From: Ricordea florida
Taxonomy: Eukaryota; Cnidaria; Anthozoa; Corallimorpharia; Ricordeidae
Direction of reading: 5' to 3'
NCBI GenBank assembly: GCA_949710005.1
Contig: OX453273.1
Coordinates: 6,716,206 to 6,780,205 of the forward strand
Length of the DNA: 64,000 bases
Shown: positions 1 to 64,000 of the stretch, one piece after another
Position numbering within the stretch: position 1 is the first letter of the stretch
Layout of the letters: each line of letters opens with the position of its first letter
Notes under the pieces: generated by a model
The model's input: only the letters and a program-made list of their open reading frames with translations
Told to the model about the DNA's origin: nothing
Database searches by the model: none
Made by a program: the position numbers and the translations under genes

Positions 1-204
1 TCAAAATGAGAACCTACCTATGAAGAGGCAAGAGTAATTTTCTGGTAAAAGGGCCATAACACTTCTATAAGTTTAGTCAGTCGGTATTTACGGTGTCATG
101 TTCGTTGGAAAGTTGTCAGACATTTGGTAGGGTATACACTTCATGGGTGAATGCCAATAGTGCATATGAGTATCGTAATGCATTGTGGGTATAACACAAA
201 TTGA
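1..204. other. unassigned flank
   Basis: I see no gene, repeat or clear signal here. It is ordinary mixed-composition sequence just outside the minisatellite foldback. Confidence 0.5.
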
Positions 205-3200
205 ATGCATAATCAATCTCTTTTCCCTTACTTCAACTACTTCCCTTGCTTCGCTTACTTGCCTTTCTTAGCGTACTTCACCTACTTGGCTTACTTCACT
301 TACTTGGCGTACTTCACTTACTTGGCGTACTTCACTTACTTGGCTTACTTCACTTACTTGGCGTACTTCACTTACTTGGCGTACTTCACTTACTTGGCTT
401 ACTTGGCCAACTTCACTTACTTTGCTAACTCATTCGGCGTACTTCACTTACTTGGCGTACTTCACTTACTTGGCTTACTTGGTGTACTTCACTTACTTGG
501 CTTACTTCACTTACTTGGCGTACTTCACTTACTTGGCTTACTTCACTTACTTTGATTACTTCACTTACTTGGCTTACCTGGCTTACTTGGCGTACTTCAC
601 TTACTTGGCGTACTTCACTTACTTGGCTTACTTTGCTTACTTGGCGTACTTCACTTACTTGGCTTACTTGGTGTACTTCACTTACTTGGCGTACTTCACT
701 TACTTGGCGTACTTCACTTACTTTGATTACTTCACTTACTTGGCTTACCTGGCTTACTTGGCGTACTTCACTTACTTGGCGTACTTCACTTACTTTGCTT
801 ACTTGGCGTACTTCACTTACTTGGCTTACTTGGTGTACTTCACTTACTTGGCGTACTTCAATTACTTGGCGTACTTCACTTACTTGGCTTACTTGGCGTA
901 CTTCACTTACTTGGCGTACTTCACTTACTTGGCTTACTTTACTTCACTTACTTGGTGTACTTCACTTACTTGGCTTACTTTGCTTACTTGGCGTACTTCA
1001 CTTACTTGGCGTACTTCACTTACTTGGCGTACTTCACTTACTTGGCGTACTTCACTTACTTGGCTTACTTTGCTTACTTGGCGTACTTCATTTACTTGGC
1101 TTACTTTGCTTACTTGGCGTACTTAACTTACTTTGATTACTTCACTTACTTGGCTTACCTGGCTTCCTTGGCGTACTTCACTTACTTGGCTTACTTCACT
1201 TACATTGATTACTTCACTTACTTGGCGTACTTTGCTTACTTGGCATACTTCACTTACTTGGCGTACTTCAGTTACTTGGCGTACTTCACTTACTTGGTGT
1301 ACTTCACTTACATGTCGTACTTCACGTACTTCACTTACTTGGCGTATTTGGCTTACTTGGCCTACTTCACTTACTTTGCTTACTCATTTGGCGTACTTCA
1401 CTTACTTGGCGTACTTCACTTACTTGGCTTACTTCACTTACTTGGCGTACTTCACTTACTTGGCTTACTTGGTGTACTTCACTTACTTGGCTTACTTCAC
1501 TTACTTGGCGTACTTCACTTACTTGGCGTACTTCACTTACTTGGCGTACTTCACTTACTTGGCGTACTTCACTTACATGTCGTACTTCACGTACTTCACT
1601 TACTTGGCGTATTTGGCTTACTTGGCCTTCTTCACTTACTTTGCTTACTCATTTGGCGTACTTCACTTACTTGGCGTACTTCACTTACTTGGCTTACTTG
1701 GCTTACTTGGTGTACTTCACTTACTTGGCGTACTTCACTTACTTGGCTTACTTCACGTACTTCACTTACTTGGCGTATTTGGCTTACTTCACTTACTTTG
1801 CTTACTCATTTGGCGTACTTCACTTACTTGGCGTACTTCACTTACTTGGCTTACTTCACGTACTTCACTTACTTTGCTTACTTGGCGTACTTCACTTACT
1901 TGGCGTACTTCACTTACTTGACGTACTTCACTTACTTGGCGTACTTCACTTGCTTGGCTTACTTCACTTACTTGGCGTATTTCACTTACTTAAAGCTTGG
2001 CGTACTTCACTTACTTTGCTTACTTGGCGTACTTCACTTACTTGGCGTACTTCACTTGCTTGGCTTACTTCACTTACTTGGCGTACTTCACTTACTTGAC
2101 GTACTTCACTTACTTGGCGTACTTCACTTGCTTGGCTTACTTCACTTACTTGGCGTATTTCACTTACTTAAAGCTTGGCGTACTTCACTTACTTTGCTTA
2201 CTTGGCGTACTTCACTTACTTGACGTACTTCACTTACTTGGCGTACTTCACTTACTTGACGTACTTCACTTACTTGGCGTACTTCACTTACTTGGCGTAC
2301 TTCACTTACTTGGCGTACTTCACTTACTTGGCTTACTTCACTTACTTTGCTTACTTGGTGTACTTCACTTACCTGACGTACTTCACTAACTTGGCGTACT
2401 TCACTTACTTGACGTACTTCACTTACTTGGCGTACTTCACTTACTTGACGTACTTCACTTACTTTGCTTACTTTGCGTACTTCACTTACTTGACGTACTT
2501 CACTTACTTGGCGTACTTCACTTACTTGGCTTACTTGGTGTACTTCATTTACTTGGCGTATACTTCACTTTCTTGGTGTACTTTCACTTACTTGGGGTAC
2601 TTCACTTACTTGGCGTACCTTACTTACTTGGCGTACTTAACTTACTTGGCGTACTTCACTTACTTGGCTTACTTGGCGTACTTCAGTTACTTGGCGTACT
2701 TCACTTACTTGGCGTACTTCACTTACTTGGCGTACTTCGCTTACTTGGCGTACTTCACTTACTTGGCGTACTTCACGTACTTCACTTACTTGGCGTATTT
2801 GGCTTATTTGGCGTACTTCACTTACTTGGCGTACCTCACTTACTTGGCGTACTTAACTTACTTGGCGTACTTCACTTACTTGGCTTACTTGGCGTACTTC
2901 AGTTACTTGGCGTATTTGGCTTATTTGGCGTACTTCACTTACTTGGCGTACCTCACTTACTTGGCGTACTTAACTTACTTGGCGTACTTCACTTACTTGG
3001 CTTACGTGGCGTACTTCACTTACTTGACGTACTTCACTTACTTTGCTTACTTTGCGTACTTCACTTACTTGACGTACTTCACTTACTTGGCGTACTTCAC
3101 TTACTTGGCTTACTTGGTGTACTTCATTTACTTGGCGTATACTTCACTTTCTTGGTGTACTTTCACTTACTTGGGGTACTTCACTTACTTGGCGTACCTC

Positions 3201-4425
3201 ACTTACTTGGCGTACTTCACTTACTTGGCGTACTTCACTTACTTGGCTTACTTGGCGTACTTCAGTTACTTGGCGTACTTCACTTACTTGGCGTACTTCA
3301 CTTACTTGGCGTACTTCGCTTACTTGGCGTACTTCACTTACTTGGCGTACTTCACGTACTTCACTTACTTGGCGTATTTGGCTTATTTGGCGTACTTCAC
3401 TTACTTGGCGTACCTCACTTACTTGGCGTACTTAACTTACTTGGCGTACTTCACTTACTTGTCGTACTTCACGTACTTCACTTACTTGGCTTACTTGGCG
3501 TACTTGGCGTACTTCACTTACTTCACTTACTTGGCGTACTTCACTTACTTGGCGTACTTCACTTACTTGTCGTACTTCACTTACTTCACTTACTTGGCTT
3601 ACTTGGCGTACTTGGCGTACTTCACTTAGTTCACTTACTTGGCGTACTTCACTTACTTGGCGTACTTCACTTACTTGTCGTACTTCACTTACTTCACTTA
3701 CTTGGCTTACTTGGCGTACTTGGTGTACTTCACTTACTTCACTTACCTGGCGTACTTCACTTACTTGGCGTACCTCACTTACTTGTCGTACTTCACTTAC
3801 TTCACTTACTTGGCTTACTTGGCGTACTTGGCGTACTTCACTTACTTCACTTACTTGGCGTACTTCACTTACTTGGCGTACTTCACTTACTTGTCGTACT
3901 TCACTTACTTCACTTACTTGGCTTACTTGGCGTACTTGGCGTACTTCACTTACTTCACTTACTTGGCGTACTTTACTTACTTGGCGTACCTCACTTACTT
4001 GTCGTACTTCACTTACTTCACTTACTTGGCGTACTTGGCTTACTTGGCGTACTTCACTTACTTGGCGTACTTCACTTACTTGGCGTACATCGCTTACTTG
4101 GCGTACTTCACTTAACTTGCGTACTTCACTTACTTGGCGTACTTCACTTACTTGTCGTACTTCACGTACTTCACTTACTTGGCTTACTTGGCGTACTTGG
4201 CGTACTTCACTTACTTTGCTTACTTGGCGTACTTCACTTACTTGGTGTACTTCACTTACTTTGCGTACTTCGCTTACTTGGCTTACTTGTCGTACTTCAC
4301 TTACTTCACTTACTTGGCTTACTTGGCGTACTTCGCTTACTTGGCTTACTTGTACTTCACTTACTTCACTTACTTGGCTTACTTGGCGTACTTCACTTAC
4401 TTTTCTTGCTTTGCTCAGTTACTTG
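205..4425 (+). repeat. 9-bp/18-bp minisatellite array, left arm
   Basis: The base unit is 9 bp (TACTT followed by CACT, GGCG, GGCT or TGCT), most often paired as an 18-bp unit TTCACTTACTTGGCGTAC. Larger periods ride on it. A 108-bp unit marked by GTCGTAC recurs at 3461, 3569, 3677, 3785, 3893 and 4001. A block with TATACTTCACTTTC recurs about 579 bp apart (2541 and 3120). TTTGATTAC markers recur 171 bp apart (551 and 722). All three forward frames are open for long stretches because the unit contains no stop codon. The resulting Tyr/Phe/Leu-, Leu/His/Gly- or Thr/Ser/Trp-rich translations are repeat artefacts. Confidence 0.95.
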
Positions 4426-4829
4426 GCTACAAAAGTCATAAAAGAGTTGCTTTTTATTTAAAGAGTTGCTAAAAGAGGTTTCTAAAATTTCTAAATGAAG
4501 AAAATTTACGCGATCACACAAAGAAACGACAGCGACAGTGACAAATAAGCAGAAATATTGTAAACGATTTGCTATTTAAACTGTTAGAAAGTAGTACGCA
4601 AAATGAAAAGTTACTGTCTCAAAACTTTGGGACAAAAAAAATGGAAATTAACGTCGCGGTAATTAACGCTCCACTTAATTACGAGCGCAGAAATAAACGC
4701 CAACAAAAATTAACGCGACTTAAATTAACGCGCATTTTCCAAATTCCCTTTAATTTCATGAAGCGTTAATTTCCTATAAGAAGGTAGATTCCTTTTTTTA
4801 GATTTTTTAAGTACGGAACCTTATAGGTG

Positions 4830-4957
4830 CCATCCGACATCCGACTTGTTCAAATCCGACATCGACTTTAAAAATCCGACATCCGAGTTCTTAAAATCCA
4901 ACATCCGACTTGTTAAAATCCGACATCCGACATCCGACATCCGACATCCGACATTAT
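4830..4957. repeat. ATCCGAC heptamer array, left copy
   Basis: Repeats of ATCCGAC are partly spaced by TTGTTAAA- or TTTAAAA-type linkers and end in a run of five perfect heptamers at 4918-4953. The reverse complement of the same pattern lies at 5946-6165. Confidence 0.85.
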
Positions 4958-5949
4958 TGGCTCAGGTCAGCGGGAGACGTCCAAAAAAAGATGGCAGCGA
5001 ACACGGATAGTTCTTCACTCCTGCTTTGATCGTTAGGAGTCATTTGCGGCCCGCAAAGCGCGTGTTTTCAAGAGGGCGGTTTTCAATTTGGCCGCGTATC
5101 TTGATAATAATGCGTATTACCAGAGTATATTCCGAAGTTAAGAGGCGTCCAGCGAAATCGTATCCTTTTATAAGCTTACTGATCTCAGTATACACCTTAT
5201 TCCAAAATGGCCGAAAATATACTATTCTATATAATATATTATTCTATATGTTGAATTGGCCCTCATTGCCTCGTTTTAAGCCAAAGATTCTTTTAAATTC
5301 TGCAGTTGCGATCGAGGCAATGAGGGCCAATTAACATGAAGACAAAACGTCGGAATATACTCTGGTAATACGCATTATTATCAAGATACGCGGGCAAATT
5401 AAAAACCGCCTTGTTGAAAACACGCGCTTTGCGGGCCGCAAATGACTCCTAGCGGGCCGTTAATGCATTAACGGCCCTGCAGCTGAGTCCATTGCCTGTG
5501 AACGGGAAGACTATTATTTTTTTAAATATAAACTGTTTTTTGCTAATCATTGTTACCAATCTTTTTGAAACTAGATTATATTTAGCATTTTATTGTAAAC
5601 AAAAAGGAATTTTATTTGGCTCTTGTTTAGCTGATCGTATTGTAGCAACAACTTTCCATACCATAGTTTCATGCTACATCTCTGTTAAACATTTTTTTCT
5701 TATTAAATGAATTTGTACAATTTGGCCTTGTGTATTGATAATAATGATAATCACATGACTTTTGTCGGTCATATAGTTTATTTGTGGCCCGAGTAGCATC
5801 ATTTGCGCCCGAGCGCGAAGCGCAAGGGCGCAAATGATGCTACTCGGGTCACAAATAAACTATATGCCCTCCAAAAGTCATGTGATTGTCCTATTCGTGT
5901 TCGCTGCCATCTTTTTTTGGACGTTTCCCGCTGACCTGAGCCAATAATG
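4952..5949. repeat. nested palindromic core of the foldback
   Basis: Several inverted pairs are stacked. 4952-5005 pairs with 5896-5949 (shared TCAGCGGGAGACGTCC-like sequence with a CCAAAAAAAGATGGCAGCG stretch). 5034-5136 pairs with 5350-5451 (GCGGCCCGCAAAGCGCGTG and a TATCTTGATAATAATGCG block). Inside that, 5254-5273 pairs perfectly with 5313-5332. A separate hairpin follows at 5751-5885. The order suggests at least two independent palindromic units nested in a larger one. Confidence 0.85.
5751..5885. repeat. near-perfect 135-bp hairpin
   Basis: Arms 5751-5810 and 5826-5885 are reverse complements apart from a few bases. They include GAGTAGCATCATTTGCGCCC on the left and its complement on the right. 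The short loop (GAGCGCGAAGCGCAA) is itself partly self-complementary. Confidence 0.9.
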
Positions 5950-6165
5950 TCGGATGTCAGATGTCGGATTTTACCAAGTCGTATGTCGGATGTCGGATGT
6001 CGGTTGTCGGATGTCGGATTTTAACAAGTCGGATGTCGGATTTTAACAAGTCGGATGTTGGATTTTAAGAACTCGGATGTCGGATTTTTAAAGTCGATGT
6101 CGGATTTGAACAAGTCGGATGTCGGATGTCGGATTTTTAAAGTCGGATGTCGGATGGCACCTATA
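5946..6165. repeat. GTCGGAT heptamer array, right copy
   Basis: This is the reverse complement of the heptamer array at 4830-4957, with similar AACAAG-type linkers. It is longer than the left copy, so the two arms have drifted in repeat number. Confidence 0.85.
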
Positions 6166-6239
6166 AGGTTCCGTATTTAAGGGTAACTTTTGAGCAACTC
6201 TTTAAATAAAAAGCAACTTTTTATGACTTTTGTAGCCAA

Positions 6240-6890
6240 GTAACTGAGCAAAGCAAGCAAAGTAAGTGAAGTACGCCAAGTAAGTGAAGTACGCCAAGTA
6301 AGTGAAGTACGCCAAGTAAGTGAAGTATACCAAGTAAGTGAAGTACGCCAAGTAAGTGAAGTACACCAAGTAAGTGAAGTACGCCAAGTAAGTGAAGTAA
6401 GCCAAGTAAGTGAAGTACGCCAAGTAAGCAAAGTAAGCCAAGTAAGTGAAGTACGCCAAGTAAGTGAAGTACGCCAAGTAAGCAAAGTAAGTGAAGTACG
6501 CCAAGTAAGCAACGTAAGTGAAGTAAGTGAATTACGCGAAGTAAGCCAAGTAAGTGAAGTACGTCAAGTAAGTGAAGTATTCCAAGTAAGCCAAGTAAGT
6601 GAAGTAATCAAAGTAAGTGAAGTAAGCCAAGTAAGTGAAGTACGCCTAGTAAGTGAAGTAAGCCAAGTAAGCCAAGTAAGTGAAGTACGCCAAGTAAGTG
6701 AATTACGTCAAGTATAAGTGAAGTACGACAAGTAAGCCAAGCAAGTGAAGTACGCCAAGTAAGTGAAGTACGCCAAGTAAGCCAAGTTAGTGAAGTAAGC
6801 CAAGTATAAGTGAAGTAAGTGAATTACGCCAAGTAAGTGAAGTAAGCCAAGTAAGCCAAGTAAGTGAAGTACGCCAAGTAGTAAGGGAAA
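6240..6890 (-). repeat. minisatellite array, right arm
   Basis: Repeats of AAGTAAGTGAAGTACGCC are the exact inverse of the left array, with the same GGC/TGC-type variants. It stops at GTAAGGGAAAAGGG. Confidence 0.93.
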
Positions 6891-6997
6891 AGGGAATTAA
6901 TTAAACTCAACCCGACTAAATTCAAGTCAAACTACAAAAACAAGGACGGCTGGTTAATGAAGTAACCTGTTAGAGTCCAAAAAACGCTAAATCAGTC

Positions 6998-7047
6998 GGG
7001 TCTTCGTTTTGTAGAAAAGGCCAGGTCAAACTACAAAACGAAGACCC
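6998..7047. repeat. short perfect hairpin
   Basis: GGGTCTTCGTTTTGTAG at 6998-7014 is followed 16 bp later by its exact reverse complement at 7031-7047. A third, single-arm GGGTCTTCG lies near 7091. Confidence 0.8.
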
Positions 7048-7317
7048 TCAATAAAACGCTTTAACGTAGGCCGAAAAACACGAAAAGGATGGGGTCTTCG
7101 GTTTGTTAACAAAAACATCATGCTACCATGCACACTCTCATTACCCAGTCTCTAGCCTGCAAGTACTGTAGGCTCTAACTTTGAAAATGGCGCGCGGTCA
7201 AAATATCCTCTTCCGTTGATTTCACTGATATCAAATATCAAAGATATATTAAATCAGGAAGTCGTGCTTTCAAATTATAGACGCATGATCAAAAAATCTG
7301 GAATTTACGATATGAGA

Positions 7318-7415
7318 TCATAAACGCATGATTTGAAATCATGATTTATTATACGAAATCATAAACGCATGATTTGAAATCATGATTTATTATACGAAAT
7401 CATAAACGCATGATT
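7318..7415. repeat. 41-bp tandem repeat, about 2.4 copies
   Basis: The unit starts ATAAACGCATGATTTGAAAT and ends in a CATGATTTATTATACGAAATC-type stretch. It contains the internal palindrome AAATCATGATTT. A degenerate copy lies just upstream (about 7263-7317). Confidence 0.85.
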
Positions 7416-8147
7416 TGAGGTTTGCATCACCACTTCCCCGATGTGGATACCATTTACTGTAACTTGGTTTTCCTAGGCCTACACACGCTGCTTGTGAAAA
7501 CTAAACTCATGTTAACAACTCTTCAAACAAAAGAACAATACTACATTCAAGCTCTGTTCGCTGCGTTTTTAAGAGTGACAGAAGCTTCTGCAAGTGGCCA
7601 ATACTGCATGCTAAACTTCAGTTGACCAACGGTTCACGATGTTCCAACTTTTAACTCTTTAACTACAAATTTCACCTGTAGTTAACTTAATTTCAATCAG
7701 TGTTTAAAAAGAAACGCGAACTCATCCAGAATGGCGCCGAGCAATGCCTACTATGAACGATAAAACGAAACTGAACTGGTCTCTTAATCGCCCTTAGGAT
7801 GTTGGTCATTCAGAGGAGTCGAAATCAGGCGGAAGGAGAACCATATCTGCGAGTATATTTGGACCCGGGGAAGAAAATAAGTGTGTTTTAATTTTCTAGG
7901 ACATCGGAAGGCAAATTGAAACCAATTGGAGCGAAGCGGGGTAGCCTACAGTCTTTTTTGGGAAGTATTCGTCTTTTTAGGTTTTCCGCAATCCTAATAG
8001 TGACATCTTCCAGGCAACGAAAAATGGTTTTGTCTTCGTCTTGCCCAAACTATTTTATCGCAAATCCAAGAAAAAAATACGTTTCTTTTTCACGTCTCAT
8101 CAGAAATTCACAAATCACTGAGTGAATTCTTGAAAAGAAAGAAACAG
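7416..8147. other. no gene seen
   Basis: Only short open frames occur here, with no recognisable protein. I see no RNA gene or repeat of note. Confidence 0.4.
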
Positions 8148-8345
8148 CAGGGTCGTAACGAGGTATATGGGATCAGGGATCAAAGGCCTGCAAAGGGGTG
8201 GGATCAGGGATCACAGCCCGGGATCTGGGATCACAGCCCGTGGGATCAGGGATCAGAATTCTGATCGCTTTTGGGATCAGGGATCAAAATTCTGGTAAAA
8301 AAAAATGGGATCAGCTACGAAAAAATATACCTCGTTACGACCCTG
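8148..8345. mobile_element. 198-bp inverted-repeat element (MITE-like)
   Basis: The left end CAGGGTCGTAACGAGGTATA and the right end are exact 21-bp inverted copies (8148-8168 and 8325-8345). They are flanked by a direct AAACAG duplication (8142-8147 and 8346-8351). The interior is made of GGGATCAGGGATC repeats. There is no coding capacity. CAGGG ends recall hAT-type elements, but the visible duplication is 6 bp rather than 8, so the superfamily is open. Confidence 0.8.
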
Positions 8346-8587
8346 AAACAGCGCTCACTTTGAGCATGGTCTTCTGGGTACTCCTGCTTTGGCAAATGAT
8401 CGGAAACCGGGGACGCATACCACAAAGGCGACCAAAAATCCTGAAATTTTGATTGGAATTCAAATGGTTTTCGGTTCTGTCGGATCGGAATATTTGGAAC
8501 CACCTTTGAGATGGTCCCAGGTGAGTAGTCGGTCGTGCGCGATTGAACCGATGGCGCGTTCTACTAGGTCATTTGCAGAGATTTACT

Positions 8588-9832
8588 AATGTGCGAGCCA
8601 GGGAGTCATGCGAGTCACTGCGAGCCATGGTTTAAACATGCGAAATTGTTGCTGCGGAACGAGCGCAGCGAGCGAGCAGCAAAATATAATCAGGATTTAA
8701 GAGAGATATATAAGGTTGGACGAATTCTCGAATTCATCACTTTTTACCAGAATGCAGTGCGCCTGAAAAGCACGAGGATGTCACCGTCGCACCGGTGTCC
8801 TTGTTCGCGTGGATTTCAGTGAAAGTTTGTAAATCTGGACGAATATTAATTGTGACATCTTAATTTAAAACTTAGTGTGTCATTTCGTAGCAGTCTCGCC
8901 TTCTTAGTCGAATTCATGAAGAGAAATTGTGGGTACTAAAGCCTGCAGAATAATTAAAACAAACCAGAACCATGGAACACGCTCTTATCTGCTGCTATCA
9001 TTTATCCAAACATAAATTTAAGCTTAAGTTTCAGCATTTTCACACATCGCGATGGACGCGTCCTCGACACGTGCAGTCAGTTCACATTCTAGAGACATTT
9101 AATGCGTACCGGTTCAGAATTTATAAGTCAGCTTTTTGCTCCTATAATTTCCACATCTTTCGATTTTCGGGATTTGGTAAAGGGGAGATTGATGTGTATC
9201 GTTTCATGTCCAAACATAAGTCAGCTTTTTGCTCCAACAATATTTCCACATCTTTCGATTGTCCCAATCTGGGAAAGGAGAGGTTGATATGTATCGTTTT
9301 ATATCCAAACATAGTCACACCTCGCCACCGATGCGTCACCATGTATGAAGTTGATACACACCAAAACAGATTTTCAGTTACATAATCGTTCTTTATTTTT
9401 TCCTGCAGACAATGATGTAACCCTCAATGACTTCATTACGCCATAATAGTTAACCGTAATAATGAACAGAAAGGAATTTTGTGCGTTCGAGAGGAAGCAT
9501 TTTGCCTATGATTTGGGAAATTATGAAAACTAAGACCCTTGAAAACTAATACCTATAGACCGGTTAGCGTCTTAGCATAAAGTCAATGACTGAAAATAAA
9601 AATATAAGATAACACAACACTACCGGTTTTTACGCATTCTCTACAGTGGGAGACGTTCTTTGTTATTTATTCCAACCTCTTCGTTGTCTTCACGCATCTG
9701 GTTAACATATACTGTACCCCGATTTTTCCGACCCTTGAGTTTTTGAACTCCCTCTTTTTGAAGCAAATTTTTGTTACCATGACTCGCATGGCTCACACCC
9801 TGGCTCGCATGACTCGCTGGCTCGCACATCAG
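8588..9832. mobile_element. candidate element bounded by GTGCGAGCC inverted repeats
   Basis: ATGTGCGAGCCAG plus GAGTCATGCGAG at 8588-8615 recurs inverted at 9776-9832 (CTCGCATGACTCGCTGGCTC then GCACAT). The arms are imperfect and about 50-65 bp long. The interior has no recognisable gene. It could be a degenerate non-autonomous transposon; boundaries are uncertain. Confidence 0.5.
9123..9308. repeat. 93-bp tandem duplication (2 copies)
   Basis: ATAAGTCAGCTTTTTGCTCC begins copies at 9123 and 9216. Each continues through TTTCCACATCTTTCGATT and ends near TCCAAACATA. The 93-bp period is a multiple of three, so one forward frame stays open across both copies; no known protein is recognised. Confidence 0.85.
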
Positions 9833-10006
9833 GCAGACTCTCATTAGAAAGCAATTCTGTTTTGTTTTGCATTTCTCCTTGTTACTCGGGTAGGCCGAGT
9901 CTAGGTTTCGGTTTCCTATCTATCAGTCTATCTATCGTCGTGTCACGATTTTATATGCTGACGTAATGCATGCAATCGAGACATTCACGAAAACGAGGCC
10001 ACTAAC

Positions 10007-10806
10007 GAGCGGCCGTCTGTAAATATCGAGAATTCGCCGTCAAAACTGAAATTTCGAATTCCTTTATATTTGGTCAGAAAAACCCCTTTGGTAAAACATT
10101 TATGAAAATTATAATCAAAGTTTCCAAAGAGTTTCCTTTTTGGAGAAACTGGGCAAAAAGTGAAATGCCGTGTCAACGTCACAGCCGACATCAAAAATTC
10201 GTGCGAATTAGCACTTTTTCAAATCACTTGGAACTAAAAACGGGTCAACTTAACGCGATAATCTTTTGCAGGTGAGTGAGGTATCACCAGATCAACCCGA
10301 AAATGTAAAACTATTTGAAAATACTGATTTTGCACACATCGGGTTTAAAGCGCCGAGATTCCTAGTCTTAGTGCATAGGAAAACGCTGAAAATTAAGGAA
10401 ACTTTAAAAGTAAAAGTCGCATACTGGTACATCGAAATTCGTAACAAAATTTACATCAGAGGAAAGCTCTATTGCTGTACTTTAACATATAAAAAATCTG
10501 GCTTGGGCAATTCAAAGGCCACCGCTTGAGAGAGGTAAACGCATTGTGAATTTTCATGTGTTACGTAAAAGGAATTGTAACTGTCACGCAAGCACAAGAA
10601 AGCACATTTTTAGATACGTTTTATAAAATCTTAGTTGTGGATGTAGAAAACCCTTTCTCAAATGCGAAATTTGAGGCTTAATGAATCTCTTATATATTTT
10701 TATCCATTGTAGCTGAAAATTCCAGGTAAAGCAACTACTAAATTCGTAACCGGAATTGAAAGGTCAAAATCCATGTCAAACGTAAACAACACGAAAGTAA
10801 CACTGA
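10007..10806 (+). repeat. left terminal inverted repeat
   Basis: This pairs with 14028-14806. It contains two divergent short open frames (10194-9985 minus, 10266-10529 plus). Both recur in the right arm with only a handful of residue changes. They may be arm-encoded peptides or simply open because the arms are near-identical copies. Confidence 0.85.
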
Positions 10807-10852
10807 ATACAACTCAATTGAAATTTTCCTGAAGGTGCGTTGCTTTAACATA

Positions 10853-10980
10853 ATTCGGATTTGGATTTGTGATCCGAGATAACACGGATCATGAAGCATC
10901 AAAGGAACCGATTTATCCAATCTGGGCAAGGAATCATTGGTTTCTTTGATGAGCCACGATCCGTCTGATCTCGGATCAAC
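10853..10980. repeat. imperfect hairpin
   Basis: GTGATCCGAGATAACACGGATCATGAAGC-like sequence at about 10873-10905 pairs with the block at 10931-10980 (TTTGATGAGCCACGATCCG, GATCTCGGATCAAC). Its function is unknown. Confidence 0.5.
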
Positions 10981-11184
10981 GCCGTCGCGATGTTATGGTC
11001 TTCGTTGGCGGTGCAATAAAAGGCACTGTGGTGTTCCGCCCGGAATGGCTGTACACAAGTCTAAGACAGTAAAGGGCGATAAAAGTATCGACTTTCCTCA
11101 GTCAGCACTGATATCTCAGACATCTGGCACTCTTGTTTCCATTGGAAGTCGCAAGTACAAAGTATAGCGTTGTTTTTCAGGGGT

Positions 11185-11196
11185 GGGGGGGGGGGG
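11185..11196. repeat. G12 homopolymer
   Basis: An uninterrupted run of 12 G, part of a GGGGTG-rich tract. It could form unusual structure or be assembly-sensitive. Confidence 0.9.
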
Positions 11197-12473
11197 TGTC
11201 TAGTCTGCGAGACAGGTGCTAGTTTTGGTCTGGGGACGGAAAGCGAGAAAAAGAGAGGGGCTCAAGAGATTTCGTTCGCTTCTCTTTCCCCGGTTCTTTC
11301 TAGAGCCCATTTTCAAGGCCGCTTACGAGGGCGGGAGAGAGAAAAGCGCTTCTTTCACACGTCCCGATACCGTGTATTACAAAACGAAAGAATTCTTATT
11401 TTGAGTTTCGTGTAGGCACTTAGAGTGTTGAAGTGCAGAAAATACCGACTAGCCCGCAAAGAAGGTAATGTTAGGTAGCAGCAAGCCAATGATTAAACCA
11501 AGGACATATTAGAAAATAAAGGCTCTGAACAGGCTAGCCTCTGTATACTGATAGCAATCCAGCGTACCGACAGATAATTCTCTCTAAGTTGGACGCTCCT
11601 TCGCTTCCTTCTATCTATTCGCTCCAGACAGGTGCCACTAAAAGTCAATTGGTGTAACTTGGCAGCAAAAGATTGCAATTTCAAAACCTATAGCGAAAAG
11701 GAAGCTGTCTTATTATATGAGTAAATCCCTATGCGCTAGTTCAATTAACTTGAATACTTTAAAAAACCACCAGTGAATTCGATTTTGCTCCGTTCACGAT
11801 AAGAAATGCCTGTTCACGTTTATTAGGTACTCACACCTGAATGATTGTGATAAATTCATTGTTTATTTTTGAATAGAAACTAACTGGAAGCCTTTTTTCT
11901 AGCAATCTGTAGACGATGAAGGTAGCACATTTCTCAAATTTTGAACGAGAACAGGCGCGGATCTAGAATAAATGCAGGGTCCGGGGGCATGCTCACCCGG
12001 TAAAATTTTTTGGATTTTAACTGCCTTAATTCCCATTCCCTTGATCTCTGAGTCATTCAGACAGGATATTGGCCAGTTCCATTCTCCTCAGATTTCAGCT
12101 TGAAAAGTTTTTCTTTTTATTAAAAATATATTATTCATTATGGAAAATCTGACTGATTCCTGTAAAACGGTGGCCCGAGCCTGGAGATGGAAAAGCAGCC
12201 GACTTGTTCTTTTGGAAAAGATATGTGACATTAGTCATGTTTACTTTGATTCATGACTGATGCAAATAACAGTGATAAGAGAAAAAGATGCACCCACCTT
12301 TCTTGGCTAAAAAGAAAACCTTTTTGACATTAATCTTGCGTGGGAAGCGGTATCCGATCCCCTCTTTCTCTAAATGTCCGAAAGTAAGTACATGACAGTA
12401 GTTATTAATGATACTGGATACAAAACTCAGTGTATTCTAGTCTGATTGTTTTGTTTCCCTCGTTCTTTCACAG

Positions 12474-13191
12474 GGAAAGCGATAGCAGTAGCACCTCAGA
12501 CGATACCGCTGAAAAGTTTCAATATCTAACGTTAGATAGTCACGATATCACTTAGGCCTTTTTTTTAATCACTTGGTTTACGGGACCGCCGACGTTGAAT
12601 TTCCCGATTTCAGAAAAAAAAAAAAATTGAAAATTTTGTATTATTTTTTTCCCGCCGATCGTATACTTCAAATGTGCTTTTTTATTTTCAAAAGCGGAGA
12701 AAATAAAACCTCATATTGTCATATTTTCGGAAATAAAACTATTCAAATGGCCAAGGTGTGTTTTATTTTCATTCATTTTCGTGAGATGTAATAGTCTACC
12801 AACACAACCTCGCACCCAGTGCCGAGTTACACTCAGGACTGTAATGTATTAGAGCACCAAACTGAGCCCTAGGTACGAGGTTTGTGTTACATTGGCTACG
12901 AAACATCTTATTTTTCCCTCCGATATAAAATTGTACACGTTGCCTGAAAAAAAAGGTTGAATACTCTATTTTATTTTTATTTTTATTCCCCCCTTTGACA
13001 TTAGTTTTTTCCAGAAATGTCCCGTAAACCAAGTCATTAAAAAAAAGGCCTTACATGGCTAGTTCAGAAACCACTTGCACAGCCTCTTCCGTTAGTTAAA
13101 CGGATGACGCAGAGCAGAAAAAGTCAAAGTTGAACGACTTTCTAATATCCTGTAGCGTTAAGCCGCTAGGAAACAAGAGTTGGGTAGAATG
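12474..13191 (+). pseudogene. exon-3-like remnant of the zinc-finger/transposase-like family, split by a MITE
   Basis: After a TTCTTTCACAG acceptor, one frame reads a Ser/Asp-rich start (ESDSSSTSDDTAEKF). It then meets the MITE at 12555. If the MITE and one TTA copy are skipped, the frame continues (HDIT then YMASSETTCTASSVS), hits a stop, and resumes with KLNDFLISCSVKPLGNKSW. This recalls exon 3 of the gene at 56842-61689, which runs from an acidic serine-rich stretch (EESDEGSSLDNE) into QVQLNRFLQLRDVSPVRH. The similarity is short and judged by eye. If real, it is a dead gene fragment. Confidence 0.5.
12555..13050. mobile_element. 496-bp Harbinger-like MITE with TTA duplication
   Basis: The ends GGCCTTTTTTTTAATCACTT and their inverse (with one mismatch over about 32 bp, through GGTTTACGGGAC) bound the element. 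TTA lies on both sides (12552-12554 and 13051-13053). A TWA target and GGCC ends are typical of the PIF/Harbinger superfamily. It has no coding capacity. It interrupts a decayed open frame of the host element. Confidence 0.85.
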
Positions 13192-13213
13192 AATATTGGC
13201 ACATCCCATAGTC

Positions 13214-13404
13214 TGTGCTCAAAATAATTTGTGTGAGTTGGTCAAAGCGAACTCTCTATCAAAGTTGAAATAGGGAGACCTGCAATTCTGACGGAGCTTG
13301 GGCTGCTTGTTCCTGTTCCACCAGTACGGAGAAAAGCAGCGGATATTAACCTGTTGCAAGAATTGGTTCAGGAATGTACCTGTATGAATTTAGAGTCGCG
13401 CTAG
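13214..13404 (+). pseudogene. C-terminal remnant of the zinc-finger/transposase-like family
   Basis: One frame reads NNLCELVKANSLSKLK. After a frame change it reads RPAILTELGLLVPVPPVRRK and then INLLQELVQECTC before a TAG. The same pattern closes the gene at 56842-61689: NICELVKK, then LGLDISDISPQKRKKPYI, then LTQLVQECTC. The order and spacing of CELVK, LGL, RK and LVQECTC match well. The frameshift and the missing upstream body make it a pseudogene fragment. Confidence 0.75.
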
Positions 13405-13499
13405 AAACTTTCAGCGGTAGGAAATGACTGTTAAAGAATTTGTTATTTCAGCTAAAAGTTTTGTTTCCTCTTCTTACGAAACTTACCTTTCGTGCCAAT

Positions 13500-13515
13500 C
13501 CCCCCCCCCCCCCCC
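13500..13515. repeat. C16 homopolymer
   Basis: An uninterrupted run of 16 C inside the 10-14.8 kb element. Confidence 0.9.
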
Positions 13516-14027
13516 GCATTCTTCCTACGGACGTTACTCTCTGCTTCCAAAAAGAAAAAAGAGAGTTGTTGACTAAAAGGAATCCGAATGTAAAAGGCCT
13601 CAAATTAGAGCCTAAGAAAAGTGTGTCGGAAGGAGCTTGTGAACAAATGGAATGGTAGCAGCCGTGAGGCTTTTTAATATTATTGCATTTTTTTTATTTA
13701 TTTATTTATTTTTTTTGCCGCGAATTTTTCATGCAACTGTGCTGTTAAAATACGCTTCTATGAGTTATCATCGGAGCCAAATTAGGGTTGATCGGTGTAC
13801 GTAACGTTTTTTTCATTTCTAATTTGTGACTAATTGTATGGATGACTGTTTGATCAGTGTCTGTATTTTAAAACTTATTTGAAGTGTGATATTTCCATCA
13901 CTTCGCTAACACAACATTTTAACGAGGAATTGCAAAAAAAAAACACTTAAATAGCATCTTTTCGATAAAATGTTTCTAGATGTAATTTGCAAATGAGAAA
14001 AAAATTTGATTGCCCTTGTTTTTACTT

Positions 14028-14806
14028 TCGTGTTGTTTACATTTGACATGGTCTTGACCTTTTCAATTATTCGGGTTACTAATTTTCTGTCACGTCATTC
14101 GAAGTTTTCAGCTAAAATAGATAAAAATACATTAAAGATTCATTTTAGCCTTACATATTGTATATGAGAAAAGATTTTCAACATTCGCAGCTAAGATTTT
14201 ATAAAATGTGTTTCCTTATGCTTGCGTGACAGTTACAATTCCTTTTACGTAACACATGAAAATTCACAATGCGTTTACCTCTCTCAAGCGGTGGCCTTTG
14301 AATTGCCCAAGCCAGATTTTTTATATGTTGAAGTACAGCAATAGAGCTTTCCTCTGATGTAAATTTTGTTATGAATTTCGATGTACCAGTATGCGATTTT
14401 TACTTTTAAAGTTTCCTTAATTTTCAGCGTTTTCCTATGCGCTAAGACTAGGAATCTCGGCGCTTTAAACCCGATGTGTGCAAAATCAGTATTTTCAAAT
14501 AGTTTTACATTTTCGGGTTGATCTGGTGATACCTCACTCACCTGCAAAAGATTATCGCGTTAAGTTGACCCGTTTTTAGTTCCAAGTGATTTGAAAAAGT
14601 GCTAATTCGCACGAATTTTTGATGTCGGCTGTGACGTTGACACGGCATTTCACTTTTTGCCCAGTTTCTCCAAAAAGGAAACTCTTTGGAAACTTTGATT
14701 ATAATTTTCATAAATGTTTTACCAAAGGGGTTTTTCTGACCAAATATAAAGGAATTCGAAATTTCAGTTTTGACGGCGAATTCTCGATATTTACAGACGG
14801 CCGCTC
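14028..14806 (-). repeat. right terminal inverted repeat
   Basis: Inverse of 10007-10806. The 87-residue open frame of the left arm recurs here on the minus strand (14547-14284) with only a few substitutions, and the divergent frame recurs at 14619-14807. Confidence 0.85.
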
Positions 14807-14848
14807 TTACATACTGGCGTAATCTTTACTGGAAATTATGGCGAACCT

Positions 14849-15151
14849 GTGAATTTCTTCTGGGAGGTTAGCAGTAGACCCACACTAAATGATGTCGAGC
14901 GTTGTCGGAATAGGTTGGTGATCCACGAATTCTTTAGCTTGAAAGCTAGCCAAATGTGCAGAGTTCATACTAGTTCTCACGAGGTAACAAATGAGCCATA
15001 TGTTAGTTATGAAAACTGTGCCAGCCGATTGAACAACAACAAACTATATGATGGCGCGAACAATTGCGAATTGGATAAGGATACTGACAGAAGCAACTTG
15101 AATAGTAAATATCTAAGCTTAGCTCTTCCGTTAAATGTCCCGTTTCTGTGA
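14849..15151 (+). other. 100-codon open frame, unrecognised
   Basis: This open frame lies just outside the inverted-repeat element. It has several cysteines, including ENCAS and NNCELD, which might belong to a secreted cysteine-rich domain. No family is recognised and there is no clear acceptor or donor. It could be a host exon fragment or chance. Confidence 0.25.
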
Positions 15152-15920
15152 ATGGTTTTTATTGGGTTCAATACTTGTAAAGTACGATTTGGTATTGCGT
15201 ACGTAATCACTATTATTGTACAAGGGATCGTAAATGTTGGTTTGCTCTTTGCACGGAGTTGCATGTGCTTGATAGAAGAAAGACATGATGAATACTCTTG
15301 ATGACTGTGAGCTACTAGAAAAAGTTGTCAATATGACTGTACGTGAACTTAATGTTACAGTGTCAATAAAAGTACAACAATTCAGTTCTCGTTATGCAAA
15401 GTATTTATATTATGACTGTACTCGTGATTTGTGTAAGCGGCTGTACACACGCCAATAAATTTTTTTTGCACATGAGTAATTAAACTGACTGTTAAAATGT
15501 GGGACTGGAGTGACTGATAACGAAAATTCCCCACACGGATCCCGCATGTAGTTTCGTATACATTTTAGTCGTGGTAAATGCTCAAGTAAAACGCTTCATA
15601 TGAAGCCGGAGTGAACGCTCCTCGAGCGTCTTGTGTTATTTAAGACTTTCTCTAAATAAAATCTATTGAACTTGTTGTTTGTGTATAATAAAGTTCTTGG
15701 TAATTATGACCAAAAAACGGCTAAGTTAAACTCGGAGACTGTTTGTCAGCCCGAAATCCCTCTGGCCTCTTTTCAAAATCATGCCTGGATTCTTTTCTTT
15801 TTCAAACTCAAGTTTTTTTAACTGCGTGGTCGTGTGGAAAGACATTTGCGGGAACAGGCGAAATCGGAAGAATAGTATATCCGAATGAGGAGTAATATTG
15901 TTGTTTTTCCCCACATATCG
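15152..15920. other. no gene seen
   Basis: AT-rich sequence with AATAAA-type motifs near 15366 and 15654. Nothing else can be supported. Confidence 0.35.
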
Positions 15921-15926
15921 CTTCTT

Positions 15927-16424
15927 TATGGTGGCCCATCGTTCTCATAGAAAAAATGAACGACAAAGATGAAATAAAGGAAAATATATTTGTGAAATAA
16001 GAATAAAATGAAAAAAAAATGAAAAGAAAAGGAAAATAAAAAAAATATATTAATAGAAAAAAATAAACATAAAAAAGTAAAATATCTTTGTAAATCAAAA
16101 ATAAAATGAGAAACCTTGAAAGATAAAAAATAAAAACAAAATAATACAGATAAAAAATAAAAACAAAATAAAAAGATAAAAAAATAATAATAAAAGTTTC
16201 GTTTTTGAATTTGATTTTGCAATGAGAACGATGGGCCAAAGCATGGCCCAGTGTTTTCATAGTGAAATCATCCGTGAAATTCAATGTCGTGGATCGGCCC
16301 AGCGTTCTCATAGCCAGCGATGTCCGAGAGCAGCGGTTCACTTAGTAAATCAAAATGGCGTCCAGTGGAAACATCCGAAACAGTGATTAGGAAGGCGACG
16401 AAGAACTTAAGTTAGACCTGCAAC
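15927..16424 (+). repeat. left terminal inverted repeat with subterminal motif copies
   Basis: The GGCCCATCGTTCTCAT-type motif occurs at about 15932 (+), 16222 (-), 16245 (+) and 16296 (+). 15985-16200 is A-rich simple sequence. The long minus-strand open frame across this arm is a consequence of that composition. Confidence 0.8.
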
Positions 16425-16625
16425 GATACGTTCTACAAAATCTGAAGCGTAGGGAAATTCTCGATTTTGTACAAAGAGATTTTCCTGAGTATGCGTGGAG
16501 TCTTGGAACGTTGAGCCGGAGACCTGCGTTTTTCGGCATCAACTACGTAAACTACAACACAAACGTCCAAGAAGTTGAGCGAGCTGTTTGTGAGGAGTTA
16601 GAAGGGCCGGGTCAGTTAGTGTAAA
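16354..16625 (+). pseudogene. N-terminal fragment of an integrase-like transposon gene
   Basis: Starting at an ATG, the frame reads MASSGNIRNSD, a TAG stop, EGDEELKLDLQ, then REILDFVQRDFPEYAWSLGTL and FFGINYVNYNTNVQEVERAV, ending near 16625 where the Penelope-like sequence starts. The middle resembles the helix-turn-helix N-terminus of multi-copy integrase-core proteins in cnidarian and fish genomes (from memory). The catalytic part is absent. The right arm repeats only the first part (19688 downwards) and has TGG instead of the TAG, so the left-arm stop is a local mutation. Confidence 0.5.
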
Positions 16626-16670
16626 ATGGGGTTGACAGGCCTACACGACTCCCCAGCGCGTGTTCAAAAT

Positions 16671-19360
16671 AGCCTTTTTATAGTTTGGCTCTCACGAGTA
16701 TGTCTTTGAGTGACCGCCCTCTTTTATAAGATACGAGGGGCGGTCAGTTTTTTGTAGATTCCACTCAGTAATGGTTGTTGTTCTATTAAATGCCAGTTTT
16801 TCATGAGAATTTGCTTTAGGTTTGGCACTGATGGTTGGTATTGTGTCACAAAAGGCAAGATTCGTTGGTTTGTCTTTGGTTTCTGTTGAAGGGCTAGTTT
16901 CCTGTCTTTGAAGTTCACCTCTGAGAGGGTTGTGTTAATAAGATCCTCTGGGTAACCCCTCTGTAGCAGATGCGCTTTGAAATTTGTAATTTTCTCTTCG
17001 AATATTATTTTGGATGAGTTTGTTCTGGGGAGTCGGAGGGCTTCCCCTTTAATGAAGCCTTTTTTAACTCCTTGCGGGTGACAGGAAGCAAAATGGGTAT
17101 ACTGAAATGTCTCAGTTGGCTTGAAATGAGTACGCACATCAAGGATTGCGTCTCTTTCGAATCTTGTCCCTTTGTAGGTGTAGGTGTCCAGGAATGTTGT
17201 TTGCTTATCGGAAATTTCAGCCGTAAATTTGATCGTAGGGTGATGATTGTTTGCTTGTTCAATGAAATGTTCTATTCGATCTGTCTCTGTTTGTAGTCCA
17301 GAGCGAGAAGATGTCGTCTATGTAACGTTTCCAAACGAGCGGTTTAAAAAGGCTTTGGCTAAGGATTTCCGTCTCTACCTTGTTCATGAATATATTAGAA
17401 AAGGCGACTGCCATTTTCGTGCCCTGGCCGTACCATGTGTTTGAAGGTAGTTTTTTTTCCATTAAACGGGAAAGAATTTTCTTGGAGAATTTGCCTGAGC
17501 GCTCGTTTTAGTAGTTGTGTAGGGATAGGAGGTTCGTTTTTATAGAATATTTCGTATGCTCTGCATACCGTCTCTATTCCCTCATCTTGCGGTATATTTG
17601 TGTACAAGTTCGTAATGTCCATTGAAAGAAGTATGACCTCCGCTGGGACTTTCGTATTTTCTATGAAATTGACGAAGTCGGTAGTATCTTTAAGATACGA
17701 CTTTTGTTGTTGTGCTATCGGCTGAAGGAGTTTGTCGACAAATGATGATAGTTTCTCCGTTGGGCCATCACACCCTGATACTATCGGTCTGCCGACCGGG
17801 GACGCCTTGTGTATCTTAGTGAGGGTGTAAAATTCTGGAATTCGAGGCGGGTTTGGTGTTTGACAAAGCCATTTTTTAGTCATGTCGTCTATGTGATCTC
17901 CGTTGTGGATGTCTGTAATAAGTTGTTTAACTCTATGGTTTGTCTCAGTGACCATAGGTGATGCAAGAGGCCTGTAGTTGTCTGTGTTGTCTAGTAGAGT
18001 TTGGCCTTCTTTAATTTTGTCTTGTGTGTTCATGACTACGGTTGTTGTTCCTTTATCGGCCTTTTTAAGGTTTATTTTAGTGTCACGTTTTAGGGCTCTG
18101 ACAGCCTCACGTTCGGCCGGAGGCAGATTATTTTTGGCTTTGTTATTTCTATTTCTGCAAGGTCGCCCTTAACCTCTTCTAGATAACTTTCAAGGGCTAC
18201 TGATCGTTGTATTGGTGGTTCCCATGCAGATTTGACATGGCAAGGATGGGGTTCGTTGTTTTCCTCTCGAAATATGTACATTAGACGCATTCTTCTTGCA
18301 AACTGATCAAAGTCACGCAAGAGTTGTTGCCTGATTTGTGTTTGTTTTGTAACGGGTGTTGGAATGAATTTAATCCCTTTTGCCAGTAAATTAATCTGGT
18401 CATTTGTAAGCTCTTTGTTTGAGAGGTTTTTTATGTGTTTATTGTTCGCCTCTATTGTGATAGTTGAACGTTTCTGGCGTCTGACCTTTCTGGCTCTTTG
18501 CTCTTATAAGTTGCTAGTCGTTTGGCTTTTGAAATTTGTTTTTTGGCCCCATGTTTGTGGTGGAAGTCAGAATACACATGTGTTCTTTTGAACTTCTTTA
18601 TTCTCAATTGCTCCTAGTTTTTCCATTATATTGCCGAACTGGGCGATTTGTGCCTGGAGGTTAACAGCAATGTGTTTTACTGTTTCGATCGTTGGATTGT
18701 TTTCAGCTTGCGCTGCGCGCGCTGGTTCGATCGTACTACAGTTCTTAGTGTTCAGTGCTATAGCCGGTGCGGCTCGCTTTCCTTTCTTGGTTTCGGCCTT
18801 AAAACGGCTGATTTCTCGTTGATGGAATCGTATAATCGCATTGAGCGTTGCTTGCTCCGCGTTCTTACGGATTTGTTTTATCTCTCTCTTGAAGTCCTCG
18901 TCCGCTGCTATTTTGGCCCTCGCCCTATATTGTAGGGTTTCTGGGCAAGTTCCCCTGTCCGTGTACCTTTCTAAACCTTTGATCTTACCCTCGGCTTGGC
19001 TAATCTTGTCCTCCGCGGATAGGCTATGGCTCCGTTTACGATTATCTGTGGATGGGCTGTGGCGGCGACGTTTTCGGTACTGTTCTGTCCTTGGTTCGCT
19101 GGTACACCTTTGAGGGCGCCTGGCGCGGCTTTGGCGTTGCTGTTTAGGCTGTTTAGGTTCTATAGACACTTGATACGGAGGGATTTGTTCATCGTCATCG
19201 GACTTGTCGAGTAGATCGTCCTCGCTAGCGATGTCGTATGAGACTTCCATCTTATCCTCATTCTCACAGGCATTGTTTGTGCCAGGGGCATTTAGTAGCC
19301 GATCTGACGTTATAATGTTTTCCGCTGACATTTTCTGTGAATGGTCAGGCAAGACCGCGG
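16671..19360 (-). pseudogene. decayed Penelope-like reverse transcriptase
   Basis: The frames run on the minus strand. 19352-18567 is a charged, acidic-then-basic N-terminal region. After a disruption, KELTNDQINLLAKGIKFIP leads into DFDQFARRMRLMYIFR (18320-18090). The 212-residue block at 18033-17395 has FYTLTKIHKASPVGRPIVSG and MDITNLYTNIPQDEGIET. 17462-17259 has KRYIDDIFSLW with the catalytic Asp pair at about 17313-17324. 17262-16724 is the thumb-like end, and KRGRSLKDILVRAKL closes it near 16671 in another frame. These motifs are typical of Penelope-like reverse transcriptases. At least four frame changes make it non-functional. No GIY-YIG endonuclease is visible downstream, so it is truncated or of an endonuclease-lacking type. 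Confidence 0.88.
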
Positions 19361-19616
19361 TTTCGATCCTAATCTTGTGGATCTCGTCAGTTGCCGATTG
19401 AATAAAAAGACTGATAGAGATGTGTTCTCGGTATCATTCACAAAAAGAGTGTTTCTTGACCATTTTATACTCGTTCGAAGGATCGAAAATCCTGTGTTTC
19501 TATTGGCTCTCTATGTCTTGGTCAATTGTGTGTTTACATCGAGGATCCTTGCGAGCCCAGCATGAGTTGTGTTTCTTGTGTTGCCTAAAATGCAAAATTT
19601 TGAGTAGATACTGTGA

Positions 19617-20212
19617 TAGTTGCAGGTCTAACTTAAGTTCTTCGTCGCCTTCCCAATCACTGTTTCGGATGTTTCCACTGGACGCCATTTTGATTTACTA
19701 AGTGAACCGCTGCTCTCGGACATCGCTGGCTATGAGAACGCTGGGCCGATCCACGACATTGAATTTCACGGATGATTTCACTATGAGAACACTGGGCCAT
19801 GCGTTGGCCCATCGTTCTCATTGCAAAATCAAATTCAAAAACGAAACTTTTATTATTATTTTTTTATCTTTTTATTTTGTTTTTATTTTTTATCTGTATT
19901 ATTTCATTTTTATTTTTTATCTTTATTATTTTAATTTTAATTTTTTATCTTTATTATTTTATTTTTATTTCTTATTTCATTTTTATTTTTTATCTTTATT
20001 TTTTTATTTTTTTTTCAAGGTTTTTCATTTTATTTTTGATTTACAAAGATATTTTACTTTTTTATGTTTATTTTTTTCTATTAATATATTTTTTTATTTT
20101 ATTTTCCTTTTCTTTTCATTTATTTTTTCATTTTATTCTTATTTCACAAATATATTTTCCTTTATTTCATCTTTGTCGTTCATTTTTTCTACGAGAACGA
20201 TGGGCCACCATA
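19617..20212 (-). repeat. right terminal inverted repeat
   Basis: Inverse of 15927-16424, longer because its T-rich simple repeats (19850-20160) have expanded. Motif copies lie at about 19733 (-), 19782 (-), 19806 (+) and 20192 (-). Confidence 0.8.
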
Positions 20213-20218
20213 CTTCTT

Positions 20219-21369
20219 CGCCGTCGATAACTTGGAATCACGATGAATGGCATCAGGTTTCACAATTGTTTTTCTACCGTGGGAACCAAAGAAGCTGATT
20301 GGTAAACATTAATCCGATTAGTAAACAAACCCAATTATCACTGAAATTTCTGTAAAACCTTAGAAATCTTTCTGATAAAATCACTGAGCAACACGACGTC
20401 GACAAAAATTGCGGTGCGATATACAGTCGGGTACGTTTTTTGCGGTCGTGGAATCAGTCTATAGAATACAAAATATATAAACCCAGGAGCTCCTGATAAA
20501 CCGCGTAAACTGACATTCACGTTTGTTCGAAGCGGTATTATAAAGTGTAGCCCGAGTGAACGCTCCCGAGAGCGTCTAGTTTCAATTAAAATGGCACAGA
20601 TGTTGTGAGAACGCGAGATTGTACAACTTAAAGTATCCTTCCATCCGGTAGGGAGTTTACCATTTGCACGGAAAATATGGTTGGAATGGAACTCTTGAAA
20701 TGGTACTGGATTTCGCCATGCCCGAGTCTCTCGTGGATGAAAGAAAAGACAGAAAACAAAACAAATTAAAATGGCGGTGTTGAAAAGCGGGAAAAGGGGC
20801 CGGGGTGAACCGGGTCGAGTGGGATTTTACAAAATAATACAGGAATTTTCTGGTCATTTCGGTTGGAACGGGAAAAGAGGAATACGTCTGATTGGTTGAT
20901 TACCGTTTACATGGGAAAACCGGTCAGTATTCTGTTTTGACAAATAGTAAACAAAATCCAGAATTGGGAAATTTTTGTTTGGGCTGGTCGCTTACCATTT
21001 GCCATACTGATCCACTTCTGTTTGCATGAAGAATCTAGAACTGACATCAACAGGTATACATGAGTGCAAAAGAATTATGCTAAACGAACAGGACTAACGT
21101 TTACGTTAATTGCTTCCGGAAAATTTTCATCTGAACGTCCAGGAAAGTTATGTTCCATTTACTTTCTAACCGAAGTTTCCGGGAACGTTTTGTAAATGGT
21201 AAACCACCTAAAATACCGAGAACAGGGCTTAAGTTGTTAAGTGTACCGGTGATAATTTATGTAGGATAGGTGAGGTGGGGGAGGGGGAGGAAGGAAAGAG
21301 AAAAAAGTATGGGGCAGGGCTACTTCAGCCAGAGGGGGGATGAGTTTTTTTATAAAGAATTTTATAGGA
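20219..21369. other. no gene seen
   Basis: Only short open frames without recognisable similarity. G-rich tracts occur at 21270-21345. No RNA gene or inverted repeat stands out. Confidence 0.4.
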
Positions 21370-21630
21370 GAATCAAAAGAAGGTGAAAGCGCAAGTGATA
21401 GTGATGACGACTTTATTTGCTATGAAAGCGGTACAAGCGAAGACAGCAGTAGTAGACCTCCTGATATGATCCAGTTCAGTATCATAATATGATGCTGAAC
21501 TGGATCAGGAGGTCATAATGTGCTCCTGACTGGACGGAGCAGAGCCAGCTGTTCAAAAGACAAGAAATGGAGGAAAAACTGCGATCACTGGTCTACGCGA
21601 TACGCCGATTTTATGATTTAGTAGGTTAGT
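21370..21630 (+). other. possible exon remnants around a hairpin
   Basis: One frame reads GESASDSDDDFICYESGTSE then DSSSRPPD. A second reads WTEQSQLFKRQEMEEKLRS and RRFYDLV and stops at a plausible donor (GTAG|GTTAGT at about 21626). The amino-acid make-up looks coding, but no family is recognised. The two pieces are separated by a hairpin. Confidence 0.3.
21451..21515. repeat. hairpin with a 5-bp expansion
   Basis: GACCTCCTGATATGATCCAG and the following bases pair with the inverse ending in CTGGATCAGGAGGTC. The left arm has an extra ATGAT relative to the right. The loop is about 3 bp. Confidence 0.8.
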
Positions 21631-21651
21631 TCCGTTGTTATGTAAAGTAAT

Positions 21652-22459
21652 ATTGGCCGTTTTTATGCTAGAGACGTTAAAGTCGTCTCGAGACGACTTT
21701 AACGTCTAGTATAAAAACGGTAAATAAAACAGACGCATTTAACGTCTGACAGCTTTAACGTCTTCTGTTAAGTGCGTCGTTTAGACGCATTTAACAGACG
21801 ACTTTAACGTCTCAGACGTTAAATGCTTCTAGCATAAAAACAGGACGCCCTTACTGGGACGCATTTAGCCCTTACTCGTCCACAGACGACTGGCTCTTTG
21901 ACTAGTTGGTCCTCTATCTCGCCAAGAATGAACTGAAACATTGCTCGATTTGTACGCAAACGTTTTTTGAACGCAGTATCGTCCCAATTTTGGTAACCAT
22001 TTCTCCACCACGAGGAACTCCTTTCTTCATCCACGCTTCGTCTTTTCCTTGGTCTTTTCATAGCTACGGCACACAAGCCAAGTGCCTGAGCCATATCTAG
22101 TTCTCCGTCCATATCCTGCAAAAGCCGCTTTCTCGATTGACTTTTCTTTATTAAAAACATTTGTATTTCCATATCTTGCCTTTCTTGGCGACGTCGAGTA
22201 ATGGACTTCAGAAGTTGTAATTCCGCCATGTTTATTTTATTCGTATATTCGCGCGCTTCAAGTTTATTATTTGGCGCCGAGTGTGCTCGTGTCCAGTGTC
22301 TTCCGAGGATAGAACCCAGTCTTTTTCAGAAAAAAAGTTTTTTCTTTCTGTTAGGCCGTCTACTTTTATGCGTCCCGTTTTTATACCAGACGGCTTTAAC
22401 GTCTCAGACGTTAAATGCGTCTAGACGACTTTAACGTCTCTAGCATAAAAACGGCCAAT
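21652..22459. mobile_element. 808-bp foldback element with GGCCGTTTTTATGCTAGAGA ends
   Basis: The inverted ends extend over ATTGGCCGTTTTTATGCTAG and AGACGTTAAAGTCGTCT. The ACGTTAAA(G/T)(T/G)CGTC motif is repeated many times inside both arms, forming nested palindromes at 21669-21715 and 22395-22440. The centre holds a minus-strand open frame (21819-22229). No convincing target-site duplication was found. Confidence 0.75.
21819..22229 (-). CDS. N-terminal fragment of a Harbinger-like transposase (tentative)
   Basis: The 136-codon open frame starts MAELQLLKSITRRRQERQDM. It is basic and contains RSSSWWRNGYQNWDDTAFKK followed by RTNRAMFQFILGEIEDQLV. The WW(x)n-F(x)4-R-x-(S/N)-x-x-x-F pattern with a following helix resembles the region ahead of the catalytic domain in PIF/Harbinger (HARBI1-type) transposases. 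No catalytic DDE region follows; the frame runs into the inverted repeat. It is probably a non-autonomous derivative. The assignment is by eye and moderate at best. Confidence 0.4.
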   Translation of the reverse strand: MAELQLLKSITRRRQERQDMEIQMFLIKKSQSRKRLLQDMDGELDMAQALGLCAVAMKRPRKRRSVDEERSSSWWRNGYQNWDDTAFKKRLRTNRAMFQFILGEIEDQLVKEPVVCGRVRAKCVPVRASCFYARSI

Positions 22460-22733
22460 CTTAGCGGGTTGGATGTGATATAAATTTTAATAATTACTGT
22501 AGGCGCATAAGAGGAGATATGAAGTGATGGGGGAGGGGGTCATCAAGTAAATATTGAATAAAGAGGGGTAGTGACTTGCTATTACCCTAGCCTGGATGGG
22601 GGCTTAATCAAACATATTTTTCCCTTCCTTGCCCACCTCTCCCTCTAAACTACCGTGATAACCGGTCCCTAATTTTGGGCGCGTTTTTCCTGCGCTTTTC
22701 ATCGGTGGCCGTTGTGCACTGGGTAGCAAACCT

Positions 22734-25700
22734 ATGTTCAATATGGCTTCTACAACTGTGTCTTCCCAGGTACCATTTTATGATTTGTGTGCATTGCTGG
22801 AGAAGATTGGGAACACATCAGAAAATGAAAAGAAGAAGCAGATATTAAGAAAGTTCGTTGACTCGTGGAGAGAAGCACATGGAAAAAGTCATGGAAGTTC
22901 CAAGACAGTTAGTGAATTTTAGGTTTTATGTTTTGGTATCGTAATGTTCCCAAAACGTTTTCTTCGTTTTAAGTCTGTCGTTAAATTCCTAGAGTGCGAT
23001 ACACGGGGTGTAAGCCGTGGTTTGGCCGTAAGCTAATAGGGAGTAGTTCCTCTGTTACCAGTAGATATAGACTTCCCCAACAATTCTGCGAAATAATGAT
23101 GTAGCAGATAACTCTGTAAGATTTCCGCTCAGGTCCCTACTTCATTATGCATGCTGCAGATATATTATTTCATTCCTCCAAAATATGTAAAGTTTGCGCG
23201 TACAATGATGTCCAAGGCAATACAGCTACAGCATGCATAATGAAGTAGGGGCCTGTGCGGAAATCTTACCGATATTTGAAAGTACTTTCAAATAACCACC
23301 TCTATTTCCACACATATACGTTGGCTTACATTTTGTCTCACCTGCCCTAAAAGGCCTTTATTTGCCTCTGATATACTTTCATGCTTGTATTTTTTCTTCC
23401 CCCTTTTTATTCTTTTGAAGCCCTATGGATTTAATCTTAAAACAACTTAAGAAATTAAAAACTATGATCATATACTTGGAAATATTGCAATGCGCTGATT
23501 GGCTGAGAAGCTGTCAACTAATCACAAACAGTGTAAAAATTTTAGACTGAGTGCAATAAGTTGAAATTGAGTGCAGAAATTGAAATTGAATTTTTGCATG
23601 TATAATATTATCAACAAGTAATGAAATGATTTTTGAGTGCATTTTTGTGTAAATAAGCACTTGCAAATTTTTCAAAGACAACAAATTGCACATGCCCTAC
23701 AGGCTTGTGCAATTTTTTCTGTCTTTGGAAAACTTTACTTGTGCCCATTTATTCTAAATTGCACTTGAAACCATTTGGTTACCTTTACAAATTGACTGCT
23801 GACAGCATTATTCTTGAACAACAGTCCGATTCCTTTTACCCTGCTATGAGACTGCTGTTACCCCATTTGGACAAGGAGAGAGGTGCCTATGGCATGAAAG
23901 AGGTATTCAGCTGTATTATTGTTTCAGAAATCTGTGAAAAGATTACTATATTCTTTGTTCTTGCTTAATTGATAACAGTGTGTAATTAAATGTAAATAGC
24001 AAATAAGCTACATATTTGATGTGGTTATTATTTTTATTATAAGGGCTGGTCCCCCAAGCATGCAAGAGGATTGCAATTCCAGAGTTCTGATTGGCTACCT
24101 GAGTGGGTAACATAGGCTCAATGTGCCTGCTGGGGATTTCCTGCTTTGATCTGTAAAATAAATAAGATGGCATATGTGTAATCTTTTTGTGGCTAGTGCC
24201 TCGTAAGAAGCTCAAGCCACTATGCTATCGCCCTTGAAAGTGCATGCGTTCGTGTGTGCGTAACTCGTTTTAATTTCGCTATAGCTCGTTTCCTACCATT
24301 GGTTGCCCGATCATATTTATTATTTTGGCCACATATTAGATCTGTATTGACTAAGTTTGCTTTGTCAATATTAAGGTAACTGAATATTGGCCTTGTCTGT
24401 AGGTCAATGAAAAAGAAAAATGAACTTGGCCGATATCCAGCCATCTTGACCGCAGTTGGGTGAAGTCAACTGGTTTCAATGCCTAGTTTATTTACTGCTT
24501 CATTACTTTGTGGGACATTAAAGAACCTGGACACTGTTTGCGAAGAGTAGGGGATGTAGAACCTGGTGTTGTGGTTAGGCCCTTGTAGTTGCAGTTGTAA
24601 TTTATATATGTCGAGCGTTTCTTACATGAGCCCCTGGCTCGGGAGATTGGGCGACCACTCCCCACGTTATCAGCAATAAATACATTGATTGATTGATTGC
24701 CAATCAGTGTGTTTTTGGAACATGAAAATTATCATTTCATCTAAAAAGTGTTTTATCTTGGTTAAATTTCAGCTCCCTTTGTCTCCAAACATCGGCAACA
24801 AAAGCAACCTGAAATTTCTTAAGAATAGTGCATAAAGTGCATGTAACATATATGGTACAAAAGTCATAAAACCTGACTCTTTTCTTTTCATTAATTCAAG
24901 CCTGTTTGGAAACAAAGCACGTTTGGCTTACATATGACATGTATATGTTGCAGTTAATTTTTGTTTTCAGTTAATTTTTATTTTGAACTAGATAATTTTT
25001 TTCTTCCTAGTTAGTTTTATTTTTAACTAGCTGATATTTTTTTAACTAGGTGACATTTTTTTAACTAGGTGATATTTTTTTTAACTAGGTGATATTTTTT
25101 TAACTAGGTGATATTTTTAAAAAAAAAATACAGGTCACAGGTCATTGTTTTACCAATACAGAAATTATCCTAAACATTCATTAAAGCCAACCTTGGGACT
25201 TATCAGACCTAACGTTAGCTTTAATGAATGTTTAGGATAATTTCTGTATTGGTAAAACAATAACCTGTGACCTTTTAAAAAAATATCATCTAGTTAAAAA
25301 AATATCACCTAGTTAAAAAAAATATCACCTAGTTAAAAAAATATCACCTGGTTAAAAAAATATCACCTAGTTAAAAAAAAAACTATCTAGTTCAAAATAA
25401 AAATTAACTGAAAACAAAAATTAACTGCAACATGTATCCCTTTTTCACCTACCGGTACTAATAGATATTAACAAATAAATATTTATGTTATCTTTACATT
25501 AGGTTGTTCTTGCAAAATACTACATTGACATACTGAGTATAGGAAAAGACAGCACAGATGGACGTAAACTGTTAAATTATCGTGCACCAAAGAATATGAA
25601 ACAGGTAAAGAATGTGCATGTAGTTTGACTGAAGTGTGGGTAAAAATTATATATTGTTTCCAACCAGTGCTTGTAAAAACCATCTACTAAGTGAATGCAC

Positions 25701-27069
25701 CGTCAAAATACAATATCAACATATACACGTTCATGTTGTGAAGTTAATACTGTAGTTGTTGAGAATTTGGGAAATTTATTGGTTCAGAGATATCATATGG
25801 TTCTACATATGACACCTTCTCTAATTATCACCACTTATCGGCGCTACCATCAAAGACATGGCTTGGAAGCTTGGCATATCAATGGTGACCATGCCCATTG
25901 GACGGTGACAATGGTAGGTTGTTACCCGGTGCTTATTTACACATTGTAATTAATCAACACCATTCATCATAAGTGTAAAAGGAACTTCACAGCCTTGCTG
26001 AATCACCCCTGAAGAAGACACTAGACAGGACTGTCAAAACGCAGGGTCTGTGAATTGTAACTATTTAAGTTACATTCATTATTTCAAACCAATGTAGCAA
26101 AAGTGATCAAACTAATTGACCACCTGGTTGCAATGTGCACTTTTCTTCTAGCAATGTAACACCTTATTCTCCAAACTATAATTACATGGCTTTTAAGAGT
26201 CAGGGAATTATATTATATTCCAGGCCTTTAGAGAAAAGTGGTCAGCAAATGTCAATGTTAAGTTGCCAGTTTAAAAAATTGCACATTTATCTGAAAAAAA
26301 AAGGTTGATGTTCAGAGTTTAATGTACAGTACATGTACATGTACCACTGGTTTCATTAAGACTTAATTATATTTTTTTTTATTATTGTAAGTAAGTAACA
26401 GTGTATAATTTGTCTTTTTATAGGATTCTGTAGCAGACTTTGCCAGTGTGGCATATTTTGTTTTACAGAACAGGTGTCCAGAGAAAGGGAAGTAAGTTTT
26501 CAACAATACTACATGTGTAATTTGTCATAGCTCCCTCAAAAGGGGTTCAAAATTCTATAGTTATTATGTACAAATCATATATGCATTATTGTCCAAGCAT
26601 GAGGTCAATTAGTTCTGATCCACAATAAAAATGTGAATACAAAGGCAGCCTGCATCAACTAGCTTTTTATCAACTAGCTTTTTATCAACTAGCTTTTTAT
26701 CAACTAGCTTTTTATCGACTAGCTTTTTATCGACTAGCTTTTTATCAACTAGCTTTTTATCAACTAGCTTTTTATCAACTAGCTTTTTATCAACTAGCTT
26801 TTTTGGCTACTGCATATGAAATAATGCAGGAGCCAATGTGTCAAAAAACATAAGTGAGTGAGTGAAGGAGCCAATCAGCACATGCCTGGCATTTAGCCAA
26901 TCACAATGTACAATACAATTTGTGCACCGCAAAGAATTGTGTTTGTATAGGTAATAGCATGGTTTGTAGTAATATTTGGAATAAATACCACGAGAGATAT
27001 TTCAAAATTGTTGTATGTAATTTCAAGAGCCGTTAGGCGAGTGAAATTTGAGACAATTTTGAAATATCT

Positions 27070-27101
<32 letters not shown>

Positions 27102-28917
27102 ATCGTGCTATTATTTGTTTATACTACTACTCGCAAAAGGTTTGTAATTTTCACATGTAGGTATTTCAAATTAAGCGGAAATACCACTGCTCTTAGCCAA
27201 TCAAATTACAGAAATTTCTCATGTAGTAGTATAAAAACTTGGAAGATACCATAATATGTAAAAGTAATGAAATCGAGGAAAGGCCATAGGAATGGCACAA
27301 AGGTCTGAATGAACTTAATAAATGCAGTAGCCACATGCATGCAATGCTTGCCTATTTTTCTGTTTGCAGGTGGAATGACTTTGTATATTTTGAATTTAAA
27401 TAATCGATTGAATAAATGAATAATGAAAATAAACAAACCTAGCCAATGTACAGCAATCTTGACCAAGTGAGCTTGACAAAGTGGGTGCAGCCCATGTTGC
27501 CTGCTTGAGTAATCATCAGAATGCTCTCAGAACCAGTCATATGATAAAATATAAAGTCATTTTGTAATATATGGTACATTTTTCAGTTTAAAGATTGACC
27601 AAGTAAACAAGCATCTTGATGATGTGGCACTTGCAAACATGGAACACAAACGAGACGATGCAAAGAGGGCTCTGCAGATGCTACTTAGGAACACAAGTGC
27701 TCTTGAACAGGTCTCATTTCAGCATCATTGCATAAGCTCTAAGATAACACATGGGCCCTCTGTTTTCACCCCAATAGTAAAAAAGACAAAAATGGTAGTT
27801 CTAGCTGCCACTTGATAATCATGGCTCGACGTTGCGACCTGTGGGGTCGTCAGTGTGACTAGATTTTATTCACTGGCGACTAAGTTTTCACGCCTGGTCG
27901 CCAGGCTGGCCCCAAGATTTTTTGATTTAGTTTTAAAATTTCTTATTGAGTTCAATACTCTGATACTTTCGTGTTCGCGTATGAAGCCGATGAAATCATT
28001 TGTTGAGGTTTATTAAAAGACCTTTAGTGTATTATATTCTATTTTTTCTTGAAGATAATTTTGGCGACTAGAATACTTGTCCTGGCGACCAAAAATGAAA
28101 ACTTGGAGGCCAGGTGGCCCCAAGATTTTTTTCTGAAAGTCGAGCCCTGATAATACAATTATATTTCTGCTGTTGAATTACGTGCTACAAACGTTTTCTA
28201 GCATGGCCCTCTGTGTTTCATATTTGCTTTCCTTGGGAATTTGAGATACAATGTTACAGCATCTGTAGCATGGCTGTAGTTTCATACAGTGAATGCTTTA
28301 AAATGGGAAAGGAAAAACTATGATTTGATTCGTTTGTTGTTGAATGGCAGTCTAATGGGAAAAGGGGCTAAGCAGAAACGAAACACAAAATGAAAAAGTT
28401 ATGGAATTCTTGTGAGAAAACAGCATTTTTACAATATACCTATTATTGTGAAGGCATTGCCCAGTCGTTTAATAAAATGTTTTGACCAAACTTTGCTTGA
28501 GACAGGACTGGGAGAGCCAGGTTTTATTTGTACATAGTGTAAAGATGTAGGACCAATATTATCCCACAACAGCTCTTGCCCTAGGTCAGTAGGATATTAA
28601 ATATACCTTCAAGTGGTAGTTAATCCCTATTAGAAAACAGTCCTAAGAAAGTACGCGCGCTGATTGGTTAGAAATCGTGTTTCTATAACTCGATAGAAAC
28701 ACAGAACTAGCACGAGCTGTTGACGTAATGATGACGCGAGCAAAGAGAATTTACATTTCGATAATCAAAGCTAACAAGTTGCTTTTCTTTTTTTCGTCGC
28801 GGTGTTTTCTAAAAGAAATAGAAAACATGTTCTTCGTGTTTCTATTGAGTTATAGAAACACTCGTGAAAGTTTGGGAGAACTCGAAAAAGCTGTGGAAAC
28901 ACACTCGCCTGCGGCTC

Positions 28918-28948
<31 letters not shown>

Positions 28949-30327
28949 CTTTCACTCGTGTTTCTATAACTCGATAGAAACACGGTACATGTTTTCTATT
29001 TCTTAATTATTATTCATTCAAAATATTTCCCCGATTCTGATTGGCTAAAAGCACATGTTTAATTCACCATAACCAGTTACTGATGACCAAATTTGGAAGA
29101 CGTTTGACTTAAACGAGGAAATGACGTCAAAAATGCAGCGTTTTCGCAGGTTAATGCACCGTTAACCGAGAAGACCTGGGGACGAGCTTGTGTTATTTTG
29201 TTGTTTTATTATATTGCCGGTGGGTGTGAAATTTGTGAAAATGAAGCTCATTTTCTCCTTTAAGTGTTTCAAAATATTTTGATAAATGATAAAGCAATTA
29301 ATGAATTCGGCCTTCGTTGGATATGAAGAATTAAGCAGATCTCGGAAGGGTGTTATCCACCTCGGCCTACGGCCTCTGTGGATAACACCTTCCTCGATCC
29401 GCTTAATTCTTCATATCCTACTCAGCCTCATTCATAAATTGCTAAAGAATGTTATTATAATTAAAAATACTGAGTTTGATTTGCTGGCTTGCTTACTTTT
29501 CACAGAAATGGCTAATCAGAATCATTTTCAAGGTAAAATAAAATGGTTGAAAAATTGACCTGTGCACATAACTGGTGTTTTCTGTTTACCAAATGAATTT
29601 TGATATTTTCTTTTTGTCAACATTGTGATCTGTTGGGTGGTTATTGTTGTTTGTTTTCTTTTTGCTTTTTCATTTAAGGAACTAAAAATTGGTTTAAGTG
29701 AGACCTCTGTGTTTGGTGTTTATCATCCTGATGCTGTTGAACTTCACAGTGTTTGCAACAGTTTACCAAAGGTTAGTTAATGGACAATTTTTTTAATCCA
29801 GGATGGTCATTTGTGAGAGAGTAAATTATACTGAAATTTAGGAAATGAAAATAATCTTATCACAAAAATTAAGCAGACCCAGTTTAGTGCTTAGTAATGT
29901 ACTGTTACATTATTATACAGTTGATTGGCTGAGAGCAGGTCAATAATCCCAAACAGTACAGAAAGTTGAAATTGAGTGCAGAAATTTGAAATGAATTTAT
30001 GGCATGTATGTTATTAACAAGTGATCAAATGATTTTGAGTGCAATTTTGTATAAATAAGTATGTACACGTAGATTTTTCAAAGACATTCACCCTACAGGC
30101 TCGGGCAATTTTTTCAGTCTAACCCTAACCCTAACCCTAACTCAATTTTACTTCAAATTACACACAAAACCTTTTGATTACTTATATTTAGTGCTAACAT
30201 GCAACAACATTTTGGCTTCTAGGTTTGTTTGGACTTACATGATCCAAGTGTAAGGATGAATGAAGCAGAGATGACCCTATTCTCACCTTTCAGACCCATG
30301 CTGGGCCAAAGGGGGACCATTGACGAG
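22734..30327 (+). CDS. LIG4: LIG4 exons 1-8: N-terminal DNA-binding domain
   Basis: The exons encode [63 protein letters not shown] and TSALEQ. Exon 6 is a 27-nt microexon (KWLIRIIFK), exon 7 has [20 protein letters not shown] and exon 8 has DLHDPSVRM and [10 protein letters not shown]. These follow the order of the alpha-helical DNA-binding domain of LIG4. Without exon 6 the conserved KWLIR-(x)n-LK-(L/I)-G link would be missing, which supports it as real. Confidence 0.94.
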
Positions 30328-33300
30328 GTTAGCAGGCAGCAGATGATCATAGTACAACCAAGTCTTTGGTTTTACTCTATTCAGATCAACCATTCAAGTG
30401 AAAGGGTTAAAATGTGTTGTCCAATTTCCAGAAATATTTTTGAAATTCCCTAATAGCAGGACACTACTCCAATAATAAGCAGGCACAGGTAAATTTGCGC
30501 TATGAACTGGAACACTCTTACCGTGTACGTGCAAAATGGTCTACACAAAATTCTGACCTTCATCCTTCAAGAGTTTAGCGTCATGTACATATGCATGTAA
30601 GCTCTTGAAACACAGGGTTTTGAAGGTCTTGGGTCAACTTATTATTTTGTGTACATTTGTTCTCATTTCTTTACTACAGGTTGAAAAGCTGATGAACCAG
30701 CAGCCATTTTACATTGAGATGAAGATAGATGGAGAGCGGATGCAGCTTCACAAAGAAGAAGAATCATTCATATACTTCTCCAGAAGGTATTGGTTAAGTG
30801 CAGTGTACAGTGTAAACTTGTTGGAGAAAAATAGCTTGGTTAATTTCACTGTTCCTCACATAGTAATGACTTTAAGTTATTTTACAATTAGAGAGAGTAC
30901 ACTGGACAACATGTGGCGTAATAGCAGGACACTACTTCAATCAACAAGACAAACGACTTCCCATTGTGTGATCAAAACAAACACCGAAGTTATCTCCCCA
31001 GCATGAAAACACGCTGGACTGGACAATATGCAGCACACCAGAATAAAACTTAATTGAGAAAAATGCCTCTAATACTATGATACTACGAGCTGAAGCCACT
31101 GGGCAGAAAAATGTGCTTATTATGGGAAGAAATAGCAACTTTTATTTGCATAAACTTCATACGAGGTGAAAAGCATTGAACATCCTGTGAAAGTGAGCCG
31201 GTCAGACTCACCAAACTGCAAAGATAACTGAGTTGGTATATACTATGAAAATGAATTCACATACTTACTTTAATTTTTAAGTAACATGTAGACCAGTATT
31301 ATTTTTAGTACCCTAAATAACCTGACCTGCTTGATTAAATAAAGTTAGGCCTGATTTGTTTTTGTCTAATTGTTGCAGTGCAAATGATTACACCCACACA
31401 TTTGGGGCCGACAAGTCTTCTGGGTTCTTTACACCTCACATTGCAGATTGTTTCTCTAGGTATGATGTACATACATCTCATCTTCCATCAAAAAAATAAA
31501 TATTTTTTTATTTGCTGAACCTGTTTCATTATAAATTTACCTGAAAACAAGGAAAAACATAAATCAAACTAGTTTGGAACCATTTTAACCTACAATATGA
31601 GAATAAAATCTACGCCAGGCTATTATTCGATTTTAAAATTGAGTTCAAGAGTCTCACTTTTTGCAGAAACTGGAACCCATTATCACTGATATAAAAGGTT
31701 TACCTTGCAACTCTTACATTTGGAGTAATATCTTATGGACTGAATTATTGCTATAGTGAGACTTGTCTGGTGTTGTCTGATGTTCTTGCAGCAAGGTTCA
31801 TTCTTGTATTCTGGATGGAGAAATGGTTGTTGTTGATCCAGCCACAGATGTGTGGATGTAAGTTGAAAAGGAACTATTTTTTGCTAAGCATTTTTCCTTT
31901 GCAATAGTCATTGTATATATTCTCTGTCAGTCAAACCTGGCAGCATCATCATCATCATCATCATTATCATCATCATCATCATCTTAATCATATTCATTTG
32001 TTATGATCACCACCATCTTAATTTTGCTGCAGATCCAAGGGAATGAATGTTGATGTGAAATCATCATCTTCTTATGAGAATGGTATGAAATTACAATATT
32101 CCAATAATAAAGTGTACAATCTAAGTAGAGCTCTGGAGAAAAATAATGGACAGATATTGAAGAAATTCTGATTTAGCTTATATATTTTTATGTTAAAGGA
32201 TTCTGGTAAGGTCACAGGTTATTGTTTTACCAATAAAGAAATTATCCTAAACATTCATTAAAGCTAACGTTAGGTCTGATAAGTCCCAAGGTTGGCATTA
32301 ATGAATGTTTAGGATAATTTCTGTATTGGTAAAACAATGACCTGTGACCTGTATTTTTTTAAAAAAATATCACCTAGTTAAAAAATATCACCTAGTTAAA
32401 AAAAATATCACCTAGTTAAAAAAAATGTCACCTAGTTAAAAAAATATCACCTAGCTAAAAATAAAACTAACTAGGGAGAAAAAAATTATCTAGTTCAAAA
32501 TAAAGATTAACTGAAAACAAAAATTAACTGCAACATATATAAACAAAATCACTTACCGGTATTTGCATTGCAAATCAAACTGAAATTAAAGATTTGAACC
32601 TTGAAGTATTAATAACACAATTTTTAAGGATTTGCACAAGTATCTAAGTCCGAAAAAAAGAACAGGTTGGAATGGATTTGAAAGCTGCAACCATACAAAT
32701 ATCCATGTTTTGCTTTGTGGTAATAGTGATGGATTTACAAACTGCACATATCATACAGCACATGTTCATGGTGGTTTACAGTTTTCACTCTAGGGCGAGA
32801 TGGGACGTCAGTTTTTAAAGGTGCCTCTGGCAGCCGCTATCAGCCCATATTTGACCTCACCCAACTACGCAACCCACAATGCCCTACCAGTTGAAGTAAA
32901 CCAGGCATCTGTGCTGGGAGGTTGTCAATAGTGAATTCACCTATGCCCATGTGGAGACTACTAAAGATGCATTCATAGTGCCAGGATCAAATCTTAAATT
33001 ACATTTCCATCTTTGGTGTAGATACATAATGATTATAGGTGTCTGCAGAGGAGGGCTGGCTCCGGTCAAGCTAATTGCCAAGCTTTTCTTTAGAATTTGC
33101 TATTGCGTTTTGTTATATGGCTACAATAGTATGCGCACTCTGATTGGCTGCTACACAGACAAGATTTTCTAGTTATGACCAGGCCTTATGAAAATTTTTC
33201 AGAAGATTTTTTTTAAATTAGATAAAAGTTGTCTCATTTTCAAGAAACTGTTTTTTTTTTGTCACCTTTCATTTTGATCACATGGTTAGGTGTGTTTCAG

Positions 33301-36300
33301 TTCAGTAAACGTTACCTCCAATGACCTCTTGTGCGCGCAAGCAGATATTGAAGAACCCTTCCAGTTCTTTTTTCCAAAGCTAAAAAGGCCATATAATAAA
33401 TAACTTATTAACCTCATCTGTTCGGTCATTACAAGAGAATCTCAGACCTCAGCCTTGACATATTGACCTCACTTTCGTTCGGTCAATATGTCAAGACCTT
33501 GGTCTGAGATTTCCCTGTAATGACCTCACTATTGGTTAATAAGTAGTATTTATTGCTTTTTCCTTTTAGGTTGCCATCCCTGCTTTGTTGTGTTTGACAT
33601 TTTAGTTGTAAATGACAAGAAGCTTGCCAATGTTCCATTAAGTGAGAGAATTAAATACATGGAGAAGTAAGAGCTGCCAAGTTAACTTGCTTCAATGAAA
33701 TCACCATGTTGGAAGTTGGGTTAAAACAGAAAATTTGAGGAACCCAGACAGCAGACACTTATGTGACTTTAGAATAAATGCTTACCCTGTTTTTGGCTAT
33801 GAATACTTTCACCTTATTCTACCACAGTCATCTGCTTTCTGTAAGTGATCTCAGAATAAATTGCTACAAAAAATAAACATACTCTTCAGAGTGGCACATG
33901 CATGTACCTCCACTGGCCCCATCATCCTTATATCCTCAGATTTTCCCATTCCTTTTCTTCTGTGAGTTATACAGATCCTAGACTTTGACATACACTTTGA
34001 AGCAAAAAGAACTTTTTGTTTAGCCACATTAACATAGGATGAATGTGAATGTATAAATGAAAATTTCATATATGTGAACTGTGAGAGAAAGATTTAATAA
34101 GTGAAAGACTGTGACGTCACAGTTATGTGAACAAAATGTTCCTGCTTTAATAGGATTCCACTCACAAATCACTAGTCTCCTCTGCAGCCTTTATTAGGAT
34201 CGTCACGCAACGTGGGAGAGAACACAACGTGGGGGAGAACGCAATGTGGGGGAGAAAGCATTGTGGGGGGGAAGGGTTGCGTGACTATCTTAATAACGGC
34301 TGCGGAGGAGATTATTAACAAATCACCAGCTCCTTGTTGGCTTCAGTTGATAGCTCAGTTGGTAACAGCAGTCAACCAGTATGTCGCAAGGTCATGGGTT
34401 TGAATTCCGTTCAACCCGAATGTGTTTTTTTAAGTCTTAACTTTGCATTGCCATTTAAGTTGTGTACATATCTGCAATGATCTTTCAATTAACATCTGAT
34501 GTTAGTATGGATTATACAAATATGCAATTTTCACCTCCAATTTGTAATGTGTTATTATAATTGTATTTTGAAGGGCTTTGAAACCAAAACCTGGATATTT
34601 ACAGTTTGTTGAAAGAAAAGATGCTTCAACCAGGTATGATATTAGATACTTATTATACGTTTGTCAGTGATGCATTGTAGAAATCGTTTGATGCTATATA
34701 GTATGTATGGACCTGTTCACTCCGCAATATACATATAGTATATACCACACAAGTGAATAGTGCATTTTGCACGTTCTGATTAGTCTACTTGAAGGTGATT
34801 AGCAAAGTACTATTCACCTACGAGCAGCCAAAGAGAAACAAATTGGCCTTCCATTTTGTTTTCCAAAGAGGAAATTATTTGAATAAATGCTAGTTATTTA
34901 GCTGGTGTGGTGTATACTAAAACAATTATTCACCTCAGTGTCCGTGAAAGTGGTGGATATTTACCTCGCAAAATGAACAATTGTTAACTATTGTGTATTT
35001 ATTAAGTGTACTTGCTGAACAGAAGTTTCCCAGCTTGGAATGCTCAGTAGGGAAGTATATACCTCTTACTAACCAAGTTCAAGGTCCGTACTGTAAGTTA
35101 CGGACTGAGTTTTTATGCTTGGATTTATGGCCCATGCGTAAAGCGCATGGGGCATAAATCCAAGCGGAAAAAATGAGATCTGTAACTTACAGTATGGACC
35201 AAGAAAACGAGGTTTGTAAGATATTTATTATATCTGAAAAAAAAACTTTTGAATTTAGTGGGCCGTACAGTGAAGTACAGCCTGCTAAACTGACCAATCA
35301 CGCATACTAACTGAGAGATATAATTATAATGTTTAAACAGTGGCAATGAAAAGTATAAAAAAGTGTGTTAAAGAGTTTTTAAAAACAAATGTTTCAAACA
35401 TTTTGGTCATCTTCGGGATATGTAAAAAATATTTCCCATACCAGGAGTGCTTTATTTCAGTCTTTGTCTTGTTATTTTTATTGCTTTGTCCTCATGATCA
35501 GCAAACCCAAGGAACTGAAGCCAGCACAAACATGGCCCTTAAAACAACTCCTCGTCTTGTTTGGCAATGTTCATTTTCAACACTTTTACTCTCACAAGTG
35601 AACTTAATGTGTAGCTTTCTGTATAGACCTGTTGTGGTAGGTTTCACTAGTATCACATTGCTTTAATCAGATTTAATCCTGTTATCAATTTAACACTCAT
35701 CTATTCCTTTCCTGTAAGGAATGATGTGATAAAAGCTTTGAATGATGCAATTGATCGAAGAGAGGAAGGTTTAGTCATCAAATCACCATTATCTGTTTAC
35801 AAACCAAACCTCAGAAATGGTATGTACATCTCGCACCTACAACCCCGGACAAAACTGTTGAGACAGTTCAATACAATTTTAAATTTCGACCCATGCAACC
35901 ATCATGTCCAAAAAGAACAAATTTGTCTCCCCCCCACCCCCGGTGCAATTTTGTTTTGGCTTAACAGCTCATGTGTGCATTTCTTGTGTTACTTCAAACA
36001 GCATTGCAATAGGGAAGGGGGGAAATGGTCTTTTAATTAACTACGGTAAGCATTTTTGTCATGGTGAGTGCAAACAATAGGTATTTTCTAATGTGTCTCA
36101 ACAGGTTTTGTCCAAGGTTGAGGCCTAACCCTTTCACACTCTATACCTAGGTAGCAACTCCCCTTAGTGATTCTCATACTCTTCCTTGGATGCTTGTTTT
36201 GAAGAATTTGATATCAAATCAGCACAAAATCTTCAAGTTGATAAATTGCTTAACATGTGGGCTTATATAAACAAAGTGTTGGTAATATCTGGAGAAATTA

Positions 36301-39300
36301 CATTTTGAGTTACCCACAAGAGTGAAAGGGTTACACATGATGAAAAACACACTGAAATGGCCCTTTCATCAACACCATGCACAGCAAGCTAGCAAAACCC
36401 AAGTGAAAATGTTTATTCTGACACAATTCAAGCATTTTCTTCTAACAACACAATCATATCATTTAGCCATAGCTTGCTCCAAGAAATTGTTATACTCCTA
36501 CCAGGGCATTTGGCATGTTCTACTTTTCCACTGCTGTAAGATATTGTCCTGCTTTATTGGTCTTAGTACTGTCCTGTGATTCTTTATTCTTTAGAGACAT
36601 TCTCTCTGGGGCAAATTCATCTCTGTTGTCTCTTTGTAAACAGGTTTATCTGATTTACAAATGTAACACACTCTTATATTGCATGTATCTTCATAACGTT
36701 GCTTGTTGCCATTCTTTTGTTGTATGTCGGTCTTAAAAAATGTATGCTGCGTTCACAATACAGCTTATTAGACATGTTAAAAGCTGTTCAGTTAAATGTG
36801 GTGTGGAATCACTTTGCGCAAAACAGCTCGACCATGTAAATTCTCTCTGACTTGAAAGTTATTTCTAATGAATCACTGTTTATAGTCTCTTTTTCTCACT
36901 ATGTGTTAAGATTAGCCTTAAATCATTTTGGAGGCTGTTGTGAAAATTTTAAAACCTAGTTCAACTAAACAAGTTGAGCTGGTGTGAATGCAGCATTAGT
37001 GATGGTTGTCATTGTTAAACCTTGTTTCAACTAAGTCATCATTTATATTGCACATTCTGAAAGGCCATTTTCATGATTTTCATCTGTAATGCAGCAAGAT
37101 TGAGTTATAATTTTTGAATACGAAAATATGCTTGGTTCAATATGTTGGAGCTCAAGTAATGTTACAGTAAATCAATTTTTGATAGGCTTTATATTAATAG
37201 CTTATTTGAAATGTTTAGTTTGTAACAGTACTTTGTAATAATTATTACTGAAAGACCAACTCCAGTGACAATAATTACAGACTGAGAAACCTGATACAGA
37301 TTTCTTTCCTTCCTTAATTGTGCATTAGTGATAATGATGATATAATTATACTATATAACATGTATTTCCAGGAAGTGGCTGGGTGAAAATCAAACCAGAA
37401 TATGTTGACAGTTTAAGTGACGAGGTATGTTTAGGCATAATTTTCTCTTATATACAAGTAGTTAGATTGTTAGAAAATTAAAAGAAATGTGAATTTGACC
37501 CTAAAATATATCAAGTATTTCTTAACCAGTATTATTGTTAATTATTTTTAGCTTGACCTGGTCATTGTGGGTGGTTACTTCGGAGTTGGTGTAAGTGATA
37601 TTCTTTATTTATTTATTTATTTACTTATTTTATTTGTAAAAGATGAGATGAACCTTCAAGCTATTCAATGCTTCAGGTTATAATAGTTACCGTTATAGGG
37701 GTTATACCTTTTATCTTCCATTTTTTGCTAGCAGTAAAAACTGTCTGAGTGAAATCAACATTCTACTTAGCTCGCTGGCGACTTTGATTAACACTGATAA
37801 ACCAGGTTTGAAATATATTTATCATAACTTTAAGCAAAGATGACAAAGAAACAGAACAGCTGTGAGACACATGTGAAAGCATTATCACAATGTATTGACA
37901 GGAGAGTTTTGGAAGGTTCCAAAATTGTGGGTTCAAGTTGTCAAAAACATCATTCAAACCACCATTTGTGTAATGACTTACATGAATAAAAATTGTCTTT
38001 GAGAGGCATTTTGGCTTGCAAAGCAAACTTTTCTATTAAGCAGACTGTACTGTAAATGTAGAAAACATTTCAGTAAAGTAAAAAGATACTTTTCAGTGAA
38101 TTCAGTAAGGACCAGGCACTGGGCAAATTGACTGTCTCTGAAGACGACTTCGCTACTTTCAACATCCTAACCACAACAGCAACAACAAAAAAAAGTTTTC
38201 ATCAAGTGTCATGTTAAGTACTGTAACATATGCCTAGGTGCACTTCCAGATGACCTCCAAACTTCACTGAAACCTGCAATTATATGGCTAAATACCCAAT
38301 CAAACTGTGCATACAAACTCAGAGGATTAAATGTCTAATTTTTCAGCGTTGGAGTAGCATGATTTCACACTTTATGTGTGCAGTTGCAGTACCCTCAGAA
38401 AAACCTGGTGAACATCCAAAGATATTCCACTCATTCTGCAAGGTAAGAAAGCACTGTCCTAACCATCCATTTAAATTTTGATTTTTTGATCTTGTTCTTT
38501 GTTAGAGTTGTTGTAGTTCATGTAGTGATTGCATTGTGTGCAGTTCTTTAATCTTGTTCCCAAAATTATGTCAGGTTGGCTCTGGGTACACACTGAATGA
38601 GCTACGAGAACTTGGCCAACAGTTACATCCACACTGGAAACAATTTGATGTAAAAAATCCACCGCTCTCTGTAGTTCTGGCTCCAGGATTCAGGGTAAAC
38701 TAGAATGTTGATTATTTTAAGTTTGTTGTACACTGATATTGTATCATATAGTTGGCAGTCTTTGGACCTGGTCCATGACTCAGTACAAAGGATGCCAACA
38801 TTTCTTATAGTGACTATATAAACTAGCCCAGTCCTTGAACAACAGACATGGCACAGACATGGTACTGGTGCTGATGCAGCTGCCTTTGCAGCAGACTTTC
38901 TCTTTGCTCTTTTTGCATCGGCCTTAATTGGCATTCAGCTTCATTTAACCATACCATATGTTGACCAGTCAATATAACCATCCTATTATTACAACCACCT
39001 TGTTGTAAATTACTACTTTCTTGTACACGTACATTACAATTTTAGCTCTTCTTTGTTCAGGGATTTTCTTTTTACTAGACTCAGAAATTCAAGTGAATCT
39101 CTGAGAGGGAGATACAAATAATAGTTTGACAAATATTTATTTTCAGAAACTTGCAAATAATATAAATATATTTTATGTATATAATTATAAATGTTTAATT
39201 TGGTTGTCTGTCACAGATTATTCAGCCATATTTTTTAATTTTTAGGAGACTTACTAGTACTTTGAACAGTTTGAAGTAGTAAACAAGTAACTGTAAATAT

Positions 39301-39615
39301 TATGTAAAATTTTTCATTTGGTTTTCAAGTGAACACAAGACAATTTGAAAGAGATTCCATCATTTTATCCAAAGCCACTTTGGGGTTTTTATCAATGTAT
39401 TCTTTAAAGACATCTATCCATCCATCCATCCATCCATCCATCCATCCATCCATCCATCCATCCATCCATCCATCCATCCATCCATCCATCCATAAATCCA
39501 TCCATCCATCCATCCATCCATAAATCCATCCATCCATCCATAAATCCATCCATCCATCCATCCATCCATCCTTCCTTCCATCCATCCATCCATCCATCCA
39601 TCCATCCATCCATCC

Positions 39616-39650
<35 letters not shown>

Positions 39651-40556
39651 ATCTATGTATCTATCTATGTATCTATCTATCTAATATCTATCTCTCTAAT
39701 ATTTATCTAATATCTATCTATCTATCTAATATCTATCTATGTAATATTTATCTGATATCTATCTATCTATCTATCTAATATCTATCTATCTATCTATCTA
39801 ATATTTATCTAATATCTATCTATCTATCTATCTAATATCTATCTATCTGTCTAATATTTATCTATCTATTTAATATTTGTCTATCTATCTAACTATCTAT
39901 CTAATATTTATCTATCTATCTAATATTTATCTATCTATTTAATATTTATCTATCTAGTATCTAATATTTATCTATCTAATATTTAACAGGAAAAACCTGA
40001 TGTATGGATTGAGCCATTTAAGTCAAAGATAGTTCAGATCAAGGCAGCTGAAATTATCACTTCTGACAAGTATGTTCCACCAATATTTGATGTAAAATTA
40101 AGTGATTATATACTAAGTGGCACTTTATTGTGTTGTCACTCACTATCACATGTGTGATATCACTGACAGGATAGTGTTTAAATTATGTAGATATAATTAA
40201 TAGTACTGTTAATAAGTAATAGTTAATAATAATCATCATAATTAATAGTTTAATCATCATCCTGTGATCACTGTATGAGTGGACAGAACTTCTATGACAA
40301 CTGTCCTCCATGCATTGTGGTCTTGGATTGTTGTTCTCAGATTTATATGGAATTAGAAAACAGTCCTCCGAAATACGCGTGCTGATTGGTTAGAATTCAT
40401 GTTTCTAGATAACTCGATAGAAACACAGAACTAGCACGAGCTGTTGACGTAATGATGACGTGCCAAAGAGAATTTACATTTTCGTCATCAAGCTAAAAAG
40501 TTGTTTCCTTTTTTTCGTCGCTGTGTTTTCTAAAAGAAATACAAAACATGTTCTTT

Positions 40557-40589
<33 letters not shown>

Positions 40590-43500
40590 AGTTTGGGAGA
40601 ACTCGAAAAAGCTGTGGAAACAATCGCCTGCAGCTCGTGTACCCACAGCATTTATTGTTCTCCCAAACTTTCACTCGTGTTTCTATAACTCAATAGAAAC
40701 ACGAAAAATGTGTTCTATTTCTTAAGAGTAGACACTTCCAGATGTTTGGAATAAGAGTAGGGATGCAGTAATCTCTTTTACTTTACAATGACAGCAGCAT
40801 GCAAATTAGAAACATTTCTGTTTTATTTTCATTAATTTTGGATCCAGGATGCGACAGTTGCTGTTAATATTGCTTGTGATCTCCAGCTAACATTTGTAAC
40901 TTTCTTGAGCAAGCTTATATAAGTACCATCCATTTAATTATTTGTTGATTGTCTGACTGACTGATTGATCATTGATAGGTTTAAAACGGGCATCACCCTC
41001 AGATTTCCAAGACTGGAAGCAGTGCGCAATGACAAGAATTGGTATGAATGCCTGGACATTAATGAATTGTCTAGGTTGAAATTGGTAAGATCTTGAAACC
41101 TTGTAAGTAAGACTATCATCTGTGATGATCTGGGCTTGGAATGAAAATGATTGCATGGAGTTTGTGATTTTATAGGAAAGCAGTGCTATGTATTTATTTT
41201 TCATTTTAAGTATTTAATTTCTTAGAAATCCAGCATGCCTAATCTAATTCACAAACAGCCTGTGGGTTCTGGAAAAAGATAGTTTTTCTTTTGCTTATCT
41301 TATTTCTCTAAAGTGGAATGCCAAAGTGAAATACCAAGAATAGCTCCTATCAACCATATTTAATTTTCACCACCAAATAGATGCTGTAATCAGACATCAC
41401 AGGTTTGATGCTATGCTGGTTTGAAAATTAGTAATGGATGTATCCTAAAAAATAAGGATTCATAAAAGGACCTTCACAGCCTTGCCCAATCACACCCAAG
41501 GAAGAATAAAGAAAAATGTTGTCTTGGTGAATCATAACTTTTTAACTTATATTCATTATTTCAAGCAATGTCTGCATCATTGTCCACCTGGTTGCAATGT
41601 GCACATTTCTTTTAGCTAGGTACTATAATCATTATGATTATTTCAATTTTGAGGCTTCAGTGATATTATTACTTTAAATTCTTTCCAACTAACTTGTTAA
41701 GGCACAAAACACTCAATGTTTTCCTGAACAAACTATTTAGAGCCTTGGAAGTCTACTGCACACAGGCAATGAAAAAAGCTCATCATGAAGAACATCTCAG
41801 AAAAAAAATTCATTGGTCATGAAATCTATCAATGCTCATACCAGTATTTCATGCATGACGACCTTAATCACCCTGTCCTCTTAAAGCTTCATTTTTTTTT
41901 GTGTAATGCAGGTTGATTTAGCATCCAGTTTCTTGCCATTGCCATTAAATTAAGACAACTAGATTCAATAACTAATGAACATGTTTCCCAATAATGTGCC
42001 CCTTTCTCAGAAAGCAATGTTTTTGACTGCATGATTCCTACCTGTAAGTCATGTTAAAATGTTTATTATGTCATTGTTTGAGTGCATCTCTCTTTATTAC
42101 AACTTTAGCCACACGTGAATCTATTTTTTCGGTAAGTAGATGGGCCAAGGAAAATTAACATACCAACATGTTGGGCAAGAAGGAGCATCTGAACCTGCCA
42201 AGAAAAAACGTCGAGAAGTCCACCGAATTGAGCAACCTCGCACTGTCGCCAAGCACTTCAGACCGGCTGATGTGTCATCTGTCAAAGAGGTACTAGGGCC
42301 ATATAGAGTACAGTAAGATACTATAATTATGACATGATCATAGCAGTCTGAAAGCAGTTAGCTAAAATAAAACCAATCACATTGGTCCCTTTAAGGGCAG
42401 TAGTTTTCCATTATTATATGGGTGCTTGTTCTGCAAGTGGGTAAGATAAGGCAAATCGTGAGTTATAACAACAATACATGACATAAATAATCTATAATAA
42501 ATCCTCTATTGAAGATTATTTGGTCAAGATTGCTGGATACTGGTGTTGTTCTTTTCTGGATTTTTGATAACCTCAACTATTTCTCAGTTGTTAAGAACAC
42601 AAAAAAGAACTTGTAACCATCATGGCTTCTTGCTTGGTCAATAACACTTATTTATTGGACTGGAAATTTTCCTTAATAATGCCTTATTATTAGGGTCAGG
42701 TTTTGATATTAAAAGTTTAGATGGAGGACAGTACTGTGAGCTATTCTTTTGCCAAAAATCACTGCAAAACTTGTTGATAAAAATTTAGTAAGTTAAAATG
42801 AATTATAGCCCAAATTCCAGACTAGTTTGATTTGTTTTTCCTTGTTTCAGATTATTTAGGGATTATGGAAATTAATCTGAAAAACAAGGAAAAAAAAAAA
42901 ACAAATTGAACTAGTTTGGAACCATTTTGACCTGAAATTCATTTTAACCTATAAGAGATGTCTAACAGAGAAAATACCCTGTTTTGATCCCATGAAATAC
43001 CAGAATATATTTCTGCAATCTTTATTATAGCCCCTTGTTCAGTAAGATATCCAGCTGACAGTGTACTAGGTTTTACTGTACATGTGCGTACTGTAGTATG
43101 AAGGGTTCAGTCAGGATTGTTAACTGTTTGAATGAAATAGCCCTACTCATGAAATGTACCAGATTATTTCTTGTGTAAATTATTTGTATTGTTTATCTTT
43201 ATCTTGTATTTTGCCACAACCCACGACAGGCTATGTATGGTATGAGATTTCAGTGTAGAGTAAATTCAATAAGTGTGATCTTTATTGATAAAAAATATGG
43301 CAAAATTAACCAAGTTAAATATCACATATTGATCCCAAACTGATTAGTGCATAACTTGAAACTTTGAATTTCTCTGCAAAGTTTGAAAGTTCATTTCAGT
43401 GGAATGGTCACTTTCTTAATAATGTAGCTGTTCTGTATGAGATTAAATGTAAGCAAAATTACAAATTTTGTAATATGCTTTTTTTTACTGCACAGGTCTC

Positions 43501-46500
43501 CCAGCTGTTTGAGAATAAGGAATTTTGTGTTGTGAATGGCCCCTCTTCTCATCCCAAAGCTTTGTTGGAAACAAAGGTTGCAGAGGTGCAGTTCATTCCC
43601 TTTCAATATATTGAGATACAATTATACTATGCAGCTCTTTCAAATGTTTAATCTCATTCAGTCTTAAAGTGTTGCAGAGTTACAGCCCTTCTGTTTGAAA
43701 ATCTAAGACCATTGTGTGTGTTACTTGCCTGTGTGGGATTTATTGTTTTGTTCATCACTAATGCAGAATGATATAGCTAGGAGCTGTGTACCACCCCAAT
43801 GCCAGAGCTTCTGACATGGGTTACAAGTGCGTTAGGCTGAGCGCAATATTTTGCTATTAATATAAACCCAGATTGATATACCAAATGTAGAAAATGTGCA
43901 AGGAGAATTGAGGGAAGTTGTCAACTCGAGAATATTGACTGATTTAACCTCAAATTCTCCAGACTAGATTATAAGGAAAGGTATACGGATCTCTCAAGGG
44001 AGTTAAAGTACAAATCATTTGAGTGAAATGGTTCTTAGAACAACAGCTAGAGCAGAAATCATTTTGACCCTCAAACTGTAAAATGCTGAAGTGTCGAACT
44101 CTCTGAGCACTGTCATTAACTTACATTCAGTGCCTCATGAAGGTTTTTCAGTTTTGTCACTTACATAATATTAAGTTAAAGTTGCAATTAAAATTAATCC
44201 TTTGCTTTCATATAACAGAAAGCTTGCTATATAATATGAATCATTACTTTTTACCATCAGAATGGGGGCACCTTGACTCAAAATCCAGGACCAGATACAT
44301 TTTGTGTAATTGCTGAAAGAATCAATGTTAGAGTTAACAATATTATCAGGTAAGAAAATAGTGCACAGACCTAGGGTGATATGGCTTCACTGCTGAGTTA
44401 GAACAGCTTCATACTTGTAACCCAAAGGTCATATATGATATTTTGCTCAGTGTCTATGTTATTTATTATATCTCTCAGCCAGCATGCACCTAGTGATTGG
44501 TCAATTTAGTGGGCCATACTTCACTGTACGGCCTGCTAAATTCAAAAGTTTGTTTTGGTTGCCAAAGAGATATAATAAGATATAATATAGAGATATAATA
44601 AACCTCATTTTCTTGGTCCATGCGGTAAGTCATGGATCCTCACTTTTTCCGCTCAGATTTATGGCTTGCACTTTGCACTTGTTCCATAAATTTGAGTGAA
44701 AACACTTAGTCCGGAACTTACAGTTTGGACCTTGAACTCGGTTAGTAAGAGATGTTTATTGCATTTGAGCTTGGTGCTAGTTTTTTTCAATTGCAGGGTC
44801 ATCTTTATAGTGATTTGTAGTGCTAGGTAGTCAAATTGTTTCAAGGGCAGTTTGGAATAAATGAGCACATTCCAGTAAATTTTAGACTAAAAACGTTACA
44901 CAAGCTGGTAGGGCTAGGGCCTATTCATACAAACGTTTGCTCAAAAGCATTTGAAAATGTCTTGTTGAAGCAAGCCTGTGATGTCATCAAACAGTTTCAT
45001 CTTCTCAAGATGGGCTATGAATCCAAAATTGAAATCAGCATAAAGTAGCAATTATGAGTCTGTCTGAATAATTTTTTTCATGTACATCCCTAGCAATAAA
45101 TTCAAACGCAGTCCCCTCACATTGTACTTGCAGTGAACTAATTAAATGTATCATTGTTGCAATACGCTATTGCATGTTAATTTAGCCAATGATTGTATAG
45201 ATGGTTATTCCCAATACGGACCATTCTTTGTTTATATTCAATCAGCTAAAGATCGTGCTAAAATATAATTATTCATGATGAAGTGTGATCTGGTAGAAAA
45301 CCGTTAGGACGCCGAATAAAATTTCACTTGTAGGAAAAGTTGTCTTGTTGGAATATTTCCTCATACAGGAAGCATAAAGCACATGAGGAAACATGGTGTC
45401 AGGAGTGGAAGTCTAATCTACGATCTGAAAACCGAAGAAATTCATCGATAATCGACAATCGAGCGAATATTTTTGATTTCACAGGCCACAAGTTCACCAT
45501 GGAAGTTCTCGCGAAAGGACCAATCTTGGATTGGACAAACGACGGAAAACTTCATGAACGTTTCCTTGAATGGAAAAAGAAGGTGTCGATTTTCTGCAGA
45601 GGTCTTGTGATGACCAAGGCAGACCCAGAGTTTGTATTTCTATGTATTTATCAGTGGTCGGGTGAACGCGGACAAAATATTTTGGACAAGGCAACAATTT
45701 CATCCGATGATCGCAAGAAATGGGAAATACATCTCGGAAAGGTGGAGGAGCAATGCAAACCCAGAGGGAGCAAACTAGTCGCGGCTACACAGTACAAAGT
45801 GCTCACTCAAGGTGATATGGAATTACCAGAGTACATCGAAAAGTGCAGACTAGTAACTGATGCATGCGGATGGCCAGAAAACGCGAAGGACATGGCTCTC
45901 AGGAACGCTATTCTCCTCGGTCTAAAGAATCCAAACGTTTATCAAAAGTGTTTGGAAGAAGACCAGGACTCGCTTACCGCCGAACGCGTGATTGAAATTG
46001 CAACTCTGTTGTACAACAGCGATCGTCAAAGATCAATTATGCAGACTCTGAGTACAGCAACTGCAGCAGCAACTGCAATACAGCAAGGATCAACACAGAT
46101 TCACAAAGTGCAAACAAAGCATCAAAAAGGCGGGAAATCAACGGAGTGGTCAAATCGAGACAAAACGTCTAAAGATAAAGAGCATGGTGAGACAAAAAGA
46201 CAAACTTGTTTTTGTTGTGGAGCAAAACCTGCTCACGCTAGATCGCAGTGTCCGGCCAAGGATGTTATTTGTTACAAGTGTGGAAAGAAAGGACATTACA
46301 AAAAGTGCTGCAAGAGCAAGACAGGTAAACGAGGTACCATTGGTGAACCTAGGCAGGTTCAAGTACATGGTTTACAAGCACCGCTGACAGGAGCCAGTGT
46401 CAATCAGACTTCAGTTCGTGATCCTACACAGGACTACCACATGATGTTTGGTCCACAGGTACTACAGGACGACCAGCACACAATGTTTCACCATATTCAG

Positions 46501-49500
46501 ACTTTTCATGTGAAGAGTATTAATGACACCTCAAGCAAGCACATCAAGCCTCTTTGGTTAAGTACAGCAAGTGGAGGACCCATGTATCAGGTTGAATGCG
46601 AGATCGATACAGGCGCAGGATGCAATGTGATGCCTTTGTATCTGCACAAATCTTTATTTGGAGACAAGAGTCTTACCCCTACCCCTGTGCAGATATTCGG
46701 ATACGGAGAATCCCCTGTAACAAATCTAGGAGCGTGCACTATTGCGATTCATACTGGTCTTAGACAACAGCCACAAATGGCGACTTGTCAAGTGACTGAT
46801 ACTCGAGGGTATCTCATCCTAGGCAGAGAAACAGCCCAGCAAGTCGGCTACATTGCCTTTCCAGAGGTAACCCCACCCTCCTTAACCAGTACGCCGCAAA
46901 TCCATACAAGTGTTAATGCCCTGCGACCTGATTCCAGTGAGGTTAACAAGCCTACATGCGAGGTGTTGGATGATGCTGTCATCCTGAATGGAAAGAGACA
47001 CTGTTTGCCCATAACAAAGGAGTATGTGTTATCCGAATTCAGAGATATATTCGAAGGTATAGGAAAACTCCCAGGGGGAAAGTACCACATCCAACTAAAG
47101 CCAGACGCCCATCCTGTACAGCATCCACCTCGAGCAGTACCTGAGAAGAAGAAAGCAGCATACAAAGAAGAGCTTGAAAGATTGTGCAGTTTGGGAATCA
47201 TTGAATCAGTCCAGGGACACACAGACTGGATCAACAGCGTCGTTCCTGTCTCTAAGCCTGACGGTTCAATTCGACTATGCCTAGATCCAAAGGACCTTAA
47301 CAAGAGCATCAAAAGGAACCAGTACTATACGAAGACTATTGACGAAGTTAGTGCTGAACTCCACGGAGGAAAATATTTTACACTTGTTGATGCCAAGTCA
47401 GGGTATTGGATGGTGGAACTGGACAAAGAAAGTTCACTCTTAACTACTTTCAACACTCCATGGGGAAAATACAAGTGGCTCCGACTTCCCTTTGGTCTTA
47501 AAGTCAGTGCAGACGTATTTCAGGAGAGGTTAAATGCGGTCCTTAAAGATGTGAAAGGAATCACGGGATGCATTGACGACATCCTTACAAAAGGGATAGA
47601 TTCCAAGGATCATGACGTGAATCTACTCCAGTTACTTGAAACGGCACGAATGAACGGAATTAAGCTCATTCCAAAGAAGCTGCAGTTTAAAACAACTAAG
47701 TGCGATTTCTTCGGACAGACCATCACGCCAGAGGGTATGAAGGTAGACGACAGAAAGGTCGAGGCCATTAAACAGATGAAAGCACCAAAGGACAAGAAAG
47801 CTCTGCAGAGTTTCCAGGGAATGGTCAAGTATTTGAAACGCTACTCAGGCAAGTTGACGAGACTGTTCGAACCACTCAAACCACTGCTTCGGGAGGAAAC
47901 GGAATGGATCTGGGACTCTTCCCATCAAGATGCCTTCGATGCCATTAAAGAAGAGCTCTCCAGGACCCCAGTACTAGCGTTCTTTGACCGGAAAGCAGAA
48001 CACGTTATTCAGACTGACGCTTCCATGAAAGGATTAGGTGCCGTTTTGCTGCAAGAAGGAAAACCAGTGATCTATGTATCCAGAACTCTCACTCCTGCCG
48101 AGGAACGTTACTCGAACATCGAGAGGGAATTGCTAGGAGTGGTATTCGCCATGGAGAGGCTTCACAACTATGTGTTTGGTGAACCAGTCAGAGTTCAAAC
48201 AGACCACAAACCTCTAGAAACGATTTGGAAGAAGAGTATTGCCACTGCAAGCCCAAGACTTCAACGACTTCTTCTGAGGCTTGCAAAATACGAAATTCAA
48301 GTCGAGTACATTTGTGGGAAGGACAACTCAATTGCAGACGCCCTTAGTCGAGTCGACCCTCTCAGTCCAAAACCTATGGACTCAAAGCAGATGGATGTGA
48401 TTCCAGTGCATCACATCACTTCAACTGTTCCTGCCACAGACAACCGAATTGACAGAACCAGAATTGCCACCACTGCTGATCCAGCCTTGAGCCAGTTAAG
48501 GCATTATATCTTTCACGGTTGGCCGCTTCAGAGGCAGCAACTCCCAGAAGGATTGCAACATTATTGGAATTACCGTGAAGAACTTGCAGTCGAAGATGGC
48601 CTGATATTCAAAGCACATCGACTTGTGATTCCGACTTCACTTAGAGCAGAGTATCTTAAGGATCTTCATGTGGGCCACTTAGGAGAAGAGAAAACTCTGT
48701 TGAGAGCACGAGAGACAGTCTTTTGGCCCGGGATCTCGGATGACGTGAGAAATGCAGTTAAATTATGTGACGTATGCATGAAGTACAAGCCTGCTCAACA
48801 GAAGGAACCACTGGTACCGCATGATGTGCCCAGCTTGCCATGGTTCAAACTTGGAGTTGACATATTTGAGCATCGTTCTAACCATTATCTGCTGGTTGCT
48901 GACTACTTCAGCAAGTTTCCTGTTGTTAAGAAACTAACCAATCAGACGGCGAGACATGTGATCAGTCTTCTCAAGACAATATTTTCAGAATACGGGGTAC
49001 CAGCAACGGTGTACGCAGATCAGGGAACCCAGTTCGTGTCTCAAGAATTCAAACAATTTGCCGTGCAGTACAGATTCGAAGTGCAACACTCTAGCCCAAG
49101 GTATCCTCAGTCTAATGGTTTCATAGAGGCCATGGTCAAAGTAGTAAAGGGCATAATGGAGAAAGCCGAAGACTCGGGTTCTGATCCCCATCTTGCAATG
49201 TTAATTTATCGTGCGACCCCAATCAGACCAGGTCAGCTCAGCCCAGGAGAGATGCTTTCCCAGCGGAAATATAGAGCACTCCTTCCCATCCATCAATATC
49301 TGCATCCCAATCTGGAGATCAGCAGGGAAGCGCTACTAGCACAGAAACAAGCCCAGCGTGATGGCTATGATCAGACAGCCAAGAAACTTCAAGATCTACA
49401 ACAATTTCAGAGTATCCGATTCCAGTTAGATCCCAAGAAACCAATCTGGCAGAAAGCCACGGTGGTACAGCAGCCAAATGAAAGTTCGCCCAGGCGATAT

Positions 49501-52500
49501 GAGGTACAGGCTGAATCCGGTGCTCGCTATTTCAGGAATCGTCGCCATATTCGTCCAGCGATTGAGATCCAACCAGAAGAATTAAATCAGGTCCCATCAA
49601 TTCCCGGAACCGAACCAAAGTCACCGGTACCTGGACTTGTCAAGCAGCCCAGCTCAACAACAGCCGATGTTTCTGATCAGCCATTGCCCAAACAGTGTGT
49701 GCCGGGAAAGACCCCGGTCGGAATTGCGTTGTCTCGTCCACGATGAACTATTAGACCACCAACGAGACTAATTGAACATATCTAGAGACACTATAACAAT
49801 TTAAGAGAAATGTACTTACAGTGTATCGTATAAGTAATCGTGTTTTGACAAATTTTCGGATCAGCATCTCAACTTTAGCACATACGAGGGTATGAAATGT
49901 GTTCCAACTTTAGAGTACACACGGGTGCAAGAATCCTATGCTAGTTTTCTAGTCAATTATGTCATCATCTCTAAAAGAGGGGGGATGTTGCAATACGCTA
50001 TTGCATGTTAATTTAGCCAATGATTGTATAGATGGTTATTCCCAATACGGACCATTCTTTGTTTATATTCAATCAGCTAAAGATCGTGCTAAAATATAAT
50101 TATTCATGATGAAGTGTGATCTGGTAGAAAACCGTTAGGACGCCGAATAAAATTTCACTTGTAGGAAAAGTTGTCTTGTTGGAATATTTCCTCATACAGG
50201 AAGCATAAAGCACATGAGGAAACAATCATGTTTCATTTTTTCTCTTTAAAGTTCCAAACAATATGATGTGGTACAGGCATCTTGGCTGATACAGTGTTTG
50301 GTAGGTGTCCTCAAGAGGCATTTTGACATGGAAAAACAAACTTTTTTAAATTGAACAGGTAGTACAGTGTAGTAGACCCTTCTAAATAATTTAAAATGTG
50401 TAATTTGATTGGTCAATTATTGACCAATCAAAATGCACATACTGTGAGATATTATTATAATAGTCAATCAGTAGACTGCATGCATAGAAAGTCTAGGTGG
50501 ATGTTGATGGGCTAGTGATGAGCGAGAAGACTTGAATAAAACCTTTTGTTAACCCTTTAAGCCCCGAGGGGTCACCCTGGGACGAGTAAAATTGTCTGGC
50601 GTTAGCCAGAGTAAAATCTGTAAAGACACTACTGGAACTTAAAGGGTTAAGGAAAAAAGAAACAGGTGAAACACTGACGGTAATTGTACAAACTACTTGC
50701 AATGACAAATGAACAGCAATTACTGGCACCCTTTTTAATCAAATACTAACTCCATTGACAGGTATCACTAATACAGTGTTGTACTATTCCCATTTAAGGA
50801 ATGTGGTCATTTGTTGCCATGGCTACCAAGTCACATGTTACACACTTCACCATTAACTGCTGAGAAGTTTGCAGAAGAATATGATTGTCATGGAGACAGC
50901 TTTACAGAAGATGCCACAGTAGAGAGCCTTCGGAAAGTGTTTAAGAATGTGCAGGAACAGGTATACAGAGGAGTAGATGGCCTTTTTGAAGTTCTCTATT
51001 CTGTGCTTGCAAAAAGGCAACACAAATTATTATTTGACTCATCTCAGACAGGTCTCTTAGTACCTTTCCATTAATACATCCATAAAATTCTACAAGCACA
51101 TCCATGTCCAACATACTCCATCAGGTTCCAGTGGTGTCCAACATAATCCACCGGAGATCCAGGAAGTCCTATACCCCATTCACACCAAAGCTTAGACATG
51201 TTTAAACGCTGTTTAGTTAAACGCGGATTAAAATTGTTTCCTTTGTAAAAGCTGCTTACTGACATAATTTGTCAAATACAAATTTAGCACAAATGGAAAG
51301 ATCATGTTAAAATTCATTTGAATCCTGTGTAAAAGCCTTTGTTCCAGCATTTGGTTATCAATTTTCACATTTTATAATCTGGTTTAACTGAACATGTTTA
51401 GTTGGTGTGAATGGGGCATTAGTCATGAAAATGCTTTGTCCTGGAGGACATGACCTGAGACAACTTAGCATGCTACTTATATGCATGTAATATATGTCAT
51501 TCTAGAGGCATAGTATGCAACTTGAGTCTTGCTGTGTGTGTTGGACAACCATCACAAAACCCTGCCTACAATACATACCTGTCCAGAAAATTGCACATTG
51601 CTCATTGCATGTACATTTCTGATGGAAAATGGTTCTTGCTTAGAAACTTACATGTAACATGGTTTTCTCGGCTATTATTTATCAGTTTTCATGTTACAAT
51701 TGTCACTCTTAATTATTATTATTATTATTATTATGTTAATTATAACTAATTGATTTATTACTTGCTGTTCTCCCTTTAGAACTCTGCTGTTACCCCAACA
51801 GCTGATGAAATAGCTGCCACAGAGCAACGCTATTTTCCTAATGACTCCCCTCTAGGGTTATTCAGAACATGCAGGTGGGATTAGACATTTTTGGTTTCTT
51901 CTTACGCCCTAGTGGTTAAACTAGCTTTTGTAGTAAGTTGTAGACTTACAGACTCAATTAGTTTTGGTTTCCTTCTGTATTTGATCAATGAATATAGTTT
52001 AGTTTATCGTATATTGTATTCACATATAAATATGGTGGCACTCAGGGCATGTGGAGATCAGTGTGACCAGTGGCCACATGCTGACAAATGAGTCAGATAA
52101 TTAGGGTTGCAAAAATGAACCCTTTAAGCCCCAATAGTGTCTGTATAGATTTTACTCTGGCTAACGCCAGACGATTTTACTAGTCACAGGGAGACCCCTC
52201 GGGGCTTAAAGGGTTAAAAACTATCTCCTTAAGAAATAACTGAGCCTTCTCTTCTTTGTCTGCAATACAAAATGTACAGCTTTCACCATGATAGGTAGTC
52301 TTTTAGACTGTATTTGACTCACAAGACTTGTACTTTCAGGGTATATCTTGACCTGTACAGCAGTATTGGAGACACCGAAACGGTATGTTGTGGCATAGCC
52401 AGCAGGCATAACTTAATATCTATAACCAGGTCAGGGAAGCAGAGGAATTGAAGAGAAGCTTTGAAAAGAATCATGGCATGGTATTTGGAACAAATTGAAA

Positions 52501-53567
52501 ATTAAATTTGTAAACTTAATGTGTTCAGCTGAACAAAACATCCCAATCCCCTTGACTTTTTTTATTGGTTTTCCGGCAATGCTAAACCGTGCCTTGAGCA
52601 ATTACATACAACTTTCTATTGTAGGTTAACTATGGTAATCTGTAATCAAACTTGTATCCTCAACAGGAAGTTCCAAACTGCAGTCTTCAATTGATTGCTC
52701 TGTTACTCAGATTTTATGGGGCTCAAATCAGCAGCAACTTCAACAGCAAAGTAACCCATGTTGTTTTTGATGAAAGGTATGTCCAGTTTTTTTACTATCA
52801 AAGTTGCACAAATAACAAACTCGTAAAATATAAAATATCCAGACAACAAGTGAAGCGAGTTGAAATGCAGCAGTTTTTTTGCTGCGATAATTTTTGCAAA
52901 TGTGTTTAATACTTGTACTTACTGTGGTTTCTTTCCCTTTTCCTTCTCAAGAAATACAAGATAAAGCTACTGTAAAAACAGTTGTGGTCATTGCACTTTT
53001 ATCTCCCAGGACTTCCTGCCTGGTTAAATGTAGTAAATGCCTGACATTTTCCTTGGTTTATTGCACTCAGTAGAAATAATTTAATTATGTTATGCTTGGC
53101 AATAATGATATTGTACTGTGGGTTGTGGAGAAGGGGAGTGTGAAGGGCCTATATCAAATCTTAGGTTAACTTCAATTTTGGAAACACTTATCAATTTGTA
53201 CAAGCCATGTTGTGATGTTAAAATTTGATCAGTTTCAGGCAAAACCAAAGTTAACTTGAAACTCAATGTACCCAGTAATTTCTTTATTCCCTCAGTGTTT
53301 CAATAACTTTGTGGTTTCACAGCAGAAAATTGAAAACCAATCTGAGTAACTATGTAGACCTGCTGAAGAATTTGGTTTTACAGTTTGTGTCAAGATTTCT
53401 TTTGTTTATTTGTTTCCAGTGATTTGAGCCGCCTTGGTGAGTTTCAGAGAATAATGAGAGACAGACGCCATAAGCAACATTTTGTGTTGAAAGACTGGGT
53501 ACTTAAGTCTGTAGAGGCAGGGTACTTGCATCCTGAAAGAACGTTTGGACCTAAAGCCCAACCTTGA
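22734..53567 (+). CDS. LIG4: DNA ligase IV, 30 exons, complete
   Basis: ATP-dependent ligase that seals double-strand breaks with XRCC4/XLF in non-homologous end joining in the nucleus. Exons: 22734-22907, 23825-23902, 25503-25604, 26424-26491, 27587-27710, 29506-29532, 29679-29771, 30223-30327, 30680-30786, 31379-31459, 31792-31857, 32033-32082, 33570-33666, 34574-34633, 35719-35819, 37372-37424, 37552-37590, 38347-38442, 38575-38694, 39990-40069, 40979-41084, 42140-42289, 43496-43585, 44261-44349, 50252-50300, 50799-50960, 51780-51874, 52340-52382, 52667-52776, 53420-53567. Every junction is GT/AG and in phase. The total is 2763 bp, 920 codons plus stop, close to the 911 of human LIG4. The catalytic KIDGER lysine is residue 272. 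The start may be the second ATG (22743, better context, [12 protein letters not shown]). Intron 24 contains a full-length retrotransposon. No break is seen in the coding sequence. Confidence 0.96.
23116..23269. mobile_element. 154-bp palindromic MITE, LIG4 intron 1
   Basis: The ends GTAAGATTTCCGCTCAGGTC and CTACTTCATTATGCATGCTG have inverse copies at 23229-23269 with few mismatches. No coding capacity. Confidence 0.8.
23480..23790 (+). repeat. dispersed repeat, copy A (LIG4 intron 1)
   Basis: A block with GATTGGCTGAGA, AAGTTGAAATTGAGTGCAGA and a CCCTACAGGC..GTGCAATTTTTTC tail recurs in the same orientation and order at 29918-30185 in intron 7. Confidence 0.7.
24477..24700 (+). repeat. SINE-like dispersed repeat with TTGA tail
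   Basis: It contains GGGACATTAAAGAACC, GAGTAGGGGATGTAGAAC and GGTGTTGTGGTTAGGCC and ends in ATTGATTGATTGATTG. I recall this arrangement as a common coral/anemone interspersed repeat. Boundaries are approximate. Confidence 0.5.
24941..25437. mobile_element. 497-bp foldback with AACTAGGTGATAT tandem arms (copy 1)
   Basis: The outer arms carry tandem TTTTTTAACTAGGTGATAT units (left) and ATATCACCTAGTTAAAAAA units (right). The inner arms GTCACAGGTCATTGTTTTAC through CATTCATTAAAG are almost perfect inverse copies around a loop at about 25181-25213. A second, left-truncated copy lies at 32209-32540. Confidence 0.88.
25975..26180 (+). repeat. dispersed repeat, copy A (LIG4 intron 3)
   Basis: TTCACAGCCTTGC..AATCAC, a GAAGAA stretch, TTCATTATTTCAA and CACCTGGTTGCAATGTGCAC recur in the same order at 41460-41640. 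Confidence 0.65.
26654..26803. repeat. 15-bp minisatellite, 10 copies (LIG4 intron 4)
   Basis: Ten copies of ATCAACTAGCTTTTT; two carry G for A (ATCGACTAG). Confidence 0.95.
26945..27125. mobile_element. palindromic MITE (LIG4 intron 4)
   Basis: GTATAGGTAATAGCATGG..ATTTGGAATAAATACCAC..GAGATATTTCAAAATTGT pairs with the inverse at about 27052-27125, around an 50-bp loop. Confidence 0.75.
27820..28149. mobile_element. 330-bp element with CAGGGCTCGAC-type ends and ATAAT duplication
   Basis: The left end CATGGCTCGAC and right end GTCGAGCCCTG are inverse except one base. ATAAT flanks both sides (27815-27819 and 28150-28154). The interior repeats GGCGAC..GGCCCCAAGATTTTT twice. No coding capacity. 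Confidence 0.7.
28631..29006 (+). mobile_element. 376-bp hairpin-bearing repeat, copy A (LIG4 intron 5)
   Basis: It starts TAGAAAACAGTCCTAAGAAA and ends TTTTCTATTTCTTA. The inner inverse arms GTGTTTCTAT(T/A)GAGTTATAG and CACTCGTGAAAGTTTGGGAG pair across the centre. A second copy in the same orientation is at 40354-40726. Confidence 0.85.
29292..29444. mobile_element. foldback hairpin (LIG4 intron 5)
   Basis: GGATATGAAGAATTAAGC..GGTGTTATCCAC pairs with the inverse across a short CTCGGCCTACGGCCTCT loop. Weaker pairing continues out to AAGCAATT. It lies 62 bp before the 27-nt LIG4 exon 6. Confidence 0.85.
29918..30185 (+). repeat. dispersed repeat, copy B, with telomere-like (CCCTAA) motif
   Basis: Same family as 23480-23790. 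At 30120-30141 it carries three CCCTAA units in a row, absent from copy A. Confidence 0.7.
30680..37424 (+). CDS. LIG4: LIG4 exons 9-16: nucleotidyltransferase domain
   Basis: Exon 9 holds motif [12 protein letters not shown] (the adenylated lysine). Exon 11 holds motif [14 protein letters not shown]. Exon 13 has [15 protein letters not shown]. Exon 15 has motif [12 protein letters not shown]. Exon 16 has motif V, WVKIKPEY. All catalytic motifs of an ATP-dependent ligase are intact. Confidence 0.95.
31943..31987. repeat. ATC/TCA microsatellite (LIG4 intron 11)
   Basis: A near-continuous CATCATCAT run with one TTATCA interruption. Confidence 0.9.
32209..32540. mobile_element. truncated second copy of the AACTAGGTGATAT foldback
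   Basis: The inner hairpin GGTCACAGGTTATTGTTTTA..CATTCATTAAAGC and the right-hand ATATCACCTAGTTAAAAAA units match copy 1 at 24941-25437. The left tandem arm is missing, and the loop sequence is in the opposite orientation relative to the arms. Confidence 0.85.
33401..33545. mobile_element. 145-bp palindromic MITE (LIG4 intron 12)
   Basis: ACTTATTAACC..GGTCATTACA..AATCTCAGACC..TTGACATATTGACC pairs with its inverse at 33480-33545 around a 12-bp loop. It ends 24 bp before exon 13. Confidence 0.85.
34172..34315. mobile_element. 144-bp element with CAACGTGGGGGAGAA tandem core
   Basis: The inverse ends are AGTCTCCTCTGCAGCC and GGCTGCGGAGGAGATTA, then GATCGTCACGCAAC and GTTGCGTGACTATC. The centre has four copies of CAA(C/T)GTGGG(A/G)GAGAA. 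Confidence 0.8.
34339..34430 (+). repeat. tRNA-derived SINE head
   Basis: TAGCTCAGTTGGTAACAGCA matches an A-box region and GGTTTGAATTCCGTTC a B-box region with tRNA-like spacing, followed by a T tract. No cloverleaf with a proper anticodon stem was confirmed, so a SINE or tRNA pseudogene is more likely than a working tRNA. Confidence 0.6.
35069..35306 (+). mobile_element. hairpin-bearing repeat, copy A (LIG4 intron 14)
   Basis: TAACCAAGTTCAAGGTCCGT..GTAAGTTACGG..TTATGGCCCATGCG pairs with a nearby inverse. It ends in TTTAGTGGGCCGTAC..CCTGCTAAACTGACCAATCA. An inverted copy is at 44497-44752. Confidence 0.8.
36744..36996. mobile_element. 253-bp MITE with ATGCTGCGTTCACA ends
   Basis: The ends ATGCTGCGTTCACA and TGTGAATGCAGCAT are inverse (one mismatch). 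The subterminal GTTCAGTTAAA / TTCAACTAAAC also pair. Related to 51174-51416. Confidence 0.7.
37552..41084 (+). CDS. LIG4: LIG4 exons 17-21: OB-fold domain
   Basis: Encodes [67 protein letters not shown] and [25 protein letters not shown]-type motif VI is recognisable as LRFPR. The acceptor of exon 20 (39989) directly follows a 575-bp tetranucleotide tract. Confidence 0.95.
39415..39985. repeat. compound ATCC / CTAT microsatellite abutting LIG4 exon 20
   Basis: About 200 bp of CATC-CATC repeats (to about 39617) switch to about 370 bp of CTAT repeats with interspersed CTAATATTTAT. The tract ends 4 bp before the AACAG acceptor of exon 20. The minus-strand Met/Asp/Gly/Trp-rich open frames here are repeat artefacts. 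Confidence 0.95.
40354..40726 (+). mobile_element. hairpin-bearing repeat, copy B (LIG4 intron 20)
   Basis: Same family, order and orientation as 28631-29006, including the GCACGAGCTGTTGACGTAAT block and the inner hairpin. Confidence 0.85.
41460..41640 (+). repeat. dispersed repeat, copy B (LIG4 intron 21)
   Basis: Matches 25975-26180 over CCTTCACAGCCTTGC, TTCATTATTTCAAGC and CCACCTGGTTGCAATGTGCA. Confidence 0.65.
42140..42289 (+). CDS. LIG4: LIG4 exon 22: linker to the BRCT domains
   Basis: 50 codons with a basic cluster AKKKRR, comparable with the EKKRK region of human LIG4, which contributes to nuclear localisation. The length keeps the frame. The acceptor GGTAAGTAG is weak in the last bases but has a T-rich tract just upstream. 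Confidence 0.85.
42793..42951. mobile_element. foldback hairpin (LIG4 intron 22)
   Basis: TTAAAATGAATT..CTAGTTTGATTTGTTTTTCC..TTTCAGATTA pairs with the inverse at 42873-42951. A single-arm relative lies at about 31548-31610. Confidence 0.8.
43496..50960 (+). CDS. LIG4: LIG4 exons 23-26: first BRCT domain
   Basis: Encodes [40 protein letters not shown], then after the retrotransposon-bearing intron [15 protein letters not shown] with the BRCT tryptophan. Exon 26 has [19 protein letters not shown] and EYDCHGDSF. This matches human BRCT1 (DVVKPAWLLEC, REYDCYGDS). Confidence 0.94.
44497..44752 (-). mobile_element. hairpin-bearing repeat, inverted copy (LIG4 intron 24)
   Basis: Reverse-oriented relative of 35069-35306: TTTAGTGGGCCATAC..CCTGCTAAATTC, GGTCCATGCGG and GACCTTGAACTCGGTTAGTA. 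Confidence 0.8.
45155..45393 (+). repeat. left LTR
   Basis: 239 bp with a TATA-like AAAATATAATTATT near 45260 and AATAAA at 45315-45320, giving promoter and polyadenylation signals. Begins TG, ends CA. Confidence 0.96.
45394..45410 (+). promoter_or_regulatory. primer binding site candidate
   Basis: TGGTGTCAGGAGTGGAA starts at the first base after the LTR, as expected for tRNA-primed minus-strand synthesis. Which tRNA is used was not determined. Confidence 0.7.
45499..49746 (+). CDS. gag-pol polyprotein of the Ty3/gypsy element
   Basis: A single 1,415-codon frame. The open frame extends upstream into the LTR, but ATG 45499 (TCACCATGG context) is the likely start. Order: capsid-like gag; two zinc knuckles ([28 protein letters not shown]) at about residues 237-272; aspartic protease ([12 protein letters not shown]) near 369; reverse transcriptase with [25 protein letters not shown] and the catalytic CIDDIL near 691; RNase H ([14 protein letters not shown]) near 838; integrase with HVGH..CDVC zinc site and catalytic Asp1121, Asp1174, Glu1210 (35 residues between the last two). 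No stop or frameshift. Gag and pol in one frame implies protease processing without frameshifting. Gene order with RNase H before integrase marks it as Ty3/gypsy rather than copia. Confidence 0.96.
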   Translation: MEVLAKGPILDWTNDGKLHERFLEWKKKVSIFCRGLVMTKADPEFVFLCIYQWSGERGQNILDKATISSDDRKKWEIHLGKVEEQCKPRGSKLVAATQYKVLTQGDMELPEYIEKCRLVTDACGWPENAKDMALRNAILLGLKNPNVYQKCLEEDQDSLTAERVIEIATLLYNSDRQRSIMQTLSTATAAATAIQQGSTQIHKVQTKHQKGGKSTEWSNRDKTSKDKEHGETKRQTCFCCGAKPAHARSQCPAKDVICYKCGKKGHYKKCCKSKTGKRGTIGEPRQVQVHGLQAPLTGASVNQTSVRDPTQDYHMMFGPQVLQDDQHTMFHHIQTFHVKSINDTSSKHIKPLWLSTASGGPMYQVECEIDTGAGCNVMPLYLHKSLFGDKSLTPTPVQIFGYGESPVTNLGACTIAIHTGLRQQPQMATCQVTDTRGYLILGRETAQQVGYIAFPEVTPPSLTSTPQIHTSVNALRPDSSEVNKPTCEVLDDAVILNGKRHCLPITKEYVLSEFRDIFEGIGKLPGGKYHIQLKPDAHPVQHPPRAVPEKKKAAYKEELERLCSLGIIESVQGHTDWINSVVPVSKPDGSIRLCLDPKDLNKSIKRNQYYTKTIDEVSAELHGGKYFTLVDAKSGYWMVELDKESSLLTTFNTPWGKYKWLRLPFGLKVSADVFQERLNAVLKDVKGITGCIDDILTKGIDSKDHDVNLLQLLETARMNGIKLIPKKLQFKTTKCDFFGQTITPEGMKVDDRKVEAIKQMKAPKDKKALQSFQGMVKYLKRYSGKLTRLFEPLKPLLREETEWIWDSSHQDAFDAIKEELSRTPVLAFFDRKAEHVIQTDASMKGLGAVLLQEGKPVIYVSRTLTPAEERYSNIERELLGVVFAMERLHNYVFGEPVRVQTDHKPLETIWKKSIATASPRLQRLLLRLAKYEIQVEYICGKDNSIADALSRVDPLSPKPMDSKQMDVIPVHHITSTVPATDNRIDRTRIATTADPALSQLRHYIFHGWPLQRQQLPEGLQHYWNYREELAVEDGLIFKAHRLVIPTSLRAEYLKDLHVGHLGEEKTLLRARETVFWPGISDDVRNAVKLCDVCMKYKPAQQKEPLVPHDVPSLPWFKLGVDIFEHRSNHYLLVADYFSKFPVVKKLTNQTARHVISLLKTIFSEYGVPATVYADQGTQFVSQEFKQFAVQYRFEVQHSSPRYPQSNGFIEAMVKVVKGIMEKAEDSGSDPHLAMLIYRATPIRPGQLSPGEMLSQRKYRALLPIHQYLHPNLEISREALLAQKQAQRDGYDQTAKKLQDLQQFQSIRFQLDPKKPIWQKATVVQQPNESSPRRYEVQAESGARYFRNRRHIRPAIEIQPEELNQVPSIPGTEPKSPVPGLVKQPSSTTADVSDQPLPKQCVPGKTPVGIALSRPR
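49973..49985 (+). promoter_or_regulatory. polypurine tract
   Basis: AAAAGAGGGGGGA ends at the base before the right LTR, the usual position of the plus-strand primer. Confidence 0.85.
49986..50224 (+). repeat. right LTR
   Basis: Reads identical to the left LTR, with AATAAA at 50146-50151 in the LIG4 sense direction. Its last base is 27 bp before LIG4 exon 25. Confidence 0.96.
50548..50650. mobile_element. 103-bp AACCCTTTAAG palindromic MITE, copy A
   Basis: The ends TTAACCCTTTAAG and CTTAAAGGGTTAA are inverse. It has an inner GTCTGGCGTTAGCCAGAGTA. It lies in LIG4 intron 25. An inverted relative is at 52114-52218. Confidence 0.85.
51174..51416. mobile_element. 243-bp MITE with CCCCATTCACACC ends
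   Basis: CCCCATTCACACCAA and TTGGTGTGAATGGGG are inverse ends, with AAGCTTAGACATG.. inside. Related to 36744-36996. It lies in LIG4 intron 26. Confidence 0.8.
51780..53567 (+). CDS. LIG4: LIG4 exons 27-30: XRCC4-binding linker and second BRCT
   Basis: Exon 27 encodes [20 protein letters not shown] and FRTCR, which aligns with the human XRCC4-interacting stretch ADLEYRYSWDCSPLSMFRR. Exons 28-30 give [30 protein letters not shown] with THVVFDER, and [20 protein letters not shown] before TGA at 53565-53567. The core binding features are kept, so partner binding is probably conserved. Confidence 0.93.
52114..52218. mobile_element. 105-bp AACCCTTTAAG palindromic MITE, copy B (inverted)
   Basis: AACCCTTTAAGCCCC and GGGGCTTAAAGGGTT ends, with CTCTGGCTAACGCCAGACGA inside. 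It is in the opposite orientation to copy A, in LIG4 intron 27. Confidence 0.85.
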
Positions 53568-55529
53568 TCATTACAGTTGAAGTTAATTAACTTTTACAGA
53601 ATGCAGAGTTAGTCAGAATAATTATTATTATTTATTTAGGAACTGCACCCTATGTCTACTTGCAAAAATATCCTGCTGGCAGGAATCGAAGCAGAGTACC
53701 ATAAAACAAGGGTATTAAGATATTTCACAGTTCAAAGACTATTTCCAAATCAGTAAGTTAGTGACTTTTTAATACCCTTGGGATTAAATTAGTTTTGGAC
53801 AGTGCTTAGAGTATGCCAGATAAAATGACCTGTGTCCTGATCTGTGGAATGTGACCTCCATTTTGGAACTGCAAGGCATTAGAAAGCTGTTTGCTGGCAG
53901 GAATTTCCAAGTTCATTGCTTTAACCAGCAGATGTAACGTTTCTGTCATGATCTTCATGCTTGCAAATTGAAGTAGCTTTCAGAGGAGAAATTGTAATAT
54001 GAACTGTCTGAAGGGATTATTGATAACAATAATGATGATATTAATAATAATGTATAAAAATCATGTAGCACAAGTATGGTCAGTGTTTGTACACAAGTTA
54101 AAACTAAATGAGGAAAAACAAGATGATGCATTCTTCACTGCCCATGACAGCCACCGTTAAGGTTCCCAGGGGACCTTCTTTCATCTTGCACAGCACTAAG
54201 GGTTACTGCATTGTGGCAGTGAACAGAAACAGGCCTTCAGTTTTAGGCTGTTTTTGTTCAAGTAGGGATGTTTTGTCTGGAAAGAAGTGTGAGTAAAAAT
54301 AATTACTTAGGAAATAACCAGATTATACAATCGATCCAAGGCATTTTAGCGAAGATTGCATAGGTACAGTTTGTTAGAAAAGCAAAGAAATGAAAGGAAC
54401 ATTACTTAGTAGGAAGTATTTGTAAGAAATGGATATTATGATCCAACAATTACAAGATATAGTAAAATTCAACATTTTTGCCCAAAATCAAAACCTTGGT
54501 TTGAAACTGTGAGCTCATTAGTATTACAGTGGAGGATTTGAGTCCATGGAGTGGAATAGATTAAAGAACCTATGCAGAATGTCTATGGGACCCTATAATT
54601 TACAGTTTACTAGAAAGCTGAACATTTTCAGAGTCTCAACAGTGCTCATTTGAGAATTTAATTCTCCTTTTTCTAGATACAAAATGTACAGTGTACCATG
54701 GTTTACAATAGTTTTGAACTTTTAAAATAAATTAGTTGTATGTATCAGTTATACTTATTTTTAAAATATTATACCAGTAACTAGACATTTAATTTACCTT
54801 AGTTATATGTGGAGCCTACATTGGTACAGGAGGCAAGCAAAATTCATTTTGATCAGAAGTATATGGGTCTTCAAATAAAAAGCAACTCCTATAGCATTCC
54901 CAATCATGCAATCTGATTGGATAACATACAGTACCCACTACCTATTCATCAATAATAGTAATAATGAATACCTAGTTGCAGAGACACCAGTGCTTACAAC
55001 AAAACAATATACTTTATACAATTAAAGTCTAAAGAAGTTGCACTAAAACAATTAGACTGTAAGTACCTGGTCATCCTTATAGAAGGTCCGCACAGAAACA
55101 CACTCAAACATTTGAAAAAAAAACTTGTATTGCCAACACTAATGGTTTAAAGCAAATTACAGAAAAGCAGCAATTGGTTTTTGTATTTACAAAATCAAAT
55201 CGCTTTGGCATGTGTACTTACTTAGTACTTAAATGTTATGAGAATCTACTGTGTGCTAAAATATTTTACAATACTATTGTTACTTTCTCAGAGAATTTTA
55301 ATTTCGAAAAGTTATATTCAGTTTTCTTCGATAAAATCCTGTAAAAAGCCTCTCCTTTCTTTAGCTGGAATCCTAGCTCTATTTAACTTGTTTTTCAACA
55401 TACAATGACCGTGATTCCAATAAAATTTCTTTAGAGCTACTCTCTAATATTTTTTATCCCGTGGCTTGTGGTTTCTGATTCTCCTGGTTTATCGTCTTTA
55501 ATACGTATTCTAGTTTGGAGAACTAAAAA
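53568..55529. other. LIG4 3' flank / intergenic
   Basis: No gene is recognised. AATAAA-type signals near 54725 could end the LIG4 transcript but are unproven. The rest is AT-rich single-copy-looking sequence. Confidence 0.4.
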
Positions 55530-55534
55530 AAATA

Positions 55535-55790
55535 ATTCCAAGACTTTGTGATGTTTTGCGAGATTATTAAGAGTGGATGTCTCTAAAAATCGAAGAAAAA
55601 TAAAAAAATCGCGGACATTGTCAAAAATTCGTTTCGTCCCATTTTTTGTCTACAGGTAGCTATAGGTACTACCTAAAGTGAAATGAGGTTAGTTTGTGTA
55701 AATATTCATTTTGACGGGAATAAACCGTTATGAATTGCATTATCGAAAATGAGTGCGTGCGAGCTCGAAATTATGTAGTTTTCAGGCCGA
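55535..55790 (+). repeat. left terminal inverted repeat (diverged)
   Basis: Pairs with 62549-62821; the 19-bp exact core is at 55711-55729. Confidence 0.7.
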
Positions 55791-56841
55791 CCTTAGATGA
55801 ACTAAAATGCGACAGCAGGAACTGCCTAGCTATAAATATATATAGTTGGCCTTCCTTTACCAAGATATACTGATATTTTTTGTATCGTGTCCTTCCTGGT
55901 GAAACCACGGGTTAATTACCAGAGGACGTCTTCGCCATTTTTAGTTCACGTCAAACCCAGCCTAATATATAGTGGCAAAAATGCATGTGGTGGTGTCTCA
56001 AAATTTCCAGCAATACTATCACGAGGGCTTATAAGGTAGGTCTTCAAATTTATCGTTTCATTTCTCTGGTATCTTCTACTGTTTCAATATACCAACCAAC
56101 CAAACTTCGGTAAAATTGTAAATGGCGCCATATTGAAATGAACAAAATCAACATTGCAGTGACACAAGCAAACCATTGTTTGAGTCGCAGCCGCACTTAG
56201 CTTGTTATGTTTGCTTTGATATCAATAGTTCTTTACCTTAGAAATCTTTTATAGGCCCTTATTATGCCGCTTGGAAGATACTTTCGAAATACTGTCCTCT
56301 GCAAGTTGGTGTAAAGGGGGCCGACCGGCGCACTCATTGAAGCCACTGAGCCGGTGATGAGTAAACTTTGAAAGTTACTTGTTGTCGTCATTTTCTATAG
56401 CGCGTCGCAACCCAGTTTGGTTTAGTCGACTTTGATCCTAATTTTGGCTTTTTTGACGTCCCACACACAAAAGATCCCGTACAACACGGCAGGCACCGCT
56501 AGCGATTTGCACAGGTTCCTGTTTGCGTATCGACCGCGTGACATGTGATAATCTGTCACGTAACCAGCTGATGAACTAACAATACATTCTGCAACACAAA
56601 TGAAATCGAAACAAATATATTGCCCTAATGAACAAAAAAGATACAACAAAGAAACAGACTTAACAAAACGTCACAAATTTATAACGTACAGTGTAAATTT
56701 TATGGAACGAAAACAACGATTTAATTTTCCCACGGGGAAAAAATGTAACCAGTTAACGAAAGTAAACAAAAAGCAAAAGCGTAACAATCGTCGATAAAAG
56801 GAATAAAGATAACGGTTGCTTAAACTCCAGCAGAAAAAAAA
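55791..56841. other. upstream region of the zinc-finger gene
   Basis: No gene is recognised. Only short open frames on both strands. It presumably holds the promoter, but no clear TATA or initiator stands out. Confidence 0.35.
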
Positions 56842-59800
56842 ATGTCTTGTTCTTTCCTTGATATTGTTGGTGGCGTTTGTGGTGTAGAGGAACGCGCAAG
56901 GCATCCGTCCACTCAGACAGTATCACTGTCATCGCGCAGCAAGGATATCAGAAACCACAAGAGTTTTTTACAGTTTTCAGGTGTTGAGACAGAGATAGAA
57001 CTTATCTTAGCAAGAAGCGGGATTTTCGCGAAGCCCGTCAATTTTTCGGAAATGACTGTTTGCCCGTTACATCGATCAAGCCTTGGAATCGGATGGAGAA
57101 GAGCTAGTAGATTATGTTCTGTGCCTCAAGATGTCTCCGGTCACAAAAAAGAATTAGAAAAAGTACCCGCAGCAGAAAGGGGAATTAGTTTGCAGCAATC
57201 AATACACATTTATGAGCTTACGAAATACCTCGTACCCGTCGGATCAGGTAGGCGACTACAATGTTTATTTTCACTTTATGCAAGGATAAACATCCGCGTA
57301 TAGCTTCTCATTTCACGCAGGGTACTTGGCGGAAATCACAGAGTTCGTATCCTTACTTCAAATCACTTCACTGCCGCGTAAAATAACGCCAAGTTTAACA
57401 GCTAAATTATTTTCATGTCTCACGAGTTTTCAGGATTTTTGCAAATACTTTTACGTCGGAATCTTGAGCAAACACTGGCATTTACTCAGCATTTTCACCT
57501 TCTTCAAGACTTATTCAAAAGGGGAACAGTCGAATTAAAATATTTTACAGATATTAGAATTCCTTCCAACAGTGCTCGGAAAAAAGGAAAGGAACGTAAA
57601 AGACTGACTTATGACAAGGTAAAATACAGATTGCGTAATCAATTTGAGGTTTGTGGGGCTTTTTTCTGGGCTAGGTTTGTTCCTTTGCCACATTCAGAGC
57701 TATTTGTTTAAGGGGGATGTGTAAAGTAGAAGAAAATAAATTAATTCTTTCTCTCCAAATATTAAAGGCATTTGTGTGCGATGTCGACAGTCCCTGGCAA
57801 AAACAAAAAATCAGTTAGAATCGCAGGATTTGGGTGCCACAGGAGGCGTGGAAAACATCGCAGAAGGTCGATGTGGTCTCAGCTTGGTGAGTTTCTTCAA
57901 AGTGTTAATGAAAGTGGAAAACCTCAACGCATTCTCTGAATTCTCCCTTCTCTGCCCTTTTCAGCGGTTCAACCCACGCGGGAGAAGGGTATTTCCAGGA
58001 TAAATTGCATGCGCATCCTCAAAATGCCGCCATTGCAGCCGGTCAATGACTGGGCAAGACCATACATGGCACAAGAATTGGAAAAGAGTGCCCTGCGCGG
58101 ATAGCCAATCAAATCCCAGAATATTGCCAAATCATAAAGGTTTTAAATTAATATACGGCTTCTAAAGTTTTTTCTAAATGCTCCAAATGGAAAATAATAC
58201 TGAGTAGTAACTGGATAAAGATACCAGGATAGGTTATCAGTCAATTAAATTAATTATCAAATATTACTTTCCAGCTCGCATGCGACTTGCGCTTTTATAC
58301 ACGACACCTCGCGCTTGCACACGGTTCATCTCATTTTGAAGCCATCCAAAGCAATGTGTTCACTTTTTCGTCAGGTTGATGACCAAGCGAGTGACTTTGA
58401 TATTCCTGCCATTACTTGTCCTGTAACTGTTGGTGATGAATCACTGCCAGGAGGTTCCACATCCAGACGGCAGAGCCTTTTTTTTCCGCAAGAAGATTTC
58501 GAAGAGAGTGATGAAGGCTCCAGTCTAGACAACGAGTGCCAGGTGCAGCTTAATCGCTTCTTACAGCTTCGAGACGTCAGTCCAGTACGTCACACGTTAT
58601 CAGTGCCGTGGAATACAGCGCACGAGCGTACTAAACGCAGATACGTGCTACGGAAAGCTCAACAATGTATATCTGCAATGCTTGATCTCCTGGCACCTGA
58701 AAATTCGCAAGAACTGTGGACGGAGCTTTGTGATCGTCATGCTGTAAGCAGAGAGAGTCAGGTTGTGGTCGTGGGCAGAAGTGAAAAAGAGACGGAGCTT
58801 CTTAGTGCATTTGCTGAGAGCTACTTGAACGCGCAACATTGGAGCACCAGACGACAAATACTCTCTTTGATGGCAGATAAGTTATCCCTGAAGGAGATGA
58901 GAGAGTTTATTCCAGCTGTTACTAGCTATCGCTACAACATTGCCAGACGCCACAGGCTGTTAAATGGAAGAGCTGCTCCTCTTCCAAACCAGGATAAAAA
59001 GAGAATGAGGATTGAACCTGTAAAATTAGAACATTTTGTTTCTTTCATAACGAGTCCACACGTAATTCAAGATGTTCCTTTTGGGGAAAAACTTCTGAAA
59101 TTGTCAACTGGCGAGATCATAAAAACACCCAACGTGATCAGAACAATGATACCAGAGCGCATTGTCCAGCAGTATCAACAATACTGCTGTGAAACCAACT
59201 TTGAGCCTATGAGTAAGAGAACCCTACAAAGAGTTTTGACCGTGTGTTCTGCATCTGTTCGCAAGTCTTTGCAAGGACTTGATAACTTTTCAGCACAAGG
59301 AGCGGAAGCATTTGATCATTTAGAGAAACTCGTAGACAAGCTTGTTGACTGTGGAAAGACTCAGCAATGGGCGAGGGAAATTAAGCAGCAACTTCGTTTG
59401 TCGAAGCAGTACCTAAAGGGCGACTACAAGATGGGTGCATATTTTATAATTATGCGTTGCCTTTGCGGAAGTGATGTAGTAGACTTCTTACTATGATACA
59501 CGGCTACCTTTTTCTTTCTCTCCAAGTCCTTTTTATGCTTAATTCATGAAACAAGAGTTTGCAATTTACCGTAATACGCTTACACACATGTATGCAACGC
59601 TGGGAATCGGTTAAGTAATGTTTTTGAAATGTCGATGCGCAAGCGTTGCTTTGCAAATATGCACTGAATCACGGGATTGTCTTTTAATCTTTTTTTTAGG
59701 TACATGCAGTGGAGTCCTCAGAGGTTCCCGATCACTGTCGAATTTATGCACTAAGTGATCCAAGCAATGCAGAATTTCGGGGCTCCTGCGACCATCTCCA

Positions 59801-61689
59801 CAAAGAGTCATGTGTGCAGTGTTATGAGTTAGAGGAAGTCATGCGTATCATAGAAGATGAGTGTTCAGTTGCGCTCTCGTCAGCAGAAAATCAAGCTGAC
59901 ATGCTGCATACTATCAAACAAGCAAGAGATGATATCATTAGCTGGAAAGCCCATCAGCTACGTTCAGTCCACCAAGCTGAGGCAAAGCATTCAGTTTTAG
60001 CCAAACTCGACAGCCGATCGGTGCTGTTAGTCCAAGACTGGGCAATGAAATATATGCCCCGAAAATATCGAGAGGCACAGTCAGATTGGTTTGGGAAGCG
60101 AGGATTGCCATGGCACATTAGCGTTGCCATAAGACGGTCAGAGGGTTCTGAGCACTTTGAAACGCAGACACTTGTTCACGTGTTTCAAAGTTGCGCCCAA
60201 GACAGTGTGACTGTGGCTTCGATAATGCTTGACTGCCTCACTACCCTGAAAAAGGAAATTCCAGACCTGGAAATGGCTTATTACAAACAAGACAACGCTG
60301 GCTGTTATCACAGCGGAAATTCAATCATCTCAGCGAAGCTGGCCGGTGATGCCGTAGGAGTGGCTGTTGTAAGAAACGACTTCTCGGACCCTCAAGGTGG
60401 AAAGGGGGTATGTGATCGCAAAGCAGCAACAATCAAAGGAGACGTTGGAAGGTACGTAAACGAAGGCAATGATGTCATCAACGCTTTACAGCTCAAAACA
60501 GCCATTGAATCTGGCCAAGGAACCACAGGAGTGAACGCAAGATATGTTGCTGCCAAGCCGTCAAGCACCTTTAATATCAAATGGGATGGCATAAGCTTAC
60601 TCAACAATTTTGAGTACAATGAAACTGGCGTACGAGTGTGGAGAGCATTCAATGTGGGTTCCGGTAAAGTAGTGCCATGGGCAAAGTTCGAAGGAGTCAT
60701 GAAGCAGCCCGAAAAATTGGAAATCCTAGAACCCCCATCGCAGAATGTAAGTGGCGCACCGCCTTTCAAGATTGTGAGACATCGACATATCAAGAAAAGC
60801 TCTGTCAAAGCAGATTTCTCAACTGAAAACGAAAACCAAGATCGAAGCAGTATTGGTCAAAATAAGCTAGATGACATGCTTTTCCCGTGTCCAGAGGATG
60901 GATGTGTAAAAGCATACAGTCGCTTTGCAAACCTCCAGACACACCTAGATACTGGAAAACACCAAATGATGCTCGAACAGGAAACTCTCTACGATAGAGC
61001 TAAAAGAGAATATTCTTCCAAGCTGACGGAGGGATGCAGTCGAATTCCAAGCGTTCAAGTTACTGTCCAAGCAAATGTTGACGCCTTGCCGCCTCTTCCG
61101 ATGGGTTGGGCCCTGAAGACTATTAAGAAAAAGGTGCGGTTTACAAAGAAACAGACTGAATTCTTAACTGACCAATTTCAAAAAGGGGAACAACGTGGAC
61201 GGAAAAGCGATCCACAGGAAGTTTCGAAAGCAATGAGCTTAGGAAGAGACCAAGCGGGGGAACGCCGATTTCAACCTGATGAAGTCCTTACGTCGCAGCA
61301 GATTAGTGGCTTCTTTAGCCGTCTTTCAGCAAAGAAGCAATTAGAAGTTACAGCCGCCGGTAACGAAGCAAAAGCTAGTGAAGTCTCAGAAGTGGCCATG
61401 GAGAGTGCCGACGAGGACGAAATTTCCGCCGAAGCTGAGAGTCATCTATCTGCTGTGTGTGCAAATGTGATGAAAGATGTGGCTATCCAGCATCCGATTG
61501 TATCTTTCGATCTTAACATCTGCGAACTTGTAAAAAAACGTACACTCACAACTTTAAGAGTGGATAGGCTGAGACATGTGCATAGACCTTGGGCTGGATA
61601 TTTCTGACATTTCACCTCAGAAGAGGAAAAAGCCATACATCGCACGACTCACACAATTAGTCCAGGAGTGTACCTGCACTTCCAAGTAA
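56842..61689 (+). CDS. multi-copy cnidarian zinc-finger / transposase-like protein, probably decaying
   Basis: Exons 56842-57247, 57768-57886, 58375-59430 and 59700-61607 (61689 if a frameshift is allowed) join in phase; about 1,190 codons. Exon 1 has CPLHRSSLGIGWRRAS, and the exon 1/2 join makes PVGSGICVRCRQ, a Cys/His zinc-binding start. Exon 3 has AQHWSTRRQILSLMADKLS and TIPERIV-type TMIPERIVQQYQQYC. Exon 4 has PDHCRIYALSD, VQDWAMKY (Asp640), KQDNAGCYHS (Asp725), GKGVCDRKAATIK, a C2H2 finger (CPEDGCVKAY..HLDTGKH, about 925-950) and a homeodomain-like tail (RFTKKQTEFL..FFSRLSAKKQ). I recall this as a large family of uncharacterised cnidarian proteins; its function is unknown. The exon 3 donor is AAG|AT instead of AAG|GT, and a 2-bp loss near 61571 shifts the last 40 codons, so this copy is probably inactive. 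Confidence 0.75.
59431..59699 (+). other. intron 3 with a broken 5' splice site
   Basis: Family homology and phase both place the exon end at CTACAAG (59430), but the next bases are ATGGGT, not GT. The acceptor TTTTTTTAG at 59699 is normal. The next GT, 4 bp further, would shift the frame to an early stop. Confidence 0.65.
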
Positions 61690-62548
61690 CTGAGCACTGT
61701 ACGTTTCACGAATAACTGATTCGCGCGCTAATTATAAAAGGCGGTGCGTATACAATTCTTAAGAGAGCGTTGCGTGACAGCAGAGTTCTACATATCGCAT
61801 TTCAGTAACTCGAGCTCGCCACTACTTGTGGCATCTCTCGCAATTTGTGTTGACGATTTTCAGTATATTCGAAACTGGCGAGTGCAGAAGGCGCAGAGGG
61901 GATGCAAATGCTCAAATTCATGTTCACTGGATGCGAAGCAAACGTAAACTAACGGCTGTGTGTCAAATTTTACCTGTTGTGTGCAATTCAATTGTTCAAC
62001 CTGTTTTCTGCAGAATTATGCGGAATTATGGCGCGATTCACAGGGTAGGAAAAGTCGAAATTTGTTTCTCCTGTCTCAGTGTATGAACATAAAGTGTAGT
62101 TGTAGACATTTTAATATGTTGCTAGTCATTTCAAAGGCCAGTGAAGATGTAACTGACCAAAACAGTTATTTGTGTACAACGCGTTTCATTTTGTTTTTAT
62201 GCATCTCATTATGGCGTCATGGTATTTAACCGAAATACGGCGGGTGATCATCTTTTGATTGTCAAAGGTCCCAAAGAAATAAAACCCAAATCGTAAAGAA
62301 CTATCTTTCAAGGCTTCTTGGAAGTGTTATTGTAAACTTTGAGACACTACCACATGTATTTTTGCCAAGCTATTCTAGGCCACCTTTGTCTTAATTTCAA
62401 AAGGCCGAAGATGTCGTCTCTTAACAGAGACGTAGCTCCTCCACGAATAACACGAGACAAAAACCATCACTTTGTTTCGATAAAGCAAGTCCAACTCTAT
62501 ATTTCTATCGCTAGAAAAGTCCTTCTGTTACATTTTTGTTCATATGAC
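61690..62548. other. 3' region of the zinc-finger gene
   Basis: No further gene is recognised. AATAAA at about 62277 could serve as a polyadenylation signal. Confidence 0.4.
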
Positions 62549-62821
62549 AACTGCCCGAAAAGTGCATAATTTCAGGATCGCGCTTGGTGAAATTTGAACA
62601 ATTGACCCGCCGAAAGTTTTCAACGGTTTATTCCCGTCAAAGTGCACATTTCAAACATCTAACCCGATTTCCGTTACTTTACTATATAAGGCTACCTATA
62701 GGCAAAAAATAAGCCAAATCGATTTTTGGCCGTGTCCGCGATTTTTTCGATAATCTTTGATTTTTACTGACATTTACTCTTAATTCGTGTTTCCTCAATT
62801 TCACATCTGGCTTCTTGGCGA
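62549..62821 (-). repeat. right terminal inverted repeat (diverged)
   Basis: Pairs with 55535-55790; the exact 19-bp core is at 62622-62640. Confidence 0.7.
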
Positions 62822-63088
62822 TGTAAATAAACAATGGAAGGAGTTATTTGAAGATCAATCAATCATTTCTTGTTTCTCCCTCTCTTTTTTGTCTTTTTGC
62901 TACTCTGCGCTAAATTAAATCATGCTCTATACTTGATTTTTCTTTCACTACGAAAGTTAAGTTTTAAATTTCATTTCATTTGAATTGCCCTTTGTCTACA
63001 TGTGGCCATTGTTCAAGGCACGGTAACATCGGCGTTCTTGATCTTGGAGTCTTGGCTTAGGCTGCATCTATTTGGGGGATCCATTCAT
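62822..63088. other. 3' flank of the F-box gene
   Basis: AT-rich, nothing recognisable; it presumably contains the 3' end of the minus-strand F-box transcript. Confidence 0.4.
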
Positions 63089-63475
63089 TTAAACACTTCT
63101 GCCCATCTCTACATCTAAAATACATCCCCAGGTCTCTGTACTCAGCGGTCCTAAATGGTTACTTGGTAAATCGTCAACAGAGTTAGGTTTGCTAAACTGG
63201 CCCTGATGCCAACGCTTTTTAACGCCGTTCACTCCGTAGTTGTGGATGAAGATCGCTCGCCACCAGAGACCGTCTTTTCTGTCTTTCTCTATCTCTTCAC
63301 GATCAAGAAAATTACATTTCTTCTTCCAAAGCAAATCGGAGTTGTAAATGAAATCGTACCAGCGTTTACAAGTTTGGGAGGCCTGACAAAGGCTTTTCGC
63401 ATCCAAGTAAGTGAAAATCTCAATCGAAATCTCTGGAGGAAGAACTGTTACGAAATCCGATTTTATCAATTCCAT
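63089..63475 (-). CDS. FBXO48: F-box only protein 48-like
   Basis: Single-exon, 128 residues. The F-box lies at about residues 9-55: VLPPEISIEIFTYLDAKSLC then QASQTCKRWYDFIYNSDLLW. It is followed by GLWWRAIFIHNYGVNGVKKR and a conserved C-terminal TETWGCILDVE. The same layout occurs in vertebrate FBXO48 (LLPAEITFKIF, NSDSLWK, WRVILLRNY, DTWGEILEAE), which is about 155 residues, so this copy is slightly shorter at the N-terminus. Expected role: substrate adaptor of an SCF ubiquitin ligase binding Skp1. The start at MELIKSDFV is the only in-frame ATG ahead of the F-box. It has no introns and no disruptions. Confidence 0.88.
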   Translation of the reverse strand: MELIKSDFVTVLPPEISIEIFTYLDAKSLCQASQTCKRWYDFIYNSDLLWKKKCNFLDREEIEKDRKDGLWWRAIFIHNYGVNGVKKRWHQGQFSKPNSVDDLPSNHLGPLSTETWGCILDVEMGRSV

Positions 63476-64000
63476 AAATCCTTACAACACTAACACATTC
63501 AATCTGTGTTACATATGTTTTTCTTCACTCCTTTTCTGTTGCTTGTATTCAACATTGTCTTTCCAACCAAAGCGAAACTGTACTAACGTTGTACAATCAA
63601 CTGTTTTGTTTACGCGTAACTCAGCTGAGGTCATGCAGCGAACGACGCCTCGCGTATCCTCGCGGGAACCGACGCGGGAACCAGCTGTTATAGCAACCAT
63701 GTGAACGTCGAATATCCCTTCCAGCGGTTTCCCCCATTGACAGTAGTGCTTCAGAAAAAGATTTTAATAGACTTTATACAAGGTGTGTTGAGATGAAATT
63801 CGAGAATTATAGGCCTTTACTTAGTGCGCACTATTTGCTCAATTCACTGGCATGTCTCTCGTATGTCGTTTTGCGACGTTTTGAGCCGTTCTGTGGCTGG
63901 CTGTTTTCAGGCGAAGAATGCGAGCTCAGCTGGGTAAGTGTAGAAGTTCCATTAGCGTCTCTGGGCTTTTCCTCAACCCTTCCTGCTGGTGTAAGAATCT
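63476..64000. other. upstream region of the F-box gene
   Basis: Probably contains the promoter of the minus-strand gene, with GC-richer sequence at 63620-63690. No second gene can be supported before the window ends. Confidence 0.35.

Follow-up and report, generated by a model that had tools for sequence, protein, structure and literature searches.

We report that positions 55571–62779, on the forward strand of a 64,000-nucleotide stretch of the Ricordea florida genome (hereafter the window), constitute with a probability of about 0.93 a coral class II (DNA) transposon that carries a four-exon transposase gene with a candidate DDD core and inserts at TTAA. The complete element measures 7,209 bp, and its boundaries are common to copies that reside in unrelated flanks. 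An earlier note on this DNA had proposed a large, intron-bearing DNA transposon with a multi-copy protein as its transposase; the transposon and its long inverted ends are confirmed by our analysis, and the encoded protein is the likely catalyst of its transposition.

The element is delimited by terminal inverted repeats (TIRs) of about 0.6 kb. The left repeat (55571–56154, forward strand) begins with GAGTGGATG and the right repeat (62188–62779, reverse strand) terminates with CATTTACTC; aligned from 55566–56154 to 62784–62188 they share 68% identity over 600 positions (blastn E 2e-53), with an inverted-repeat score of 207 bits compared to a maximum of 24.7 among 100 shuffles. The repeats of about 260 bp with an exact 19-mer that the earlier note had described are thus real, but their length was understated, and the longest exact word common to both is 20 nt, located at 55710. 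On the left, the TTAA at 55567–55570 is followed by GAGTGG in the window and in five of the eight left ends fetched from other loci; of the remaining loci, L033 is interrupted and in L036 and L038 the left end is absent at the expected place. On the right, where the second TTAA occupies 62780–62783, ACTC|TTAA is found at all 13 loci with a readable right end, 12 of them outside the window, and beyond it the DNA differs at every one of them. TTAA or a variant of it flanks both ends of 13 insertions. One copy of a related subfamily (subfamily A, see below) carries TTAG on both sides, and hence it is the target that supplies the 4 bp, the element contributing none of them.

Empty target sites were sought by joining the two flanks of each insertion around one 4-bp site and matching the product to the rest of the genome. 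They were recovered for at least four of the 13 insertions, at 98–100% identity and with no net gap, the individual sites matching at least 14, 6, 4 and 16 places; two sister copies have empty sites with a single TTAA. These counts are lower bounds, as 40 of 866 candidates were scored, and among those 40 no empty site was seen for the other nine joined sites. The comparison of flanks that the earlier note had suggested as a check has therefore returned shared ends in unrelated surroundings, a constant 4-bp duplication and empty sites; inverted ends with exact boundaries, duplication of the target and unoccupied sites are the features that define a class II element with TIRs.

The family is present in many copies, as had been claimed: exon 4 has at least 89 genomic matches, and 28 of the 89 listed cover at least 600 of its 635 residues without a stop codon. 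The C2, C15 and C13 copies are 99.8% identical across the right 4.6 kb and differ in their flanks. Three more subfamilies have TTAA sites and long inverted ends. Subfamily A is 8.3–8.4 kb long with TIRs of 0.7–1 kb, and subfamily B, which starts with GTG and not GAG, is 7.8 kb long with TIRs of 0.6 kb; both end at TTAA or TTAG. The same holds for the distant L055 copy (7.5 kb, TIR 0.5 kb), in which exons 3 and 4 are fused. L055 was considered as the deepest subfamily and rejected, since the alignment places L049 (34% identical) and L050 (33%) further out; L049–L051 form the most distant group found. A giant ORF at C5:16610097 (2294 aa) was also discarded because it runs into N.

The four-exon gene of the earlier note holds up: a model on the forward strand that joins exon 1 (56842–57247; open frame, GT donor), exon 2 (57768–57886; AG acceptor, GT donor, continuous frame), exon 3 (58375–59430; open frame) and exon 4 (59700–61607) reads through and specifies 1,162 aa. 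The gene of the window copy is itself damaged. Its intron-3 splice donor is altered, whereas it is canonical in 12 of 12 other aligned copies, and a small deletion near the C-terminus causes a frameshift that recurs in two other copies. Three of ten other copies readable across exons 3 and 4 have both of these exons open with normal junctions. Besides the candidate DDD core, exon 4 encodes a C2H2 finger; the C-terminus, SAP-like in relatives, is frameshifted in the window copy. The SAP-like tail was recognised in two relatives, below the Pfam cut-off. Three aspartates of the core, D113, D198 and D239 (candidate codons at 60036, 60291 and 60414; D640, D725 and D766 when the whole protein of the window copy is numbered), are invariant in an alignment of 13 out of 13 diverse copies and would fit a DDD transposase. 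An averaged propensity profile is weakly compatible with the strand and helix order of a DDE/D core, and the core may adopt a DDD fold; AlphaFold2, run on a single core sequence without an alignment, returned a pLDDT of 36, too low to lend the fold any support. For the catalytic domain, neither Pfam nor NCBIfam offered a matching transposase model, and the PDB gave no catalytic match; these libraries yielded weak finger, SAP-like and other low-scoring matches only, those from Pfam below the curated cut-offs. Short-pattern scans of bacterial/archaeal and viral collections found no relatives.

On this basis we propose the following mechanism. The four-exon gene would give rise to a transposase of about 1,160–1,190 aa in which a putative RNase H-like DDD core is joined by a C2H2 finger and, where a relative is undamaged, by a SAP-like DNA-binding tail. 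This protein would bind the 0.6-kb inverted ends, excise the element beside GAG...CTC and integrate it into a TTAA site, whereby those 4 bp are duplicated; movement would be by cut-and-paste and not by copying. Two near-identical frameshifted copies sit in other flanks, which implies that a damaged copy was still moved; it may have been mobilised by the transposase of other copies, or the lost tail may be dispensable.

The window harbours a second, internally deleted element (10007–14806, forward strand), for which the earlier note had correctly described inverted repeats of 0.8 kb: 10007–10800 pairs with 14806–14022 at 92.6% identity, the outer 604 bp being 99% identical. It is bounded by TAAC on the left (10003–10006) and TTAC on the right (14807–14810), which together resemble a TTAA-like duplication with one difference, and it has many copies, with TTAA at 10 of 12 ends read. 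The coding remnants inside it were identified in part correctly. A C-terminal remnant is present at 13196–13383 (forward strand; tblastn E 9e-5 with the relative L015, in two pieces), but the supposed start of exon 3 is not, as an exon-3 query gave matches at chance level only within the element (E 2.4 and 2.5); a remnant of exon 1, corresponding to residues 82–135, lies at 10997–11149 instead (forward strand; tblastn E 4e-4 and 1e-4). We class the second element as a non-autonomous relative. A longer copy of it, L069 (7.1 kb), was examined as a possible autonomous parent and rejected, since here too these short remnants stand in place of a complete gene.

A multi-exon gene with a C2H2 finger that occurs in many copies could also be expected of a host zinc-finger family that lies among repeats or was amplified via segmental duplication. 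We regard this as wholly improbable and reject it: in unrelated flanks the copies cease to match at one and the same base pair of the inverted ends, and TTAA is duplicated and empty sites are present. Among the candidate superfamilies, Sola3 duplicates TTAA on insertion. Sola transposons are described, in the part of the source available, as having a 4-bp target site duplication, a length of mostly 2–9 kb, TIRs of 11–1124 bp and a DDD transposase (PMC10741241). The coral family shares the 4-bp duplication (TTAA or a variant at 13 insertions), falls within both size ranges (7.2–8.4 kb, TIRs of about 0.5–1.0 kb) and has three aspartates, invariant in 13 of 13 copies, that would fit a DDD transposase. 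Passages on corals describe Sola-3 as abundantly annotated (PMC12314368, PMC11370458). The literature passages found give no terminus or duplication sequence for Sola3, and one of them states AT for a moth Sola. The element is probably a member of Sola-3, a placement based on published descriptions of features and not on the transposase sequence. The earlier note's term 'undescribed' is not borne out, as the published Sola features are uncontradicted and Sola-3 has already been annotated in several corals.

A new TTAA-specific DDD/E superfamily, separate from piggyBac, Kolobok and Sola, is a less favoured option, to which we give about one chance in four; it would be a fourth TTAA-specific lineage with a DDD core, C2H2 finger, SAP-like tail and ends of 0.5–1 kb, recently active in this genome. 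It is encouraged by a protein core that Pfam, NCBIfam and the PDB leave unnamed, by the fruitless short-pattern scans and by the pairing of a C2H2 finger with a SAP-like tail and the D2–D3 spacing of 40 residues, undescribed in the literature passages found; the agreement with the Sola features of PMC10741241 in duplication size, length and TIR range and the wealth of annotated Sola-3 in corals (PMC12314368, PMC11370458) weigh against it. Kolobok is improbable, although it accounts for the TTAA duplication and, by the 5'-RR/YY-3' rule given in the accessible text of PMC9587614, for the 5'-GA...TC-3' termini of the window's subfamily, subfamily A, the L055 copy and the second element. Subfamily B begins with 5'-GT, outside the 5'-RR rule, and there is no THAP match. 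Kolobok transposases carry C/DxxH, in most lineages together with a zinc finger, between the second D and the last E; in the coral protein this is absent, the 40 residues between D198 and D239 hold no such finger and the C2H2 finger follows D239, a comparison that presumes D239 to be the third catalytic residue. PiggyBac likewise duplicates TTAA but is described, in the passages available, with CC[C/T]T ends and TIRs of 12–19 bp (PMC2872659), in contrast to the GAG/GTG termini and 0.5–1 kb TIRs seen here. Mutator-like elements have similarly long TIRs but duplications of 7–12 bp, according to the accessible part of PMC10741241, whereas the coral family duplicates 4 bp; for neither group was there a Pfam transposase match.

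The probable Sola-3 transposon described here turns a multi-copy coral zinc-finger protein that no library names into a putative transposase with defined ends and a defined target site, and genome annotations would be inflated wherever such proteins are taken for host genes. A TTAA-inserting element with copies that look undamaged where examined could be assayed, and it offers a way into a transposon group that is reported as abundant in corals. If the protein were truly unrelated to Sola-3, it would represent one more TTAA-specific superfamily.

The inverted repeats that the earlier note had claimed at the ends of 55535-62821 are real: the segments 55566-56154 and 62784-62188 pair, 68% identical across an alignment of 600 positions, the longest exact word common to both is 20 nt, and the pairing scores 207 bits, where 100 dinucleotide-block shuffles reach at most 24.7. 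The four-exon gene described between them reads through, encoding 1,162 aa, and its membership of a multi-copy family was borne out. Exon 4 alone returns at least 89 matches in the genome from which the window comes (48 contigs, 538 Mb), 69 of 755 first-look candidates having been scored; counted from the match table, 28 of the 89 span at least 600 of 635 residues without a stop.

Thirty exon-4 loci were taken, 18 of which constitute the close group of the window (L001-L014, L016, L017, L027 and L028). Alignment of this group to the window ends at 62783-62786 wherever the locus includes the right end, and in all 13 readable loci (the window itself, L001, together with L002-L009, L011, L014, L016 and L017) the right end reads ACTC, TTAA and then differing DNA. 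It is unreadable in five: L010 runs into N, L012 and L028 (the latter being the other half of the element in L017) are cut by the locus edge, and the alignments of L013 and L027 halt 81 and 18 bases before the edge and may also be cut or deleted. On the left, differing DNA, TTAA and GAGTGG follow one another in the window and in five of eight copies fetched; among these eight, L036 and L038 gave no left-end match, and L033 starts within the left repeat, a 329-bp piece of left end about 24 kb away probably belonging to it. The left inverted repeat at that locus (G000 C11:11542564-11573994) is seemingly interrupted by the ~24 kb of other DNA. A left-end query of the genome returned 32 matches; left-type ends at ≥95% account for 13, and TTAA is included in 12 of the 13. 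The right and left ends shared across loci thus place the element proper at 55571-62779. Some 300 bp from its right end lies a minus-strand open frame (63089-63481) that looks like an F-box protein exon.

Whether TTAA is part of the element or a target duplication was addressed through variant flanks and a joined-flank search. TTAG flanks both sides of one copy (L020) of a related subfamily, subfamily A, and the second element in the window (10007-14806) is flanked by TAAC and TTAC. For 13 insertions, 70 bp from each flank were joined around a single 4-bp site and the genome was searched; all 40 matches listed, scored from 866 candidates, run across a junction with 98-100% identity and without net gap. 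They fall on four of the 13 sites, at 14, 6, 4 and 16 places, and are empty paralogous target sites: two for window-subfamily copies (on contigs C14 and C15), one for the second-element family and one for subfamily A. For the C15 site, the six places are confined to ~0.7 Mb of C15 itself and perhaps represent a single local repeat. The other nine joined sites, including the window's two, had no match among the 40 scored.

The second element has inverted ends of its own, as the earlier note held; they measure 0.8 kb, and the outer 604 bp are 99% identical. Its left end finds at least 40 matches at ≥97%, 40 of the 214 candidates having been scored; 38 of the matches start exactly at 10007, several pairs lie ~4.8 kb apart, and TTAA stands at 10 of the 12 family ends read, both exceptions being those of the window copy. 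The C-terminal remnant attributed to it stood, while the supposed exon-3 start proved to be a remnant of exon 1. The most fitting reading is a non-autonomous relative with an internal deletion; no autonomous partner was found. Elsewhere, at G000 C4:30830471-30849413, two inward-facing ends of this family lie 18.9 kb apart; they may bound one oversized copy or be separate ends.

The window holds further repeats. An LTR retrotransposon at 45155-50224, flanked on each side by ATCAT (5 bp) and with two 239-bp LTRs 100% identical, is a recent insertion; its single 1,450-aa ORF carries RT, RNase H and integrase domains, an order that we read as Gypsy/Ty3-type. A long tandem array occupies 223-4428, its shifted self-matches sharing ~80-84% identity; copies in inverted orientation lie at 6189-6880. 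Inverted repeats of ~90-92% at 15927-16427 and 19616-20212 enclose ~4.3 kb, in which three minus-strand ORFs tested matched no Pfam family, and 0.33-kb inverted repeats at 24942-25437 and 32208-32540 (96.7% identical, 7 kb apart) have no ORF of ≥150 aa between them.

Within exon 4 of the focal gene, D113, D198 and D239 (codons at 60036, 60291 and 60414) are invariant in 13 diverse members, as are W138-H139, H160, C165 and other positions. DDE/D cores run in the order strand-D1, two strands, helix, strand-D2 and helix at D3, with which the exon-4 profile, estimated from averaged Chou-Fasman propensities, would be weakly compatible, the last helix starting at D3; a one-sequence AlphaFold2 model of the core is unusable, at a pLDDT of 36. 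After the core comes a C2H2 finger (PDB zinc-finger matches at E 0.001-0.002 with a profile; Pfam E 0.04, below cut-off, for the window copy), followed in relatives by a SAP-like tail, for which Pfam SAP gives E 4e-4 and 1.5e-3, below cut-off, in two of eight relatives scanned, and PDB 1jjr (thyroid autoantigen), which we take to be the Ku70 SAP domain, E 0.014.

We conclude, with a probability of about 0.93 that refers to mechanism and excludes family placement, that the focal element is a TTAA transposon that carries a transposase gene of its own; it works like a TTAA-specific DDE/D transposon. Sola3 probably duplicates TTAA. The element is rather probably a member of Sola-3, compared here by published description. 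Sola transposons are described as having DDD, a 4-bp TSD, lengths mostly of 2-9 kb and TIRs of 11-1124 bp (PMC10741241). Sola-3 is one of the top-listed DNA repeat families in Siderastrea, Dendrogyra and Colpophyllia (PMC11370458), and the non-syntenic regions of the Acropora tenuis genome are enriched in it (PMC12314368); for a moth Sola, AT is given in one table (PMC5704228). A new superfamily is the less likely placement. The core is named by no library (Pfam and PDB searches gave weak finger, SAP-like and other low-scoring matches), and the literature covered comprises open-licence PMC papers, so the family is not thereby shown to be unpublished. Kolobok is very improbable, its C/DxxH and zinc-finger arrangement (PMC9587614; Xenopus Kolobok, PMC6004289) failing if D239 is the third residue. 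The termini of piggyBac (PMC2872659) do not fit the focal element.

In the window gene the intron-3 donor is altered, as it is in none of the 12 other copies aligned, and there is a small frameshift at the C-terminus that the copies on C15 and C13 share. These three copies have 99.8% identity across the right 4.6 kb but lie in different flanks; a frameshifted copy has therefore recently multiplied. Judged from exons 3 and 4 alone, three of the ten other readable copies (L005, L007 and L009) have both exons open, at full length and with normal junctions.

Related copies in the same genome extend the pattern. Subfamily A (both ends in L020 and L025, the right end only in L023) measures 8.3-8.4 kb, its TIRs 0.7-1 kb, and ends in TTAA|GAGCG (TTAG in L020); subfamily B (L018 and L019) measures 7.8 kb with TIRs of ~0.6 kb and begins TTAA|GTGTG. 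The L055 copy, at 37% protein identity and carrying a fusion of exons 3 and 4, is ~7.5 kb long with TIRs of ~0.5 kb and TTAA|GAG on both sides; the left end of its relative L073 did not show when looked for, and L049 and L050 are more distant still (34% and 33% identical). From the ends of the window group, subfamilies A and B and the L055 copy, this protein is thus accompanied by TTAA targeting and long inverted ends in all four of the lineages studied within this one genome.
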